Part shown: piece by piece, positions 1 to 64,000 of the stretch
Layout: every line of letters begins with the position of its first letter
Numbering within the stretch: the stretch's first letter is position 1
NCBI GenBank assembly: GCA_937124965.1
Contig: CAKZLB010000036.1
Span: 124,001-188,000 of the forward strand
Direction of reading: 5' to 3'
DNA length: 64,000 nucleotides
Source: an uncultured Bacteroidota bacterium
GTDB taxonomy: Bacteria > Bacteroidota > Bacteroidia > NS11-12g > UBA9320
Program-made: the position numbers and the translations under genes
Notes under the pieces: generated by a model
Seen by the model: only the letters and a program-made list of their open reading frames with translations
Told to the model about the DNA's origin: nothing
Database searches by the model: none

Positions 1-1955
1 TCGGTAGTCGAGCCGTACAACAAGCCATTATTAGCCAATAACAAAGAACCAATAGGATATTTTCCAGTAACGTTTCTGCTAAATGATATTTTTACACTAT
101 AGGCTTTTGTTTTCGGGTCGAACGTATACAACACTCCTTCGTTGCGCGTTCCTCCTGCGTACGTTAGTCCGTATAACTTTCCATCAACCAATGTAGGAAT
201 GCCTGTTGGACTACTGCCACTAACATCTTTTTCAAAATCAAACACGTTCGTTAACGTATTATTTTGAATGTCGTATTGAAACATCGTTCCGTTTCCATAG
301 ATCCCTCCAAGTGATCGCACCCCAAATAGGAATCCGGGTATTGCTTCTACAACACCATATCCTGAAGAAAAACCAGTCGCGTTCTTTTCGAAAGATGCTA
401 ACTTTTCAACCTTATTTGTTGCTGGATCAAATTCTAGTAATGTCCCGTGATTATTCTCGCCACCATAGACACACAGTCCATATAGTTTCCCGTTAGATGC
501 TTCAGTTAGTCCACCTTGCATATTGAATCCTAAACTATCTACATAGTTCCATAGAGTTTCAATTTTATACGTATTCGGGTCCATCGAATAGATGACACCT
601 AGATTGTTTTCTCCACCTAGTTGACAATTGCCATAAAGCATTCCATTATCTGCCTGTATCAGTGTTCCTGAAGGTTGTACACCATAAACACCGTAACCAA
701 AATACAATGGTCTAGCGAACTCTCCTTTTGACAAATCATACGAGTAAATAGATCCGTTGTACATCGCTCCATCTCCATTGGTTAAAACGCCATATATTTT
801 TCCATCTGCACCTACAGCTACTCCAAAACGAGGATTTTTACCGTTTTTATTTCCATCAAATGATTGCAAATTAGTTACTGTGTCTTCTCCAATTTTATAT
901 GAATATAACGTTCCATCGCTGAGTGGACCACCATTAGAGTAGCAGGTACCGACTAGCACTCCAGCCGTAACTTCAACGAGTTTTGATCTAGGTGTTCGTC
1001 CATTTAAATATTGGAAGGTTAAAATGTTTTTAAAAATTCCTGTTGATGGATCATATTCGTATAAAATATCATTTCCAATATCAGCATCTGCAACACCATA
1101 CAGTTTACCATTGGATGCCAGCATAACCCCATCATACGGGTATTCACCCGTTGTGCGATTACTTTCAAAGTGCAGTTTGGTAGTTAAAACTCCTGTATTT
1201 CGGTCGAATTCGAACAGTGTTCCTTTGTTGTATTTACCTCCAACCAACGCTGCTCCATAAAAGATATTGGATGATACCTCAACAAGGTCTCCAGACGGTT
1301 GCCGACCATTAACAGTGTTATCAAAATCTACAAGTTTTGTGACCGTCAACGTAGCCGTATCTACTTCGTATATGGCTCCTGAATTATTGCTTCCTCCATA
1401 GTATAACGGTAGAATCAAATCACCGTCTTGTGTTTCTGTGAACCGTGACTGAGGATCATTTCCACTTCCTCCCGAAGTACTGAACGAATGAAAAAAGGAC
1501 ACCGAGTCCTTGTCGATATCATAAACAAACAATGTTCCAGCCCCGTTTGATCCACCATCGCGAGTAGAACCGTAAATTTTACCGTTCGATGCAATGAGCA
1601 AACCTGCACCAGGACTTTGACCATGGGTGTTTGTTTCTCCAAAAGAGAAATGCACTTCGTATGTATTAGATGACGGAAAATATTGAAACAACACTCCTCT
1701 ATTGTAATCACCACCAGCACCTGTAACACCATAAAAACTGCCATCAGCAGCCAATGCCAACTCGCCTACTGGATGAGTGCCTTTCACACTTTGAAACGCA
1801 TGAACGATTTTTTTGAAGTTGCCAACTGAATCCGTAGCATACACAATTCCACTATCGTATTTGCCTCCCGATGCCACTCCAAGAAACTCATTTGACTGAC
1901 CATATGTATGTACAAATATTGAAAACGCTGCTATTACTGCTAAATAATTTTTCAT
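1..1955 (-). CDS. Secreted GloVer-repeat protein, C-terminus cut by window edge
   Basis: The reading frame runs without a stop from the ATG at 1955 to the window edge, giving about 651 codons. Residues 1-20 form a signal peptide ending in HTYGQ. The rest is at least twelve repeats of about 50 residues, each with a GG-N-G-LFEFD core, a hydrophobic strand, a G-P turn and a NGKLYG strand. This matches the GloVer tandem repeat family (TIGR03803), which is expected to form a beta-propeller-like fold. It starts 3 nt after the stop of the FG-GAP protein at 1959-3539, so the two are probably cotranscribed. The family usually ends in a T9SS sorting domain, but that end lies outside the window. Extracellular location is inferred; the ligand is unknown. 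Confidence 0.85.
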   Translation of the reverse strand, partial: MKNYLAVIAAFSIFVHTYGQSNEFLGVASGGKYDSGIVYATDSVGNFKKIVHAFQSVKGTHPVGELALAADGSFYGVTGAGGDYNRGVLFQYFPSSNTYEVHFSFGETNTHGQSPGAGLLIASNGKIYGSTRDGGSNGAGTLFVYDIDKDSVSFFHSFSTSGGSGNDPQSRFTETQDGDLILPLYYGGSNNSGAIYEVDTATLTVTKLVDFDNTVNGRQPSGDLVEVSSNIFYGAALVGGKYNKGTLFEFDRNTGVLTTKLHFESNRTTGEYPYDGVMLASNGKLYGVADADIGNDILYEYDPSTGIFKNILTFQYLNGRTPRSKLVEVTAGVLVGTCYSNGGPLSDGTLYSYKIGEDTVTNLQSFDGNKNGKNPRFGVAVGADGKIYGVLTNGDGAMYNGSIYSYDLSKGEFARPLYFGYGVYGVQPSGTLIQADNGMLYGNCQLGGENNLGVIYSMDPNTYKIETLWNYVDSLGFNMQGGLTEASNGKLYGLCVYGGENNHGTLLEFDPATNKVEKLASFEKNATGFSSGYGVVEAIPGFLFGVRSLGGIYGNGTMFQYDIQNNTLTNVFDFEKDVSGSSPTGIPTLVDGKLYGLTYAGGTRNEGVLYTFDPKTKAYSVKISFSRNVTGKYPIGSLLLANNGLLYGSTT

Positions 1956-1958
1956 AAG

Positions 1959-3539
1959 TTAGTTGTTAGTGATTATCAACTTTTGAGGTGACACCGCAGT
2001 TCCATTCAACGAGGAACGTACGAGATATAGCCCAGGTTGCAACGTTGATTTAACCGAAATGTGATTAGTGTTTTGAGCAGATTGTTCGAATACCTTTTTT
2101 CCATTAAGGTCAATAATCTCTATCGTTATGTCTTCTTTTAATTGATCAAAAGTCATTGTAAAATCACCCGTTGATGGGTTTGGGAATATCGCGTTTGTCC
2201 GAATTTGTGAAGTTGGTTCAGACAACTTGGCTTCTGCCGTATAGAAGAAAGCGGCACCTGAGGCTTCCATTTTATTGTTGCCTTCTAGGTCATGATCTTC
2301 ACCAACAGCGCCAACGAGTATCTTCCCATTCCATATGTCGACGGCAGTTCCAAAGTAATCGCCCGCTTCAGCAGAAGAGCATGTAATAATGTCAAGTCCT
2401 TTCCATTGGTTTGCCGAATAATTAAAGACATAAACTTCGCCGCGTGAGATATTAACTCGTCTCCCGCTAATTACTAAATAGGAATTATCTATCGCAACGT
2501 CATAACCAAAATGATCGCTTTGTTTTGGATCTGACTTTACAAACTTCACTGTTTGATTCCACTCTCCTGTTGTTTTATTTTTTTCAAATGCATAAGCAGC
2601 GCCGGTTTCACTGTCTAGATAGGTAGGAGTTGCCCAATTCATATATGCCCCAACAATAATCAGTTCATCATTTAAATCAACCGACCACCCGAAACGCTCT
2701 TTCGAACGAGAGGTAGGCAAGATTTTTTGAATTGGCATCCACTCATCATCAATATCAAGTTCGAAGACATATGCTGCTCCCCGTTCCGGGTACGATGACG
2801 TTTCTGCATCTTGAAAGGCACCAATCACAATCCGTTTTTTGTGAATCGCAACGTCACAACCAAATCGTTCGTGGTACCTTCTTATGATTGGTGTTAACTT
2901 TTTGTTGAGTACCCATTGCGCATCTTGACCAAGTTTGTAAACATAGGCAGAACCACATTGTGAAACAGGATTTTCACCATTGGCGTCTCGTGTATCACCT
3001 TCCGCTCCTATAACTAAATAATCTCCGTATGCAGCCACTGAGCAACCAAAATAAGATTGGTTATTGCGATCTTGTGCGACTATCTTCTGAGTTTCGTCCC
3101 AGAAGCCATCTGCTTGTTTTTCGAAAATGTAAACCGCACCTGCTTTAGACTCGTCATTTTCACCATTTAAGTCAAACTCATGTTCCTCTGCCCCGACGAT
3201 AATTGTCGTTCCTAGAATTGCCACCGATTGTCCAAAACGATCACTACCATTTCTGTCTGATGCCACTATTTTTTGCACCTCGACCCATGTTCCATTCGAC
3301 TGTCTTTCAAATATATACGCAGCCCCAGCCCCACCCATTGGATTGGCTCCGTTTTCGTCTTCATCTTCATAAATTGCTGAAATTACCGCTAGGTCTCCCG
3401 TTCTTGCAACAGCATGACCAAAACCTTCATCCTCTTCTCTATCAGATGCAACAATTTTGGTTTCTTCTGTCCATATTTGAGCAAAAGAAAAACTACCTAA
3501 AGAACTGAGTAAACAAATGAGGAAGAGTAAGTGCTTCAT
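1959..3539 (-). CDS. Secreted FG-GAP repeat protein with T9SS type A sorting domain
   Basis: A 526-residue protein with a signal peptide (residues 1-21, ending FSFAQ). Seven FG-GAP-type repeats follow, each with an FG-x-S/A-V core and a strand ending VGA, ISA or ISG (for example RFGQSVAILGTTIIVGA near residue 100). They suggest an integrin-alpha-like seven-bladed propeller. From about residue 451 a C-terminal T9SS sorting domain begins with IFPNPSTGDF and ends with a QPGLYLVR strand and KLIITNN. The protein should cross the outer membrane by T9SS and be released or surface attached. It is the promoter-proximal gene of a two-gene operon with the GloVer protein. Its function is unknown; adhesion or ligand binding is only inferred from the fold. 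Confidence 0.9.
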   Translation of the reverse strand: MKHLLFLICLLSSLGSFSFAQIWTEETKIVASDREEDEGFGHAVARTGDLAVISAIYEDEDENGANPMGGAGAAYIFERQSNGTWVEVQKIVASDRNGSDRFGQSVAILGTTIIVGAEEHEFDLNGENDESKAGAVYIFEKQADGFWDETQKIVAQDRNNQSYFGCSVAAYGDYLVIGAEGDTRDANGENPVSQCGSAYVYKLGQDAQWVLNKKLTPIIRRYHERFGCDVAIHKKRIVIGAFQDAETSSYPERGAAYVFELDIDDEWMPIQKILPTSRSKERFGWSVDLNDELIIVGAYMNWATPTYLDSETGAAYAFEKNKTTGEWNQTVKFVKSDPKQSDHFGYDVAIDNSYLVISGRRVNISRGEVYVFNYSANQWKGLDIITCSSAEAGDYFGTAVDIWNGKILVGAVGEDHDLEGNNKMEASGAAFFYTAEAKLSEPTSQIRTNAIFPNPSTGDFTMTFDQLKEDITIEIIDLNGKKVFEQSAQNTNHISVKSTLQPGLYLVRSSLNGTAVSPQKLIITNN

Positions 3540-3556
3540 GCTTAAAATATTTAAGC

Positions 3557-3564
3557 CAAAGTTA
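3557..3564 (-). promoter_or_regulatory. Candidate -7 box for the FG-GAP/GloVer operon
   Basis: On the minus strand this reads TAACTTTG, a match to the Bacteroidetes TAnnTTTG -7 element. It lies 17 nt before the ATG at 3539. No TTG is seen at the expected 17-23 nt further upstream. Confidence 0.45.
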
Positions 3565-3766
3565 GAATTAATTATTGATTGCTGAATAAATCTGAGTGCG
3601 ATTGGTGTTCAATGAAAAGCAGAACTTGACAGTGAGAAAAGGAAAGTTTGAAGTCAGAATTATACTTCTCGTTAGGCAGATGTGCTGCTTGCAGGTCAAT
3701 AGGCAATTTTTGAAGTTTATTTTCAGTTGTTAAAAAATAACGTAAAATGTATCTTATTAGATATTT

Positions 3767-3774
3767 TAGGTTTG
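3767..3774 (+). promoter_or_regulatory. Candidate -7 box for the small protein/kinase operon
   Basis: TAGGTTTG matches the TAnnTTTG -7 element and lies 24 nt before the ATG at 3799. With the box at 3557 it forms a divergent promoter region between two operons. No convincing -33 TTG is visible. Confidence 0.45.
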
Positions 3775-3798
3775 AATTCTTATTCCTTATTTTGAAGA

Positions 3799-4110
3799 AT
3801 GAGTTTTAACCCAAATCAAGATCATTCAATTACGCTTACCGCAGCAGCTGCAATGACAAAGGCGTATAGAGACGCAAACCCAGGAGCTAGACTAGGCGGA
3901 TTCTTTGGAAAAGATGCTTTAATCGCAATTCTAAATCAAGCAGATTGTGTAGGTATCAAGTTCTATTTTGCTGAAGATGATAATGGCGACCCGTCACTTG
4001 TTTTAGTAGGTGCCAAAGCAAACCAAGACGATATGGTAACAGGGTTGCTGGCTGATAAACTTGTTCCAGATCCTCCAGGTTCATCTAATCCAAATTCACT
4101 AAACTCCTAA
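3799..4110 (+). CDS. Small conserved protein of unknown function, two-component module
   Basis: A 103-residue protein with no signal peptide, membrane segment or recognised domain. It has a helical MTKAYR segment, a GGFFGKDALIAILNQADCVG motif with one cysteine, then alternating strands (GIKFYFAEDDNG, SLVLVGAKA). The tail is rich in Pro, Ser and Asn and ends NPNSLNS. I recall similar 100-residue proteins, with the GFFGKDA-like motif and an LNS-type end, in other Bacteroidetes near signalling genes, but cannot check this here. It is the first gene of a four-gene unit, 2 nt before the membrane protein at 4113. That tight spacing suggests it is a ligand, sensor partner or output of the kinase system, but no function can be assigned. 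Confidence 0.8.
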   Translation: MSFNPNQDHSITLTAAAAMTKAYRDANPGARLGGFFGKDALIAILNQADCVGIKFYFAEDDNGDPSLVLVGAKANQDDMVTGLLADKLVPDPPGSSNPNSLNS

Positions 4111-4112
4111 GA

Positions 4113-4778
4113 ATGACAACACTCCTCCAAAATCCATCGTTTCAAAGCGTATATTTGGGGGTACCAGTCCTGCTGTATTTGTTATTTTGGAAAAAGTGTA
4201 AGCTTGATAATTGGATTTGTGCGTATTTAATATTTACAATACTCACCCTGCTATACTCTCTGTTTTTTAAAGGATACAATTTGCCTTACTACAGTGTTTT
4301 TACAACTTTGGAAGCATTGTTAATTGGGTTAATGGTTTATTCTTTAACTAAGGCAAAATGGACAATCGCACTAGCATCTATTCCGAACTTTACTCTGTTA
4401 ATTACATACTTTTTAACCGAATTTTCATCTAAAGATATAATTCCATTTACCGACCAGTTTCCTTATCGCTCACCTATTGGTGCCCATCAATTTTTTGATA
4501 TTAGCTCTTTGAATAGTCTGATAATTAGTATTCTATGCTTTTTCTGGCTGTACAATATAATCAGTATTGAAAAAACAAAATATCTCACAAACAAAAGCCT
4601 GGTGTATGTTTTTGCGATTCTCGTCTTTCATGCTGGGTCGTTTTTTACATTAGCGTTTGCACGATATTTAATTAGTGATTTAGAGGTATGGAGAACATTA
4701 TGGGCATTCATTTTTATCCCAATTTTTATGCTTTCTTTCACCTCTCTTAGCGTTGGACTATTATGGAAACAGAAATAA
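4113..4778 (+). CDS. Polytopic membrane protein of two-component module
   Basis: A 221-residue, strongly hydrophobic protein with about six or seven predicted membrane helices, separated by short charged loops (for example KKCKLDN near residue 30 and EKTKYLTNK near 153). I recognise no enzymatic motif or transporter signature. The start lies 2 nt after the stop at 4110. The last 16 nt overlap the kinase gene at 4763, so translation of the two is probably coupled. Since the kinase has only one short N-terminal membrane helix and no sensor domain, this protein is a good candidate for the missing membrane sensor. That role is inferred from gene order only. Confidence 0.8.
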   Translation: MTTLLQNPSFQSVYLGVPVLLYLLFWKKCKLDNWICAYLIFTILTLLYSLFFKGYNLPYYSVFTTLEALLIGLMVYSLTKAKWTIALASIPNFTLLITYFLTEFSSKDIIPFTDQFPYRSPIGAHQFFDISSLNSLIISILCFFWLYNIISIEKTKYLTNKSLVYVFAILVFHAGSFFTLAFARYLISDLEVWRTLWAFIFIPIFMLSFTSLSVGLLWKQK

Positions 4779-5539
4779 TTGTCATTGTTCTAGGAACTCT
4801 ATTTACGTTGCTCCTACTAGCACTAACCATCATAATTGTGGTTGCTGCACAGCGTAAAAAGTCTAAACTTGAACTCGAAGTTCAACTACTGGAAGTAAAA
4901 CGTCAAAAAGACATTGCGGAAAATACGTTAATCTCTCAAGAAAAAGAGCGTCAGCGCGTGGGTTTAGAGCTACATGATGAGTTAGGGCCAACCTTCGCAG
5001 CCATTCGTTTTAATATCGACCGCATTAAACAAAAGCTTGACAAAAACGAACTCGAATCGATTGCAAAAATTGCGGATGAAACTTCTTCAAACCTAGAGTC
5101 TGCCATTGGCGATTTTTCAGATATTTCAAAGCTATTATATCCAGTCATTCTTGTGAGACATGGATTACAAAAGGCCATTGATGATTTAGTACAAAAAGCG
5201 GATTTTGATCCCTCGCGATCTGTTAATCTTGTTTTCTCTATTGATCCCCCAAAAAAGGAAATTGTTCAATTGTCGATTTACCGAGTTTGTCAAGAGCTTC
5301 TAACCAATGCAAGCAAACATTCTAAAAGTAACAATGTAAGTCTATCTGTAAAAGAAGATAACCAACAGATACAAATAAATTACTCGGACAATGGTGTAGG
5401 CTTTGATGCTGAGACTGTTAATCGCGGTTTGGGTTTAAACAGCATAAAAGGAAGAATAGAGGCAATCGGTGGTTCTGTCGAAATGCATTCACTGTTGTCA
5501 AAAGGTGTTACTTATAAAATATCGATACCAAATGATTAA
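4763..5539 (+). CDS. Sensor histidine kinase, HisKA_3 (NarL-partner) type
   Basis: A 258-residue kinase. Residues 5-28 form one transmembrane helix and residues 30-66 a charged coiled coil. The dimerisation/phosphoacceptor box is ELHDELGP with H71. The HATPase domain shows an N box (QELLTNASKH, about residue 178), a G1 box (DNGVGFD) and a G2 box (GLGLNSIKGR). There is no periplasmic or cytoplasmic sensor domain, so signal input must come from the membrane helix or from a partner, plausibly the membrane protein whose gene overlaps this one by 16 nt. The downstream regulator overlaps by 8 nt (ATGATTAA). Autophosphorylation of H71 and transfer to D55 of the regulator follow from the family. Confidence 0.93.
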   Translation: METEIIVIVLGTLFTLLLLALTIIIVVAAQRKKSKLELEVQLLEVKRQKDIAENTLISQEKERQRVGLELHDELGPTFAAIRFNIDRIKQKLDKNELESIAKIADETSSNLESAIGDFSDISKLLYPVILVRHGLQKAIDDLVQKADFDPSRSVNLVFSIDPPKKEIVQLSIYRVCQELLTNASKHSKSNNVSLSVKEDNQQIQINYSDNGVGFDAETVNRGLGLNSIKGRIEAIGGSVEMHSLLSKGVTYKISIPND

Positions 5540-6173
5540 ACTAGGAATAGTAGAAGATCATCAAATATTACGCACTGCAATGGTCAACTTACTCAATGAC
5601 CATGATGACTTTGACATTGTCGTAGAAGCTTTTAACGGCATTGATTTACTCGAAAAAATTAATCCTGAAAAACTTCCAGAAGTCATTTTAATTGACGTTG
5701 AAATGCCTGAAATGGATGGTCCAACAACCGTTCTAAAGTATAGGGAATTATATGGCAATCAGTCAAAATTGTTAGGATTGTCGGTTCACAAAGAACCACG
5801 ATTGATTAACGAAATGATTCAAAATGGATCAAATGGTTTTGTTACTAAATCAGTTAGTTCTGAAGAACTATTTCATGCAATAAAAAAAGTAAGATCTCAA
5901 GGTTTTTATGTCAGTCGTGATATTGCCAAGTTTTTAAAATCTTCAGAACAACCAGTGCTACAAGATTCGTTGCTTAATGAAACGGAAGAAAAAATACTGC
6001 GACTTATTTGTTTGGAGAAGAAAAACGATGAAATCGCAAAGGAATTATCGCTTTCACGAAATACGATTAACACCTATCGGACTAGAATGTTAGAAAAGCT
6101 AAATGTTAAAAATTCGGTTGGTTTAGTACTTTATGCAATAAAAAGTGGAATTTATTGGATTGATAATGAATAG
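5532..6173 (+). CDS. Response regulator, REC plus LuxR-type HTH
   Basis: A 213-residue regulator. The start is the ATG at 5532, which begins MIKLGIVEDHQ and overlaps the kinase stop; a longer in-frame extension upstream would only translate kinase sequence. The receiver domain has acidic residues E8/D9, phosphoacceptor D55 in LIDVEMPEMDG, a Ser in the usual Thr/Ser position (GLSVH) and the conserved Lys (FVTKS). The C-terminal LuxR/NarL helix-turn-helix covers about residues 148-205 (EIAKELSLSRNTINTYRTRM). It should activate or repress transcription on phosphorylation. Likely targets include its own operon or the divergent propeller genes, but no operator is identifiable. Confidence 0.93.
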   Translation: MIKLGIVEDHQILRTAMVNLLNDHDDFDIVVEAFNGIDLLEKINPEKLPEVILIDVEMPEMDGPTTVLKYRELYGNQSKLLGLSVHKEPRLINEMIQNGSNGFVTKSVSSEELFHAIKKVRSQGFYVSRDIAKFLKSSEQPVLQDSLLNETEEKILRLICLEKKNDEIAKELSLSRNTINTYRTRMLEKLNVKNSVGLVLYAIKSGIYWIDNE

Positions 6174-6345
6174 GTTATAATATTATTTTCCCAATTGTAT
6201 CTTTTTAGATATTGTAACTCATTTAAAAAAAGTTTTCGTTTGCGTGCAACGATTGTCTGTATTGTTAGACTAACAAATCAGATGAGCGGGGCAAGTGAAC
6301 CAAACTAGCCTTTGCTTCTTACTATTTTAGAATGAAGTTATTATT

Positions 6346-7053
6346 ATGAATAAGTTACCACAACATTCGCAAGAGCTACTTTTTAAGTACTTTTTAGGGG
6401 GTATTGATTACTCTGAATTTAAAGCCTCTGTTATTCAAGATAGAAGTTTTAAAACATATCTTGGTAATGGACTTTATCAAGAACTAACTAGCGGTTTTGA
6501 TGATGAAATTCTTTTTTTTGCGAGCATCAAAGAACAAATTAAACCGTATGTAAATTGGGGTAATTATGAAGTTACAAAGTTGAAACACGCTTTAAACTTG
6601 TTAAATCAACCAAACACGCTTGAAAAGGGTTTGGAAGCATGTTACACTCTGTATTGCGAAGGTTATGACTTTTTAGAAGTTATTGGAAATACAGGCGATG
6701 AAAAGGCTATTTGTAAGCGTTTTGATTATTGTGAATGGGTTGATTTACCCCAAGCCAAAAAGGAAGCTGTCCGTAAAAAAATCTACCCGACTATTCAGGA
6801 AACTACATCGAAAGTCATTCAGTGGTTAGACGGTGGACTAATAAGACCAACAGGCAGAAAAAATCGATACGCCAAGATGGATTACATTGACCTGAGGGCG
6901 TATGAAGGAAAGCTTTCTTTGCTTAGTCAATCTAAAAAGAACATTTACGTGCACTCCAAATTAGCGATACGAAGTGCAAAAAAGCAATTTAACGAAGTGA
7001 TAAACACGCTAAAACATGGCAGTGAATTGCTTAAAGACGGGGTTGTCGATTAA
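6346..7053 (+). CDS. Hypothetical soluble protein
   Basis: A 235-residue, mostly helical, charged protein without signal peptide or membrane helices. I do not recognise a domain. It contains scattered cysteines (EACYTLYCEGYDF, AICKRFDYCEW) and a Lys/Arg-rich C-terminal half. The gene stands alone in a 172-nt gap after the response regulator. Its 3' end overlaps the convergent membrane-protein gene by 23 nt (7031-7053). Codon use resembles its neighbours, so there is no sign of recent transfer. The long uninterrupted frame and normal start context support a real gene. Confidence 0.65.
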   Translation: MNKLPQHSQELLFKYFLGGIDYSEFKASVIQDRSFKTYLGNGLYQELTSGFDDEILFFASIKEQIKPYVNWGNYEVTKLKHALNLLNQPNTLEKGLEACYTLYCEGYDFLEVIGNTGDEKAICKRFDYCEWVDLPQAKKEAVRKKIYPTIQETTSKVIQWLDGGLIRPTGRKNRYAKMDYIDLRAYEGKLSLLSQSKKNIYVHSKLAIRSAKKQFNEVINTLKHGSELLKDGVVD

Positions 7054-7459
7054 ATAATCGTTTGATTGACACCGTTGTGATTAACGTTAATCCTAAAGCC
7101 ACTAAGCTCGTAAAAGTATTCTCCCTTGCATAATGCCAAAACATTGGTAGAACACATTGATAACAGAATCGACTTAAATCATAGTAAAAAAATACTTCAG
7201 TAACAATCGCCATTACTAGTTGAATCAATAGGTAACCTAAAACAACCAAAATTGATTTAAGAAAAAAATGCTTCGAACTATTTAGTGTATACATGAACCA
7301 AGACGTAGTAAATAGTATCGGAGTCAGTTTTCCTAAATATTTGTATGCTGAAGTCACTGTTGAAAGATCCTCCCAGTAAGGAAAATAAAACCGAGAAACG
7401 TTCATAGTAAGTAACCCTATGATCAGAATTATAATACTATATGAAACTACTTTTTTCAA
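7031..7459 (-). CDS. Small integral membrane protein, unknown
   Basis: A 142-residue protein with about four hydrophobic helices (near residues 4-24, 44-58, 66-90 and 115-133), short loops and a basic C-terminus (SIKRLFNRQPRL). No family recognised. Its 3' end overlaps the convergent gene at 6346-7053 by 23 nt, so each message is partly antisense to the other. The positive-inside pattern (KK at the N-terminus, KR/R at the C-terminus) is consistent with an inner-membrane protein with both ends in the cytoplasm. Confidence 0.6.
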   Translation of the reverse strand: MKKVVSYSIIILIIGLLTMNVSRFYFPYWEDLSTVTSAYKYLGKLTPILFTTSWFMYTLNSSKHFFLKSILVVLGYLLIQLVMAIVTEVFFYYDLSRFCYQCVLPMFWHYARENTFTSLVALGLTLITTVSIKRLFNRQPRL

Positions 7460-7544
7460 ATTAATGAGTTTGTTCGTAGGAAGTTAAAAAGTTTTAGAAC
7501 TATTCACATTCTCCAAAAATATCCTAATCTAGCACATACTACGA

Positions 7545-7552
7545 TATATTTG
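7545..7552 (+). promoter_or_regulatory. -7 box directly before the SRAP start
   Basis: TATATTTG is a perfect TAnnTTTG box with only 4 nt between its last base and the ATG at 7557. Transcription would begin at or next to the start codon, so a leaderless transcript is expected. Confidence 0.5.
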
Positions 7553-7556
7553 TTTT

Positions 7557-8222
7557 ATGTGTTACCATATAAAACAAACCACTGCATTAGACATATTAGC
7601 GGAAAAGATGGGTTTAAATGAACCGAAAGGAAATCATCAAGAGTTATTTGAACCTTCCTCTGAAATCAATGGATTTGCCTTTAATTGGGTACCAATACGA
7701 ACCAATGTAGATTCAAAACAAATGCGACTAGGAAAATGGTGGCTAATGCCTTCCTGGGAAAAAGAATGGTCGCCCAAATTGCGTAACACGCTTAATACTA
7801 CCGTCGAAAAGATTGAAGAACAACGTTCTGTTTGCTTTAAATATCAAGAAAATCATGCGACCTTGTTGGTTGATGGGTTCTATGAATGGCAACATGTAGC
7901 ATCCGTTAATAAAAAAGGTAAAAAAGAAGTTGACAAACGCAGACACCTAATAATGACAACTAGTGGTGCACCTTTTCAACTTGCGTGTTTGTATTCAGAT
8001 TGGTATTACCCTGATATAGGAGCAACCATTAAAACAGTTTCGATCCTCACTCGACCCGCTAATTCGTTAATGGCCCATATTCATAACACAAAAAAACGCA
8101 TGCCAGTTATCTTGGATAATGAAATGGCTGACAATTGGTTGAATAATCACTTAGAAGTACCTGATTTTTTAGATATGGATACATATTTCGAAGCATTGCC
8201 GTTACATGCCGTAAAACGTTAA
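7557..8222 (+). CDS. SRAP family protein (HMCES/YedK), abasic-site crosslinking
   Basis: A 221-residue SOS response-associated peptidase domain. Family knowledge: Cys2, exposed after Met removal, forms a stable thiazolidine with abasic sites in single-stranded DNA and shields them during replication. Seen here: M-C-Y at the start with C2, the asparagine region LNTTVEK (N80-E84), the active Glu in DGFYEWQ (E110), and the His segment IHNTKKRMPVIL (H176). The loop after H176 is slightly longer than the usual H-x-RMP form. The gene is monocistronic, with a TAnnTTTG box 4 nt upstream. Confidence is high because all four catalytic positions are present. Confidence 0.93.
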   Translation: MCYHIKQTTALDILAEKMGLNEPKGNHQELFEPSSEINGFAFNWVPIRTNVDSKQMRLGKWWLMPSWEKEWSPKLRNTLNTTVEKIEEQRSVCFKYQENHATLLVDGFYEWQHVASVNKKGKKEVDKRRHLIMTTSGAPFQLACLYSDWYYPDIGATIKTVSILTRPANSLMAHIHNTKKRMPVILDNEMADNWLNNHLEVPDFLDMDTYFEALPLHAVKR

Positions 8223-8247
8223 AAATCGTTATATGTGGTGATTTTTA
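8221..8247 (+). terminator. Weak stem-loop after the SRAP gene
   Basis: AAAAATC at 8221-8227 can pair with GATTTTT at 8241-8247 across a short loop. The stem is AT-rich and short, and the T run is part of the stem, so terminator function is uncertain. Confidence 0.25.
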
Positions 8248-8274
8248 ATTGAGACAAAAGATTCAAATTCGTAT

Positions 8275-8451
8275 GTGCTTAGATCAATCCCACACATTCT
8301 CTCTGAAGAATCAACTATATTACCAAAACGTAGAAGACGCTTTTACATAACGAAATTGTTGGTAAGGCGACATCCAGGGAAGTACGACAAATGGTCTTTA
8401 AACCAATCCCTAACTGCTACATATTTAAAGAAATTTAAAGGAAACTCTTAA
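8275..8451 (+). CDS. Possible short basic ORF or remnant
   Basis: A frame open from about 8242 to the TAA at 8449-8451. It has no ATG, but a GTG at 8275 would give 58 residues. The translation is very basic in the middle (PKRRRRFYITKLLVRRHPG) and ends KKFKGNS. No family recognised. There is no promoter box close upstream and the start codon is weak. It could be a small DNA- or RNA-binding protein, the tail of a decayed gene, or chance. Confidence 0.25.
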   Translation: MLRSIPHILSEESTILPKRRRRFYITKLLVRRHPGKYDKWSLNQSLTATYLKKFKGNS

Positions 8452-8522
8452 TAGATTCATCACAAGTAGCATCCTATTTTATGATTTTTGTCCAAGAGTA
8501 AGTAGTTTTTAGTCTATCCATT

Positions 8523-8530
8523 TACCTTTG
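8523..8530 (+). promoter_or_regulatory. Candidate -7 box for the DUF4920 lipoprotein
   Basis: TACCTTTG matches TAnnTTTG and ends 18 nt before the ATG at 8549. No TTG at the expected -33 position. Confidence 0.45.
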
Positions 8531-8548
8531 AACTAAAGAATTATTCAA

Positions 8549-9049
8549 ATGAAACGATTACTCTATTTTTCTATTACCGCAGCGGTTCTATTTGCTTGTA
8601 ACGATGCTTCCAAAAAAGCCGGTAGTGACGAGACTTCTGAAGAAACTACAGAACAAACAATTGAAGGCCGATATGGTGATACAACATGGTCAGTAGATGA
8701 TACGTATGATCTTAGTTCTTTCCTATTTATCTTAGGAGACAGAGATTCCTTAGACGCTACAATTACTGGAGAAATAAAATCTGTTTGTCAGGCGAAGGGT
8801 TGTTGGATGAAAATGGATATGGAAGGCATGGAGATTTTCGTAAAGTTTAGAGATTACGGATATTTCGTACCGATGAATAGCACTGGTCATATGGCAACCA
8901 TCAAGGGTACTATGTACCAAGACTCTATTTCAGTTAACGAACTACAAGAAATTGCTCGTGATGCAGAAAAAACAGACGAAGAAATTGCCGCTATTGATGA
9001 ACCTGAGTTTAAATACAGCTTTATAGCAGACGGCGTAATCATTGAATAA
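8549..9049 (+). CDS. DUF4920 lipoprotein
   Basis: A 166-residue lipoprotein. The signal ends in LFAC with lipidated C17, followed by a Glu/Thr-rich linker to about residue 42. The globular part has the DUF4920 pattern: a strand-rich fold with SVCQAKGCWMKM (two cysteines around residues 79-85), IFVKFRDYGYFVP, and a terminal IADGVIIE. The spaced Cys-x5-Cys pair could bind metal or form a disulfide. The next gene, a haem c lipoprotein, starts 1 nt after this stop, so the two are likely cotranslated and may share a periplasmic redox or metal function. Direct evidence for the function is lacking. Confidence 0.85.
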   Translation: MKRLLYFSITAAVLFACNDASKKAGSDETSEETTEQTIEGRYGDTTWSVDDTYDLSSFLFILGDRDSLDATITGEIKSVCQAKGCWMKMDMEGMEIFVKFRDYGYFVPMNSTGHMATIKGTMYQDSISVNELQEIARDAEKTDEEIAAIDEPEFKYSFIADGVIIE

Positions 9050-9050
9050 T

Positions 9051-9461
9051 ATGTCTAAACTAATTCTACTTGGTTTATTTATCACGGTTTTGACCTCGTG
9101 CAGTAATCAACCAAAAAAGAAGTCGTCAGAGAAAGCCGATATGTATGAGGCTTCTGAAGTTTCTGCAACCATGCGAACCATGGTTGAATTTTCAAAGCAA
9201 GCCAAGAAATCGTTGAGTGAAGGACAATCCGTCGATTCAATTCCTGCTGTTATATGGGACTTAGCAAGTGCAACTGCAACCCGCGACGAACACAAAGATG
9301 AAGAGTTTCAAACGATGGTAAAACCCTACTTGTCTGCACTTCGTGGTATTGAACGCGGAGATTCTCAATCGTATTACTACCACAAATCTATCGATGCATG
9401 TAAAACATGTCACGCAGTTTATTGTGGTGGTCCGATGGCGATTATTAATCAGTTAGATTAA
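9051..9461 (+). CDS. Lipoprotein with single haem c motif
   Basis: A 136-residue lipoprotein. I chose the ATG at 9051 over a TTG at 9042, because it gives a clean signal MSKLILLGLFITVLTSC with C17 as lipid site. The middle is helical and charged. Near the C-terminus CKTCH (residues 117-121) is a CXXCH covalent haem motif, followed by AVYCGGP with one more cysteine. The one-motif, C-terminal layout resembles cytochrome c'-like four-helix proteins more than class I cytochromes, but the axial ligand is not clear. It would be an envelope electron carrier or gas/redox sensor. The end overlaps the convergent PKD gene by 4 nt. Confidence 0.75.
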   Translation: MSKLILLGLFITVLTSCSNQPKKKSSEKADMYEASEVSATMRTMVEFSKQAKKSLSEGQSVDSIPAVIWDLASATATRDEHKDEEFQTMVKPYLSALRGIERGDSQSYYYHKSIDACKTCHAVYCGGPMAIINQLD

Positions 9462-12400
9462 TTAATAACTGTTATCTTCTTTCGAATTACTCCTTGTTCT
9501 GTTTGAAGAATTAGGAAATAGTTTCCTGAGACTAAATTATCAGCAACCACCTCTACCCTATTTATTGATTTGTGATTTACATCAACAGCAACACTTTGAC
9601 CAAATACATTAATCAGCTCAACTGAATGTATGGTGTTCGAGGTTAACGTCGAAATTGTAAATGAACCATTTGTTGGATTAGGATAAACGGATGCGAACGG
9701 CATTAAATGATTTATTCCGTTTACCGAGTCGGGCAATATAACTACAACTAAATCGATTCCTGGTCGCGTGGTTGAATCTTTTTTATGAGGATAATATGCT
9801 AGGCAACGTTGAGCACTTCCAGTAATGGTGTCTTCCATGTAAAGATGAGGATAATACGTACCAACTTGTTTGTAATTGTGCTTTAACGTTTCAGTAGGAT
9901 TAACTGATGACGTTGTAGAATTATCACCCCAATTCATGATAAACTGTGGTTGATTGAATGGCACTAAACTGGTGTTTTTTATGGTCAATTCATCTTTCAA
10001 ATAAATCGTTGCGGTGTCAATAACATTCCAATTAGGGTCTCCAACAAACTCAAATTTAGGTTGTGGTCCTTCAATGACTAATTCCTTGGTAACACTATCT
10101 GTACACTGCAATAAGCTGTGTGTTTTCAAAGTGACCATGTAGGTCCCAGGTTTAGAGTATGTGTGTGGTGGGTTTTTCAGAACAGAACGTACCGATCCAT
10201 CACCAAAATTCCATTCATACCAAACAATGCTATCAGCTCCTGTTTGTGTGTAAGTAGTCGAACTGTCAAAAAAGTTGTAGCTTTTACTACAAGGATCTCC
10301 ACCTGCTAATTGTATTTCTCCAATATTTGTGTTTAATCCTGTAACATCAACCGTCACCTGAGCCGTGTCCAAACATCCCATCGAATCTTTAGCAAATAGT
10401 GTAATAGTGTATTCTCCTGGTGTATCGTACATATGATAAAATTGTATTGCTCGTTGTTTATCATTTCCAATTCCATCACTTGCATCCCAATCCACCGACT
10501 TCGTTTCAATACTTTGAACATACCTCTTTGGGTCTTCCCAAAATTTACGTGGGTCAATTGGGTAATCCCTTGGATACTTATCGTCGCCCAATTGCCAATA
10601 TCGAATTGAATCAAAAAGGTAAACTCCTTCATTGTTACAGACAGCAGCTTCATCTAATTTCAAATCCATTAAATACCCAACGTTCAATAGTTTTGCAGAA
10701 CTTTTCTCACAACCAGTGGTATTATTCATAAAAACTCCTGGTATCATTGCACCTGTAGACAAAACAAAAGATGTGTCTCTTTTACCATCGTCATCTATGG
10801 TTACCTCATATTGTGCATATTGATGTTTCCACACGCCAGTGATGGTATCTACCCCATCATAAAGTGTATCAAAACCTTGCAGAGACGAATCTCTAAAGTG
10901 CAAAATTTCGGCAACTTCTATCGAATCTGTCTTTGCACTATTTGTATATCGGTACCTTTTTCCATTGTTATAAAAAACTGAACCACCATTTTCGATTTTA
11001 TATTCTCGTGGGGTTAAATATTGAGAAATTCCTGTAGTATCAATGCATGATCCAAAATAACCAGATAGTTCTGGGCCGGTCATATTTCGTAACTGTTTAG
11101 CATCTGGCCCATCTAAATGAGCACGTAAAGAGTCGTCCATTTCCAGCCAAACATCTTTAACGATTGCCGTTACGATAGTGTCTATAATTTCGATCTTAAC
11201 GTTATTACCAACTTCATACAAGTTGTTTCTCACTACATAATTATAATACCAATTTTCCCCTTTGTATTTAACGTCCTTATCATTTCTATTTGCTTTTGGT
11301 CCCGTATATTCTTCTAAATAAACAAATTGTTCAAAATAAGCTGATAGTCGATCATGGTCACCCCAATTCCACCGCATCGCAGCGATGTTGTTTAATTTGT
11401 CATTAGTAAGCTTAAAATAAACGTCTTCTCCTTTACAGACACCCGATTTTCCATTTAGTATTTCAAAATCCGCATCCATTTGTTCATATGTTAATATGTT
11501 GTGATACCATGCAGTATCCAAACACTCTGCGGGTTTACCTGACGAACTAGCTGGCCCGTTTCCAACAATTAGGCCTATCGTAATATTTCTTGGGTTATCT
11601 TTTTTTCCGATTTCTCCCGAACTATAACCTTTTAATATCTGGTTTTGCCAAGTACCAACGATATCATACGGCAAAATAAATGGAATTGGACTTCCAGGTG
11701 CTTTTGGAGCCAGAATACCTCCTGAGGTATACTCAACAAACGTTGACGAATTAGTAGAATCAAAGTTTACCGCAAAATACGATTGACTGTTAGTTCCAAG
11801 ATCGAAAGTCATGTAATAATTCAATTTGTTCCCATCTAATGGACAGGTAACGCCACTGATTAATTTCATGTTGGAAGCGTCTGGTTTTGAGGTGATAACA
11901 TCAACCTCATCCCGTGACTCATATCCATTAACCGTGTCTTTTAAGAAAAGTTGTGCTTTGTAATCATGGGTTCTGGTTGACATGTAAGTCAATCGATGTA
12001 ATTGTTTGTTTGACGTATCAATTAATTCTGTTTTGCACGTGCCGTTTGCATAAACTGTTTTGTAAAACGTATCATTTGTTAAATAGTGATTCTTGTAATA
12101 CAATGAATCCCAATTGGGATATTTATGAACTGGAAACTCATCAGTACTAAAGTTACAATTCATTCCGACATTCACTTTTTTGTCAGTTGAAGTGGTGCAC
12201 TGATTTGCATATTTATCACCAAAATTCCATAAACGTGTTACGTGGTCACCTTTTCGGTTATCTAAGTGTTTTTGTGAAGTAAGCGCTGTTTGGTCTCCTA
12301 CTCGTGTAACTTCTTTATAATTGAAAGCGTAAAACCTTTTTCCGCTTAAAGTTACAATTGAATCTTCATCAAACACGTTTGCATCATTGCCCCAAAATAA

Positions 12401-13636
12401 GCTATTGTTGGTAAAATGGACGGTATCAATCACATTGCATTGATACTTTTCTTTTTCAGGAATTCGGTTGAACGGTATTTCTATTTGCGCTACTGGCCCG
12501 ACAATATTTATAGTATCAAATACCACCTTGTTGCATGGTCCGCTAACAACGCGCAAAGACACCATTTTGGGTCCGAGACTTGAGAAAACATGACTCGGTG
12601 TCCAGGTTTTATTTTCAGTGTTTAATGTTCCGCTTGGTGGATCACCAAAATTCCATAAAAATGATGCCCCTGGAATTGGCCCATATACTGTACTAAAATC
12701 TATCTCTTGTCCAATTTGGGCAATTTGAGGTGTACTCGTAATCTTAGGTCTGATTTTAATATTTGTGGCAATTCCTTTTAATGTATAAGAATCTTCGCAC
12801 CCAGCCTTAGTCGTAACCATTAGAGTCAAATTGAAGGTTCCATGTGTTCTATATTTTTTTTCTACATAACCTGACTTACCCTTCCAATCGCCTGCGTGTG
12901 CAATAGAATCGCCGCAATGCATTTCTCCGTCACCAAAATCCCAGCAAAACCGCGCAACACTGTCAAAATCTATTTTACTTTCATTCGTTAATCGCACTAC
13001 CGTTGTATCACAGCCAATAGCCGAATTACCTGTTACCAATAAGTTTAAACTTGGCCTCAAATAAGCAATATTTTCAAATTCTTTTATCGAAACACATTCG
13101 TTACTGTCGTATGAGGTTACTTTGAGGCTAATGTAACCACCTTTTGTGTCACTGGAAGTATGGCACTGAGTTCTTGGAAAACTTGGATTATTTACTGTAT
13201 ATCTTGCTCCATCACTAAACTCATAAATTTGTCGATTTACCTTTTTTGCAGGAACTGTTTCATCATAAAAACAGAATTCATGTCCTTTAAAGCATTGGAC
13301 ACTATCTTTTGTTAGGCTAATTTTAATTTCTGGTGATTTTGCTACTGTGATATCAAGAGTATCTAAGCAAGTACCAGAAGGGCCATTGGCTTTAAAATAA
13401 ATTTTGTATTTACCCGGACTATTAAAGATATAAGATGGGTCTCGATTCGTAGAAAAAACGGTGCTTCCAATCTTCCATTCATAACTTGAGAATCCAGGCG
13501 CATTAGCCGAGAAAAAGAGCTTCCCTTTACTACAAATTAAACCTTTAGGAACCGATGGATTGCATTGAGCTATGGCCGAATAGTTTATTAAAACACTAAA
13601 AGAAACTAGAAAAATGTAGGAGAAAATCTTTGTCAT
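9458..13636 (-). CDS. Giant PKD-repeat T9SS cargo protein, downstream paralogue
   Basis: A 1392-residue secreted protein. The signal peptide covers residues 1-23 and the mature end starts QCNP. It has at least six PKD-type domains marked by W-x-FGD or NWGD cores (CWDFGDG, LWNFGDP, LWNFGDK, RWNWGDH, EWNFGDG, MNWGDN). They are separated by Cys-containing spacers and a long central region without PKD motifs. The T9SS type A sorting domain starts at about residue 1317 (VYPNPTNGSF) and ends KKITVIN. Domain order matches the upstream neighbour at 13831-17934 almost block for block, so the pair arose by tandem duplication. Many paired cysteines suggest disulfides. Probably surface exposed; adhesion or matrix function is inferred. 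Confidence 0.9.
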   Translation of the reverse strand: MTKIFSYIFLVSFSVLINYSAIAQCNPSVPKGLICSKGKLFFSANAPGFSSYEWKIGSTVFSTNRDPSYIFNSPGKYKIYFKANGPSGTCLDTLDITVAKSPEIKISLTKDSVQCFKGHEFCFYDETVPAKKVNRQIYEFSDGARYTVNNPSFPRTQCHTSSDTKGGYISLKVTSYDSNECVSIKEFENIAYLRPSLNLLVTGNSAIGCDTTVVRLTNESKIDFDSVARFCWDFGDGEMHCGDSIAHAGDWKGKSGYVEKKYRTHGTFNLTLMVTTKAGCEDSYTLKGIATNIKIRPKITSTPQIAQIGQEIDFSTVYGPIPGASFLWNFGDPPSGTLNTENKTWTPSHVFSSLGPKMVSLRVVSGPCNKVVFDTINIVGPVAQIEIPFNRIPEKEKYQCNVIDTVHFTNNSLFWGNDANVFDEDSIVTLSGKRFYAFNYKEVTRVGDQTALTSQKHLDNRKGDHVTRLWNFGDKYANQCTTSTDKKVNVGMNCNFSTDEFPVHKYPNWDSLYYKNHYLTNDTFYKTVYANGTCKTELIDTSNKQLHRLTYMSTRTHDYKAQLFLKDTVNGYESRDEVDVITSKPDASNMKLISGVTCPLDGNKLNYYMTFDLGTNSQSYFAVNFDSTNSSTFVEYTSGGILAPKAPGSPIPFILPYDIVGTWQNQILKGYSSGEIGKKDNPRNITIGLIVGNGPASSSGKPAECLDTAWYHNILTYEQMDADFEILNGKSGVCKGEDVYFKLTNDKLNNIAAMRWNWGDHDRLSAYFEQFVYLEEYTGPKANRNDKDVKYKGENWYYNYVVRNNLYEVGNNVKIEIIDTIVTAIVKDVWLEMDDSLRAHLDGPDAKQLRNMTGPELSGYFGSCIDTTGISQYLTPREYKIENGGSVFYNNGKRYRYTNSAKTDSIEVAEILHFRDSSLQGFDTLYDGVDTITGVWKHQYAQYEVTIDDDGKRDTSFVLSTGAMIPGVFMNNTTGCEKSSAKLLNVGYLMDLKLDEAAVCNNEGVYLFDSIRYWQLGDDKYPRDYPIDPRKFWEDPKRYVQSIETKSVDWDASDGIGNDKQRAIQFYHMYDTPGEYTITLFAKDSMGCLDTAQVTVDVTGLNTNIGEIQLAGGDPCSKSYNFFDSSTTYTQTGADSIVWYEWNFGDGSVRSVLKNPPHTYSKPGTYMVTLKTHSLLQCTDSVTKELVIEGPQPKFEFVGDPNWNVIDTATIYLKDELTIKNTSLVPFNQPQFIMNWGDNSTTSSVNPTETLKHNYKQVGTYYPHLYMEDTITGSAQRCLAYYPHKKDSTTRPGIDLVVVILPDSVNGINHLMPFASVYPNPTNGSFTISTLTSNTIHSVELINVFGQSVAVDVNHKSINRVEVVADNLVSGNYFLILQTEQGVIRKKITVIN

Positions 13637-13691
13637 GGTGGTATCATTTAGAAGTAAGATGGGTTTATTAGTAAATTAGTTGCTTTGCCGA

Positions 13692-13699
13692 CAAATTTA
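13692..13699 (-). promoter_or_regulatory. Candidate -7 box for the downstream PKD gene
   Basis: On the minus strand this reads TAAATTTG, a perfect TAnnTTTG box, giving a leader of roughly 50 nt before the ATG at 13636. The leader just before the start resembles that of the paralogue at 17934. Confidence 0.45.
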
Positions 13700-13830
13700 G
13701 ATGTAACTACTTTATTATCATTGCCTAACAAAAAAATATCTTTAAAAAAGGAAAATAAATGTAGTTGACCAAAAACTAAATATGTTGTTAAGGTTGATAG
13801 GAGGCTGTTGATTGTAGGTTGCATAAATAC

Positions 13831-16800
13831 TTAGTCAACTATGGTCACTTTTTTACGAATAGTTCCTTTTTGAGTGTGAATCGTTAAAATGTAATTTCCG
13901 GTTATCGCACCAGACGTTTGTAACTGAATAGTATTCACATTCAAATATTCAATTTTTGTCGACAGTTCTTGTCCATAGATATTCGTAAGCCTAGCATCTA
14001 AAATGCTATTATCCATACCAATCAGAACCTTAAATGCTCCTGTATTTGGATTTGGATAAACGTTGGCATCCAACAAATGTTCTGTGACAGCGTTCAACGA
14101 ATCTGCAAGTACAATGACAACCCGTGTAGTTTGCGGCACTTGCCCAGTAATTGGGGTATATGGATAATACGCATCACAACGCGTTGAAGTTCCTTCTAAT
14201 CTGTCGTTCATTAACATATATGGATAGTATGTTCCTGGTTGATTGTAGCTATGTTTATTGGCAGTGTGACCTAAGTCGGTAAAAGAACCATCACCCCAGA
14301 ACAAGATAAATGTTGGACTGTTCATTGGCACAAAACTGTAGTTAAAAACTAAAATTGTGTCTTTTTGATAAATCGTCACTGTATCAGGTATTAAACTTGG
14401 AGCGCTTCCATCAAAATTAAAAAATGGCTTCGCCCCTTTCACCTCAATATTCTTTGTTTTCTTGACATTACATCCTAAAGCAGACGTCGATTTGAGTGTT
14501 ATTCTATAATCTTCAGGTTTTTTAAAAATATGGACAGGGTTCGCAGTTTTATTTAATAGTGTATCATTCTCAACTATCCATTCTCTTTCAATTACACTAT
14601 CGTTAAATTCGGAACCACTCGAAAAAGTAGATGTGTCTGTAAACTGATATACTCTATCACAAGTATCCAGAATATCAATTGAGAAGTCAACGTTAACACC
14701 AACTACTTCAACATTAGATTGTGCAGTATCCAAACACCCTAAGGAATCTCTAGCAAACATGGTTAATGTATATACACCAGCAGTTTTGTAAATATGGAAA
14801 AAATTTAAAGCACGTGATTTAGCGTTTCCTATTCCATCAGTTGAATCCCAATCTATCGACTTAACTTCAAAACTTCTTGCGTATCGAAATGGATCTTCCC
14901 ATAACTTGCGTGGGTCAATAGGGTAATCATTTGGAAATGAATTGGCCCCCAACTGAAAATATCGGATAGAATCATAAAGTTGGACAACATCATTTTCGCA
15001 GACGAGATCAGTTAATGGCATGAACTTTAACAGAAACCCAACTGTAATTGGATTCGTTCTTTGCGATGAACACCCATTTAAATTGTTCAAGGTTAAACGA
15101 GGGTTCATTCCCCCCACGGAGTTTTTAATCGTTGTATCAAAGTCACCGTTATTAAAGATAATTTCACGATGTCTATAAACGTGTTTCCAAACTCCTTTTA
15201 TGGTGTCAGTACCTTTAATGTAGGTATCAAACCCTCTAAGTGAGGTGTCTCTATAATGCAAGATTTGAGCAACCTCAATGGAATCTTTTTTGGAATCATC
15301 AAGGTAACGATAGCGCTTTCCATTGTGATACGTCAATAAGCCGTTTCTATTATCTCGATATTCTCTTGGAACGAAATACTGCGATAGCCCAGTCGTATCA
15401 ATAGATTTTCCAATATACTGGTAGACTTCGTGATTTGGAATTTCTTCTACAAAATGCCCTGGAGTTGATGCTGCATGAATTTTGGGTCCTGTATAATCCA
15501 ACCGATACTCTTTCACAATCGCTGTGACTATGGTGTCCAACACGATTGTTCCTTCATCCACATTTGTTTTTTGTCGAACTACGTAATTGTATAGCCAATC
15601 TTCCCCATTATACTTCACGTCTTTGTCGTTTCGGTTGGCTTTGGGACCGTCGTACTTCTGCAAAAGATAATTCTGTTCTGAATAGCTCTCTTCGTTGTTA
15701 GCATCTCCCCAATTCCAACTTAACTGTGCTATTTCCGATTGATTCGGATTCTCCAACTGAAAATACACCGTATCTCCTTTGCAAAAACTAGAACCCGATT
15801 TTGAACCCAGAATTTTAAACTGTGGTTGTAGCAAGTTAGACTGAATTGGATTGGTGTACCAAACGGTGTCTAAACAAGCTGGCGGTTCTCCTGACGAGCC
15901 TACTGGTCCATTGCCAACAATCACGCCCATTACATTTTTTGACTGTTGTAGTTTCTTTAAATCATCTTGAGAATATCCTTTTACAAATTGATCCGTTAAT
16001 TTGGCTGAAGTTAGTTGCACAAAACCATCCGGATTTTCAGCGCTATCAAAGTTTATAGCAACATATGATTGACTGCCAGTATTTAGATTGTAGGTAATGT
16101 ATGTGGTATCGTTTCCGACTTCGTTCAAACATGATGTATTAACATCTACAGTCATTTTCGAGGCGTCTGGTTTTGTTGCATAAATTACGATTTCATCGGT
16201 CGACTCGTTGCCTGAGACAGTATCCTTTAACCATAATCTGGCGGTGTAATTATGCGCAATTGTTTTATTAAAAATATCGTAGTGAAGCAATTTGTCTGAG
16301 GTATCAACAGCTATGGTCTTACTCGTTCCAATATAATAAGACGTGTACTCAAATGTATCGTTGTTGTTGTAATACTGTTTTAAATAAACAGAATCCCAGT
16401 CTTGATATTTGTGAACCGGAAACTCATCAGTACTAAAATTACAGTTTTTACCAATATTTAAATTTTGTTCGGTTGACGTAGTGCATTGTTCCGCGTACAC
16501 ATCACCAAAATCCCACAATCGTTTCACGAGACTGCCCATGGTTCTATTGGCAAAATGCCTCGTATTGGTTACTGCAGTTTGGTCACCATGCCATGTGGTG
16601 AAGTCATAATCAAAAACGAATCGTTTCTTACCGTTTACATAGACGACTGAATCTTCATCTTCTGGGTCTGAATCATTTTGATAGAACAACGAATTGTTTG
16701 TAAAATGGATCGTATCAGTCATTACACATTGATAGCGTTCCTTTGAAGAAACTCTAACGTTAGCAGCTTCAATTCGTGCTAACGGTCCTAATACTTGTAA

Positions 16801-17934
16801 AGTGTCAAATGCGCGTTTGTAACATGGACCTGAAACAATTGTAAAAGAGATCATTTTTGGTCCGAGGCTTGAATACCTATAACTTGGCGTCTGTGTTTTA
16901 TCATTATAATTCATTATTCCACTCGATGGCTCTCCAAACTCCCATCGAAAATAAGCACCTGGCACAGGGCCAAGTGCCATCTTAAAGTTAATCTCTTCGC
17001 CAACCTGAACACTGTCTAAATGTCCACTAATTGTAGGTTCGAAACCTATATTAGTTGCCGCAGCTTTATAAGAATATTTATCTTCACATCCATACTTTGT
17101 TTTTACGCTAAGTGTTAAATTAAACGTCCCATAAGTCCGATACCATTTTTCTATTCTTCCATCCTTTCGCTTACCAAACCAGAATTCGTTGTTCGTAATT
17201 GAGTCTCCACAAACGGTATCTCCATTTCCGAAATCCCAACAAAAAGTAGCAATGTCTTTAAGTTCTATCAAACTCTCGTTTGTAATTCTTGCCATGGTAG
17301 AATCGCATCCAACTGGCGAATTACTCTTGATCTTAAGACCTATTGTCGGGTGAACGATTAAATCATCGTGGTAGACTTTACGCGCAACACATCCACTGCT
17401 GTCATAAGACTCTACAGTCAACTTGTAACTTCCACCTTTAGCATCCTTAAAAGCGTGACATTCCGTTCTCGGAAAACTTGGATTTTGAACGACTACTTCG
17501 TGTCCATCGCTAAATCTATATACTTGCTTGTAGACCTTCGACACAGGAATAGTGGAATCAATAAAACAAAATTCATTTCCTCTAAAACACTGTTTATTTT
17601 CGCCTTTCAAGGCTAAATTTATTTCAGGAATAGGGAAAACTGTTAATGAAATTGATTTATCACATGTCCCTGATGGCCCTTTTGCGCTTAATTGAATGAT
17701 ATAAGTACCAGGCTTCGAAAACGCTTTAAACGGATCCCTGTCAAAACTCTCAGTTCCATCGCCAAAGTCCCATGAATAAAAGGTAAACCCAGGTGCGTTC
17801 GACTCAAATTTAAGCAGTTGTTCGGCACATATTTTCCCAGTAGTTTTAAGTGTAGGGTTGCATTGTGCGCTTGCATCAACGGTTAAAACAGATAGTAAAA
17901 AAAGTAAGAGTATCGACGAGGCTAGTTTTGTCAT
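13831..17934 (-). CDS. Giant PKD-repeat T9SS cargo protein, upstream paralogue
   Basis: A 1367-residue protein with a signal peptide to about residue 23 and a mature end QCNP, as in its paralogue. PKD cores include SWDFGDG, CWDFGNG, RWEFGEP, LWDFGDV, SWNWGDA and FWGDGS. A highly conserved block PIDPRKLWEDP followed by SIDWDSTDGIGN lies near residue 1000 and has a close match in the paralogue. The sorting domain begins at about residue 1292 (VYPNPNTGAF) and ends KKVTIVD. The two genes are 196 nt apart and share both coding and immediate 5' leader similarity. One PKD motif of the paralogue (EWNFGDG) is degenerate here (EWIVEND). Confidence 0.9.
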   Translation of the reverse strand: MTKLASSILLLFLLSVLTVDASAQCNPTLKTTGKICAEQLLKFESNAPGFTFYSWDFGDGTESFDRDPFKAFSKPGTYIIQLSAKGPSGTCDKSISLTVFPIPEINLALKGENKQCFRGNEFCFIDSTIPVSKVYKQVYRFSDGHEVVVQNPSFPRTECHAFKDAKGGSYKLTVESYDSSGCVARKVYHDDLIVHPTIGLKIKSNSPVGCDSTMARITNESLIELKDIATFCWDFGNGDTVCGDSITNNEFWFGKRKDGRIEKWYRTYGTFNLTLSVKTKYGCEDKYSYKAAATNIGFEPTISGHLDSVQVGEEINFKMALGPVPGAYFRWEFGEPSSGIMNYNDKTQTPSYRYSSLGPKMISFTIVSGPCYKRAFDTLQVLGPLARIEAANVRVSSKERYQCVMTDTIHFTNNSLFYQNDSDPEDEDSVVYVNGKKRFVFDYDFTTWHGDQTAVTNTRHFANRTMGSLVKRLWDFGDVYAEQCTTSTEQNLNIGKNCNFSTDEFPVHKYQDWDSVYLKQYYNNNDTFEYTSYYIGTSKTIAVDTSDKLLHYDIFNKTIAHNYTARLWLKDTVSGNESTDEIVIYATKPDASKMTVDVNTSCLNEVGNDTTYITYNLNTGSQSYVAINFDSAENPDGFVQLTSAKLTDQFVKGYSQDDLKKLQQSKNVMGVIVGNGPVGSSGEPPACLDTVWYTNPIQSNLLQPQFKILGSKSGSSFCKGDTVYFQLENPNQSEIAQLSWNWGDANNEESYSEQNYLLQKYDGPKANRNDKDVKYNGEDWLYNYVVRQKTNVDEGTIVLDTIVTAIVKEYRLDYTGPKIHAASTPGHFVEEIPNHEVYQYIGKSIDTTGLSQYFVPREYRDNRNGLLTYHNGKRYRYLDDSKKDSIEVAQILHYRDTSLRGFDTYIKGTDTIKGVWKHVYRHREIIFNNGDFDTTIKNSVGGMNPRLTLNNLNGCSSQRTNPITVGFLLKFMPLTDLVCENDVVQLYDSIRYFQLGANSFPNDYPIDPRKLWEDPFRYARSFEVKSIDWDSTDGIGNAKSRALNFFHIYKTAGVYTLTMFARDSLGCLDTAQSNVEVVGVNVDFSIDILDTCDRVYQFTDTSTFSSGSEFNDSVIEREWIVENDTLLNKTANPVHIFKKPEDYRITLKSTSALGCNVKKTKNIEVKGAKPFFNFDGSAPSLIPDTVTIYQKDTILVFNYSFVPMNSPTFILFWGDGSFTDLGHTANKHSYNQPGTYYPYMLMNDRLEGTSTRCDAYYPYTPITGQVPQTTRVVIVLADSLNAVTEHLLDANVYPNPNTGAFKVLIGMDNSILDARLTNIYGQELSTKIEYLNVNTIQLQTSGAITGNYILTIHTQKGTIRKKVTIVD

Positions 17935-18017
17935 GGTTGTATCATTCAGTTGTTAGATGGATGAACTTGGTCATACGTTGCATCAAGATGACTATTGACA
18001 CATTTTGATATACAAAC

Positions 18018-18878
18018 CTAACCTCTCACTCCCATTACCATTCGCTCTTTTCCTTGCATGTCTTTACGAACTTCTAAGTTGGTAAAACTTGCAGATTTGA
18101 GTGAATCAGCTACTTTGTTAGCAAGATTTTCATGGACTTCAAAATACAGTGATCCGCCAGTTTTAAGATTTTGTATGGCATATTTAATTATCGCCTCGTA
18201 AAACAAAAGTGGATTATTATCATCTACAAATAAGGCCAAATGTGGTTCATGTTCTAAGACAGATTTAGTCATAGTTGGCTTGTCAGATTCCAACACATAT
18301 GGCGGATTGCTTACGATTATGTCAAGCTGATGTGGGTAATCGGTTTTAGGGTTTAATATGTCTTCCTTATAAAAAGCAACTTCACTTATTGTAAGTAACT
18401 CTCGTCCATTTCGTCGTGCAGTTACAAGTGCTTCGTTTGACACATCACAAGCCATCACATTCCATGACGGTCGTTTGTTTGCAAGCGATACAGATATAAT
18501 ACCGCTTCCTGTTCCAATGTCCAAAACTTCTAGTTCTCCTTCTTGATGGTTTTCCAATATCCAGTTGACCAGTTCTTCTGTTTCTGGACGAGGAATCAAT
18601 ACTGACTCATCAACATAAAAGACAAAGTCCATAAAATATGCAGTGTTGTCAATATATTGAACCGGCTTATTGAGCATTAATTCGTCTAAACACGATTTAA
18701 ACAGTGTATGATTTTCTTCAGTTATCGTTGGATTTTCATCCATCATTAAATCCTTACGAGATTTGCCCAACACATATTCAACTATTCGATAAAAAACCAA
18801 ATCAATTTCTCTAGAACTATATAGTTGGGATAACTCCTGTTGAAATTCCTTCTTTATGCCGCTTAAACTTGAATACAT
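18018..18878 (-). CDS. prmC: Peptide chain release factor glutamine methyltransferase
   Basis: A 286-residue protein of the HemK/PrmC family, which methylates the GGQ glutamine of RF1/RF2. Seen: an N-terminal helical substrate domain (residues 1-80), IPRPETEELV, the SAM-binding loop DIGTGSG, an acidic residue after the next strand (ACDVSN), and the catalytic NPPYV motif. Length fits the family (about 280). It is divergent from ribD with a 43-nt gap between starts, and this pairing is common in Flavobacteriales as I recall. The ATG at 18878 is the only start that preserves the N-terminal helix. Confidence 0.95.
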   Translation of the reverse strand: MYSSLSGIKKEFQQELSQLYSSREIDLVFYRIVEYVLGKSRKDLMMDENPTITEENHTLFKSCLDELMLNKPVQYIDNTAYFMDFVFYVDESVLIPRPETEELVNWILENHQEGELEVLDIGTGSGIISVSLANKRPSWNVMACDVSNEALVTARRNGRELLTISEVAFYKEDILNPKTDYPHQLDIIVSNPPYVLESDKPTMTKSVLEHEPHLALFVDDNNPLLFYEAIIKYAIQNLKTGGSLYFEVHENLANKVADSLKSASFTNLEVRKDMQGKERMVMGVRG

Positions 18879-18921
18879 TTGCGGTCGAAATTACAAACGA
18901 TTGTCCGAAAGCCCACATACA

Positions 18922-19941
18922 ATGTTTATGAATCGCTGCTTTGAATTGGCACAACTTGGTCGATCAACAGCACATCCAAATCCTATGGTGGGCTGTGTTA
19001 TTGTTTATGATGGCAAAATTATCGGCGAAGGATATCACACTGGATTTGGCAAACCTCATGCGGAAGTTGAAGCAATTCGTTCTGTAAACGATAAAAGTCT
19101 CCTTCAGCATTCCACTTTATACGTTAATCTTGAACCTTGTGCACATCATGGAAAAACACCTCCATGCGCAAATTTGATAATTGAAAACAAGATTCCAAAC
19201 GTCGTGATTTCAAACGTGGACCCGCACGAAAAGGTTGCAGGTAAAGGAATTAAACTTTTGGAAAGTGCTGGTATACAAGTTAAAACCGGCGTCTTAAGTG
19301 AAAAGGGCTCAAACCTAAACAAAAACTTTTTCACCTTTCATCAAAAAAAACGACCATACATCGTCTTAAAATGGGCTCAAACTTCTGATGGTTACATGGG
19401 GCGTTCTGCCGGTGACTCATCCATGAATAAGGCGATTAGCAATGACTTTTCAAACCAACTCGTTCATGAGTTACGAGCAAATTCTGATGCCATTTTGGTT
19501 GGCACAAACACGGCTATTGTAGACAATCCTGCTCTAACAACACGATTAGTTCCTGGAAGAAACCCATTGCGTGTTGCAATAGATTTACGGCGCCGTATTC
19601 CAAAATCACATAAGCTGTATGACGGTAGTGCATCAACATTAATTATTGGACCATCGCAAGAAGCTGTCAGCGCTGAATTTGCCAACCCACCAGCCAATGC
19701 AGATATTTGGCCATTTATCCTCGAAACACTTTTCGAGCGAAATGTGGTTCAGCTTTTAGTTGAAGGTGGTAATAACGTGTTAACGCAATTAATAGAGGCT
19801 AACTTGTGGGATGAAGCGATTATTATAACTGGTGACCAAAAGTGGAAAAACGGAATAAAAGCTCCTATACTATCCATAACCGAAGCCACAAGAACCTTTT
19901 CGTTATCTACCGATACCATTCACATAATAAACAATAAGTAG
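18922..19941 (+). CDS. ribD: Riboflavin biosynthesis bifunctional deaminase/reductase
   Basis: A 339-residue bifunctional RibD. The N-terminal deaminase has zinc ligands in HAEVEA and PCAHHGKTPPC. The C-terminal reductase (from about residue 150, RPYIVLKWAQTSDGYMG) reduces the ribosylamino product with NADPH. The start is placed at 18922 (MFMNRCFELA) rather than further upstream, because upstream codons fall inside the prmC start and do not match the family; 18928 is an alternative. The next gene starts 1 nt after the stop, with a GTG. Confidence 0.95.
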   Translation: MFMNRCFELAQLGRSTAHPNPMVGCVIVYDGKIIGEGYHTGFGKPHAEVEAIRSVNDKSLLQHSTLYVNLEPCAHHGKTPPCANLIIENKIPNVVISNVDPHEKVAGKGIKLLESAGIQVKTGVLSEKGSNLNKNFFTFHQKKRPYIVLKWAQTSDGYMGRSAGDSSMNKAISNDFSNQLVHELRANSDAILVGTNTAIVDNPALTTRLVPGRNPLRVAIDLRRRIPKSHKLYDGSASTLIIGPSQEAVSAEFANPPANADIWPFILETLFERNVVQLLVEGGNNVLTQLIEANLWDEAIIITGDQKWKNGIKAPILSITEATRTFSLSTDTIHIINNK

Positions 19942-19942
19942 C

Positions 19943-20812
19943 GTGTATTTAATACTGAGTATTCTTTCATCAACGGTCATAAACTTGGTTTTTCGCTACT
20001 TTCCAAAGTATCAAGTAGACAACCAACAAGCTATTGCCGTAAACTATTTTACCTGTGTAATCACTGGGCTTATTGCGTCGGGCTTAAGTCCGCAGTTGGC
20101 GTTCACTTATTATGAAACTTCATGGGGATTATACACCATTTTATTAGGTTTATTTTTCGTATCGGTTTTCTACGGAATGGCGGTCACGGCTCAAAAACTA
20201 GGGATTAGCGTTTCCGTTATTGCAGCTAAAATGGGAGTTATATTTCCATTGATTTACGCATTCTTTTTTCTCAATGAAGAGGTAAGGCCTTTACTACTAG
20301 TTGGCATTATATTAAGTGTTTTAAGCGTTTATTTTGTCAGCAAGAAGGACAAGATTAAAGACATTACACACACGAAATCGCTTCTAATCTTACTACCTAT
20401 CTTGGTATTGGTTGGCAGTGGCATTATTGATACATCACTCAAAGTTATCGAGCAACAATTGTCAGGTGTTTCAGCTGCTGCGCCTACAATTATGATATTT
20501 TCGGCAGCTGCAGTATTTGGAAGTATCGTAACTGTTTTTAGACTATCAAAAGGAAAAACTACCATTGCAAAAAAGAATATAATTGGAGGTATTATCTTGG
20601 GCATTCCCAACTATTTCAGCATCTATTTTTTGATCAAAGCACTACAATCAGATTTTTTTACAACGTCTCAAGTATATCCATTAAACAACATTGGTGTGGT
20701 TGTGGCTTCAACCGTTTTTTCAGTACTCATATTCAAAGAACACCTGAACAAACGTAATATTGTGGGTATTATCATGGCAATTGTAGCGATAGTTTTAATT
20801 AGTTTGCCTTAG
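19943..20812 (+). CDS. EamA/DMT-family transporter
   Basis: A 289-residue protein with about ten hydrophobic helices arranged as two EamA repeats, split near residue 140. Conserved-looking elements are YFTCVITGLIASG and, at the end of the second repeat, FSVLIFKEHLNKRNIVGI. The start is a GTG 1 nt after the ribD stop, and the stop overlaps the region of the yigZ start. Substrate unknown: members export amino acids, metabolites or drugs. Location after ribD does not by itself show a flavin substrate. Confidence 0.85.
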   Translation: MYLILSILSSTVINLVFRYFPKYQVDNQQAIAVNYFTCVITGLIASGLSPQLAFTYYETSWGLYTILLGLFFVSVFYGMAVTAQKLGISVSVIAAKMGVIFPLIYAFFFLNEEVRPLLLVGIILSVLSVYFVSKKDKIKDITHTKSLLILLPILVLVGSGIIDTSLKVIEQQLSGVSAAAPTIMIFSAAAVFGSIVTVFRLSKGKTTIAKKNIIGGIILGIPNYFSIYFLIKALQSDFFTTSQVYPLNNIGVVVASTVFSVLIFKEHLNKRNIVGIIMAIVAIVLISLP

Positions 20813-20814
20813 TG

Positions 20815-21432
20815 ATGGAAAGTCAGTTTTCATTTAAGTCGATTGACAAAACCTCAGAGTATCTGCATAAAGATAGAGGATCGAAGTTTTACGGGTATGC
20901 TTATCCGGTTTCTTCACTTACAGATGTTAAAGATTATTTAGATGCCCTCAAAGAGTTATATCCTGACGCCTCTCATATATGTTACGCATATATTCTTGGT
21001 ATTGAAGGTGAAGAATACAGGGCCAATGACGACGGAGAGCCGTCAAATTCAGCGGGACAACCAATTTTAAGAGAAATAAAATCAAAGGAAGTGACCTTTA
21101 CGTTGGTGGCAGTTGTACGATATTTCGGTGGAAAAAAACTTGGAGTAGCAGGTTTAATCGATGCGTATGGTACTGCAGCGCGGGAAGCATTAAACCTGAC
21201 TAACGTTAAAACGACTGTTTTACAGAAAACCTTATGGATTCGACACCTTGGGGCCAAAGATTTTCAGGTGTATGAATATGCGAATAGATTGGGCTACTCG
21301 ATTGTTGAAACACCCAATATTCCTGGAGGTTTTTTTAGAATACAAATTCCGTTTCCCGAAGTCGACGCTTTAATGAACGCGCTTGAATCCTTACCAAATT
21401 TTGATGTAACCGACAACAGTTCTAGCGTCTAA
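20815..21432 (+). CDS. YigZ/IMPACT family protein (UPF0029)
   Basis: A 205-residue protein. The start is the ATG at 20815; the GTG at 20812 overlaps the transporter stop. The family core is visible: DRGSKFYGYAYPV near the start, HICYAYILG, the DDGEPSNSAGQPIL motif and VVRYFGGKKLGVAGLIDAYG. This is the IMPACT N-terminal fold followed by a DUF1949-like ferredoxin-type domain (about residues 135-200). It may bind RNA or ribosomes, but the bacterial function is not settled. Last gene of the ribD-transporter-yigZ run, 17 nt before the peptidase. Confidence 0.93.
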   Translation: MESQFSFKSIDKTSEYLHKDRGSKFYGYAYPVSSLTDVKDYLDALKELYPDASHICYAYILGIEGEEYRANDDGEPSNSAGQPILREIKSKEVTFTLVAVVRYFGGKKLGVAGLIDAYGTAAREALNLTNVKTTVLQKTLWIRHLGAKDFQVYEYANRLGYSIVETPNIPGGFFRIQIPFPEVDALMNALESLPNFDVTDNSSSV

Positions 21433-21449
21433 AAACGTATCTTGCAACT

Positions 21450-23192
21450 ATGAAAAAATGTGCTGTTATTCTTTCATTTTTGTTAATTACATTTGGCAGT
21501 TTCGGTCAACTTGAGGGAATAACTCAAACACCAACTGAACCATTCCCACCTGCTACCATTACACGACCTAATGTTCAGTTAAAATCTTCCAAAGAGGTTC
21601 AAGAATACATCCAAAATACGAACCCTTTGTTTGCGAGTGATTTATATCAGCTAACACCACGTCGAACAAAAACAAGCCTCACTGGCAACCATTATACCTT
21701 TGATATTTCGTATGCGTCTGTTCCTGTATTTGGAGTACAGATAAAGGTACATACGACACAGAATGGTAACGTTATTTTGATTCAAGATAATTCATTAACT
21801 GTAGATGCACCAACGTCCACAAGTGAGTTTGGTCTAAAAGGAGACTATTGGATATTTATCAATAACCAATGGCACTTAGCTCAGTTAAAAATTTCTGATG
21901 TTGGTTCTTGCAAAAGGCAATTAGTATCGAATAATGAAGTTCTCTATGAGTATTCAACGAAGTTGAACTTTCAACAACCTGACACATTGGTTAAAGCACA
22001 CGTGTTTTTAGTAAACCCATTAAACACTGCGGAGCGCTCTTACGGCAGTCCATATATCGATTCGTCTGATTTAGATGTGCCAGAACTAAATGCTGAGCGC
22101 AAATGGGTTGACATGAAGGTTTTTTTTGAGAATGACACTTTTTGGTTGAAGTCAGAAAGATATTATTTTGGTGATGTGAGTGATCCTGTAAATCCCCAAA
22201 CGTTTTCTACGATTCCAGAATTTTCATTTTTAAGAAGCCAATACCAATTCGAAGACGTTAATGCCTTCTACCACATTACTGCAATAAGTAATTACGTTGA
22301 GCAACTTGGTTTTTCCAGTGCTCTACCAGACAGTTTGGTAATTGACGCTCATGCCTACAACGGTGGTGATCGTAGTTCATTTAATTACGATATTCCTGAT
22401 GGTTCCCCAAATCAACTTGAATTTGGAGAAGGTGGCGTTGATGATGCAGAAGATGGAGAAATTGTAGTTCACGAATATGGTCATTCTCTTTCATACGAAG
22501 CTGCTGAAGATTCGTACGCTGAAACACGTGATAGAGGTGCAATGGAAGAAGGAAACGCGGATTATATTTCAGCGTCTTACTCAAAGTTTTATTCGGACTT
22601 TGCTTGGGAAAAAATGTTTAATTGGGATGGGCATAACCCGTTCTTTCCTGGTATTACTATTGGGGCGCCTCTGAAATACCCTTCTGAAATGACAAACAAT
22701 ACCAACGCTGATCGTGAAATGTGGTCTACACCGTTAATGTGTTTGTACGATAAAATTGGACGAAGTGCCTGTGATTCTTTGTTTTTAGAACATCTATATT
22801 ACCAATACAAGTCCGCCACAATCCCTGATATGGCTAACGTTCTGTTGGTAGTTGACTCGTTAATGTTTTCAAAAAAATATGAACGCGATATTCGAAACTG
22901 TTTTGCAAAACATGAAATTTTAGCAAGCACACATCAAAGTATAGAATTCACGAAGTTATTCAACGCATACAATTCTACCGGATTTTCACAAGGTAATGGC
23001 AATGTAACGATTACAACCAAAACCAATCAAACATTTTCGTATTCTGTGTATGATGGCGTTGGACAAAAAATATCCTCTGGAGATAACATTTATTCTGCTG
23101 AACTCAACCCAAATTATGTAAATTCTGGTGTTTATATTGTGGAATTGTATGTAGACGGTGTATCTTCCTACCTAAAACTAATAAAGCATTAA
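21450..23192 (+). CDS. Secreted M36/gluzincin-type metallopeptidase with T9SS domain
   Basis: A 580-residue protein with a signal peptide (residues 1-20, ending GSFGQ) and an FTP-like propeptide (about residues 45-200). The zinc peptidase domain has HEYGH at residues 341-345 and the third ligand in EEGNADY (E367). The 22-residue distance and the D after the Glu fit the fungalysin/thermolysin-like clan. The C-terminal about 70 residues (SYSVYDGVGQKI to YLKLIKH) match a T9SS type A sorting domain, though the usual PNP start is missing. It should be secreted and self-activated by propeptide removal. The downstream pterin dehydratase overlaps by 1 nt (TAATG). Confidence 0.88.
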   Translation: MKKCAVILSFLLITFGSFGQLEGITQTPTEPFPPATITRPNVQLKSSKEVQEYIQNTNPLFASDLYQLTPRRTKTSLTGNHYTFDISYASVPVFGVQIKVHTTQNGNVILIQDNSLTVDAPTSTSEFGLKGDYWIFINNQWHLAQLKISDVGSCKRQLVSNNEVLYEYSTKLNFQQPDTLVKAHVFLVNPLNTAERSYGSPYIDSSDLDVPELNAERKWVDMKVFFENDTFWLKSERYYFGDVSDPVNPQTFSTIPEFSFLRSQYQFEDVNAFYHITAISNYVEQLGFSSALPDSLVIDAHAYNGGDRSSFNYDIPDGSPNQLEFGEGGVDDAEDGEIVVHEYGHSLSYEAAEDSYAETRDRGAMEEGNADYISASYSKFYSDFAWEKMFNWDGHNPFFPGITIGAPLKYPSEMTNNTNADREMWSTPLMCLYDKIGRSACDSLFLEHLYYQYKSATIPDMANVLLVVDSLMFSKKYERDIRNCFAKHEILASTHQSIEFTKLFNAYNSTGFSQGNGNVTITTKTNQTFSYSVYDGVGQKISSGDNIYSAELNPNYVNSGVYIVELYVDGVSSYLKLIKH

Positions 23193-23440
23193 TGAACAAC
23201 TGGAAAGAAGAAGACAACCAATTATCAAAAACCTTCAAATTCGATAATTTCTTGGATGCTACGCGCTGGATGTTTGATGTTTCCGAAGGTATTGAGGAGA
23301 TTAATCATCACCCAACGTGGTGCAATACATATAACAAAGTAGTAGTATCGTTAACCACCCATGACGCGGGGAATACGGTTACGGAAAAAGATCATCAATT
23401 AGCTGAATTATTGGATAAAGCTTACAACGATTTTAAGTAG
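23192..23440 (+). CDS. Pterin-4a-carbinolamine dehydratase
   Basis: An 82-residue protein of the PCD/DCoH family, which dehydrates 4a-hydroxytetrahydropterin after aromatic amino acid hydroxylation. The signature EINHHPTWCNTYNKV (two His and Pro) and the LTTHDAG-VTEKD end are present. It lacks about 15 N-terminal residues of longer bacterial forms but keeps the active-site histidines. Translationally coupled to the peptidase gene by TAATG. No aromatic hydroxylase is in the window, so its partner is elsewhere. Confidence 0.93.
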   Translation: MNNWKEEDNQLSKTFKFDNFLDATRWMFDVSEGIEEINHHPTWCNTYNKVVVSLTTHDAGNTVTEKDHQLAELLDKAYNDFK

Positions 23441-23457
23441 TTCCTACATTGCTATTT

Positions 23458-24762
23458 ATGAGTAATTCAATTACACTTTACTGCGAACGAATTACCCCTC
23501 GACTGCAATTTATAGCAGAGCTACTTATTACAGATTTAATAGGATTTCGATTGCAACTAATCGATAACATTGAGGATGAGAAGACTATCCACATCAACTA
23601 TTCTTACAATCCGGCGATTGGAGGTTACCAAATTCAACCAAATGGTTTATTAAAGGAAAATGGAATCAAACCTATTGCCACTCAATTAGGTTCTGAATGG
23701 CACGAAATTCCGACAATAACCCTCGACAACAGCAGTTTTGATATTTTCGCTTCGAGCTTTTATCTCACTTCTCGCTACGAAGAATACCTTCCTTACAATG
23801 CCGATACACATAATCGATTTACTGCGCCTGAAAGTTGCCTACATAAGCTAAATGTCTTAAAACGCCCTATTGTGAATGAGTGGGCGTTAGCTTTGCGAAT
23901 TGAACTTCTTACATTATTTCCAGGATTAAAAGGAAGCCCAAGAATATTTGAATATCAATCAACTATCGACATTGATCAAGCGTGGAAGTTTCGGTATAAA
24001 GGTTTCATTCGCACACTAGGAGGTTTTTCACGTGATATTATCAAACAAAATTGGCCTGATATTCATGAACGATTATCCGTTTTACTCAGAAAATCCGACG
24101 ATCCGTTTTTCAACTTTGACTACCAAGATGAAATACACAAATTAAACAACACCAATGTGACCTACTTTATTCAAATTGGTGACTTTGGTAGGTTTGATAA
24201 AAACACAAAGCACACTAACAATTCGTTTGGTCAGTTAATAAAGCGTCTGAACACCACATATCGGGTTGGAATTCATCCCTCCTACCAGTCAAACACTAAT
24301 GAACAATTAGTCCGGATAGAAAAACAGCGATTAGAAGACGTGGTCGACAAGCCAGTATTAGTTAGTCGCCAGCATTTTTTAATGCATCAAATGCCATCGA
24401 CGTATCAACATTTGGCTTCATTAGGAATTTGTGAAGAACATACAATGGGTTATTCTACCCATTTAGGGTTTAGAGCGGGTATTGCTGCACCATTTCATTT
24501 CTTTGACTTGGAAAAAAACTATAAAACGGATCTCGAACTCATTCCTTTCTGCTGTATGGACATAACTCCATTACATTACGAACAACTTACACCAGAAGAG
24601 GCAAAAAATGAACTAACGGATTTTATGAAATCGGTAAAAAAAGTAGGTGGGTTGTTTGTAAGTCTATGGCATAACGAATCACTCAGTGAATCAGGACGTT
24701 GGAAAGGTTGGAGAACTGTTTATGAGCATGTTATTCAAACAGGAAATCGTTTAGCAAAATGA
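23458..24762 (+). CDS. Polysaccharide deacetylase-like protein, DUF7033 type
   Basis: A 434-residue cytosolic-looking protein. I use the ATG at 23458 rather than the in-frame TTG at 23449. The first half (about residues 1-150) resembles the Bacteroidetes-specific domain preceding deacetylase-like modules, with YLTSRYEEYLPYNADTHNRF. The second half has deacetylase-like motifs: STIDIDQAW (metal Asp), RVGIHPSYQSN and RQHFLMHQMPSTYQHL. A WHNESLSE motif lies near the end. This layout suits modification of an envelope polysaccharide, but the substrate is not known. Its end overlaps the next frame by 4 nt (ATGA). Confidence 0.75.
   Translation: MSNSITLYCERITPRLQFIAELLITDLIGFRLQLIDNIEDEKTIHINYSYNPAIGGYQIQPNGLLKENGIKPIATQLGSEWHEIPTITLDNSSFDIFASSFYLTSRYEEYLPYNADTHNRFTAPESCLHKLNVLKRPIVNEWALALRIELLTLFPGLKGSPRIFEYQSTIDIDQAWKFRYKGFIRTLGGFSRDIIKQNWPDIHERLSVLLRKSDDPFFNFDYQDEIHKLNNTNVTYFIQIGDFGRFDKNTKHTNNSFGQLIKRLNTTYRVGIHPSYQSNTNEQLVRIEKQRLEDVVDKPVLVSRQHFLMHQMPSTYQHLASLGICEEHTMGYSTHLGFRAGIAAPFHFFDLEKNYKTDLELIPFCCMDITPLHYEQLTPEEAKNELTDFMKSVKKVGGLFVSLWHNESLSESGRWKGWRTVYEHVIQTGNRLAK
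24024..24039 (+). other. parS-like palindrome inside the deacetylase-like gene
   Basis: TTTTTCACGTGATATT shares the central TTTCACGTGA with the widespread parS consensus, 12 of 16 positions matching. It lies about 3.3 kb from parB. One site inside a coding region may be chance. Confidence 0.25.
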
Positions 24763-25156
24763 TACGTTTTACTTCTCGTCAGTACCGAAATAGAAGTTTG
24801 CAAATTCTACTTATCCTTTTAACAATTATTGTTGGTTTGATCTCGCGAACAACTTTTGTGTTACAGTACATTGGGCCTTGGTTAGGGGATGTTTTTTATG
24901 CGGTAATGGTGTATTTTGGATTTGGTTTTTTACTCATAAAAAGCCAATACTTTGGCTTGGCTTGATAACCGTAAGCTTTTGTTTCGCTGTAGAGTTTGGA
25001 CAAATGTTAAATCAGCCGTGGTTGGTGAATCTTCGTGAAACAACTTTAGGAGGATTAATTTTAGGAAGTAATTTTAAACTATTGGATATACTGATGTATG
25101 GTTCTGGAACAATAATTTGTATGATCTATGAAGCCTTGAACTTGAATAAACGTTAG
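24759..25156 (+). pseudogene. DUF2809-family membrane protein, frameshifted
   Basis: Two overlapping frames together make one DUF2809 protein of about 130 residues. The first (from ATG 24759) encodes helices through RTTFVLQYIGPWLGDVFYAV and FGFGFLLIK, then stops at 24963-24965. The other frame continues with KPILWLGLITVSFCFAVEFG, the family motif QMLNQPWLVNLRETTLGG, and ends NLNKR at 25156. The shift falls in the A5 run at 24938-24942; one extra A would restore the frame. It is a real indel, a sequencing error, or -1 slippage on the lysine codon. The gene overlaps the previous one by ATGA. Confidence 0.75.
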
Positions 25157-25176
25157 ATGAAACATTTACAATTTGG

Positions 25177-25184
25177 TAAATTTG
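25177..25184 (+). promoter_or_regulatory. -7 box before the conserved 133-residue protein
   Basis: TAAATTTG is a perfect TAnnTTTG box. It ends 15 nt before the ATG at 25200 and overlaps a TTG that could otherwise be read as an earlier start, which supports the ATG. Confidence 0.45.
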
Positions 25185-25199
25185 ACAAAACCTGTTCAA

Positions 25200-25601
25200 A
25201 TGGAAAAACGTACCAGAGACAATCCTTGGAAGCTCAAGACTCCCCCACTTTCATCGGATTATGAAATGTATATTGACGAAAAAGATGGTAAAGAAATTAT
25301 TGTTTGTGTTGTAGGCAAAACGGTTCTTCATTATGATTATCAGGCCATTAAAGACTTATACTCGATGTTAAAAGCTCACGGAGATTGGATGCTTTTAGGT
25401 AGTAAAGATGAAAAGGTAGACACCAAAGAAGGAACCGTTGAACATTGGGCACGCAGTGCAGATAATCCAATTGGAGGTTGGTACGGATTAAAGAAAAACT
25501 TTCGAGGCCGATTTGCAATGTACATGCCTCCATTAATGGAAGCACTTGGACTCGCTGAAGTCGAACATGAAAAACGCAACAATCGAATGCGAGCAATTTA
25601 G
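25200..25601 (+). CDS. Conserved protein of unknown function
   Basis: A 133-residue soluble protein starting MEKRTRDNPWKLKTPP. It has a strand-rich first half (YEMYIDEKDGKEIIVCVVG), a helix around KDLYSMLKAHGDWMLLG, then the motif WARSADNPIGGWYG. It ends with RGRFAMYMPPLMEALGLAEV and a basic tail. I recall near-identical proteins across bacteria, so this is an intact conserved family, but I know no function. The start was chosen at the ATG because the TTG at 25173 lies upstream of or in the promoter box. Confidence 0.8.
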   Translation: MEKRTRDNPWKLKTPPLSSDYEMYIDEKDGKEIIVCVVGKTVLHYDYQAIKDLYSMLKAHGDWMLLGSKDEKVDTKEGTVEHWARSADNPIGGWYGLKKNFRGRFAMYMPPLMEALGLAEVEHEKRNNRMRAI

Positions 25602-25694
25602 CCTGACTTAAAACAAATTGTCGCAGGTAGGGAATAACACATGATAAAAGCAAAATTAACAGCCGCCAATTTTTAGCTCTTCATTGTTAATTCT

Positions 25695-25715
25695 CAACTA
25701 TCAACTTTCAACTAA
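25695..25715 (+). repeat. CAACTWW heptamer tandem repeat
   Basis: Three adjacent 7-nt units, CAACTAT, CAACTTT and CAACTAA, sit at the 3' end of the dehydrogenase gene and overlap its stop region. Similar heptamer runs occur in intergenic regions of Bacteroidetes, as I recall. Confidence 0.5.
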
Positions 25716-26596
25716 AATGACTTACTCACCACCAATTCTTTGGTTCCATGAGTCCAATCGTAAAATCCTTCACCAGACTTAACACCTAGTTTTCCCGCAT
25801 TTACCATGTTAACCAGTAAAGGACATGGCGCATATTTAGGATTTCCAAAGCCGTCGTATAATACTTCCAAAATTGCTTTGCAAACATCTAGTCCTATAAA
25901 ATCTGCCAGCTGCAATGGTCCCATTGGATGCGCCATTCCAAGCTTCATTACTGTATCAATTTCATAAACTCCACCAACTCCCTCAAACAAGGTATAAATA
26001 GCTTCGTTGATCATCGGCATTAAAATTCTATTTGCAATAAAGCCTGGATAATCATTGGCCATGGCTGGAATCTTGCCAATTTTCTTAGACAATTCTTCAA
26101 TGGTTTTCGTCACCTCTTTTGACGTGCTGTAACCATTAATTATCTCAACCAACTTCATAACAGGTACTGGATTCATAAAATGCATTCCAATAACCTTTTC
26201 TGGTCTTCTTGTTGATGCAGCTAATTCTGTAATTGAAATTGAAGATGTATTTGTTGCTAGAATACAGTGCGCAGGCGCGGCCTCATCAATTTCATTAAAG
26301 ATTTTCTTCTTTAAGTCCAGTCGCTCTGTAGCTGCTTCAACAACTAAATCACATTCTGAAACTCCGTTTATTACGTTTGTAAACGTTGTGATACGTGATA
26401 AACTATCGGTTTTATCTTCTTCAGACAACCTTCCTTTCGCTATTTGACGATCAAAATTCTTTGCTATAGTTGCCAACGCTTTCTGCAATGCCTCTTCCTT
26501 GATATCGATAAGATTTACTTGATATCCGTTTTGAGCAAATACGTGAGCGATACCATTTCCCATAGTTCCAGATCCAATAACTCCAATAGTGTTCAT
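25712..26596 (-). CDS. 3-hydroxybutyryl-CoA/3-hydroxyacyl-CoA dehydrogenase
   Basis: A 294-residue NAD-dependent dehydrogenase that oxidises or reduces 3-hydroxyacyl-CoA. The Rossmann loop GVIGSGTMGNGIAH starts at residue 5. The catalytic His lies in GMHFMNPVPVMK (about residue 141) and the C-terminal dimer domain has NRILMPMINEAIY and KLGMAHPMGPLQLADFIGLD. Length and motifs match Hbd/FadB-type stand-alone enzymes. It has its own TAnnTTTG box and probably forms a separate unit from the par genes upstream. Confidence 0.95.
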   Translation of the reverse strand: MNTIGVIGSGTMGNGIAHVFAQNGYQVNLIDIKEEALQKALATIAKNFDRQIAKGRLSEEDKTDSLSRITTFTNVINGVSECDLVVEAATERLDLKKKIFNEIDEAAPAHCILATNTSSISITELAASTRRPEKVIGMHFMNPVPVMKLVEIINGYSTSKEVTKTIEELSKKIGKIPAMANDYPGFIANRILMPMINEAIYTLFEGVGGVYEIDTVMKLGMAHPMGPLQLADFIGLDVCKAILEVLYDGFGNPKYAPCPLLVNMVNAGKLGVKSGEGFYDWTHGTKELVVSKSF

Positions 26597-26612
26597 ACGA
26601 TTTTTTTTGCGG

Positions 26613-26620
26613 CAAATTTA
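26613..26620 (-). promoter_or_regulatory. -7 box for the 3-hydroxyacyl-CoA dehydrogenase
   Basis: On the minus strand this reads TAAATTTG, 16 nt before the ATG at 26596. No TTG is visible at the -33 spacing. Confidence 0.45.
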
Positions 26621-26681
26621 ACAATTACTCAATACCATTGACATGAAGTTTCTCAGGAAAGCCTGATGTTAAATCTGGCCG

Positions 26682-27260
26682 TTAGAATCGTAGACTAAAA
26701 CCGAACGACGGCATCAATCGATTATTTGCGACAAGGAAACCCGGATTGGGTTTAAAAGCTAAATCATCATTCACATCAAACTCACGTAAATGAGCGTCAA
26801 CATTCGCATCAATAATCTGAAGCGCATAGAGTAGTCCAGCGCCTAAACCAAGTCGATCTCTATTTTTTCTGTAATAGTCTCGCTCACTTCGAATTTTATC
26901 TGTGGGCAAACTAGGATAGTAATTTGCTTTACTTGACGTGGTATCTAGCACTGCGATTAACGAAGATTGATAACGCTTTAAACTGTCTGAATTAACCTTG
27001 ATTCCGTACCCTATTGCAAATGCGGCTCCGTATAACACGCCAACCTTCCAATATTTTTTATTGTAAATCTGTCCGAGTCCTGGAACAAAAGCAGACATAA
27101 TTGTTGCTTTCTTCGGACTGTGAACTTCGTTAGAATCTTTAATCGGAACTGGGTTGTATGTTTGATTGACAAGGGCGCACTCATTACGAAAACTAAATTG
27201 ACCGCTCGCAGAATGAGCTACTAGCATTAAAACAACCAAATACAGCCAATGAGTTTTCAT
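26682..27260 (-). CDS. DUF5683 membrane/secreted protein
   Basis: A 192-residue protein. The start is set at 27260 (MKTHWLYLVV), since the upstream ATG at 27275 falls within a promoter box. It has a signal peptide to about residue 21 (HSASGQ) and the DUF5683 core SAFVPGLGQIYNKKYWKVG. A helix (LYGAAFAIGYGI) follows, then an RDYYRKNRDRLGLG segment and an aromatic end FGFSLRF typical of outer-membrane strands. In Bacteroidetes this family often lies just after parB, as here. Envelope location inferred; function unknown. Confidence 0.88.
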   Translation of the reverse strand: MKTHWLYLVVLMLVAHSASGQFSFRNECALVNQTYNPVPIKDSNEVHSPKKATIMSAFVPGLGQIYNKKYWKVGVLYGAAFAIGYGIKVNSDSLKRYQSSLIAVLDTTSSKANYYPSLPTDKIRSERDYYRKNRDRLGLGAGLLYALQIIDANVDAHLREFDVNDDLAFKPNPGFLVANNRLMPSFGFSLRF

Positions 27261-27272
27261 ACAATTTGATTG

Positions 27273-27280
27273 CAAATTTA
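27273..27280 (-). promoter_or_regulatory. -7 box for the DUF5683 gene
   Basis: On the minus strand this reads TAAATTTG and ends 12 nt before the ATG at 27260. It suggests the gene has its own promoter in addition to any readthrough from parB. Confidence 0.4.
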
Positions 27281-27312
27281 GTTTAAATAGAATGTGGAGA
27301 TGTCGTTTTCGA

Positions 27313-28227
27313 CTAAACCTGTCTTAGCTTCTCTAAAATATCTGCTAGATGCGGTTTGTCGTCAAAATGAATCACAATTTTACCTTTCTCTCCCTTAGTT
27401 GCAGTGAATTCGACTGCAGACCCAAGTTTGTCAACTAATAAGTCGCGGTATGGTTTAAACTCTCTAAAGGAAGCTTTTTCAGAACTGAATTCCTTTGGTG
27501 TAGGAACTTCCCTTTCTTCCGATTCGGGTTCTTGAATATTTCCTGTAGCTTGGTATTCCTTAACCAATTCCTCTACTTTTCGAACCGATAACCCTTCTGC
27601 AACAGCACGCTTACAGATGTAGTCTTGAACGTCTACATCTTCAATGTTTACTAATGCGCGGGCATGACCCATTGAAATTTCATTGCGCCTAAGAGCAGCT
27701 TGAATCGTTTCGGGTAATCTTAAAAGTCGCAAATAATTATTTACTGTGCTTCTTTTTTTTCCGACACGCTCGCCCAACTCCTCTTGCTTTAAACCACACT
27801 CGTCTAGCAGGCGTTTATAACTTAATGATATTTCTATCGCGTTTAAGTCTTCTCGTTGAATGTTCTCAATCAACGCCATTTCAAGCATTTCTTGATCATT
27901 CGCTAATCGAACGTAAGCCGGTATACGCTCTAGTCCAGCAATAATACTTGCTCGAGTTCGCCGTTCACCACTTATAATTTCATATTTATCGGAACCAACC
28001 TTACGAACTGTAATAGGTTGTATTACCCCATGAACCAAAATCGATTCTGCTAACTCGCTTAAGGCTTGATCCTCGAATTCATTTCTTGGCTGAAACGGGT
28101 TTGCAACAATTTGACTAATTGCTATAGTTGCAACCGAATTTACCGCTCCCTCACTAAATACTTGTTCATCGTCATTATGATCCAACAACGCTCCCAACCC
28201 TTTTCCTAATGCGTTTCGCTTTGCCAT
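27313..28227 (-). CDS. parB: Chromosome partitioning protein ParB
   Basis: A 304-residue ParB. The N-terminal CTPase/partition domain has NPFQPR (about residue 42) and the GERRTRAS motif. The central helix-turn-helix (EELGERVGKKRSTVNNYLRL) binds parS. A C-terminal dimerisation domain follows an acidic linker. Its ATG overlaps the last base of parA, so the two are translationally coupled. The protein should load at parS sites near the replication origin and recruit SMC. No perfect parS is present in this window; one partial match is at 24024. Confidence 0.96.
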   Translation of the reverse strand: MAKRNALGKGLGALLDHNDDEQVFSEGAVNSVATIAISQIVANPFQPRNEFEDQALSELAESILVHGVIQPITVRKVGSDKYEIISGERRTRASIIAGLERIPAYVRLANDQEMLEMALIENIQREDLNAIEISLSYKRLLDECGLKQEELGERVGKKRSTVNNYLRLLRLPETIQAALRRNEISMGHARALVNIEDVDVQDYICKRAVAEGLSVRKVEELVKEYQATGNIQEPESEEREVPTPKEFSSEKASFREFKPYRDLLVDKLGSAVEFTATKGEKGKIVIHFDDKPHLADILEKLRQV

Positions 28228-29027
28228 TACTGTAAAGTCTTCTCGGCTTTCGCCATTTTGGTCATTCCGTTTTTCTGTAATATTTCTCTTGCTAAATCAA
28301 GATAGTTAACACTTCCTCGGGCTGTTGCGTCGTGCTCAAGTACTGGTAAACCAAAACTTGGAGCTTCACTCAACTTTGTGTTACGTTGAATGATTGTTTC
28401 AAAAACCATTTCTTGGAAATGCAGTTTTACCTCGTCTACTACTTGATTAGACAATCTCAACCGACTATCATACATGGTCAACAACAAGCCTTCAATCTCT
28501 AAATTAACGTTTATACTGCGCTGGATTATCTTGATGGTATTTAGCAACTTACCTAAACCTTCAAGTGCGAAATACTCACATTGTACAGGAATAATGATTG
28601 AGTCAGAAGCTGCCAACGCATTCGTTGTAATTAAACCTAATGAAGGTGAGCAGTCAATAATGATAAAATCGTATACATCTTTTACTTTGCTCAGTATTCG
28701 TTTCATTAATTTCTCACGGTTTGGCAGATCAATCATTTCAATCTCCGCTCCAACCAAGTCAATATTCGATGGTAAAATATCTAAATTAGAATTGTCTGTT
28801 TTTAAAAGAATATCATCTGGACTAATATCTTGAACCAGTGCTTCGTATAGTCCAATCTTGACATTTTTTGGGTCAAAACCAAAACCAGAGGTACTGTTGG
28901 CTTGAGGATCAGCGTCTACCAATAACACTTTGTACTCTAAAATGGCTAAGCTGTAAGCTAAGTTAATAGCAGTTGTGGTTTTACCAACACCACCTTTTTG
29001 ATTGGCTACGCAAATCGTTTTTGTCAT
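28227..29027 (-). CDS. parA: Chromosome partitioning ATPase ParA
   Basis: A 266-residue Soj/ParA ATPase. It has the deviant Walker A KGGVGKTTTAINLA near residue 9, LLVDADPQANST, Walker B IIIDCSPSLG, and the DNA-binding surface typical of the chromosomal type. It lacks the N-terminal HTH of plasmid ParA, so a chromosomal role is likely. It lies between the metallo-hydrolase (13 nt upstream) and parB (overlap), forming an operon. Confidence 0.97.
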   Translation of the reverse strand: MTKTICVANQKGGVGKTTTAINLAYSLAILEYKVLLVDADPQANSTSGFGFDPKNVKIGLYEALVQDISPDDILLKTDNSNLDILPSNIDLVGAEIEMIDLPNREKLMKRILSKVKDVYDFIIIDCSPSLGLITTNALAASDSIIIPVQCEYFALEGLGKLLNTIKIIQRSINVNLEIEGLLLTMYDSRLRLSNQVVDEVKLHFQEMVFETIIQRNTKLSEAPSFGLPVLEHDATARGSVNYLDLAREILQKNGMTKMAKAEKTLQ

Positions 29028-29040
29028 ATCAATTCTAAAA

Positions 29041-29724
29041 TTATAAATCCAGTTTTTCGTTTATTGAAGGTAACAACAGAGTTACCTTCCTTTTTTCAAA
29101 TGCTTCTTTTGCTGCATTATGGTCAATTTCTATATACCCAAAAGTATCGTAGTGCATACCAATAACTGTTTTAGCACCACAAAAAGTTGCGGCTTTAGCT
29201 GCATCCTCATAACCCATGGTAAAATTATCGCCAATAGGTAAAAATGCTCCTGTTAAATCAAAATCATCCTTAATCAGTTTCATATCCAACGTCAATCCGG
29301 TATCGCCAGCATAATACAAGCAATCTGATTTTCCTGAAATAATAAAACCAACTGGATTACCTCCATAGGTTCCATCGGGAAACGAGCTACTATGGTTTGC
29401 AACCACTACTTTAAAATCGATTCCTTTTGTGGAATAATTGCCTCCAATATTCATTGGGCGCACATTGGAGTATCCTTGATTCTCAACCCATGTTGTAATC
29501 TCAAAATTTGAAATAATTTGTGCATTCGTGTTTTTTGCAAGCTCCATTAAGTCCAAAATATGATCACCATGGCTATGAGTCACAAGAATCAAATCCGCTT
29601 CTATGTCAGTCAAAGTAATATCTTTAACCAATGGGTTTCCAGTGATAAATGGGTCTACAACAATCTTGACCCCGTCAATCTCTAACTGGAAACAAGAATG
29701 CCCTAAATACCATATTTTTGCCAT
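29041..29724 (-). CDS. Metallo-beta-lactamase-fold hydrolase, UPF0173 type
   Basis: A 227-residue metal-dependent hydrolase. The motif THSHGDH (metal ligands) follows IVVDPFITGNP. Other likely ligands are in VVANHSSS, YYAGDTG and GMHYDTFG. The compact form without a C-terminal extension matches the UPF0173/YtkL group, whose substrate is unknown. It is first in the operon hydrolase-parA-parB. It starts 50 nt from the divergent peptide-binding lipoprotein. Confidence 0.9.
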   Translation of the reverse strand: MAKIWYLGHSCFQLEIDGVKIVVDPFITGNPLVKDITLTDIEADLILVTHSHGDHILDLMELAKNTNAQIISNFEITTWVENQGYSNVRPMNIGGNYSTKGIDFKVVVANHSSSFPDGTYGGNPVGFIISGKSDCLYYAGDTGLTLDMKLIKDDFDLTGAFLPIGDNFTMGYEDAAKAATFCGAKTVIGMHYDTFGYIEIDHNAAKEAFEKRKVTLLLPSINEKLDL

Positions 29725-29774
29725 GCTCGTGGAACTTATACAGGCTCAAAACTAGGATATAATAACTAGGATAA

Positions 29775-31385
29775 ATGAACAGGATATTGGTACTTATTCA
29801 CATAGGATTGCTGTTAATATCCTGCAATGTGTCTAAAAAAAAAGAAGACAAGGCAGTATTACGTTATAATTCAGAAAATGGCATTACCTCATTAGACCCT
29901 GCATTTGCGTCTTCTCAAGACAACATATGGGCTGTAAATCAGTTGTTTAATGGTTTGGTTCAAGTTAACTCTTCATTGGAACCAATACCTTGTATTGCAA
30001 AGTCTTGGAAAATCGACTCAACAGGAAAGATATACACATTTCATCTCAGAAATGATGTTTATTTTCATCCATCTTCATGCTTTCCTAACAACACCAGAAT
30101 TGTCACTGCTCATGATTTCGTTTTTAGTTTTAATCGAATTATCGACCCAAAAACTGCATCACCAGGTGCTTGGATTTTTAATGATAAAATAGCGGCAAAC
30201 GGATTTCGAGCATTGAATGATTCAACGTTTCAAATTGAACTTGTTCAACCATTCGGTCCTTTTTTAGGTATCCTGACAATGCCCTATTGCACAGTTGTAC
30301 CGAAAGAAGGGATTAATTTTTACGGCAAATCCTTCGCACAAAACCCTGTGGGTACTGGGCCTTTTTCATTTTTTCTTTGGGAGAAAGACATCAACCTAGT
30401 GCTTCATAGAAACGAGCAATATTTTGAATCGGATTCCACAGGAAATAAGTTGCCATACCTAGATGCTCTAAGCATTTCATTTGTCTCGAATAAACAAATG
30501 GCCTTGTTATTATTTCTCAAAGGGAAACTTGACTTACTTAATGGAATATCTAGCACGAGTAAAGATGTAATTTTAGACAAAAATGGAGGACTGCAACCTG
30601 AGTTAGCACAGGATATCACCTTAGAAAAGATGCCATTCCTTAACACTGAGTATTTGGCGATTCAAATTGATGATTCGACATCCCAGCACCCGTGGAAGGA
30701 TAAAAATTTTCGCAAGGCAATTAACTATGCCATTGATCGAAAAAAAATGATCAAAAACCTTAGAAACGATGTCGGTTCTCCTTCTGAAAGCGGTTTTATA
30801 CCTATTGGTTTAAAAGGTCACGCGTCTACCCCACCGTATGCATATACCTATGATCAACAAAAAGCTAAAGAATTTTTAGCGCGTTCATCGTATTCCAGTA
30901 ATCCAACCACAATTACCGTAAGTACCACTAAAGACTACTTGGACCTGTGCATTTATATACAAAAACAGTTGGCAGATATCGGGGTTACGTGCACCATTGA
31001 TGTTTTGCCTTCTTCCGAATTAAAGGAACAAAAGAGAAACGCCAATCTCCCCTTTTTTAGAGCAAGTTGGATAATGGATTACCCAGATGCAGAGAATTAT
31101 TTATCCTGTTTCTACAGTAAAAATTTCTCACCAAATGGTCCGAATTACACACATTTTAAAGACGAACAATTTGATTTGTGGTATGAGCAGTCATTAACAC
31201 AAACCGACGATGAAAAACGAATAAGACTTTACGAGCAAATGGACTCATTAATTCTTGATGAAGCGCCTATTGTCGTTTTGTTTTATGATGAGAGTGTGCG
31301 GTTGTTACGTAAAAATATAACCGGACTTGTAAATAACCCGTTGAATATTCCGAGCTTTAAGTATGCACGAAAAGAAATTGATTAA
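29775..31385 (+). CDS. ABC transporter substrate-binding lipoprotein (peptide/nickel, family 5)
   Basis: A 536-residue lipoprotein of the DppA/OppA family. The signal ends LLIS-C17. Motifs: ITSLDPAFASSQDNIWAVN, YTFHLRNDVYFHP, SFNRIIDPKTASPGAW, NPVGTGPFSF, and in lobe two NFRKAINYAIDRKKM and ASWIMDYPDAENY. The last is typical of peptide binders. No permease or ATPase genes are next to it, so it works with a transporter encoded elsewhere or as a stand-alone scavenging protein. Periplasm-facing, anchored by lipid. Confidence 0.93.
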   Translation: MNRILVLIHIGLLLISCNVSKKKEDKAVLRYNSENGITSLDPAFASSQDNIWAVNQLFNGLVQVNSSLEPIPCIAKSWKIDSTGKIYTFHLRNDVYFHPSSCFPNNTRIVTAHDFVFSFNRIIDPKTASPGAWIFNDKIAANGFRALNDSTFQIELVQPFGPFLGILTMPYCTVVPKEGINFYGKSFAQNPVGTGPFSFFLWEKDINLVLHRNEQYFESDSTGNKLPYLDALSISFVSNKQMALLLFLKGKLDLLNGISSTSKDVILDKNGGLQPELAQDITLEKMPFLNTEYLAIQIDDSTSQHPWKDKNFRKAINYAIDRKKMIKNLRNDVGSPSESGFIPIGLKGHASTPPYAYTYDQQKAKEFLARSSYSSNPTTITVSTTKDYLDLCIYIQKQLADIGVTCTIDVLPSSELKEQKRNANLPFFRASWIMDYPDAENYLSCFYSKNFSPNGPNYTHFKDEQFDLWYEQSLTQTDDEKRIRLYEQMDSLILDEAPIVVLFYDESVRLLRKNITGLVNNPLNIPSFKYARKEID

Positions 31386-31445
31386 CAAATGATGATGAAT
31401 GCCTTAATCTAGGTTAGGTCATTTGTCAAAAACATCGATTTACCA

Positions 31446-31982
31446 ATGAAAAAGATTTTAACCAGTTTGTACCTAAGCCTTTTATTGCATTTGAGTGTTA
31501 TTGGCCAAAATCACTATGTTTCTATAGCCGATTCAACCTTTGTTGTTGCCGATACTTTTATGAAGACCACTATGCATGGTCCAGTTATTTTTCACGATTT
31601 GAAGGACTCACTGAAAGATGGTAAATGGGTGCTTTGCTATGACGGTGACTCAACTAAACCAGCGCTAATCTGTAGTTTTAAAAATAAACTAAGAAACGGT
31701 GAAGTTTTATCGTACGATACAGCAGGAAATCTTAGTATGGCAGGTCATTATCACAATGGCTTTCGCGTCGGATATACCAGGTATTATTATCTTGGTAACC
31801 TCATACAAGAATGTATTGAAAATAGTGATGAAAAATACAGTAATTGTTGTTGTCGAGGTACAAACAAAAACGGAAAAATCACATATTCTTCAAGAAAACA
31901 TAAGCGTACTTTTAGAAAATGTATGAAAATGGAAAAAATACGAATAAAAAATCTTGACACCCACTTCAATTTAAATGACTGA
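31446..31982 (+). CDS. Secreted YwqK/MORN-like protein with Cys-rich tail
   Basis: A 178-residue protein with a signal peptide (residues 1-21, ending SVIGQ). The middle has the toxin-antitoxin-annotated YwqK/MORN repeat pattern: LKDGKWVLCYDGD, RNGEVLSYDTAGNLSMAG, HYHNGFRVG. After it comes an unusual tail with CCC (KYSNCCCRGTNKNGK) and many Lys/Arg residues. The normal series of repeats is short, so it may be truncated or diverged. Its last 8 nt overlap the pseudouridine synthase gene. The function is unknown; the annotation as an antitoxin in databases is by family name only. Confidence 0.7.
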   Translation: MKKILTSLYLSLLLHLSVIGQNHYVSIADSTFVVADTFMKTTMHGPVIFHDLKDSLKDGKWVLCYDGDSTKPALICSFKNKLRNGEVLSYDTAGNLSMAGHYHNGFRVGYTRYYYLGNLIQECIENSDEKYSNCCCRGTNKNGKITYSSRKHKRTFRKCMKMEKIRIKNLDTHFNLND

Positions 31983-32559
31983 AATCGAAGAAGAAAAATT
32001 CCGTCACTTCATTATGCACAAGCCGTATGGCTATTTGACGCAGTTTATTTACAACAATAAACGTAAAAAGAAACTTTTAGGCGAGTTATATGATTTCCCA
32101 GTAGGAACAATGGCTATTGGTCGTTTGGATGAAGCGTCTGAAGGTTTGTTATTTCTTACCACAAATGGCGCCGTTAGTCAACTTGTTCGCGGACGAAAAA
32201 TCGAAAAGGAATATTATGTTCAAGTGGATGGCATTATGACCCAACAGGCAGTTGACCAACTCAAGCAAGGTGTTGAAATCGGACTTAGTCGGGAGAAATA
32301 CACGACTCTCCCTTGTGAGGCGCGCTTGCTTGACGACCCAGGATTTCCTGAGCGTTCACGCCGTGTCCGTGATGATCGTCATGGACCAACAAGCTGGGTA
32401 TCTATTACTGTTAAAGAAGGAAAGTTTAGACAAGTACGAAAAATGACGGCAGCAGTAGGTTTCCCCACATTACGACTGGTGCGATATCGAATTGGTAATA
32501 CCACCATTGAAGACTTACCTAGCGGATGTGTGAAAGAAGTAGAGTTGTTCGATTTGTAA
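31975..32559 (+). CDS. rluE: RsuA-family 23S rRNA pseudouridine synthase, RluE-like
   Basis: A 194-residue enzyme lacking an S4 domain, as RluE does. The catalytic Asp is D52 in GRLDEASEGLLFLT. The C-terminal motif GKFRQVRKMTAAVGFPTLRLVR is the RsuA/RluB/RluE signature. RluE modifies one uridine of 23S rRNA in other bacteria. A short loop PGFPERSRRVRDDRHGPTSW sits before the last strand. It overlaps the upstream gene by 8 nt and probably shares its transcript. Confidence 0.88.
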   Translation: MTEIEEEKFRHFIMHKPYGYLTQFIYNNKRKKKLLGELYDFPVGTMAIGRLDEASEGLLFLTTNGAVSQLVRGRKIEKEYYVQVDGIMTQQAVDQLKQGVEIGLSREKYTTLPCEARLLDDPGFPERSRRVRDDRHGPTSWVSITVKEGKFRQVRKMTAAVGFPTLRLVRYRIGNTTIEDLPSGCVKEVELFDL

Positions 32560-32668
32560 TTCGTTTTTTAAGTTTACTGTCGTTGATATCAGCACTTTTA
32601 TAAGGTACTGTGGAAAATATTACGTTGCTTCAGGTCAGTTTCAGCCTTTCTGATACGTAAAATTGAGA

Positions 32669-33868
32669 ATGAATAAGTCCGACTCATCAAAATTTTCTGT
32701 TCAATACCGCAATCAACTGTTGCTTGTCAGCGGTGGTTTGATAAGTGGAATACTACTCAGTTTACCTCTTTGGAGTGCTACAGGAACGTTTCCAACATTC
32801 CCATTATTTGAATTTATTGGTCAACCCAATAGTACAACTAGCGTTGGGTTGTTAGTAGCTCTATTAATTGGTTTAATTGCACTAAATATTCCGAAATACA
32901 CTAAAACTGGAATCTACATTTCTCTACCCGCCTTACTCATCATTTTGCTTTTGGATCAACAGCGATGGCAGCCATGGGCGTATCAATACTTTTTAATGTT
33001 GATACCGCTTCTGTTTTTATCAAAACAGAAAAATGATGAAGGACAAAAAAGCACGTTACAAATTCACAAGTTAGTTTTATTTGGTGTGTATTTATGGGGA
33101 GCAATTCACAAATTTCATCCAAGTTTTGTTAGTGTGTTTCAAAACAGTCTTTTATCGCCAATAACCAAGACAATGCAACCTGGAACAATGGTTGATCTGG
33201 TCAATTTTACTGCATACATGGTTCCATTTGTGGAAGTATTTATTGCAATAGGATTTCTTTTCCCTAAACTTCGTAAAGCAGCCGTAATCACAACAATTGG
33301 CACACATGTTTTCATCCTTTTTTTATTAAGTCCGTTAGTCAAAACTAGCCTTTCGAACAGTGTAGTTTGGCCATGGAACATCGTAATGCCATTAATGGCA
33401 ATTAACTTGTTTTGGAAGGATGGTTTCGAGTTTAAACAACTTACTTCTAAGTCATTAAGACCCATTACACTTGTTATTGTTTTTTTGGTGGTTATAGCAC
33501 CGGTACTGTTCTATGTTAAGGCGTGGGACCGATACTTATCGTTCAATTTGTATAGTGGAAAACAACAACGTGTGATTGTGTACTTCCCTTCAAACTCTAT
33601 AAAAAAACTTCCTCCCGAATGGCACGATCAATTAAAAGATGTCGATAATCAACCAAGGTATAAGGCTATATCAATTAGTGCTTGGGCCATGGCTGATTTG
33701 AATACACCTTTTGTTTCTGAACGAAGGAATATTTTAACGATTACAAAACACATCTGTAACAAAAGTAATGGCGTTAGACCCCAGTTTTATATCGACTACA
33801 AACATATCCCAGACAAAGGAAATTTGTTGTTACAATGTAATGAGCTTTATAAAATTAAAGACTTCTAA
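32669..33868 (+). CDS. Multi-pass membrane protein, possibly HTTM/DoxX-like
   Basis: A 399-residue protein starting at the ATG 32669; a TTG 6 nt earlier is less likely. About eight membrane helices span residues 15-300 and a soluble C-terminal domain follows (about residues 300-399). In the helices, VYLWGAIHKFHPSF and FVEVFIAIGFLFP resemble the HTTM/DoxX-type membrane carboxylase-like fold. The C-terminal part has paired cysteines (HICNKS, LLQCNE). No function known. The end overlaps the convergent TPR gene by 4 nt. Confidence 0.7.
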   Translation: MNKSDSSKFSVQYRNQLLLVSGGLISGILLSLPLWSATGTFPTFPLFEFIGQPNSTTSVGLLVALLIGLIALNIPKYTKTGIYISLPALLIILLLDQQRWQPWAYQYFLMLIPLLFLSKQKNDEGQKSTLQIHKLVLFGVYLWGAIHKFHPSFVSVFQNSLLSPITKTMQPGTMVDLVNFTAYMVPFVEVFIAIGFLFPKLRKAAVITTIGTHVFILFLLSPLVKTSLSNSVVWPWNIVMPLMAINLFWKDGFEFKQLTSKSLRPITLVIVFLVVIAPVLFYVKAWDRYLSFNLYSGKQQRVIVYFPSNSIKKLPPEWHDQLKDVDNQPRYKAISISAWAMADLNTPFVSERRNILTITKHICNKSNGVRPQFYIDYKHIPDKGNLLLQCNELYKIKDF

Positions 33869-35097
33869 GATACCTGTTTGATGGCTTTTTTTAACGCTTT
33901 CTTAAACTTTTTGCTCTGCGCCTTATCGTAATGACTCCTCAAAAATGCTATTAACTCTTCATCCGCTGGGGTTGCAATATCCGAATCATATTGTTGAGAC
34001 GCTTTCTCTATTGACTTCAGGTAACTACCTAATAATTCTTTTTGTTCGTTTAAGAGAGGATTCGCTGCTGCGTTGCAATTAATCATCAAAACTTGTTGCA
34101 AAAACTCCTTTTGGTTTGATTTCCGTAGGCGATTCTCAGCTTCATTTAACCCTGCATTTAACTTTGGTACCCAAATATCAGTAAACTGACGAGTGGCCAT
34201 ACCACCATCAATTCTAGTAGAGATGGCATACAAATCGTCAACTAAATAAATGGCTACCTCTGGGTAAGACCAAGCAAGTTTATCTGAAATTATTGATAAA
34301 ATGACCTTTGAATCGTCCTTTGATGAATTATACTCTTTTAGCGCATTAAACCATCGTTGATACCAGTCAGAGAGCACCTTGACATCACCTATCTCCATAA
34401 GTTGCGAATGAACAGAAAAATAGAAATTGCTTCCTTGTAACCAATCACTTACACCTTGATTTTTTTCAAGTAAATGTATAAAACGCTCCTCAGCTTGATA
34501 AATCTCACCGATACTGGTAAGATTTCGAATGACTGAATACGAAGATGCTTCGTAGCCATATTTTGTCTCAACTCCATTATCAAATTCGTTATCCAGCAAT
34601 TCAATCCATTCATCATCAAACTGTGTTAATTTTTCTATTTGAATATGACGGGTATAAAACTCTCTCATTCCCATCATACCCCACCTATATTTTTCGACGC
34701 TTTGAGCTTTCCGAACATTAAACCACTTTAAGTAGTATTGCTCAGCGTTTGCAAATTGACCGTGTTGCTCATAAACTTGTCCATAGTTGTAATACGTTAC
34801 CGCCTTCAAATCGATTGTATTAATCTTGTCGGCCAAATCCAACGCTGAATCCAAGGTACTAATCGCATTTTTCATAGATTGATTGCTTAGAAATAATGCA
34901 CGTTGGTTGAGTTCTTCAATGGTCAGAGAATCTTTAATTGGATCAAAAAAGGTTGATGTCTGTTGAAGTAAGGAATCTATCTTACGATTTGTTTGTTTTG
35001 TTTTTGTTTGCAACTGACCAAATGAAATACCACAAGTTAGTACGATTAGCAGAGCCGTATGAATTGTTTGGAATAATGGTTTCAGTAATCGATTCAT
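33865..35097 (-). CDS. Exported TPR-like protein
   Basis: A 410-residue protein. The start MNRLLKPLFQ (ATG at 35097) gives a normal signal peptide (about residues 10-27, ending GISFGQ); a longer upstream frame would add 25 residues without signal character. TPR-like helices are visible, the clearest being YYNYGQVYEQHGQFANAEQYY. The rest is helical with repeated pairs and a Lys-rich end. The short 73-nt gap to the divergent oxidoreductase start holds both promoters. Probable periplasmic or cell-surface scaffold; no catalytic motif. Confidence 0.7.
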   Translation of the reverse strand: MNRLLKPLFQTIHTALLIVLTCGISFGQLQTKTKQTNRKIDSLLQQTSTFFDPIKDSLTIEELNQRALFLSNQSMKNAISTLDSALDLADKINTIDLKAVTYYNYGQVYEQHGQFANAEQYYLKWFNVRKAQSVEKYRWGMMGMREFYTRHIQIEKLTQFDDEWIELLDNEFDNGVETKYGYEASSYSVIRNLTSIGEIYQAEERFIHLLEKNQGVSDWLQGSNFYFSVHSQLMEIGDVKVLSDWYQRWFNALKEYNSSKDDSKVILSIISDKLAWSYPEVAIYLVDDLYAISTRIDGGMATRQFTDIWVPKLNAGLNEAENRLRKSNQKEFLQQVLMINCNAAANPLLNEQKELLGSYLKSIEKASQQYDSDIATPADEELIAFLRSHYDKAQSKKFKKALKKAIKQVS

Positions 35098-35170
35098 TTC
35101 CTCTAAAATTGAGGTGCAAGTTCGGAATAAATACTTCTTTTGCCATAGTTTAAATTCTAATTTAGTTAAC

Positions 35171-35806
35171 ATGAATATTTTAATCGTAGGTTCAACAGGT
35201 GAGGTTGGGAATCAGTTGCTACAAGCCGCACAACAACAAAAATCCATCAACCATATATACACGTTTGTTCGTAACACAAACGACGAGGAACATGATAAAA
35301 CTACTTCAATAACAATTGATTTTGACGACATAACTTCACTAGAAACTATAGACGTAGATGCAGTATTTTGTTGTTTAGGTACAACAATAAAAAAGGCTGG
35401 GTCTAAAAGTCAATTTGAAAAAGTAGACTACGAATATGTAGTTTCAATTGGTGAATATGCAAAGAGATGTGGGGCAAAGCAATTTCACGTTGTATCTGCA
35501 AACGGAGCGGATGCAACTTCACGTATTTTCTACAGCGCTACTAAAGGAAAAATGGAAGACTCAATTAAATCACTAAATCTTCCATCAACATATATATATC
35601 GTCCTGCTTTGCTTGATTCTGAGCGAAAGGAAAAACGTTTTGGTGAACGAATTGCCGTAGTACTATTTCGAATTATTAATCCATTGTTAATAGGATCTTT
35701 AAAACGCTACGCCAGTATTAAGGTTGAAAAAGTTGCTTCAGGAATGTTGACTAGAAGTCTGAAACCAGAGCAAGGTTTTCATATTATTGAATCAAATCAC
35801 ATTTAG
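35171..35806 (+). CDS. NAD(P)-binding oxidoreductase, HTATIP2-like
   Basis: A 211-residue Rossmann protein starting MNILIVGSTGEVG (ATG 35171). The GxxGxxG loop, AVFCCLGTTIKKAGS and QFHVVSANGADATSRIFYSATKG (with a Y-x-x-x-K element) match the atypical SDR group related to HTATIP2/NAD(P)H-binding proteins. The substrate is unknown. Its end overlaps the convergent prohibitin-like gene by 4 nt. Confidence 0.85.
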   Translation: MNILIVGSTGEVGNQLLQAAQQQKSINHIYTFVRNTNDEEHDKTTSITIDFDDITSLETIDVDAVFCCLGTTIKKAGSKSQFEKVDYEYVVSIGEYAKRCGAKQFHVVSANGADATSRIFYSATKGKMEDSIKSLNLPSTYIYRPALLDSERKEKRFGERIAVVLFRIINPLLIGSLKRYASIKVEKVASGMLTRSLKPEQGFHIIESNHI

Positions 35807-36633
35807 TTTTGATTCAGAATGATTGGCATTCCATCTCCTCCACTTCCAATAATAACTGTCTTTGAGTTTGGAGATTTAGCCAATTCTAACGTCGCTTGAA
35901 TACCTTTTTCTTTTAAAATATTTGGAGACAAACTTGCATTAAGAATTTTGTTTGCAGCAGCTTTTCCTTCAGCTTCAATACGTTGTTTTTCGGCTTCCTT
36001 TGTTGCTTTCTGCAACCTAAACTCATATTCTAATGACTCCTGCTCTTGTTTTAATTTTCGTTCAATAGCTTGTTTAATTGTGGTTGGCAAAGTGACATCT
36101 CGTACCAGAACCTCATTTAATTGCACAAATTGTTTGTCTAATATCTTTTTAGTTTCTGCAAATATTTCTTCTTGAATAACATCTCTTTTAGATGAATAAA
36201 TTTGCTCTGGTGTATATCGTCCAACAACACTTCTAGTTGCTGATCGTGCTGCTGGTTTTACCACTCTATCCAAATAGTTTTCACCTTTTTCCTTGTGAAG
36301 GAATCCAAGATTTGCAATAGATGGTTTGTACCAAAGTGAAATGTCTAATGCTATTTCAAGTCCGTTTGAAGAAAGCACTGCCATTTTCTCAAAGACTTCT
36401 TGTTGACGAACCTCATAAACAAAGACTTTATTCCACGGAGCAACTAGGTGAAACCCCTCATTTAAGGACTCTTCGGTATTTACACCATTATTGAATCGTT
36501 CATACAACACACCAGCCTCTCCAGACTGAATCGTAACAAACGATTTGAACAAAACAATTAATAAAATCAATCCGATTAATCCACCAATAATCGATAATCG
36601 GCTTAAGGTAGGGGCTTCAAATGATCGTGCCAT
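35803..36633 (-). CDS. Prohibitin/SPFH-domain membrane protein
   Basis: A 276-residue protein. The start is MARSFEAPTLSR (ATG 36633). One N-terminal membrane helix (about residues 14-34) is followed by an SPFH domain (GEAGVLYERF to about residue 185). A charged coiled coil of KEAEKQRIEAEGKAAANK type comes next, then a glycine-rich tail (VIIGSGGDGMPIIL). In bacteria such proteins form large ring assemblies in the inner membrane that regulate FtsH-type proteases or lipid domains. The role here is inferred from the family. Confidence 0.93.
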   Translation of the reverse strand: MARSFEAPTLSRLSIIGGLIGLILLIVLFKSFVTIQSGEAGVLYERFNNGVNTEESLNEGFHLVAPWNKVFVYEVRQQEVFEKMAVLSSNGLEIALDISLWYKPSIANLGFLHKEKGENYLDRVVKPAARSATRSVVGRYTPEQIYSSKRDVIQEEIFAETKKILDKQFVQLNEVLVRDVTLPTTIKQAIERKLKQEQESLEYEFRLQKATKEAEKQRIEAEGKAAANKILNASLSPNILKEKGIQATLELAKSPNSKTVIIGSGGDGMPIILNQN

Positions 36634-36711
36634 AATTTCTTTTTTTAGTTTCAAACAATAGTACTTAATAAAAGTTGTGTACTGGTCTTTATTCGATAAG
36701 ATAATACACAT

Positions 36712-36719
36712 TAACTTCG
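36712..36719 (+). promoter_or_regulatory. Candidate -7 box for cinA
   Basis: TAACTTCG, the TTCG variant of the -7 box, ends 18 nt before the GTG start at 36738. No good TTG at -33. Confidence 0.4.
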
Positions 36720-36737
36720 CCCGATAAAAAACTGCCA

Positions 36738-37991
36738 GTGTTAGCGGAAATAATTACCATAGGAGACGAAATATTAATTGGACAAATTGTCGACACCAAT
36801 TCGGCATGGCTTGGCCAACAACTTAATCCAAGGGGTTTTGAAATTACCCGAATTACCACAATTCCTGACCGAAGAGAAGCAATATTAGAAGCTCTCGAGC
36901 TAGGTTCAAAACGTTCTGATTTGGTAATATTTACAGGAGGACTAGGCCCTACCAAAGATGATATTACCAAAAAAACACTTTGTGAGTTTTACAATGTAGA
37001 CTTAGTGTTTGATGATGCTTCATTTAAAAACGTGGAACGTATTTTCAACCATATTGGGAGGGAAATTACGCAGGTTAATAAAGATCAGGCATTAATTCCG
37101 AGTAATTCAATTGCACTGCTAAATAGATATGGTACTGCGCCAGGAATTTGGATTGAGAACAACGATGCAATTGTTGTGAGTTTACCAGGCGTTCCATATG
37201 AAATGAAAGATATCATGTTGCAAGAAGTCTTTCCTAGAATTGAAAATCGCTCAACAGATATCATAGAGCATGCGACTATAGTTGTTTCAGGAATGCCTGA
37301 ATCGGTTATAAGTGAAAAGATTGAAGCTATTGAACTAGGCCTCAGTGCAAATTTAAAATTAGCGTATTTACCGAACTACGGTGTTGTTAGGTTACGTATT
37401 AGTGCTCGAGGAAAAAAAGAGGATGCTTTGAGAGATCAAATTCTAAAGGTGACAACAGAAATACGATCTATTCTGGGACAATTTGTTATTGCCTCTGAGG
37501 ATAAAAAGATTCAAGAGATCGTAGGTGAAATGCTGATAAACAATAAACAAACTGTTTCACTTGCTGAGAGCTGTACTGGTGGGTATGTTGCACATTTGAT
37601 AACTAGTACGCCAGGTTCTTCTGCATACTTCCCGGGATCTGTTGTAACCTATTCATACGAAAACAAAACCTCAGTGTTGGGTGTAGATGCAGATCTAATT
37701 TGGAATAAAGGTGCAGTAAGTCAAGAAGTGGTTGAAAAAATGAGTAATGCGGTTCGGTTAAAAAACAACACGGATTACGGTGTAGCAATCTCAGGGATTG
37801 CTGGTCCTGGTGGAGGTACAGATGAAAAACCTGTTGGCACCGTTTGGATGTCTGTTAGCTCAAAGACTGAAACGAAAAGTAAAGTATTTCACCTTCGAGG
37901 AGACAGAGAGCAAAACATCGAAAGGTCTGGTAATATTGCTTTAGAAATGTTGCGACGGATGATATTAAACAGTGAGTTATCGTCCACCTGA
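36738..37991 (+). CDS. cinA: CinA-family nicotinamide-nucleotide amidohydrolase
   Basis: A 417-residue two-domain CinA. The N-terminal MoCF/COG1058 domain (AEIITIGDEILIGQIVDTNS, FTGGLGPTKDD) hydrolyses ADP-ribose-type pyrophosphate. The C-terminal PncC-type amidase has SLAESCTGGY, TPGSSAYFPGSVVTYS and ISGIAGPGGGTDEKPVGTVW. Together they recycle nicotinamide nucleotide. It starts with GTG, since no ATG lies before the first conserved residues. The 3' end overlaps the convergent gene at 37977 by 15 nt. Confidence 0.94.
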   Translation: MLAEIITIGDEILIGQIVDTNSAWLGQQLNPRGFEITRITTIPDRREAILEALELGSKRSDLVIFTGGLGPTKDDITKKTLCEFYNVDLVFDDASFKNVERIFNHIGREITQVNKDQALIPSNSIALLNRYGTAPGIWIENNDAIVVSLPGVPYEMKDIMLQEVFPRIENRSTDIIEHATIVVSGMPESVISEKIEAIELGLSANLKLAYLPNYGVVRLRISARGKKEDALRDQILKVTTEIRSILGQFVIASEDKKIQEIVGEMLINNKQTVSLAESCTGGYVAHLITSTPGSSAYFPGSVVTYSYENKTSVLGVDADLIWNKGAVSQEVVEKMSNAVRLKNNTDYGVAISGIAGPGGGTDEKPVGTVWMSVSSKTETKSKVFHLRGDREQNIERSGNIALEMLRRMILNSELSST

Positions 37992-38363
37992 AACTTTCTC
38001 AACTTTGGTTACAAAATATTTTGTTTCACCTAAGAAAAAAACGTTTGCATATTTCTCTTCGTAATACAATTTGACACGATACCCTCCGTCAATTGCATTA
38101 TCAATTTGTTCTAAAACCACTTTATTAGAAGGTTTTACGCTGAAATGCCAAATACTGGAAGTGATGTCACCATTTCCCTCAGAAAAGCCTCCAGTATTTA
38201 ATTGACCTTCATAGGTCTTGAAGATGACTCCTTTTCGACTCATCTTTATTAACTCCCCCGCCCTTTTTCCGTCGCTAAAATCTACATAGATAACAAAAAC
38301 AAAACTTAAAGCGGATACCGCAATTGAAATAAACAAAAACCAAATTAGAAATTTCTTAAACAT
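37977..38363 (-). CDS. Membrane-anchored conserved protein, unknown
   Basis: A 128-residue protein with one N-terminal helix (residues 5-27) and a small strand-rich domain. The motif GELIKMSRKGVIFKTYEGQLNTGGF and the end LGETKYFVTKVEKV are conserved in Flavobacteria, as I recall. Some databases label relatives 6-phosphogluconate dehydrogenase, but no dehydrogenase motif or Rossmann fold is visible, so I reject that name. It faces the periplasm by its N-terminal anchor. Overlaps the cinA 3' end by 15 nt. Confidence 0.75.
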   Translation of the reverse strand: MFKKFLIWFLFISIAVSALSFVFVIYVDFSDGKRAGELIKMSRKGVIFKTYEGQLNTGGFSEGNGDITSSIWHFSVKPSNKVVLEQIDNAIDGGYRVKLYYEEKYANVFFLGETKYFVTKVEKVSGGR

Positions 38364-38434
38364 AGTATAGAGATATTAAATGTCCGTTTTTTGAATGATT
38401 ATAGACAAAATATACAATTAGAGCAAAGATGTTT

Positions 38435-38442
38435 TAATTTTG
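38435..38442 (+). promoter_or_regulatory. -7 box for the Cys-rich lipoprotein
   Basis: TAATTTTG is a perfect TAnnTTTG box ending 9 nt before the ATG at 38452. It overlaps the TTG that could be mistaken for an earlier start. The expected transcript has an almost absent leader. Confidence 0.5.
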
Positions 38443-38451
38443 CACAAAATA

Positions 38452-38832
38452 ATGAAAATGAAAAAGATTACTCAAGTATTGTTTATCGCTTTTATAGCAG
38501 TTGCATTTGCAGCATGTAACGGTGGTGAAAAAGCTGACGAAAAAAGCAAGGAAGAATGCAAAAAAGAATGCAGCAAAGATGGCGACAAAAAAGCTTGTGC
38601 TGATGATTGCAAAAAAGAGTGTTGCGCCGAAAAAGGTGACAAAAAAGAAGCTTGTGCTGAAGATTGTAAAAAAGAATGTTGCGCAGATAAAGGTGAAAAA
38701 GCGGCTCACACATGTACAGAGGAATGTGGAGACGATTGTAAAGCTCATAAAATGGAAGAAGGCTCTAAAGAGTCTGCTCACGTTTGTGGAGACGAATGTC
38801 ACGGCGAAGCAGGATGCACAGCAAAAAGCTAA
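38452..38832 (+). CDS. Cysteine-rich lipoprotein with Cx3C repeats
   Basis: A 126-residue protein (or 124 from the ATG at 38458). The signal ends FAAC with lipid Cys22. The mature part holds 17 Cys including the lipid site, with about 30 Lys/Glu pairs around them. Two near-identical units (CADDCKKECCAEKGDK and CAEDCKKECCADKGEK) follow one another. CTEECGDDC and CGDECHGEAGC come next. The C-x3-C-x3-CC spacing suits helical metal coordination, or cysteine pairs for disulfides. No known metallothionein motif fits exactly. I do not recognise a family; an envelope metal buffer is only a guess. A strong terminator follows. Confidence 0.75.
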   Translation: MKMKKITQVLFIAFIAVAFAACNGGEKADEKSKEECKKECSKDGDKKACADDCKKECCAEKGDKKEACAEDCKKECCADKGEKAAHTCTEECGDDCKAHKMEEGSKESAHVCGDECHGEAGCTAKS

Positions 38833-38852
38833 GTCGATCTTAAAATATTTGC

Positions 38853-38880
38853 AAAAGCCCAATTATTTGGGCTTTTTTTG
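38853..38880 (+). terminator. Rho-independent terminator after the Cys-rich lipoprotein
   Basis: AAAAGCCCAA at 38854-38863 pairs with TTGGGCTTTT across a 4-nt TTAT loop and is followed by a T run. It ends about 10 nt before the next start codon (38890). Confidence 0.8.
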
Positions 38881-38889
38881 TGTCTCTAC

Positions 38890-39642
38890 ATGACTAAACT
38901 TCAAATATCAGGTGTTGTCATTACGTTCAATGAAGAGCGTGAGATTGCCAGGTGTATCGAAACTTTGTTGAAAGTATGCGATGAAATTATTGTCATTGAT
39001 AGCTTCAGTACAGATCAAACTCAATCAATTTGTAAATCGTATGGTGTACGATTTTTTCAGGAAAACTGGAAGGGGTATTCAAAAACCAAAAACCTTGGAA
39101 TACAACACTCTAAAAACGATTGGATTTTATCTTTAGATGCAGACGAGTCTTTAGATGATGAAGCAATTAAATCGATTAAAGCAATTAAAGATAATACAAC
39201 AATTGATACCGTATTTTCTGTTAAAAGAAAGAACTTCTACGAAAACACTTGGATTAAGTATTGTGGCTGGTATCCCGATACTAAAATTCGTTTGTTTCAT
39301 AAAGATACCGCGACTTGGAAAGGAGATTATGTTCATGAAACACTAACCTTTGACAGTTCAGTAAGGGTTTCAATGCTTGATGGAAATATTTTACATCACA
39401 CAATTAGAGACCGTTCGCATCACTCAGAAACTGTGCACAAATATGCTAAGCTCGCCGCGTCGAAGGCAAAAGCTACTGGTAAACATATCACTTTTGGTAA
39501 AGCTTTACTGAGCAGTGTTTCCCACTTTATAAAGATTTTCTTTTTTAAAAAGGGACTGCTTCATGGAAATATCGGTTTTAAAATTGCTTCCATGTCTGCT
39601 TATTCCAAGTGGTTACGGTACGTATATTTTAGAAACTCGTAA
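38890..39642 (+). CDS. Glycosyltransferase family 2, LPS core type
   Basis: A 250-residue GT2 enzyme. The start ATG at 38890 gives MTKLQISGVVITFNEEREI. Motifs: IIVIDSFSTDQTQ, SKTKNLGIQHSKNDWILSLDADE (DxD-like metal site), WIKYCGWYPDTKIRLFHK, and a C-terminal amphipathic helix with GLLHGNIGFK. This is the WaaE/KdtX-like group that adds a sugar to lipopolysaccharide core. The donor and acceptor are not determinable. Confidence 0.9.
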   Translation: MTKLQISGVVITFNEEREIARCIETLLKVCDEIIVIDSFSTDQTQSICKSYGVRFFQENWKGYSKTKNLGIQHSKNDWILSLDADESLDDEAIKSIKAIKDNTTIDTVFSVKRKNFYENTWIKYCGWYPDTKIRLFHKDTATWKGDYVHETLTFDSSVRVSMLDGNILHHTIRDRSHHSETVHKYAKLAASKAKATGKHITFGKALLSSVSHFIKIFFFKKGLLHGNIGFKIASMSAYSKWLRYVYFRNS

Positions 39643-39681
39643 TGGTGAACAAATTTTCAAAAATTAGTAGAAAATAGTCCT

Positions 39682-39689
39682 CATATTTG
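39682..39689 (+). promoter_or_regulatory. Near-consensus -7 box for murB
   Basis: CATATTTG differs from TAnnTTTG in one base and ends 8 nt before the ATG at 39698, giving another very short leader. Confidence 0.35.
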
Positions 39690-39697
39690 CACAGAAC

Positions 39698-40729
39698 ATG
39701 CATATTCTAAATCATCAAAATCTCAAGACATTAAATACTTTTGGGCTACCTGTAAATGCAGAAAAATTAGTTGAGATAGACTCTATTGAAACACTTATGG
39801 GTGTATTGGATTCAGAATATTTTTGCAAACCATACCTTATTCTCGGTGGCGGAAGTAATGTTTTGTTTACTCAGGACTTTCCTGGTTTAGTACTTAAAAA
39901 TGAGCTGAAGGGTTTTGAGGTTCTATCAGAAGATGATAAATCTGTTCACCTTAAAATTGGAGCTGGTGAAAATTGGCACGAAACGGTGTTACGGTGTGTA
40001 GAAAATGGTTGGGGAGGAATTGAAAACTTATCCCTAATACCAGGTTCAGTTGGTGCTGCACCTATACAAAATATTGGTGCTTACGGAGTTGAGCTAAAAG
40101 ACGTGCTTGTAAGAGTTCACTTTGTTGATTTAAAAACTCGTGTCGCCAAATCGTTAGACAATACCGTCTGTGAATTTGGTTATAGAACCAGTGTTTTCAA
40201 GACAACACTAAAGAACAGAATTTTTATTACGCATGTTGAAATTGAACTATCAAAAAAACACACCTTGCATTTGGAATATGGTGCGATTAAGGATGAGTTG
40301 AATAAGGGTAAGATTAAGTCTAAGTCTAAGTCTGAATCAATTACGATAAAAGATGTCAGTAATGCAGTAATAGCCATTCGACAGAGTAAATTGCCTGACC
40401 CAAAAGAATTAGGAAACTCTGGTAGTTTCTTTAAGAACCCTGTAATAACGGAAATGGAATTCCAAAAGCTCGAGAAAGACTTTCCGGATATTCGTAGTTT
40501 CAAAGTAGACGAAAACCATGTAAAGCTTGCAGCTGGTTGGCTAATAGAGCAATGTGGATGGAAGGGAAAACGTATAGGAAACACGGGAAGTCATGCAAAA
40601 CAAGCTCTTGTTTTGGTTAACTACGGAGGTGCAAAAGGCCATGAAATATGGACATTAGCCACCGAAATAATTGCATCTGTTAAAGAGCGATTCGACGTGC
40701 AATTAGAACCTGAAGTGAATATTATATAA
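39698..40729 (+). CDS. murB: UDP-N-acetylenolpyruvoylglucosamine reductase
   Basis: A 343-residue type I MurB, FAD dependent, in peptidoglycan precursor synthesis. The FAD segment is LGGGSNVLF, then GGIENLSLIPGSVGAAPIQN. The substrate loop has CEFGYRTSVFK. The catalytic Ser is in GNSGSFFKNP and the catalytic Glu in QLEPEVNII. Residues 206-211 contain three Lys-Ser pairs encoded by three TAAGTC hexamers (40315-40332), an unusual spacer. The stop overlaps the next ATG (TAATG). Confidence 0.95.
   Translation: MHILNHQNLKTLNTFGLPVNAEKLVEIDSIETLMGVLDSEYFCKPYLILGGGSNVLFTQDFPGLVLKNELKGFEVLSEDDKSVHLKIGAGENWHETVLRCVENGWGGIENLSLIPGSVGAAPIQNIGAYGVELKDVLVRVHFVDLKTRVAKSLDNTVCEFGYRTSVFKTTLKNRIFITHVEIELSKKHTLHLEYGAIKDELNKGKIKSKSKSESITIKDVSNAVIAIRQSKLPDPKELGNSGSFFKNPVITEMEFQKLEKDFPDIRSFKVDENHVKLAAGWLIEQCGWKGKRIGNTGSHAKQALVLVNYGGAKGHEIWTLATEIIASVKERFDVQLEPEVNII
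40315..40332 (+). repeat. TAAGTC hexamer tandem repeat inside murB
   Basis: Three perfect copies of TAAGTC. They encode Lys-Ser pairs on a surface loop. Such runs change copy number in steps of two codons without breaking the frame. Confidence 0.7.
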
Positions 40730-41421
40730 TGGAAAAATTCAACGTACAGCGATCAATAATCTATGAAGACAATCATTTAATTGCTGTTAATAAACCAGCG
40801 GGTATTCTTGTTCAAGGGGACAGCACTGGAGATTTATGTTTGGCAGATTACATAAAAAAATTCCTTAAAAAAAAATACAACAAACCTGGAGATGCTTATC
40901 TCGGGACTATTCATCGATTGGACAGACCAGTTAGTGGTGTCGTCATATTTGCCAAAACAAGTAAGGCTTTAACACGGATGAATAAGATGTTCCAGGAGAA
41001 AGACATTCGGAAAACATATTTCGCCTTGCTTCAAAAAAAACCACGCGAGTTATCGGAAGACTTAACGCATTGGTTGGTAAAGATGGAAGATAAAAATATC
41101 ACAAGAGCCCATGATAAAGAAGTTAAGCGATCAAAAAAGAGTATGCTTACGTATAACTATATAGGTACCGCGAATCACAAGTTTTTGGTTGAAGTAAACT
41201 TAAAAACAGGAAGAAGCCATCAAATTCGAGCACAACTCGCCAAGATAGGACATCCGATTTCTGGTGACTTAAAATATGGAAGTAGAAAAGGGAAAGGCAC
41301 TTTCATTTATTTACATGCTAAAAGTTTGGAGTTTATTCATCCTGTGACTAAAGAAAAAGTAATTTTGCAGTGCCCGTTACCCGACGAGGAAAATTGGAAT
41401 TTCTTTAAGCAATTCACCTGA
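40729..41421 (+). CDS. RluA-family pseudouridine synthase
   Basis: A 230-residue enzyme. The catalytic Asp is D65 in GTIHRLDRPVSGVVIFAKT. Further motifs are YEDNHLIAVNKPAGILVQGD at the start and LKTGRSHQIRAQLAKIGHPISGD. No S4 domain. The target RNA cannot be assigned (RluA, RluC or TruC type). Starts on the last base of the murB stop. Confidence 0.92.
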   Translation: MEKFNVQRSIIYEDNHLIAVNKPAGILVQGDSTGDLCLADYIKKFLKKKYNKPGDAYLGTIHRLDRPVSGVVIFAKTSKALTRMNKMFQEKDIRKTYFALLQKKPRELSEDLTHWLVKMEDKNITRAHDKEVKRSKKSMLTYNYIGTANHKFLVEVNLKTGRSHQIRAQLAKIGHPISGDLKYGSRKGKGTFIYLHAKSLEFIHPVTKEKVILQCPLPDEENWNFFKQFT

Positions 41422-41468
41422 TCTTCGAACGATAACCAACAAACATTAACGTAATAAAAACGATACAA

Positions 41469-43094
41469 ATGAACGGATTTTTCAAAGTTCCAAAACCAAC
41501 AAACGAACGTGTAAGAGACTATGCTCCAAACACTTCTGAAGTTACGAATCTAAAGGCCAAATTAGCAGAAATGCGTGCTGAACAGAGAGATGTGCCTATG
41601 TACATCGGTAATCAGGAAGTGCGTACTGGAAATACAAAAACAATGCATCCACCGCATGATCACAAACACACATTAGGTCATTTTCATGTTGGAGACAAAA
41701 GCCATGTTCAAGATGCGATTGATGCGGCCCTAGCTGCAAAAGAAGATTGGGAAAACATGAGCTGGGAAAACCGAGCAACCATTTTCTTGAAGGCAGCAGA
41801 ATTAATAGCAGGACCTTATCGAGATGAGATTAACGCAGCAACTATGCTTTGTCAAAGTAAAAATTGTTACCAAGCTGAAATTGATGCCGCTTGTGAGTTA
41901 ATCGATTTCTTGCGATTTAATGTTCAATATGTTACAGAGATATACGCAGAACAACCACCTGCAAATTCTCCAGGCGTTTGGAACAAACTTGAATATCGAC
42001 CACTTGAAGGATTTGTTTTTGCAATTACACCTTTTAACTTTACGGCTATTGCCGCAAACTTACCAGGCAGCCCAGCATTGATGGGAAATACAGTTGTTTG
42101 GAAACCAGCAGAATCTCAAATTTATTCTGCTCACGTTATCATGAAAGTATTTAAAGCCGCAGGTTTACCTGATGGTGTTATAAACTTGGTATACACGCCA
42201 GGTCCAGATGCTGGGGATGTCATATTTAAACACAGAGACTTTGCAGCGTTGCATTTTACTGGTTCCACAGGAGTGTTCAGACACTTGTGGAAAGAAATTG
42301 GAAATAACATTGCAAACTACAGAACGTATCCTCGAATTGTAGGAGAGACTGGTGGGAAAGACTTTGTAATGGTTCATCGCTCGTCAAATGCTACCGAAGT
42401 TGCAGTTGCATTGGCACGTGGGGCTTTTGAATTTCAAGGTCAAAAATGTTCAGCGGCTTCTAGAGCGTACATACCAAGTAATATTTGGAGCGACGTTAAA
42501 ACACAACTTTTAGAAATGATGGCCGATTTCAAAATGGGACCAACAGAAGATTTTGGAAACTTTATTAACGCTGTCATCGATGAAAAGTCTTTCGATAAAA
42601 TTGCGGCTTATATCACGAACGCGAAAAAAGATGGTGAAGAAATTATAGCTGGTGGAAACTTTGACAAATCAGCTGGTTACTTCATTGAACCAACTGTAAT
42701 AGTTGCTTCATCACCAACCTACACCACTATGTGTGAAGAGATTTTCGGACCTGTTTTGACTATTTACGTTTACGACGAAGACAAGTTTGAAGAAACGTTG
42801 GACTTAGTTGATTCAACAAGTGAGTACGCCTTAACAGGTAGTATTTTTTCAAATGATCGATACGCAGTAGAGTTGGCAACAAAGAAGCTAAGAAATGCAG
42901 CTGGAAACTTTTACATCAATGACAAACCAACTGGAGCTGTAGTCGGACAACAACCATTCGGTGGTGGTCGCGGTTCTGGAACGAACGATAAAGCAGGTGC
43001 TAAAGGCAATTTAATGCGTTGGACAAGTATGAGAACAATCAAAGAAACTCTTGTGCCTCCTACCGATTATAGATACCCGTTTCACCAATCATAA
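41469..43094 (+). CDS. pruA: 1-pyrroline-5-carboxylate dehydrogenase
   Basis: A 541-residue aldehyde dehydrogenase that makes glutamate from P5C. The catalytic Cys is C327 in GQKCSAASRAY and the general-base Glu is in GETGGKD. Conserved also: ITPFNFTAIAANLPGSPALMGN and GQQPFGGGRGSGTNDKAG. The length and the C-terminal MRTIKETLVPP match the single-domain (not PutA-fused) bacterial form. A terminator follows at 43181. Confidence 0.95.
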   Translation: MNGFFKVPKPTNERVRDYAPNTSEVTNLKAKLAEMRAEQRDVPMYIGNQEVRTGNTKTMHPPHDHKHTLGHFHVGDKSHVQDAIDAALAAKEDWENMSWENRATIFLKAAELIAGPYRDEINAATMLCQSKNCYQAEIDAACELIDFLRFNVQYVTEIYAEQPPANSPGVWNKLEYRPLEGFVFAITPFNFTAIAANLPGSPALMGNTVVWKPAESQIYSAHVIMKVFKAAGLPDGVINLVYTPGPDAGDVIFKHRDFAALHFTGSTGVFRHLWKEIGNNIANYRTYPRIVGETGGKDFVMVHRSSNATEVAVALARGAFEFQGQKCSAASRAYIPSNIWSDVKTQLLEMMADFKMGPTEDFGNFINAVIDEKSFDKIAAYITNAKKDGEEIIAGGNFDKSAGYFIEPTVIVASSPTYTTMCEEIFGPVLTIYVYDEDKFEETLDLVDSTSEYALTGSIFSNDRYAVELATKKLRNAAGNFYINDKPTGAVVGQQPFGGGRGSGTNDKAGAKGNLMRWTSMRTIKETLVPPTDYRYPFHQS

Positions 43095-43180
43095 ATAGAG
43101 ACGTATTCCCTATTTGGGAATTTATCCAATATTAAACAAGGTGTGATTTTTTAAGAAAACATCAATTACACCACCAACCA

Positions 43181-43225
43181 AAACCCTTTAAATGCCTTAT
43201 ATACAAGGCTTTAAAGGGTTTTTTG
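43181..43225 (+). terminator. Strong terminator after pruA
   Basis: AAACCCTTTAAATGCCTT pairs with AAGGCTTTAAAGGGTTT across a 6-nt loop with one bulged T, followed by more T. It separates pruA from the gldL-like operon, so the latter starts its own transcript. Confidence 0.85.
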
Positions 43226-43329
43226 TTTTTAATAGAATTTTAAAACTGCACAAGCATTTTCCTATTGGCATGTTCGTTGCAACCTTGATAGTGATTACAC
43301 ATTTTAAACTTTATAACAATCGGTAACTT

Positions 43330-43830
43330 ATGCGAAAATTCGATTTATTAAATTTTTTCTATGGCCTAGGAGCAGCAATTATTCTTGTTGCGGCCTTGTT
43401 TAAATTTCTCGGTCTAGAAGGCGCTGACGCCTTATTTATTGTTGGTCTTGTCGGAGAGGCCATCATTTTCTTAATTTCAGGTGCTCAACCTGTATTTAAA
43501 CAACGTACCTATAACTGGGAACGTTTATTCCCACAACTCGACAGAGATGAGGATGATGAAGCTGTTGCTACAGTTTCTATGGAAAATGCTGAAGTAACAC
43601 AAGAACAGCAGATTCAGCAAATCATTCAATCTATTGTTGGTCTTAATTCTTCAGTAGAAAACCTAAACAGTGCTACACAACGGTTGACTGGTTACGTAGA
43701 GAAACTTGAAACCAATTACGAAATGGTGAATAGTTCTACGTTAGACTATCACAAAGAAATTAACAGCTTGAAAATTAAAATTGCCTCGGCAAACGACAAG
43801 CTTAAAGAATTTGAAAACTATAAGTTTTAA
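43330..43830 (+). CDS. GldL-like motor protein (T9SS/gliding type), divergent
   Basis: A 166-residue GldL homologue; canonical GldL is about 215. Two membrane helices (about residues 10-27 and 34-52) are followed by a coiled-coil tail (about 85-165). In the helices K25 and the transmembrane E43 (GLVGEAIIFL) match known proton-path residues. Glutamine (Q53, SGAQPV) stands where the canonical proteins, as I recall, have a second glutamate. Family role: with GldM it forms the inner-membrane proton-driven motor of T9SS and gliding. No gldK precedes it. The gene is 5 nt from the gldM-like gene. Confidence 0.85.
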   Translation: MRKFDLLNFFYGLGAAIILVAALFKFLGLEGADALFIVGLVGEAIIFLISGAQPVFKQRTYNWERLFPQLDRDEDDEAVATVSMENAEVTQEQQIQQIIQSIVGLNSSVENLNSATQRLTGYVEKLETNYEMVNSSTLDYHKEINSLKIKIASANDKLKEFENYKF

Positions 43831-43835
43831 GAACT

Positions 43836-45518
43836 ATGGAGTCAAGTTCTCAAAAGTTGAGGCAAAAGGCCATTAACCTTTTGTACCTCATATTTCTGGC
43901 TATGATATTTACATATATCTCGTCAGATTTCGTCGACACGGTCCAAAAAAGTGACCAAACAACAAGCATACTTGCCAATGAGGTCAAGTTACAAACCAAT
44001 CGGTACAATCTGATGGTGATGAATCACTTACAAAATGATTCAAGCCGATATGAAGATACAAAGCACCAGATTGCTACAATTGATAAGATTACCAATGTTG
44101 AATTAGATTTTATTGACAGTCTAAAGCTTGCTTTAATTGATACCGAAGGATTTAATGAATTCGGGTACTTCAAAGGAGGCAAGCGTGAAGTTTCTGCAAA
44201 CAAAGTTATGATCGATGGTAATCAAGCTAAAAAATTATTTCAACGGTTAAATGAATACAAGTTGAATATCAGCCAATTTGTTGAGCCTTTAAAAGCAGAT
44301 CAAATTGATTCAATTATGCCGCTCAATAAATTTGAATATAAATCAGGCGGCCAGTTGGTGAGTTCAGAAAAGTTTTTCTTTTCAAAATTGCCTCTAACAA
44401 TTTCCGTTCTGAACCTAACAAATTTTAAAAGCAAGGTTGAACTAATTCGAAGTTTCGTTATTAATAACACAGTTCAAGATGCTGTTGACAAGACCACATT
44501 TCCATTGCCAACGCAATTATCTCAGGTCATTAAGTCAGAAGATCAAGTAATTGGATCCAGAGAATACATACCCATTTTTCTGGATCAAGTAAATTGGGAC
44601 TCTTTAATCGTGTATGAAAATGCAACCGTAAAGCAAATTCGCAATAAAGTTGTAGGTGAAATAAAAGACAGAAAGAGTAGGCTGTCAATAGAATCTTTAA
44701 GCGATTCTGTTTATGCCGTAGGAAAGCCTGTACGATTTGAATTTACGTTTAACGATAATGGGTCAACCCCGCTAAACATTCGCCTTGAAGATCCTCAAGG
44801 AAACGAAAAACTATTTACGTTAAATAAAGCTGGCACATTTCTTTTTGTGCCTGAAATGAAAGGGTTTTACCAATTGAGATTTTCAAGTGGTGAATTATCT
44901 GGCCGAAAAAATATTAAAGTAATCGACCTTAAACCGATACTAGAAAACGGAGATATTGGGACCCTATATATTGGAATCAATAATGAACTAAAACTTAGGA
45001 GCTCAGAGTTTGAAGACACTGAAGGGCTTCAAGCAAGAATATCTGAAGGGAAGATTTTCAAAAGAGGTGAAAGCTTTTACGCTAGAGTTTCTGAACCAGG
45101 TGAAGTACGAATTGAAGTTTTTGCGAAAATGGAGTATGGTTTTGTTAAAATAGCTGACAAAAAATATGTTGTACGTAATTTGAATCCACCTATTGCCACT
45201 TTGGCAAACAAAGAGCAAGCAACAAAAATATCGATGGCCGAATTAGAGGCTGCGAAAGCATTATCAATCAGATCTGATGAATTGTTAGTAAACGAACAGT
45301 TTTATATCTCTGATTTTGAATTAACAATAATTTACAACAATCACACTGCGATTTTAAGACCAATTCCAAATAAAGGAAATACATTAAACGCATTAAGTAT
45401 TGATGCTCTTTCAAAAGCTGAGCCAGGCGATATAGTTATGTTTAACAAAATCAAGGCAAAGTCTTCTTTAGGTACAGACACGGAACTACAACCATTAACG
45501 TACACAATCACTAACTAA
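43836..45518 (+). CDS. GldM-like motor protein
   Basis: A 560-residue protein. The N-terminus QKLRQKAINLLYLIFLAMIF is clearly the GldM transmembrane start, with the conserved basic residue before the helix. A helical periplasmic stalk domain (residues 35-200) follows, then strand-rich domains (about 220-560). Those parts diverge strongly from canonical GldM, with weak FEF and LTYTIT strands at the end. The protein should span the periplasm and move with GldL. It lies 5 nt after the gldL-like gene and 11 nt before the barrel fusion gene. gldN is absent. Confidence 0.85.
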   Translation: MESSSQKLRQKAINLLYLIFLAMIFTYISSDFVDTVQKSDQTTSILANEVKLQTNRYNLMVMNHLQNDSSRYEDTKHQIATIDKITNVELDFIDSLKLALIDTEGFNEFGYFKGGKREVSANKVMIDGNQAKKLFQRLNEYKLNISQFVEPLKADQIDSIMPLNKFEYKSGGQLVSSEKFFFSKLPLTISVLNLTNFKSKVELIRSFVINNTVQDAVDKTTFPLPTQLSQVIKSEDQVIGSREYIPIFLDQVNWDSLIVYENATVKQIRNKVVGEIKDRKSRLSIESLSDSVYAVGKPVRFEFTFNDNGSTPLNIRLEDPQGNEKLFTLNKAGTFLFVPEMKGFYQLRFSSGELSGRKNIKVIDLKPILENGDIGTLYIGINNELKLRSSEFEDTEGLQARISEGKIFKRGESFYARVSEPGEVRIEVFAKMEYGFVKIADKKYVVRNLNPPIATLANKEQATKISMAELEAAKALSIRSDELLVNEQFYISDFELTIIYNNHTAILRPIPNKGNTLNALSIDALSKAEPGDIVMFNKIKAKSSLGTDTELQPLTYTITN

Positions 45519-45529
45519 AACTTAAAGCA

Positions 45530-47734
45530 ATGAAAGAATTAAAAAATTACATACAGAAAAATACCATTATTGCGCTAGTAGCTTTAGTTAGCCTTTATAG
45601 CAACGCACTTGGACAAAGTTCAAAACCATTTCCGAAACTAACGTCGGCTGACGTTACGCTGGATACTGGGAAATACATTGTACGCGGCAATAATGTCATT
45701 GCCCAAAATGTTACTCTTACCATCAAGCCTGGCACAGAACTATTTTTTGAAAGAAATGCAATCGTACAGGTATTTGGAGGATTAGACATTCAGGGAACTC
45801 CTGGCAACTTTATCACAATCACGAGTAACGACTTAGATAATTTAGGCATGGGGTTTCTTTTTCAAGACGAAAGTCAACAAAGTATCCATATCGAATATGC
45901 CGACTTTACCTTTTTAAAACGGTCGTTAAAGTTTTCTAAGAACTGGTTACGCTCAAGTGTAAATATTAGTAATAATATGTTTCACGACCTGAACAATGGG
46001 ATATACTTTGAAATTCAAGAAGTAGATAAGATCCTAATTCAGAATGACATAGACATTACCATAGCAAGCAACACATTCGGAAACAACGCAGGTAGCTTTA
46101 TGATTACGGATGCGGCATGGGATCAAGTTCATTTCACAATTAAAAACAATGTGTTCTCACGGAATGAATTTATTGGTCGTGAGTTGAACGGAATATTTAC
46201 AACGCCATTGTTTCTTAACTACAATGAACCATTTGATGATATTCCACAACCAACTATTGAAGATAATAGCGTAAGCTTTAACTATGTAGGGCTAATAAGT
46301 CATGATACCGTAGAGTTTCTGCCAGTTTACTTAACTTCTGTAGGAACGGCTGACAAGTTGGATATTTCTCCAAATTACTTTGGGAAAGAGGTCGACAAGT
46401 ATTTAGAAATGAGTGCGGAAAACATTCAATCTATGCAAAGAGCTCCTTACTTGATTTACAAAAATACACTTCAAAAACCCCTTGAATCTAATAATGGGCA
46501 TGTTTACAAAGTTGGAGTAAATGGTGTTGAAATTGACAACCCTAGTTATGATATCAGAATAGACGAGAAAACGGAAGTTATCGAGTTAATCAACAACAAG
46601 CCGGGTTCAATAAGATCGGATTTTACTGTAACATACATTTACCTGGAAAACGACACCATTCGACGGTATGGTTTAAAAAATAAAGTAGAAATGCTTAATG
46701 GTGGATTGAAGATAAAAATTAAGCTAAATGACAAAATTGTCAAACGCTTTAATCATGGATACCTTGAAATAGCAGGAATCGAAGATCCAAATGGCTTTCT
46801 ATTTCCAATGGTAAGTGTTGGGCTAAAAACCTTCTTAAATGAAAACAGAGAGTACTTGGTAAACGTGTTTGATTATATGGCTATTCCAAGAATGGACATC
46901 GGAGAAAGCGAATACCAATTAAAACCATTGGATAGTTTAAAATATGTCGAAATTGACACAAACATTGAGATTGATACGAATGAGATATTGAAACGTGAAA
47001 AGTATTGGGACTTCGAAATTCAAGCTAGTTCAACCGTATATTTTGGAGATCTGGTAACTTCAACAGTATCGTTCTTTTTGCCGAATGCACGACCTCATTT
47101 TGGATTCCGTGTTGGTTACAATTTGAATGAACATTTGAGAGTTCAAGTACGCCAAAACACATCAATGCTGGCAGGTGACGACAAAAAGACTTCAACGATT
47201 GGGCAACTCAGAGGGACAAACTTTGCAAGGGGATTATCCTTTAGAACTATGGTTTACGACCTTGGAGTTGGAGTAAATTATGCACCGCTAAGCTCTAGAA
47301 AAATGAAAGGTTTTATTCCAAGTGTTCACGCAGGAATCTCTGGGTATTACTTCAACCCGCAAGCCGAATATGAAGGAAAATACTACAACTTGAGAAAGGT
47401 AGGAACCGAAGGACAAACACTTGACGGTTCTAAATACGCTTACCAACGTTTTGCAGTTTCAATTCCGTTTGGATTTCAAATTGAACGACACATCAGTCAG
47501 AAAATGGTGTTGGGGTTTGCGTGGACATATCATAAGCTTTTTACAGATTACTTAGACGACGTTAGTACAGGAGAGTTTCCTGACGCCGAATCACTTAAAG
47601 CAGTAAACCCTGATTTAGGAGATGTCGCTGTTAAACTAAGTAATCCGAATAATATTACTGGAGGACCGAGATCCAGTAGTGCCGACAACGATGGTTATGC
47701 CTATTTCGGGCTAACTTGTCGATGGAAGCTGTAA
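45530..47734 (+). CDS. Right-handed beta-helix fused to PorG/DUF6089-like outer-membrane barrel
   Basis: A 734-residue exported protein. Its signal peptide ends near residue 28 (NALGQ). Residues 45-300 show a repetitive short-strand pattern (for example GGLDIQGTPGNFITITSNDL) suggesting a right-handed beta-helix. A strand-rich linker follows to about 490. The end (about 490-734) resembles the DUF6089/PorG-type barrel: FNPQAEYEGKYYNLRKVGTE, FTDYLDDVSTGEF, NDGYAYFGLTCRWKL with an aromatic-rich C-terminus. PorG partners PorK/PorN of T9SS. This looks like the outer-membrane element for the neighbouring motor. The helix part is inferred from pattern only. Confidence 0.7.
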   Translation: MKELKNYIQKNTIIALVALVSLYSNALGQSSKPFPKLTSADVTLDTGKYIVRGNNVIAQNVTLTIKPGTELFFERNAIVQVFGGLDIQGTPGNFITITSNDLDNLGMGFLFQDESQQSIHIEYADFTFLKRSLKFSKNWLRSSVNISNNMFHDLNNGIYFEIQEVDKILIQNDIDITIASNTFGNNAGSFMITDAAWDQVHFTIKNNVFSRNEFIGRELNGIFTTPLFLNYNEPFDDIPQPTIEDNSVSFNYVGLISHDTVEFLPVYLTSVGTADKLDISPNYFGKEVDKYLEMSAENIQSMQRAPYLIYKNTLQKPLESNNGHVYKVGVNGVEIDNPSYDIRIDEKTEVIELINNKPGSIRSDFTVTYIYLENDTIRRYGLKNKVEMLNGGLKIKIKLNDKIVKRFNHGYLEIAGIEDPNGFLFPMVSVGLKTFLNENREYLVNVFDYMAIPRMDIGESEYQLKPLDSLKYVEIDTNIEIDTNEILKREKYWDFEIQASSTVYFGDLVTSTVSFFLPNARPHFGFRVGYNLNEHLRVQVRQNTSMLAGDDKKTSTIGQLRGTNFARGLSFRTMVYDLGVGVNYAPLSSRKMKGFIPSVHAGISGYYFNPQAEYEGKYYNLRKVGTEGQTLDGSKYAYQRFAVSIPFGFQIERHISQKMVLGFAWTYHKLFTDYLDDVSTGEFPDAESLKAVNPDLGDVAVKLSNPNNITGGPRSSSADNDGYAYFGLTCRWKL

Positions 47735-47761
47735 TCACTAGCATCTTTGTAAGCTGTTTGG

Positions 47762-47769
47762 TATCTTCG
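47762..47769 (+). promoter_or_regulatory. -7 box before the AsmA gene
   Basis: TATCTTCG ends 1 nt before the first ATG (47771) and 19 nt before the better start at 47789. A normal position for the box supports 47789. Confidence 0.4.
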
Positions 47770-47788
47770 CATGTATCAAACAGCACGT

Positions 47789-50464
47789 ATGAAGTTACTA
47801 AAAAAAGTAATAGCAATCACTGCGGTGGTTGCTATTCTTATTGTAGGGGTATTGGTGGCGATACCTCTAATTTATAAAACAGAAATCGTTCGTTTAGTCC
47901 AAGCAGACTTAAATGAAAACTTAAATGCAACAATTTCATTTGACGAGGACGTATCCGTTAAGATATTAACGTCATTCCCAGATTTAACGGTTTCGGTAAA
48001 AAATCTAACCATTATCGGAACAGAGGTTTTCCAAACTGACACATTGGTAAATAGCGGAAAAATTAAAGTTACCATAGGCCTAAAAGAGTTATTTAATAAT
48101 CATCAAATCAGTTTGAAATATGCTGAACTAATTGACACAGACATTTCCTTACTTGCAAAAGACAATCAGTATAATTGGGATATTGCAAAGCCTACTACTT
48201 CGGATAGCTCTAACACTGCATTTTCCGCCGACTTTAAAAAAATAAAACTTCAAAATTGTAGCTTCACGTATTTAGATTCAAACTCGACGGTCGAAGTTGG
48301 TGTAGACGGAATCACTGGGTCTTTAACCGGCGAATACGCTACCGATAGTTTTGACTTAGTGTCGTTGTTTACCAGTGAAGACACATACATTTCATACGAC
48401 AATGTTGCCTACCTCTCCCACCTACCTCTATTTGTTGAAGCAACAACCGCTGTGAATTTTGCAACCGAAACTTACAATTTCAAGAAAAATGCTTTCACAC
48501 TCGGAGATATTGAACTAGTGGGTAATGGGATTATGAAATTTATTGGAGACAACATTTCTCTAAATATAAATTATAACTCTAATAAAACAGACTTTCAGCA
48601 ATTACTCGGACTAGTACCAAACTACTACAAGGAAGACCTAAAAGAAATTCAAGCCTCTGGTAAAGCGTCTATTGAAGGGACTTTAAATGGATTAATTACT
48701 GAAACTGATATCCCAGGGTATACCTTTAAAATGAAATTGGAGGATGGTAGTTTAATTCACAAACAAATCCCCAAACCAATTTCAAAGGTAAATATTGACT
48801 TAGCGGTTGAGAATAAGGATGGCAAGGACGAAAACCTTCAAATTAAAGTTTCAGACTTCTCATTTGTTTACGAAGACAATCCGTTTTCTGGAAATCTATT
48901 TACATCAAATATTTTTGACAACCCATTTGTGGACGCACGTGCGAAGGGAAAACTTAACTTAACTGATTTAAGCACGTTGATTCCTCGAGAAATGGGTATG
49001 GATGTTTCAGGTACTATGAATTGCGATATTGCAATAACTGGATCTGAATCTTCTTTGGTTAACGAAGAATATAACAAACTAAAAACTTCAGGCCTGTTGG
49101 AAGTTGATAATCTGACCTATACCGATAAAACCTTACCAAATCCAATTAATATAAGCAAGGGTAGAATGAACTTTACCGAAAGTGAAGTAAAAATTCCAGT
49201 GTTGTCTCTTACTGCCGGGAAATCAGACATAGCTGCAAATGGGTCTGTAAAAAACCTAATTGGATACCTTATTTCAAACCAAACATTACTCGGCAACATC
49301 ACTGTTTCTTCTTCAATACTAAATAGTTCTGATTTTGTTTACCCATCTGAAAACTCTAATGAATCGGAGGTTTCAGACCCAATAGAGTTACCAGAGAATA
49401 TGGATGTAAAGCTGGTTTACACTATTGATCAGCTGAACTATGATAATCACTCTTTTACACATTTATCTGGTTCGGGAAAACTGGCAGACAAAGCGTTAGA
49501 CTTGACTCAACTTTCAACTGATTGTTTGGATGGACGGTTAATGTTAAGTGGTAAATTCAACACCATTGACATTACTAAACCGTTCGCAGACATTAACCTT
49601 ACTGCTCAAAATATTAATATTCAAAAAGCCTTTAAATCGTTTGAAACAATCCGCCTATTGGCACCAATTGCAGAAAATATAGTTGGGAAACTATCCTCTA
49701 CCATTTCAATTAAAACTGTTTTACAAGAAGATTTCAGTCCCAATTTGTCAAGTATTACCTGTCAAGGCGTTTTAGATTTATTTGATTTTGATTTAAAAGG
49801 ATTGAAAGCATTTAATCAAATTGGTAACAAATTAGACTTAGCTAGCTTTTCTAGAGACATCTCTATTAAAGATTTGCTCATGAGCTTTAGCATAAAGGAT
49901 GGAAAAATAGAAGTAAACCCGTTTACCCTTCCTATTGGTGAATCGACGTTAAACTTAGTAGGATACTCAAAACTTGATCAAAGTATCAACTTTGATGGGT
50001 TGTTATCTATTCCAAAACAACTGTATGAAAAAAAGAAAGGGTCGTTAAACACGTATATACCGACAAACAAACTTGGTGAACTTAAGAATATTGAGTGGTC
50101 TGATGTTGAATTTGATGTTTCTATTATTGGCACCTACAAAAAACCACAACTAAAGATTGACTACCATTCAACGCAAAACAGAATCGTTGACAATGTCAAG
50201 TCAAGAATCCAATCGGAAGCAGACAAGAAAAAAGAAGAACTGCGTATCGCTGCTAAAAACGAATTAGATAAAGCAAAAATGCAGGCTGATGCCGCAAAGA
50301 AAGCAGCGGAAGATGAGGCGAAGAAAGCGCTGGAAGAACAAAAGAAGAAACTTGAAGAGCAATTAAAAAAGGAAAAAGAAGCTGGTAATAAAGCAGTTGA
50401 AGACGCATTAAAAAAGAAGCGAGACGAATTACTAAAAGGTAAAATTCCACCGATAAAGCGATAG
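47789..50464 (+). CDS. AsmA-family envelope protein
   Basis: An 891-residue protein; the start ATG at 47789 gives MKLLKKVIAITAVVAILIVGV, a single N-terminal anchor. The body matches AsmA/YhdP-type domains, a long beta groove thought to carry lipids between membranes: LNATISFDEDVSVKILTSFPDLTVSVKN and a C-terminal part with VEVNPFTLPIGESTLNLVGY-like strands. Residues 808-891 form a Lys/Glu/Ala-rich coiled coil, longer than usual. Likely acts in outer-membrane homeostasis. Has its own promoter and is not part of the motor operon. Confidence 0.88.
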   Translation: MKLLKKVIAITAVVAILIVGVLVAIPLIYKTEIVRLVQADLNENLNATISFDEDVSVKILTSFPDLTVSVKNLTIIGTEVFQTDTLVNSGKIKVTIGLKELFNNHQISLKYAELIDTDISLLAKDNQYNWDIAKPTTSDSSNTAFSADFKKIKLQNCSFTYLDSNSTVEVGVDGITGSLTGEYATDSFDLVSLFTSEDTYISYDNVAYLSHLPLFVEATTAVNFATETYNFKKNAFTLGDIELVGNGIMKFIGDNISLNINYNSNKTDFQQLLGLVPNYYKEDLKEIQASGKASIEGTLNGLITETDIPGYTFKMKLEDGSLIHKQIPKPISKVNIDLAVENKDGKDENLQIKVSDFSFVYEDNPFSGNLFTSNIFDNPFVDARAKGKLNLTDLSTLIPREMGMDVSGTMNCDIAITGSESSLVNEEYNKLKTSGLLEVDNLTYTDKTLPNPINISKGRMNFTESEVKIPVLSLTAGKSDIAANGSVKNLIGYLISNQTLLGNITVSSSILNSSDFVYPSENSNESEVSDPIELPENMDVKLVYTIDQLNYDNHSFTHLSGSGKLADKALDLTQLSTDCLDGRLMLSGKFNTIDITKPFADINLTAQNINIQKAFKSFETIRLLAPIAENIVGKLSSTISIKTVLQEDFSPNLSSITCQGVLDLFDFDLKGLKAFNQIGNKLDLASFSRDISIKDLLMSFSIKDGKIEVNPFTLPIGESTLNLVGYSKLDQSINFDGLLSIPKQLYEKKKGSLNTYIPTNKLGELKNIEWSDVEFDVSIIGTYKKPQLKIDYHSTQNRIVDNVKSRIQSEADKKKEELRIAAKNELDKAKMQADAAKKAAEDEAKKALEEQKKKLEEQLKKEKEAGNKAVEDALKKKRDELLKGKIPPIKR

Positions 50465-50481
50465 AATATTACTTCTTAAAA

Positions 50482-50510
50482 ATAAGTGTCCAACTTATCG
50501 GATTTTTTTT
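50482..50510 (+). terminator. Possible terminator after AsmA
   Basis: ATAAGT and ACTTAT pair across a 5-nt loop; a run of eight T follows after CGGA. The stem is short and AT-rich. Confidence 0.35.
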
Positions 50511-50516
50511 GAAAGA

Positions 50517-50550
50517 TTGTCAATACTTAAGATAAAAAAAACTAAATTTG
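50517..50550 (+). promoter_or_regulatory. Promoter of rplS
   Basis: TTG at 50517-50519 and TAAATTTG at 50543-50550 are 23 nt apart, inside the 17-23 range known for Flavobacterium. The box ends 18 nt before the ATG at 50569. Confidence 0.65.
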
Positions 50551-50568
50551 CAGCCCAATTCCGAGAAC

Positions 50569-50913
50569 ATGGACTTAGTAAAGAAACTAGAAAGCACAAT
50601 AATTAAGACAGATTTACCTGAATTTGCTGCAGGTGATAATGTAACTGTTCACTACAAAATTAAAGAGGGGAACAAAGAGCGTATTCAGCCATTCCAAGGA
50701 ACTGTACTTCAACGAAGAGGTTCAGGTTCTATCGAAACTTTTACAGTTCGTAAAATGTCGAGCGGTGTTGGTGTTGAGCGTATTTTTCCAGTAAACAGTC
50801 CTAACATCGAAAAAATCGTCGTAAACAGACGAGGTAAAGTCAGAAGAGCAAGAATCTTCTATCTACGAGACAGAACGGGTAAAAAAGCTAGAATCAAAGA
50901 AAAAAGAGTTTAA
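50569..50913 (+). CDS. rplS: 50S ribosomal protein L19
   Basis: A 114-residue L19. The start is [10 protein letters not shown] at 50569, since the TTG at 50548 lies in the promoter box. Conserved motifs: [44 protein letters not shown], and the end [20 protein letters not shown]. It sits at the 30S/50S interface. It stands alone here, with trmD more than 10 kb away, unlike the usual rplS-trmD linkage. Confidence 0.97.
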
Positions 50914-50931
50914 CTTTAGACGTATAATTCT

Positions 50932-50966
50932 AAAAAAGCCTTCCGTTCAAATGGAAGGCTTTTTTA
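50932..50966 (+). terminator. Terminator after rplS, overlapping the valS promoter
   Basis: AAAAAAGCCTTCC pairs with GGAAGGCTTTTTT across an 8-nt loop. Its T tail runs into the valS box TATTTTTG (50965-50972). Confidence 0.9.
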
Positions 50967-50972
50967 TTTTTG
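50965..50972 (+). promoter_or_regulatory. -7 box for valS
   Basis: TATTTTTG ends 21 nt before the ATG at 50994. It is formed partly by the T tract of the rplS terminator. Confidence 0.5.
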
Positions 50973-50993
50973 TCAACTTTCTAAATAACACGT

Positions 50994-53606
50994 ATGCAAT
51001 TAAGCGATAAGTACAATCCTTTAGAGTTTGAATCCGCCTTATACGATTCATGGGTTTCTAATTCATTATTTAGTTCTAAACCAAATGACAAAGAGGCATT
51101 TACCATTGTGATACCTCCTCCTAACGTGACTGGCATCTTGCATATGGGTCATATGCTTAACAATACGCTACAGGATGTTTTAATTCGTCGTGCGCGCATG
51201 CAAGGCTATAATGCATGTTGGGTTCCGGGAACAGACCATGCTTCTATTGCCACTGAGGCAAAAGTCGTGGCTATGCTCAAGGAAAAGGGTATTGAGAAAA
51301 AAGATTTAACTCGTGAAGAGTTTCTTGCCTACGCTTTTGAATGGAAAGAAAAGTACGGGGGAATTATACTTAAACAATTGCAGAAACTTGGTTGCTCCTG
51401 CGACTGGGATCGTACACGATTCACCATGGAAGACGATTTGTACTCTTCTGTTATAAAGGTATTTGTCGACCTTTTTAACAAAGGACTTATTTATAAAGGT
51501 GTACGAATGGTTAACTGGGACCCAGCTGGGAAAACAGCGTTGTCAGACGAAGAAGTAATACACCGTGAAGTTGATTCTCAATTGTTTTATGTTCGTTATA
51601 AAGTCGCCGATTCAGATGAATACATAACTGTTGCAACCACACGACCTGAAACGATTCTAGGTGACACAGCTATTTGTGTTAACCCTACCGATGAGCGTTA
51701 CACTCATTTAAAAGGAAAAAAGGCAATAGTACCTATTGTAAATCGAGAGGTTCCAATCATTTTTGATGAGTATGTTCAAGTTGAATTTGGAACTGGTGCT
51801 TTAAAAGTAACTCCTGCACATGATATCAATGATTACAATCTTGGTATTAAATATAATTTGGAGGTTATTGACACAATCAATGACGATGGAACAATGAGCG
51901 ATGCAGCAGCTCACTATGCTGGTCAAGATCGCTTTTACGTTCGGAAAAACATTGGAAAAGAACTTAAAGAAATCGGAAACCTTGTTAAAATAGAACAGTA
52001 TAAAAATAAGGTTGGTTTTTCGGAGAGAACGAATGCCATGATTGAACCAAAATTGAGCCAGCAATGGTTTGTTAATATGGAGTCTTTCACGGAGCGAAAT
52101 CCTGAAATCTTATCGAAAGTAATGGATGATACGATAAATGTTCATCCTTCGAAACTCAAGAATACGTACAAGCATTGGATTGAGAACTTGAAAGACTGGT
52201 GCATCAGTCGTCAACTTTGGTGGGGTCAACAAATTCCTGCATTTTATTTACCAAACGGAAAATTTGTTGTTGCTGAAACTAGAGAGAAAGCGCTTGAAAA
52301 AGCAAAAGAAATTGACTCGTCAATTACGCTCGATCAGTTAAAACAAGACGAAGATGTACTTGATACATGGTTTTCATCATGGTTGTGGCCAATAAGTGTT
52401 TTCAATGGTATCAACGAACCAAACAACGAGGAGATAAACTATTATTATCCGACAAACGTATTAGTTACCGGACCAGATATCATTTTCTTTTGGGTTGCTC
52501 GTATGGTAATGGCAGGTTACGAATATCGCGATCAAAAGCCTTTTCATGACGTCTACTTCACTGGTATAGTGCGAGATAAGCAGGGAAGAAAAATGTCTAA
52601 ACAGCTAGGAAACTCACCTGACGCAATGAAGCTTATGGATCAATTCGGAACCGACGGTGTTCGAATGGGGTTAATGATGGCTGCTCCTGCTGGGAATGAC
52701 TTGTTGTTTGATGAGTCTCTTTGCGAACAAGGCCGGAACTTTGGCAACAAAATCTGGAATGCTTATAGACTTATTCAGGGTTGGGAAACGAAAGATACAG
52801 ACATTGATGAGTTTTACGAGTCGTCTTCATCGATGATTCATGAATGGATGTCCGCAAAAATATCAAGCACCATTGAACAAGTTGATGACCATTTCTCAAA
52901 GTTTAGGGTTTCTGATGCCATGACGGCAATTTATAAACTGATTTGGGGTGATTTCTGTTCGTGGTATTTAGAATGGATGAAACCAGCGTATGGACAGCCA
53001 ATTCCTTCCAAAGAGCTTGAAATTATCAAACAAAACTTTGATACCTTATTGCGTCTTTTACATCCTTTCATGCCATTTATAACTGAAAAGCTTTGGCAAA
53101 ATTTACACGCTACGGAATCAACCTTTATCAACAATCAGTCGTGGCCTTCAGTATCAACTCAAACCGTTGATCCAGACATAGAGCAAGGTCGTGAACTAAT
53201 TAGCTTAATTCGATCAGTTCGTAATACAAAAAATATCTCGCCAAAAATACCAGCGTCTATTTCAATTAAAACAACTGATATACAGTCTTTCCAAAAAGTT
53301 GAAGAAGCTTGTGCTAAATTGGCCAACATTACGGTATTTAAATACAACGAAGAACAGGAAGGTTTAAACCAGTTATTGGGAATACACGAAATTAACCTTG
53401 CCTTTGACGGAGTTGATTTAAACAAAAAAGACATTGCTGCCATTGAGGGTGAGATTAAACGCTTAAAAGGCTTTCTGATTGGAATTGACAAAAAGTTAAG
53501 CAACGAAAAATTTGTTCAAAATGCCTCAGAAGATGTTGTAAATAGAGAAAGACAGAAAAAAGCAGACACTCTTTCGAAGATTGAAGCGTTAGAAAAAGAA
53601 CTTTAA
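50994..53606 (+). CDS. valS: Valyl-tRNA synthetase
   Basis: An 870-residue class I synthetase. The HIGH motif appears as PPPNVTGILHMGHM, and the KMSKS loop as GRKMSKQLGNSPD (about residue 533). The editing domain (CP1) has TTRPETILGDTAI. The anticodon-binding domain and a C-terminal coiled coil (EGEIKRLKGFLIGIDKKLSN) complete it. Length is normal for Bacteroidetes. The gene ends 1 nt before the convergent TPR gene. Confidence 0.97.
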   Translation: MQLSDKYNPLEFESALYDSWVSNSLFSSKPNDKEAFTIVIPPPNVTGILHMGHMLNNTLQDVLIRRARMQGYNACWVPGTDHASIATEAKVVAMLKEKGIEKKDLTREEFLAYAFEWKEKYGGIILKQLQKLGCSCDWDRTRFTMEDDLYSSVIKVFVDLFNKGLIYKGVRMVNWDPAGKTALSDEEVIHREVDSQLFYVRYKVADSDEYITVATTRPETILGDTAICVNPTDERYTHLKGKKAIVPIVNREVPIIFDEYVQVEFGTGALKVTPAHDINDYNLGIKYNLEVIDTINDDGTMSDAAAHYAGQDRFYVRKNIGKELKEIGNLVKIEQYKNKVGFSERTNAMIEPKLSQQWFVNMESFTERNPEILSKVMDDTINVHPSKLKNTYKHWIENLKDWCISRQLWWGQQIPAFYLPNGKFVVAETREKALEKAKEIDSSITLDQLKQDEDVLDTWFSSWLWPISVFNGINEPNNEEINYYYPTNVLVTGPDIIFFWVARMVMAGYEYRDQKPFHDVYFTGIVRDKQGRKMSKQLGNSPDAMKLMDQFGTDGVRMGLMMAAPAGNDLLFDESLCEQGRNFGNKIWNAYRLIQGWETKDTDIDEFYESSSSMIHEWMSAKISSTIEQVDDHFSKFRVSDAMTAIYKLIWGDFCSWYLEWMKPAYGQPIPSKELEIIKQNFDTLLRLLHPFMPFITEKLWQNLHATESTFINNQSWPSVSTQTVDPDIEQGRELISLIRSVRNTKNISPKIPASISIKTTDIQSFQKVEEACAKLANITVFKYNEEQEGLNQLLGIHEINLAFDGVDLNKKDIAAIEGEIKRLKGFLIGIDKKLSNEKFVQNASEDVVNRERQKKADTLSKIEALEKEL

Positions 53607-54848
53607 TTAGTTGATGAGGCTATTCAAATAACGCGTAGCCTCATCTCTATGATCCGTAACATACTTTTTGTATTGATCAAACAAATCATAGTGAAACAAG
53701 GAAATTAGAACATACGGTTCAAGCATTCCTTTTTCTTTCATCTTTCTTGCTGTTTCCAACTCTTCGATTCCTTCATCAGCATTTTCAAGCATGTAATCCC
53801 ATGAATACGCTTCCAACGTTTTGTAATCAGTAATAGAGTTTTTACTAAGAATGCCGTTTTCATCTACAAACTCTTCAACATTCTCTAATGCTTCCAAATA
53901 ATAGTTCCAGTACGATGGGTAAATCGAATCTGTTGATCCTAAATAATATACAGAATTGTTTTCTGCTCGACTTACCTCACATTCTCTAGGAACCCATCCA
54001 CTTTCAACTTCTTTTCCTAGGGCGTCTGCTGCAGACGATAATTTAAGCCACATCGACCTATCTGGAAATCTCAACAAGCCGTCGATGTAAGCATCCTGAG
54101 CTTTTTGGTATTGGTTCATTCCCATTAAAGCATCTCCATAGTATTTTTGAGGTTCTAAAAGATCCGGAAAACGCTCAGCTGCTTCACTGAATATTGGAGC
54201 AGCTCGACTGTATTCCTTCAGCATGTAATAACAATCTCCTTTATATAAACGTGCTTTGTAATAGTTTGGCTCTATCTGCAATGCTTTTTCGAAGTATTCT
54301 GCCGCTTTGTTATAATCACTTGAAACGAAATAATCTTCAGCATCGTTAAACAAATCCCTCGCCTTTTGACTTATTTCTTGGTCTACTGGGTACTTTGTAT
54401 CAATAAACAATATACGTAAATAAATATCTGCAAAGTTTAATGTATTGGTGTACCGCGTTGCTTCACGAATCGCAAAGCGTAGATTTCTTTTTTGAACCGA
54501 CATCGACATAAAGGCTTGAAAAAAACCTTTTAATTTTTCCGTCTCTTCAGAATCCTCTACTTCACCTTCATTTTCATACGTAATTGACATGTTGCTAAAT
54601 AAATTTATAGATCCATTTGCCAAGTAATCCTGGTAACAATACTCAACTTTATTACGCCATAAAATGGGCACATCTCTATGATTTTCAATGACTTTATCAA
54701 TAAGCTCATTTGCTTTTTTGTATTTTTTCTTGTTGTACATCTTCACAGATTTATTGAATATTTTCTGCTCTTTTTTTGAAATTTGAGCCGACACAGCCAC
54801 GTTTAGAAATAAAACTAGAAAAGTTGAAACAAGAATTTTATTAATCAT
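53607..54848 (-). CDS. Exported TPR protein
   Basis: A 413-residue protein with a signal peptide (residues 1-22, ending AVSAQ). TPR motifs are clearest in the middle: ADYFVSSDYNKAAEYFEKALQIEPNYYKARLY-type pattern near residue 175, then AAPIFSEAAERFPDLLEPQKYYG and AQDAYIDGLLRFPD. N-terminal part has KKYKKANELIDKVIENH. A helical C-terminal third follows. Such periplasmic TPR proteins scaffold envelope assembly, but its partner is unknown. Shares a 103-nt divergent region with the permease gene. Confidence 0.85.
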   Translation of the reverse strand: MINKILVSTFLVLFLNVAVSAQISKKEQKIFNKSVKMYNKKKYKKANELIDKVIENHRDVPILWRNKVEYCYQDYLANGSINLFSNMSITYENEGEVEDSEETEKLKGFFQAFMSMSVQKRNLRFAIREATRYTNTLNFADIYLRILFIDTKYPVDQEISQKARDLFNDAEDYFVSSDYNKAAEYFEKALQIEPNYYKARLYKGDCYYMLKEYSRAAPIFSEAAERFPDLLEPQKYYGDALMGMNQYQKAQDAYIDGLLRFPDRSMWLKLSSAADALGKEVESGWVPRECEVSRAENNSVYYLGSTDSIYPSYWNYYLEALENVEEFVDENGILSKNSITDYKTLEAYSWDYMLENADEGIEELETARKMKEKGMLEPYVLISLFHYDLFDQYKKYVTDHRDEATRYLNSLIN

Positions 54849-54865
54849 GAGTATAGAAATTTAAC

Positions 54866-54873
54866 CAAATATA
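54866..54873 (-). promoter_or_regulatory. -7 box for the TPR gene
   Basis: On the minus strand this reads TATATTTG, 17 nt before the ATG at 54848. Confidence 0.5.
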
Positions 54874-54898
54874 AAGTTTTGTTAATCGAAGGAAATAT

Positions 54899-54932
54899 TT
54901 GAAGTATCAGTCAACGCATTTAATTACGTTTG
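54899..54932 (+). promoter_or_regulatory. Promoter of the LptF/G-type permease
   Basis: TTG at 54899-54901 and TACGTTTG at 54925-54932 are 23 nt apart. The start codon is a TTG 20 nt downstream. Confidence 0.55.
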
Positions 54933-54951
54933 CATTTTAAACGGAAGCATA

Positions 54952-56568
54952 TTGAAAAAGTTGCACATTCTTCTCGTTAAATCCTTTATTGGCCCATTTT
55001 TGGCCACTTTCTGTATTTCCATTTTTTTAATGTTAATGCAATTCCTATGGAAATACATTGGAGATTTAGTGGGCAAAGGATTGGAATGGTATACGATTCT
55101 TGAGTTTATACTTTATTCGATTCCATACTTAATTCCAAGAGCGCTTCCTTTAGCTGTATTATTGAGCAGCATCATGGTGTTTGGAAACCTCGGTGAGCGA
55201 TACGAACTAGTTGCCATGAAATCAGCTGGAATTTCATTAATTAAAGCAATGACACCAATGATTTACGTAATGATATTCGTAGCAGGTGTCGCATTTTACT
55301 CTTCTAACGTCTTAATTCCTAGAGCCAATTTGAGTTGGGGTGCCCTATTTTATGACGTAACGAATAAAAAACCAGCACTAAATATTCAAGACGGAATTTT
55401 CTTTAAAGAACTACGTGGTTTTGCAATTCGTGTTGGCCATAAACATGAAGACAACCAAACACTGGACGATGTTTTGATTTATTCAAGTTCTGGTCGATCA
55501 GGGGTAACAAACGTAGTCATAGCAAAACGTGGACAAATGGTTATGACCGAGGATAAACGTTTTTTGAAATTGACCCTTTATGATGGGAAGCGGTTTGAAG
55601 AGATGACTGAATCTCCAAATTATAGTAAAACGTACCCTCACAACACTATGGAATTTAAGAAGTATGACATGGCAATAGATATGTCAGAGCTTGAGTTACG
55701 TAGAAGTGATCCGGAAATGTTTAAGGATAACTACGAAATGCTGAATCTAGATGAAATTGTTGTTCGTGTAGACTCTTTCGATGTGCTTATCCAACAGAAA
55801 AAGGCGTATTTAAAAGAGTACTTAACCAGTTATTTCAATGTTCCACAAGATTCTGCGGTTAAGGCTTTTGACCTTTCTAAACTGGATAAAACCTTAACAT
55901 ACGAAGAGCATTTAGCATTAGCCATTGACAGCGTGGTTATTCCCAAGCGTAAAAAAGTCGATTCTCCAATGAATATCGAACCCGTTCTGAAGAATGGTAA
56001 ATCGGCAAAAAAAATGCGCCAGAACAAATCCAAGAACAACGAAAAAACAGTCGACAGTTTGACGAGCTCTATTACTTCAGAAGCTAAAAAGAAAACAGAA
56101 ATAGCTGCGTCTATTGATATGAATGACATTGTACAAAGTGCAGCTCAATCAACACGAAATTTTCATAGAATTGTAGAAAACACAAGTAAAGACGTCCGTA
56201 AAATGCAAGAAAGACGTCGACGCTATGCGACGCAATGGCACAAAAAATTTACCTTAGCTTTCAGTTGTTTAATGCTTCTGTTTATTGGTGCTCCCATAGG
56301 CGCAATTATTCGAAAAGGAGGTTTCGGTACTCCAATGATTATTGCTATTCTATTGTTTATTGTTTTCTTCATTCTTCAAACTGTTGGCGAAAAGCTGACT
56401 CGAGAAGGTGTGTTAGAGGTTTGGGCGGGATCGTGGTTTGCACCCATGATATTTATTCCGTTGGCAATTTTCCTAACCTATAAGAGCAATACTGAATCGA
56501 TGCTGTTTGACTCAGATGCTTATCGTAGACTATTTAGAAAAATCAATATTTTTTCAAGACCCGAATGA
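54952..56568 (+). CDS. LptF/LptG family permease (YjgP/YjgQ)
   Basis: A 538-residue protein with a TTG start at 54952 (MKKLHILLVKSF). Three N-terminal helices (about 11-33, 52-74, 95-117) and three C-terminal helices (about 430-505) enclose a periplasmic beta-jellyroll domain, as in LptF/G that move LPS with LptB. A long hydrophilic insert, rich in Lys/Ser (about residues 330-425), is larger than in E. coli. Bacteroidetes often have one such permease where others have two. Overlaps the glycosyltransferase gene by ATGA, which suggests coupled LPS genes. Confidence 0.9.
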   Translation: MKKLHILLVKSFIGPFLATFCISIFLMLMQFLWKYIGDLVGKGLEWYTILEFILYSIPYLIPRALPLAVLLSSIMVFGNLGERYELVAMKSAGISLIKAMTPMIYVMIFVAGVAFYSSNVLIPRANLSWGALFYDVTNKKPALNIQDGIFFKELRGFAIRVGHKHEDNQTLDDVLIYSSSGRSGVTNVVIAKRGQMVMTEDKRFLKLTLYDGKRFEEMTESPNYSKTYPHNTMEFKKYDMAIDMSELELRRSDPEMFKDNYEMLNLDEIVVRVDSFDVLIQQKKAYLKEYLTSYFNVPQDSAVKAFDLSKLDKTLTYEEHLALAIDSVVIPKRKKVDSPMNIEPVLKNGKSAKKMRQNKSKNNEKTVDSLTSSITSEAKKKTEIAASIDMNDIVQSAAQSTRNFHRIVENTSKDVRKMQERRRRYATQWHKKFTLAFSCLMLLFIGAPIGAIIRKGGFGTPMIIAILLFIVFFILQTVGEKLTREGVLEVWAGSWFAPMIFIPLAIFLTYKSNTESMLFDSDAYRRLFRKINIFSRPE

Positions 56569-57770
56569 CTTCTTCTCTAAAGATTTTACAAGTTTCTAAT
56601 CGAGTTCCATACCCGTTAAATGAAGGTGGAACTATCGGCATTTACAATTATACCAGAGGGTTTTCAGAAGCAGGTTGCGACGTTACACTATTTGCATTAT
56701 CAGCCAAAAAACATAAAATAAATGAGGCAGAAGCAAACAAAGAACTAAGTAAATACGCACGTTATGTATCGTTTCCTATTGATACAGATGTTAAAGTGAT
56801 TCCTGCTTTACTCAATCTATTTTCTCCTAAATCCTATAATGTTGAGCGGTTCTATTTGAAAGAATTTGAAGATGCATTGGTAGCTGAACTGACCAACAAC
56901 TCATACGACGTTATTCAAATTGAAGGAACTTTTCCTGCCCGATATTCTGAGACTATTTTTAAGTTCAAAAAAAATGCACATGTCGTGTTGCGACAACACA
57001 ATGTTGAGTTTCAAATTTGGCAACGACTGGCCTCTAACTGCACAAACCCACTTAAAAAATGGTATCTAAATCTCTTGTCAAAGAGGTTGAAGAATTTTGA
57101 GAAATTCCATTTAAACCAATATAGCGCACTTGTACCAGTTACCGAAGATGACGGTGAATTGTTCAGAAAACTGGGATGCACTATTCCTATTTTCCCCTCC
57201 CCTGCTGGAATAAATACGAATATTTGGTCGCCTTCAGAAAACGACGACAATTCTTTATTGTACCATATTGGTAGCCTCGAATGGATGCCAAATGAAGAAG
57301 CGGTTTTATGGTTCATCCATGATATTTGGCCCAAAGTGTTAGAACAACACCCTCATTTAGTTTTTTATGTTGCAGGAAAAGGGATGTCTGCTGAAATGAA
57401 ACAACAATCGTTTCCAAATGTCAATCTTGCAGGAGAAGTTGCAAGTGCAACACAGTTTGTTGAAAATAAGGGTATTACCGTTGTTCCACTAAAAAGCGGT
57501 AGCGGAATTCGACTTAAAATTTTGGAAGCTATGAGTGCCGGAAAAATTGTTATTAGCACAACGATTGGAGCTCAAGGAATATCGTATACTGACCAAAAAG
57601 ACATACTTATTGCAGACAATGCTCAAGAATTTGCTAGCGCAATTTCAACCGTGCTTGATGATGAAGACTATGCAAATTCAATCAAGCAGAATGCTAGACA
57701 ATTGATTCTAGACAAGTACTCTAACGAAAGCGTTGTTAGACGGTTAGTCAACTTCTACAAAGATTTATAG
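56565..57770 (+). CDS. Glycosyltransferase family 4
   Basis: A 401-residue GT-B enzyme. N-terminal: LQVSNRVPYPLNEGGTIGIYN (donor loop-like), YDVIQIEGTFPARYS. C-terminal: LYHIGSLEWMPNEEAVLWFI, VPLKSGSGIRLKILEAMSAGK (the E-x7-E-type nucleotide-sugar site). Sugar donor unknown. Cotranscribed with the LPS permease, so LPS or surface polysaccharide is plausible. Ends directly against the convergent DUF58 gene. Confidence 0.92.
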   Translation: MTSSLKILQVSNRVPYPLNEGGTIGIYNYTRGFSEAGCDVTLFALSAKKHKINEAEANKELSKYARYVSFPIDTDVKVIPALLNLFSPKSYNVERFYLKEFEDALVAELTNNSYDVIQIEGTFPARYSETIFKFKKNAHVVLRQHNVEFQIWQRLASNCTNPLKKWYLNLLSKRLKNFEKFHLNQYSALVPVTEDDGELFRKLGCTIPIFPSPAGINTNIWSPSENDDNSLLYHIGSLEWMPNEEAVLWFIHDIWPKVLEQHPHLVFYVAGKGMSAEMKQQSFPNVNLAGEVASATQFVENKGITVVPLKSGSGIRLKILEAMSAGKIVISTTIGAQGISYTDQKDILIADNAQEFASAISTVLDDEDYANSIKQNARQLILDKYSNESVVRRLVNFYKDL

Positions 57771-59147
57771 CTATATCTTACCTTTCGACTTCAGTTCAAG
57801 ATATTTATTGATGGTGTTTATTGAAAGCTCTTCAGGCTTTGACACGATTGTTTGAATACCAATTGTGTTGAGCTCAGTGGCTATCAATTGCTGTTCGTAT
57901 ATAAATTTCTCAGCAATGGTGTTTTCGTAAATATCTTCCAGAGTTCTCGCTTTTTTATCAGCTAAATCAGAAATCTCTGAGTTTTCAAAGAGAATGGTTA
58001 CCAGCAAATGTTGCTTGTTAATAAGGCTCAAAATTGGTTTAATTCGTTGTAACGAATGCAACGTGTTGCAATTGGTAAACAAGAATATCAAGCTTCTTTG
58101 ACGAACCTGTCTTTTGACTGCCTGATATAGTGCATTAAAATTAGATTCAAGGTCTGTTTGTTCGACAGCGTAAAGTGATTCTAAAATCATGGAAAGCTGG
58201 CCTCTATTTTGATTTGCTTTCACAAAAACATCAAAATCTTTATCAAATGTTAGAAGTCCGACTCGGTCGCTTTTCTTTAAGGCAACATTGCTTATTGCCA
58301 GCGTGCTATTAATTGCATAATCAACTAGACTCAACTCATTAAACGGCATGCGCATATTCCTACCTTTATCCACTGCAAAGTATATTGGTTGTGATTTCTC
58401 ATCTTCATACTGGTTAATCATCAAGGTTTGATGTCTTCCAGTAGACTTCCAATTGATACTTCTGTAATCATCACCTTGCACATAGGTTTTGATTTGTTCA
58501 AACTCGTAACTATGTCCCAACCGACGCATTTTCTTCACGCCTTGTGTTAGTGCTATTTTCGATAACGTTTTTAGTTCTACTTCCTTCATGTGGATTAAAG
58601 AAGGATAGACATTAGCATCTTTATTTGACTTTATAGTAATTTTTCGCTGAAGCAACCCCAACAAATCCGTACTGGTGTAAACATCGATGTTTCCGAAGCT
58701 GTAAATGCCTCTTGTAGTAGGATGAATTGAGTACTTTAAAAGTTTAGTTTCTCCTTTTTCGATGCGTGCGTCAATGTTGAAATTTCTACGTTGCAATTGA
58801 TATGGGAGGTTGTCAATCACTGAAACCTGAATGGGTGCTAAGCATCCATTTATTAGCTCAATTGTTATTGGGTTATCGTCACCAACTGACAAGATATCTG
58901 CCATTGATCGATGAGCTTCGATGTAGCCACCGCGCCAATAGAGCAAAATATAGTCAAATACTAGTAGTGCACAAAATCCTACAGCAGCTATTAAGGCGAT
59001 AATAAAAATGACGTTCCACCACGCACCGATAATCATCAGAGCTGTGATGATTCCAAAAATCCAAAAACTTGTATTATTAAAGTAAATGGATAAAATATGA
59101 TCAGAAAAACGTTTCAACGATTTATCGTGGAACTTCCACTTTTTCAA
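57771..59147 (-). CDS. DUF58 protein
   Basis: A 458-residue protein with two N-terminal membrane helices (about residues 25-70), a strand-rich region, then the DUF58 core YVQGDDYRSINWKSTGRHQTL. The next part, YFAVDKGRNMRMPFNELSLVDYAI, begins a von Willebrand A-like fold. The start lies inside the 3' end of the MoxR gene (26-nt overlap). MoxR and DUF58 proteins work together in chaperone-like assembly or peptidase systems in other bacteria. Target unknown. Confidence 0.92.
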   Translation of the reverse strand: MKKWKFHDKSLKRFSDHILSIYFNNTSFWIFGIITALMIIGAWWNVIFIIALIAAVGFCALLVFDYILLYWRGGYIEAHRSMADILSVGDDNPITIELINGCLAPIQVSVIDNLPYQLQRRNFNIDARIEKGETKLLKYSIHPTTRGIYSFGNIDVYTSTDLLGLLQRKITIKSNKDANVYPSLIHMKEVELKTLSKIALTQGVKKMRRLGHSYEFEQIKTYVQGDDYRSINWKSTGRHQTLMINQYEDEKSQPIYFAVDKGRNMRMPFNELSLVDYAINSTLAISNVALKKSDRVGLLTFDKDFDVFVKANQNRGQLSMILESLYAVEQTDLESNFNALYQAVKRQVRQRSLIFLFTNCNTLHSLQRIKPILSLINKQHLLVTILFENSEISDLADKKARTLEDIYENTIAEKFIYEQQLIATELNTIGIQTIVSKPEELSINTINKYLELKSKGKI

Positions 59148-60159
59148 TTATTTGTTGAAGTATAGTTGATGCTGGCACACCTTCCATTTCTCTCTGTGGG
59201 GATAAAATAATCCTGTGATTTAAAACTGGTTTTGTTACCCAACGAACATCGTCTGGAGTAACAAAGTTTCTACCGCGTAATGCCGCAGCAGCTTTTGAAG
59301 CTTTCATTAACCAAATAGCAGCCCGTGATGAGGCACCTAAAAACAAATCTCCGGTAGTTCGTGTTTCTTGGATTATTCCAGCAATGTATTCTAAAATCTG
59401 ATCACTAATTGAAATTCGTTCGACTGTTTTTCTCAGTTTCACAAGATCTTTCAAATCAACCACTTTCTTGATGGAGTCAGCTTCTTTCATATCAAAGTCG
59501 TTTTGAAATCTTTTTAAAATCTGTAAATCCTCCTGTAACGTAGGATAATCAACGACTATTTTGAAAAGAAAACGATCCAGCTGTGCTTCGGGAAGATTGT
59601 ACGTACCTTCGTTATCAATGGGGTTTTGGGTAGCTAACACCATAAATGCCTCACCCATACTTCGTGTAACTCCATCAACTGAAACTTGAGCTTCTTGCAT
59701 AACCTCAAACATCGCTGCTTGTGTTTTAGCAGGAGCTCTGTTTATCTCATCGACAACGACAATATTGGCAAATATTGGACCTGCCTTAAATTCGAAATCA
59801 TTTGCTTTTGCATTAAATATGTTCGTTCCAAGAATATCGCTTGGCATCAAATCTGGTGTGAATTGAATTCGACTAAATTTTGCATTAATTGTGTCGGAAA
59901 AAAGTTTTGCTGTGAGTGTTTTTGCTACACCTGGGACTCCTTCAATTAAAATATGTCCTTTAGTCAGGATTGAAATAATCATTAAGTCCATCAAGTCTGA
60001 TTGTCCAACAATAACCCGCGTTAGTTGCTGTTTAATTGCGTCAGCGATATCAATTATTTCTTGTATCTCTGAATCAATTCCTGGATTGTGTAGTGGAGTT
60101 TCTGAGATCGGTTGCTCATCACTGGTCGGCAAATTAGGCTCATTCAAATCTTCGCTCAT
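59122..60159 (-). CDS. MoxR-family AAA+ ATPase
   Basis: A 345-residue ATPase. Walker A: EGVPGVAKTLTAKLF. Walker B: VVVDEINRAPAKTQAAMFEVMQE. Sensor/arginine finger region: VLATQNPIDNEGTYNLPEAQLDRF. C-terminal lid: SKAAAALRGRNFVTPDDVRWV. Acidic N-terminal extension of about 35 residues. The adjacent DUF58 gene overlaps by 26 nt. Such pairs act as maturation chaperones. Divergent from dnaN. Confidence 0.95.
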   Translation of the reverse strand: MSEDLNEPNLPTSDEQPISETPLHNPGIDSEIQEIIDIADAIKQQLTRVIVGQSDLMDLMIISILTKGHILIEGVPGVAKTLTAKLFSDTINAKFSRIQFTPDLMPSDILGTNIFNAKANDFEFKAGPIFANIVVVDEINRAPAKTQAAMFEVMQEAQVSVDGVTRSMGEAFMVLATQNPIDNEGTYNLPEAQLDRFLFKIVVDYPTLQEDLQILKRFQNDFDMKEADSIKKVVDLKDLVKLRKTVERISISDQILEYIAGIIQETRTTGDLFLGASSRAAIWLMKASKAAAALRGRNFVTPDDVRWVTKPVLNHRIILSPQREMEGVPASTILQQIIEKVEVPR

Positions 60160-60316
60160 TCTTTCACATTTTTAAGTTCCGAAAGATAAAAGCAATCCTT
60201 ATTAAATAATAAAACTATTCTGATAATTTCTGAATTAATTGAGTTGATTCACAATTAGTTGATTGATATGTGAGAACAATGTGCACTACAAACATATACA
60301 CATAAGCTTGTGAATG

Positions 60317-60348
60317 TTGACATAATTCGTGGTTATGGTTTAACTTCG
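60317..60348 (+). promoter_or_regulatory. Promoter of dnaN
   Basis: TTG at 60317-60319 and TAACTTCG at 60341-60348 are 21 nt apart, within the known range. The box ends 22 nt before the ATG at 60371. Confidence 0.6.
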
Positions 60349-60370
60349 CCACGAATTAAAATAAGGTTGA

Positions 60371-61498
60371 ATGAAATTTATAGTTAACACCTCTGCCCTA
60401 TTGCAAAAATTGCAGGTGGTAATTGGCACGGTAGCGGCAAAACCAATTTTGCCAATTCTAGATCATTTTCTTTTTGACATCAAAGGTGGTGTCTTAACGA
60501 TTACAAGTACAGATTTAGAAACTAGTATGTCTACAACAATGGAAGTGCAATCTGAAGAAGATTGCGTTGTTGCGGTTCCCAGTCGTTTAGCCATGGACAC
60601 GTTAAAATCGTTGCCAAATCAGCCAATTACATTTACATTGGATGAAAAAACGCACGCAATAGAACTACGTTCAGAAAATGGTCGTTATAAATTATCTGGT
60701 CAACCTGGAGAAGATTTTCCAAAAACTCCAGAATTAGATTCTGATAATTCGTTTGAAATGAATTCTATGACACTGTTGAGCAGTATTGCTCGAACAATTT
60801 TCGCAACAGGTACTGATGATTTGCGACTTAACCTTACAGGTGTCTATGTTGAATTATTTGATGATTCGGCAAACTTCGTTGCAACCGATGCAAATCGATT
60901 AGTTCGACTAAAAAGAACTGATGTGAAACCAGGTGTAACGCATTCATTTATTCTACCTAAAAAAGCGTTAAACCTTTTGAAATCAACATTAAGTGATGAT
61001 GATTCAACGGTTAAAATAGATTATAACAGTACAAATGCATATTTTACTTTTGGTAACATTAATTTGATCTGTAGATTAATTGATGAGCGATATCCAGAAT
61101 ACAACGCTGTAATTCCAGACAAGAATCCTAACGTGCTATCAATTAGCCGAATGGATTTCTTAAACAGTGTTAAACGTATTAGCATTTTCTCTAATAAAAC
61201 TACACATCAAATTCGTCTTAAGATCACTGGAAGTGAGCTAATAATTTCGGCGGAAGATATTGATATGGCTAATGAAGCCACCGAGCGTTTAAGCTGTGAG
61301 TATGAGGGTGTGGATATTGAAATTGGTTTTAATTCAAAACTATTATTAGACATCTTAAATAATATAGATGCTACCAATGTGCGGTTAGAATTGTCGGAAC
61401 CAAGTAGAGCTGGAATTATATTGCCAGATGAAAACGATGAAAACGAAGATTTATTGATGCTTGTGATGCCAATGATGCTAAACTCGCCATCGACCTAA
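60371..61498 (+). CDS. dnaN: DNA polymerase III beta sliding clamp
   Basis: A 375-residue three-domain clamp. Start KFIVNTSALLQKLQVVIGTVA. Domain motifs: KPILPILDHFLFDI, RYKLSGQPGEDFPKTPEL, FVATDANRLVRLKRT, and the C-terminal VRLELSEPSRAGIILPDENDENED with the LVMPMML end that forms the clamp-binding pocket. dnaN stands apart from dnaA here. Terminator at 61651. Confidence 0.96.
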   Translation: MKFIVNTSALLQKLQVVIGTVAAKPILPILDHFLFDIKGGVLTITSTDLETSMSTTMEVQSEEDCVVAVPSRLAMDTLKSLPNQPITFTLDEKTHAIELRSENGRYKLSGQPGEDFPKTPELDSDNSFEMNSMTLLSSIARTIFATGTDDLRLNLTGVYVELFDDSANFVATDANRLVRLKRTDVKPGVTHSFILPKKALNLLKSTLSDDDSTVKIDYNSTNAYFTFGNINLICRLIDERYPEYNAVIPDKNPNVLSISRMDFLNSVKRISIFSNKTTHQIRLKITGSELIISAEDIDMANEATERLSCEYEGVDIEIGFNSKLLLDILNNIDATNVRLELSEPSRAGIILPDENDENEDLLMLVMPMMLNSPST

Positions 61499-61650
61499 AA
61501 AAATAAATGTCACAATACAAACAGGTGAATGTCAGAATTAATAATTGGTTGCCTAATGGTTTAAAACTGATATTCCTGTGACAGTATTTGAGTCCATAGT
61601 GGCTTACATTTGACATAAGACTTTTAAACGAGTCTGAAAGCCAACAGCAC

Positions 61651-61680
61651 AACCCTGGTACTAGGTATCAGGGTTTTTTT
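61651..61680 (+). terminator. Terminator after dnaN
   Basis: AACCCTG at 61651-61657 pairs with CAGGGTT, followed by a T run. It lies 150 nt after the dnaN stop, so the message has a long 3' untranslated part. Confidence 0.8.
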
Positions 61681-61768
61681 ATGTCTGAAATTTTTAGCTG
61701 TTGCTTACTAACCTGAGTTTGTGCAGTTCATGGCGGATATAACTGACTGACTACACAATCGAAACAAC

Positions 61769-61776
61769 TACTTTTG
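61769..61776 (+). promoter_or_regulatory. -7 box directly before trmD
   Basis: TACTTTTG ends 4 nt before the ATG at 61781. The transcript should start at or close to the start codon. Confidence 0.5.
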
Positions 61777-61780
61777 CAAC

Positions 61781-62464
61781 ATGCGAATTGACATAATTTC
61801 AGCAGTACCAGAGCTACTAGACGGCCCGATTAATCAGAGCATTCTCAAGCGTGCTGCGGAAAAGGGTTTGGCTGAAATTGTTGTTCATAATTTACGCGAT
61901 TATGGCTTGGGCCCATATCGACAAATAGACGATAAAATTTATGGGGGAAGCGCTGGTATGGTCTTAATGGTTGAACCCGTTTCAAATTGTATTAATGATT
62001 TGAAAAAAGAACGGAATTACGATGATGTAATTTACATGTCGCCTGATGGAGAACGATTCAATCAATCAATGGCCAACACCATGTCTTTAAAAGAAAACTT
62101 CATCCTTCTCTGTGGACATTACAAAGGTATTGATGAGCGAATAAGAGAGCATTTTGTCACTCGTGACATCTCTGTAGGAGACTTTGTACTTACAGGTGGT
62201 GAATTGGCCGCAGCAATTATTGCGGATGCTGTCGTTCGTTTATTGCCAGGTGTTATATCAGACGAAACTTCGGCACTTACCGATAGTTTTCAAGATGGTT
62301 TGTTAGCTCCTCCAATTTATACACGTCCAGCGGAATTTAATGGATGGAAGGTTCCAGATGTTTTGTTATCTGGGCATTTTGCCGAAATAGAAAAATGGAA
62401 TGATACAATGGCCATTAAACGTACAGAAGAAAGGCGTCCAGATTTATTAGCTGGTGATGATTGA
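61781..62464 (+). CDS. trmD: tRNA (guanine-37-N1) methyltransferase
   Basis: A 227-residue SPOUT enzyme. Motifs: [29 protein letters not shown], and the trefoil knot [24 protein letters not shown]. The end has [10 protein letters not shown]. The family makes m1G37, which prevents frameshifts. Separated from rplS by over 10 kb. Confidence 0.97.
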
Positions 62465-62479
62465 ATCACGCATTCATTC

Positions 62480-63337
62480 CTAAAAAAACAACATAGCTAA
62501 CATACCTGTAGCCATTATGTATTTCGTAAGACTACTCAATTTTCCAAAATCTTCTTTACTCTCTGCTATGTATAGTTTCACTGTAAGCACTAAAAGTGGA
62601 ACAAAAATGCACACAACCTGATAACCAATAAACACTCCTTTCAGAGGCATTGTAAATCGACCTAACACCCATGAATTAAGCAAGTTACCATAGATGATCA
62701 TCGTGAATACAACGGTCATAATCACAATCATTTTGCTTTGATTTTGACCTACTAACACTGGAAACGTTTTATAGCCAGTAGCTTTATCACCGGAAATATC
62801 TTCAATATCTTTTATAATTTCTCTGATGTACGTAAGTAATGCAGCTAATCCTGCGTACAACACAATCATTTTTTTGTTCTGAAACTGAAAAAGCATAAAC
62901 ACTGCGATAATGCTGAAAGCTGCTAACGCGCTAACAAAGATATTTCCAATAAGAGGCAACCTCTTCAAAATCAATGAATAAATAATTAATCCGATAATTA
63001 TAATTGCGTACCAAAAGAAGAGCTTTGAGCTTAGTATGAAGAAAATCAGTAATGCCAACGCATTAAATAAGAGGTAAACGAGCCAGAACCCTATCGACGA
63101 CCAACTATCAATATACACCTTGTTTGGTTTGTTAATACGATCAGCATTTTTGTCGATGTAGTCATTAAAAAGATAGCCTCCCGCCGTGACCAAAATTGAG
63201 CCTAAGATTAATAACGCTAGTGCCCATCGAAAAATTGGCTCTTGCGCGTTTCGTAAATCAAGATAAAAGTAGGTGATAGCTTGTAAACAGGCTATAATAA
63301 GAAGGTTTATTGGTCTAAAAACCAGAAGTGACTTCAA
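62480..63337 (-). CDS. UbiA-family prenyltransferase
   Basis: A 285-residue protein with about eight membrane helices. The first Asp-rich motif is FNDYIDKNADRINKPNK and the second is REIIKDIEDISGDKATGYKT. The second motif and small size resemble geranylgeranylglyceryl-phosphate/menaquinone-type members; the acceptor cannot be set. Last gene of the ruvX-def-ubiA operon, 5 nt after def. Confidence 0.9.
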   Translation of the reverse strand: MKSLLVFRPINLLIIACLQAITYFYLDLRNAQEPIFRWALALLILGSILVTAGGYLFNDYIDKNADRINKPNKVYIDSWSSIGFWLVYLLFNALALLIFFILSSKLFFWYAIIIIGLIIYSLILKRLPLIGNIFVSALAAFSIIAVFMLFQFQNKKMIVLYAGLAALLTYIREIIKDIEDISGDKATGYKTFPVLVGQNQSKMIVIMTVVFTMIIYGNLLNSWVLGRFTMPLKGVFIGYQVVCIFVPLLVLTVKLYIAESKEDFGKLSSLTKYIMATGMLAMLFF

Positions 63338-63342
63338 TCAGA

Positions 63343-63894
63343 TTATTTTTTAGGAAATTTCATTCGATAGTCTACTGAAATATTTCCACGAGTGATGTCG
63401 TTCAGTTTTCCTTTCATCAACCTGCGTTTTAATGGAGTGATATGATCGATAAACAAAATTCCTTCAATATGATCGTACTCATGTTGAATCACACGAGCTG
63501 TCATTCCATCAAAATCTTCAATTTGTGTCAAAAAGTTCTCATCATGGTATTTGATCTTGATTTTACTTCTCCGTTCAACGTTCTCTCGTATATGTGGAAT
63601 ACTCAAACACCCCTCTTCAAAAGTCCATGGATCATCGTATTCGTCCATCATTTCAGGATTAATAAAAACTCGACGTATTCCATCTTTTTCATTATCGTAC
63701 ATATGTGTACTATCCACAACAAACATTCGAATACCTAAACCGATTTGTGGAGCCGCTAATCCAACTCCATTAGACTGGTCCATGGTTCGAAGCATATTGT
63801 TAATCAGCTCAACTAAGTCAGGATAATCATGACCTATTGGTATGCACTTTTTTCGTAAAACTGGGTCGCCATAGGCTCTTATTGGGAGTATCAT
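63343..63894 (-). CDS. def: Peptide deformylase
   Basis: A 183-residue enzyme removing N-formyl groups. The three signatures are GVGLAAPQIG, EEGCLSIP (Cys metal ligand) and QHEYDHIEGILF (HExxH). The end has DYRMKFPKK. The ATG overlaps the ruvX stop (ATGA). Confidence 0.97.
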   Translation of the reverse strand: MILPIRAYGDPVLRKKCIPIGHDYPDLVELINNMLRTMDQSNGVGLAAPQIGLGIRMFVVDSTHMYDNEKDGIRRVFINPEMMDEYDDPWTFEEGCLSIPHIRENVERRSKIKIKYHDENFLTQIEDFDGMTARVIQHEYDHIEGILFIDHITPLKRRLMKGKLNDITRGNISVDYRMKFPKK

Positions 63895-64000
63895 CTAACG
63901 TTTTGTAAATAGTCTTGCAAAATTAAGCTTGCACTTGTGGAATCCAAGAGGGATTTGTCTCTTCGTTTTTTCTTTTTAACACCGCTGTCAATTAACGCTT
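63891..64000 (-). CDS. ruvX: RuvX/YqgF putative pre-16S rRNase, C-terminal end only
   Basis: Only the last 35 codons are in the window. Reading on the minus strand, the frame ends with RDKSLLDSTSASLILQDYLQ before the TGA. This is the RuvX/YqgF C-terminal pattern (a D followed by A-x-LILQ-x-YL). The stop overlaps the def ATG. The rest lies beyond the right edge. Confidence 0.75.
   Translation of the reverse strand, partial: ALIDSGVKKKKRRDKSLLDSTSASLILQDYLQNVR

Follow-up and report, generated by a model that had tools for sequence, protein, structure and literature searches.

We describe a compact operon, gldL'-gldM'-X, that appears to encode an as yet undescribed machine for passing force to the outer membrane. 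It spans positions 43330-47734 of the window, the 64,000-nt stretch of contig CAKZLB010000036.1 that was analysed; all coordinates refer to this window, and all operon features lie on the + strand (Table 1). GldL', GldM' and X, as well as Ma and Mb for the paired GldM-like proteins of some relatives, are working names coined in the present analysis. By a modest degree, we favour the view that the operon encodes a second, T9SS-independent 5:2 proton motor of the GldLM class, whose shaft drives X instead of the GldK/GldN track. The initial annotation had suggested a second motor that powers a surface or transport function. We retain the second motor and its link, supported here by conserved gene order, with a beta-helix/PorG-like barrel protein, but not the surface or transport role.

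Layout of the operon and the separate T9SS genes

The three ORFs were found exactly where they had been annotated, with intergenic gaps of 5 nt (gldL'-gldM') and 11 nt (gldM'-X). The operon sits behind a strong terminator, a hairpin and T-run of -18.3 kcal/mol (z = -4.24) that was missing from the list of a simple terminator scan; none of 200 shuffles was equally stable. The genes on the 5' side are murB, an RluA-type gene and pruA (41469-43094; TIGR01236, 787 bits vs. a cut-off of 613.6), and those on the 3' side are the AsmA-like gene and rplS. Profile scans of the neighbouring genes found no gldK or gldN adjoining the operon. Gene neighbours and RNA fold therefore agree with the annotated absence of both genes and with pruA and a terminator upstream. 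The AsmA-like gene was considered as a fourth operon member and rejected, as it is downstream in 5/9 operons of the window's family (f1) and is kept in genome G014 despite the loss of the trio. It is probably a neighbour and not a component of the machine.

Table 1. Features of the operon and its flanks, in window coordinates
Feature	Position	Strand	Description
Rho-independent terminator	43183..43232	+	In the pruA/operon gap; RNA fold and T-run
gldL'	43330..43830	+	166 aa; GldL-type motor subunit, short cytoplasmic coiled-coil tail
Glu43 codon, gldL'	43456..43458	+	Equivalent of F. johnsoniae GldL E49, the proton-carrying Glu
gldM'	43836..45518	+	560 aa; GldM-type shaft: TM helix, then periplasmic domains
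Arg9 codon, gldM'	43860..43862	+	Cytoplasmic end of the shaft TM helix
X	45530..47734	+	734 aa; exported beta-helix / Ig-like / PorG-like barrel protein
X residues 30-275	45617..46354	+	Parallel beta-helix, predicted periplasmic; model strands 42-274
X residues 315-430	46472..46819	+	Ig-like beta region (Ig-like named by eye); model strands 325-430
X residues 490-734	46997..47731	+	8-stranded PorG-like outer-membrane barrel; 8 long strands 492-733
AsmA-like gene	47771..50464	+	36 nt downstream of X; weak AsmA model match, far below cut-off

A complete canonical cluster, gldK-gldL-gldM-gldN-gldN, lies on the same contig, approximately 132 kb from the operon (G000:C36, ~303.7-309.3 kb), which rules out the operon as the only motor of the genome. 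The canonical GldK, GldM and both GldN exceed the NCBI cut-offs, and both GldN of the genome sit in this cluster. The genes porG and sprA are also encoded in the same genome, apart from the operon. A third motor was considered at G000:C17:59765 and rejected, because the 171-aa membrane protein encoded there resembles GldL weakly, over one stretch, and was found to have no GldM-like neighbour.

The motor subunits GldL' and GldM'

In the profile scan, GldL' matched Pfam GldL_N (2.8e-18) and scored 75.2 bits with TIGR03513, above the cut-off of 68.3. The glutamate of TMH2 is kept in 28/28 canonical and 26/26 alternative GldL rows of the alignment. PMC8986121 describes its F. johnsoniae equivalent, E49, as the proton-carrying glutamate, and a second residue, E59, as required for SprB movement and dispensable for secretion. 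The position equivalent to E59 is Gln in the window GldL' and in four relatives, and Glu in 16 of the 26 members. In a tree of 53 rows, a 100/100 branch separated 25 alternative from 28 canonical GldL, and GldL' fell outside the T9SS GldL group. Since it belongs to a deep group of its own, GldL' is no recent duplicate. This branch and the separate gldKLMN together bear out the annotated distinction between the second motor and that of the T9SS. Under the NCBI model TIGR03513, such proteins receive the label T9SS GldL despite coming from another group.

GldM' scored 107.8 bits (5.9e-31) with TIGR03517, under the cut-off of 180; the canonical GldM of the same genome scored 297.5 bits. The domains GldM_1st (7e-10), GldM_4th (7e-6) and GldM_3rd (8e-5, below its own cut-off) were matched. 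The single-chain model of GldM' aligned with 7sau over residues 1-216 (Z 22.9), with 6ey6 over residues 366-559 (Z 16.7), and with 7cmg over residues 30-560 (Z 20.8, at an rmsd of 45.5). GldM' is thus predicted to adopt a GldM/PorM-like fold along its whole length, TM helix and C-terminal domain included. An arginine equivalent to Arg9 is present in 13/13 single-GldM proteins of the family, and we take Arg9 to be the shaft arginine acting opposite the proton-carrying glutamate of GldL'. Between genomes G034 and G032, dN/dS values of 0.019/2.8 (first 117 codons of gldL') and 0.049/3.1 (gldM') were obtained, with dS near saturation in both genes.

Compared with GldL/GldM (PorL/PorM), both subunits are homologous, the TMH2 glutamate and the shaft arginine are kept, and the fold of GldM' is predicted to be shared. 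The present set differs in its separate 100/100 branch, its own operon without gldK and gldN, a GldL that is shorter in most members, its partner X and, in one branch, a version with two GldM.

Protein X and the proposed machine

The single-chain model of X, of moderate confidence (pLDDT 68.5), contains a beta-helix and an 8-stranded barrel, in agreement with the annotated exported beta-helix joined to a PorG/DUF6089-like barrel. In VIA-align, the beta-helix matched the PL6 lyase 8bwk (Z 14.2, residues 28-251) and the tailspike 6f7k (Z 12.0, residues 28-312). The structure matches listed for X were mostly barrels, among them OprF 4rlc (Z 14.7) and OmpA 1qjp (Z 13.7). Residues 503-729 scored 55.4 bits (6.6e-15) with the PorG model NF052316 and missed its cut-off of 130; the match to DUF6089 was weak and below cut-off. 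X therefore shares with PorG an 8-stranded barrel and recognisable sequence similarity, but it is far below the family cut-off, carries a large N-terminal beta-helix and an Ig-like region, and has no C-tail cysteine.

Both ends of an even-stranded outer-membrane barrel are normally periplasmic, and 8-stranded barrels of this kind leave too little room for a protein to be transported. Given these expected periplasmic ends, the beta-helix of X should face the motor and not the outside, and is probably periplasmic. The annotated surface or transport role of X is not supported on either count. It is quite improbable that X is a surface-exposed beta-helix adhesin dragged through the outer membrane by the motor, as an alternative gliding system. 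Adhesins and glycan binders often have beta-helix folds, and X does match a lyase and tailspikes, but its beta-helix precedes a barrel whose ends belong in the periplasm, and the profile scans found no type 9 sorting domain in X. The Gln at the E59 position in the window and four relatives also speaks against gliding, though most members keep Glu.

The C-tail cysteine(s) of PorG bond to GldK (PMC12635249). No such C-tail cysteine was present in the 27 X C-termini examined, one of which is barrel-less. The window X alone among the 27 has a cysteine near the C-terminus; this residue, C730, falls within the last predicted strand without being conserved, and a conserved X cysteine binding GldK was therefore rejected. 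Among the other PorG-like proteins of the same genome, 4/5, including the true PorG, have a cysteine within the last 12 residues. The fifth, encoded on C42, has no tail cysteine, so the missing cysteine alone does not place X outside the T9SS.

In the machine that we favour, five GldL' would surround two GldM' helices, a 5:2 assembly proposed from homology. Proton passage, with Glu43 against Arg9, would make the GldM' shaft turn or swing across the periplasm. Its tip would push the periplasmic beta-helix of X, and not a GldK/GldN track, through a putative GldM'-X contact. The PorG-like barrel of X would fix it in the outer membrane, and one protein would thus cover the jobs of GldK, GldN and PorG, namely force receipt and anchoring. 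As output, our best guess is that the motor works mechanically on the outer membrane or the envelope. If this is true, use of the GldLM motor extends beyond secretion and gliding, and it is a module that can serve another output, like MotAB-like motors. In addition, a one-protein receiver would be far simpler than the T9SS for studying how force passes from the GldM shaft to the outer membrane.

Related operons and their variants

We tabulated 25 related operons, all with gaps of 50 nt or less, from six family-level groups and one named metagenome record. X carriers are sparse. The class search matched 92 genomes, of which 77 were left out since their matches were short and did not exceed 48 bits, giving 15/395 class genomes. 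In the phylum sample, the window genome was the only carrier (1/395), with none in the other 394 at E 1e-15. In family f1, L and M precede X at 9/9 X loci, and X is intact in eight and broken in one. At class loci outside f1, L and M stand beside X in 8/10, the two others (G329 and G407) being cut by contig ends. The order L-Ma-Mb-X was found in 8/10 fetched loci of family f2, the other two being cut by contig ends as well. The scan of named genomes was caught by the PorG barrel (at least 592 stretches matched, 80 loci kept). Among the 80 kept loci, matches to the GldL', GldM' or N-terminal X profiles occurred in L104 and L109 only; L104 has the order gldL'-M-X, and L109 is cut by a contig start. 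The three-gene set is thus kept across families, and the neighbourhood of X is therefore more than chance. With this conserved neighbourhood and a complete gldKLMN elsewhere, neither of the two findings set to refute the initial annotation was obtained.

We consider it hardly probable that the operon is a functionless remnant of a T9SS motor duplication. The sparse distribution and signs of loss are compatible with this: G014 has an operon remnant only, and in G032 gldL' is interrupted by an in-frame stop and the reading frame of X is broken, lesions that may reflect decay or an assembly error. As judged from these genomes, the system is dispensable. However, gldM' and X are intact across genera at 35-44% identity, dN/dS is low, and the deep GldL' group does not fit a recent duplicate.

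In G137, X is barrel-less (449 aa) and is followed, with a 4-nt overlap, by a PorE/OmpA-like gene (PorE NF052230, 284 bits vs. a cut-off of 600), as if the outer-membrane anchor had been exchanged from the barrel to this protein. The gene resembles PorE and CHU_0125-type TPR-propeller-OmpA proteins, none of which was seen beside X in the window. It would also suit an auxiliary T9SS/gliding motor, in which GldL'M' drives X and X pushes the GldK/GldN track or the SprA translocon, as thought for PorG. The relation of the X barrel to PorG and the C42 protein without a tail cysteine point the same way. So does co-occurrence: separate canonical GldL, GldN and SprA are present in 29/31, 29/31 and 30/31 carriers, and each in 22/22 carriers that are at least 90% complete. 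This says little, because GldL is found in 371/395 class genomes (a count in which second copies are not separable from split matches of one gene) and the T9SS is near-universal in the class. Moreover, X has no GldK-binding tail cysteine, and no GldK, GldN or SprA genes were found in the related operons as far as they were read. We regard an auxiliary T9SS motor as unlikely, and prefer the T9SS-independent motor.

One branch (f2/f12, 13 operons) encodes two GldM-like shafts per operon. PMC9389320 describes AglRQS of Myxococcus gliding as a 5:2-type motor with two different MotB-like inner subunits and leaves a heterodimer open. The f2/f12 branch likewise has two different inner subunits, but these are GldM-like, and the two systems are likened here by their described subunit make-up. 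In the two-shaft operons, the arginine is present in 13/13 for one GldM and 0/13 for the other. Because of this split, the data suggest a heterodimeric axle, probably of one Arg-bearing and one Arg-less GldM. We give slightly less than an even chance to the fuller proposal of an undescribed Bacteroidota envelope machine, in which a GldLM-type motor acts on an X that merges the GldK/GldN track and the PorG anchor, and in which the f2/f12 axle is an obligate heterodimer with only one shaft pairing with the proton-carrying glutamate. If the heterodimer reading is true, this branch has an axle with a single arginine, which would make the question of axle asymmetry testable and provide a natural test for asymmetric-axle models of 5:2 motors.

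The gldL'-gldM'-X operon in a genome with a canonical T9SS

The initial annotation described a GldL-like gene, a GldM-like gene and a third gene in a row, and our gene positions and gaps agreed with it. The genes on the 5' side are murB, an RluA-type gene and pruA. A terminator separates pruA from gldL'-gldM'-X (-18.3 kcal/mol, z -4.24, with 0 of 200 shuffles equally stable); it was absent from the output of a simple pattern scan, though strong by RNA folding. An AsmA-like gene (897 aa) starts 36 nt 3' of X and is followed by rplS.

Location of the operon genes in the window and of the two-GldM operons among the fetched loci
Feature	Location	Strand	Description
gldL'	43330-43830	+	166 aa
gldM'	43836-45518	+	560 aa; 5 nt after gldL'
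X	45530-47734	+	734 aa; 11 nt after gldM'
13 two-GldM operons	L170-L175, L177, L179, L210-L212, L217, L218

In the domain profile search, GldL' matched GldL_N (2.8e-18) and TIGR03513 (75.2 bits, above the cut-off of 68.3). GldM' matched TIGR03517 with an E-value of 5.9e-31, yet its 107.8 bits were under the cut-off of 180. The alignment placed Glu43 of GldL' at the TMH2 position of F. johnsoniae E49, and this column was Glu in 28/28 canonical (T9SS-type) and 26/26 alternative (GldL'-type) GldL rows. According to the available text of PMC8986121, the motor cannot do without E49, and SprB movement, though not SprB secretion, depends on E59. The E59 column was Gln in the GldL' of the window, E (16), Q (5), D (3), R (1) or K (1) in the alternative family, and E (26) or L (2) in canonical GldL. 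The shaft Arg9 of GldM', a residue that we take from the structural literature to matter in GldM, was kept in 13/13 single-GldM members of the family. The predicted model of GldM' (pLDDT 72.6, pTM 0.40) was aligned with 7sau (Z 22.9, rmsd 4.0, 213 residues; GldM' 1-216), 6ey6 (Z 16.7, rmsd 6.1, 186 residues; GldM' 366-559) and 7cmg. The last alignment had a Z of 20.8 across 413 residues and an rmsd of 45.5, indicating that the relative domain placement disagrees between the model and 7cmg. The predicted fold of GldM' corresponds to solved GldM/PorM over the whole length.

About 132 kb further along the same contig lies a cluster with the full gldK-gldL-gldM-gldN-gldN set and two genes of the PorP/SprF family. 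Its GldK (534.8 bits), GldM (297.5 bits) and GldN proteins (149.1 and 146.2 bits) all scored above the cut-offs, and sprA and porG were both present in the genome. Given this separate gldKLMN, gldL'-gldM' is, as the initial annotation had proposed, a second motor and not the only one of the genome. We class the gldL'-gldM'-X set as a variant of the GldLM motor. The canonical gldN is duplicated, with adjacent copies of 277 and 279 aa (L006:8690-10497). A third GldL-like match, on contig C17, was rejected as a further motor, as it is a lone 171-aa membrane protein. The window also has neighbouring genes for two giant proteins (9458-13636 and 13831-17934, minus strand) that combine PKD domains with type 9 sorting domains; both are likely cargo of the canonical T9SS.

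In a GldL tree of 53 rows (28 canonical and 25 alternative, with two duplicates, one fragment and one stop-cut row omitted), a branch with 100/100 support separated canonical from alternative GldL. Some alternative rows were long-branched, that of locus L104 most. By this tree, GldL' is an old paralogue of canonical GldL. The rows of f2, a family-level group within the window's order, clustered with those of f12, a group outside it (support 97/89), and this grouping across orders suggests transfer or old differential loss.

Architecture of X

Modelling of X (pLDDT 68.5, pTM 0.53, 8 sequences) predicted an N-terminal signal helix followed by a parallel beta-helix at roughly 40-275, an Ig-like region of beta strands at roughly 320-430 and, at 492-733, eight long strands. 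The beta-helix was aligned with the PL6 lyase 8bwk (Z 14.2, rmsd 3.0, 189 residues) and the phage tailspike 6f7k (Z 12.0, rmsd 3.8, 212 residues). The barrel matched OprF 4rlc (Z 14.7, rmsd 2.8, 135 residues) and also OmpA in the Foldseek list and structure alignment. By sequence it was PorG-like (NF052316, 6.6e-15), at 55.4 bits under the cut-off of 130; the true porG of the genome scored 150 bits, above the cut-off.

The C-tail cysteine of PorG binds GldK, according to the available text of PMC12635249. None of the 27 X C-termini compared, one of them barrel-less, had a PorG-type tail cysteine. The sole Cys of the window's X, C730, falls within the final predicted strand, at a position without conservation. 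Elsewhere in the genome, 4/5 PorG-like proteins, true porG included, had a Cys among their 12 C-terminal residues; the fifth, on contig C42, had none there. A PorG-like gene with its own tail Cys (G000:C13:533995-535736) lies directly before true porG, and in many relatives PorG-like matches also come in adjacent pairs.

A domain preceding an outer-membrane barrel with an even strand number is expected in the periplasm. From this general knowledge of outer-membrane proteins, the beta-helix of X should be periplasmic, facing the motor. The initial annotation had interpreted the operon as a second motor with a new partner that might serve a surface or transport function; the motor and its partner X stand, but the expected periplasmic position leaves the surface or transport role unsupported.

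In genome G137, X is a 449-aa protein without the barrel, and a TPR-propeller-OmpA gene related to PorE (NF052230, 284 bits, cut-off 600) and CHU_0125 (325 bits, cut-off 620) comes next with a 4-nt overlap (L213:5725-14351). This apparent exchange of anchor, in one genome, fits a beta-helix that is the working part of X and a barrel that is the anchor. The gene after this TPR-propeller-OmpA gene (L213:11445-14351) is also PorE/CHU_0125-like and encodes a SPOR domain.

Distribution and conservation of the gene set

In the window's family (38 genomes), X was full-length in 8 and broken in a ninth (G032), and G014 keeps a remnant. Both gldL' and gldM' precede X in 9/9 of these loci (the 8 full-length and G032), with pruA upstream in 8/9 (directly in 6, after one intervening gene in 2). 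An order-wide search of 108 genomes with an N-terminal X profile found 21 genomes, nine of this family and 12 of f2, the latter scoring weaker. Ten f2 loci, from 9 of the 12 genomes, had all genes in 8 (with X off the contig end in 2 of these 8), and the remaining 2 were cut ahead of the motor genes. In the class sample (395 genomes), 15 genomes scored at least 168 bits for X, the next best being 48; 5/15 were of the window's family, and gldL' and gldM' adjoin X in 8/10 of the others, the remaining 2 being cut by contig ends. In the phylum sample, X was found at E 1e-15 in 1/395, the window's genome alone. All gaps were at most 50 nt in the 25 tabulated operons (G032 left out).

The gene order was identical in L104 (CANGDH010000007.1, Bacteroidetes bacterium isolate Jr-25may17-108). 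Its GldL' (L104:4972-6486) is 504 aa long. About 400 of these residues form a C-terminal extension, for which neither Pfam nor NCBIfam gave a match at E 0.05.

Among the 31 X-bearing genomes of the order and class searches, a separate canonical GldL was present in 29, GldN in 29 and SprA in 30; each was present in 22/22 of those with at least 90% completeness. Since GldL occurs in 371/395 class genomes, this co-occurrence is no proof of a link between X and the T9SS.

Between G034 and G032, dN/dS was far under 1 for gldL' (0.019/2.8, first 117 codons) and gldM' (0.049/3.1), with dS near saturation. The set is dispensable, because G014 retains a remnant, and in G032 gldL' is interrupted by an in-frame stop and the reading frame of X is broken.

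Two GldM-like genes in f2 and f12

The f2 and f12 operons carry a pair of GldM-like genes, here called Ma and Mb, with -1 to 2 nt between them, and a small protein with a signal peptide and a coiled coil (judged by eye) precedes gldL' in 13/13. In the single pair scanned (L171), the NCBI GldM model matched neither protein, and Ma had only weak Pfam GldM_4th and filamin-type matches. In the profile comparison (13 Ma, 13 Mb), both aligned with the single-GldM family over nearly the full length, with probabilities of 98.9 for Ma (E 1.2e-17) and 99.2 for Mb (E 2.5e-19); Ma against Mb gave 98.9 (E 1.5e-17).

In titles and abstract openings of the open-access literature, no description was found of a GldLM operon that includes a beta-helix/barrel protein or has two GldM genes. 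The available text of PMC9389320 divides GldL into two length classes, treats heterodimer formation by the two MotB-like Agl proteins as undecided, and contains no account of the GldL'-GldM'-X system. The shaft Arg, 8 residues ahead of the invariant Tyr, was kept in 13/13 Mb and 0/13 Ma (Ser in 9, Asn in 3, Thr in 1). The simplest reading of these sequences is that the f2 and f12 axle would be a heterodimer carrying one Arg.
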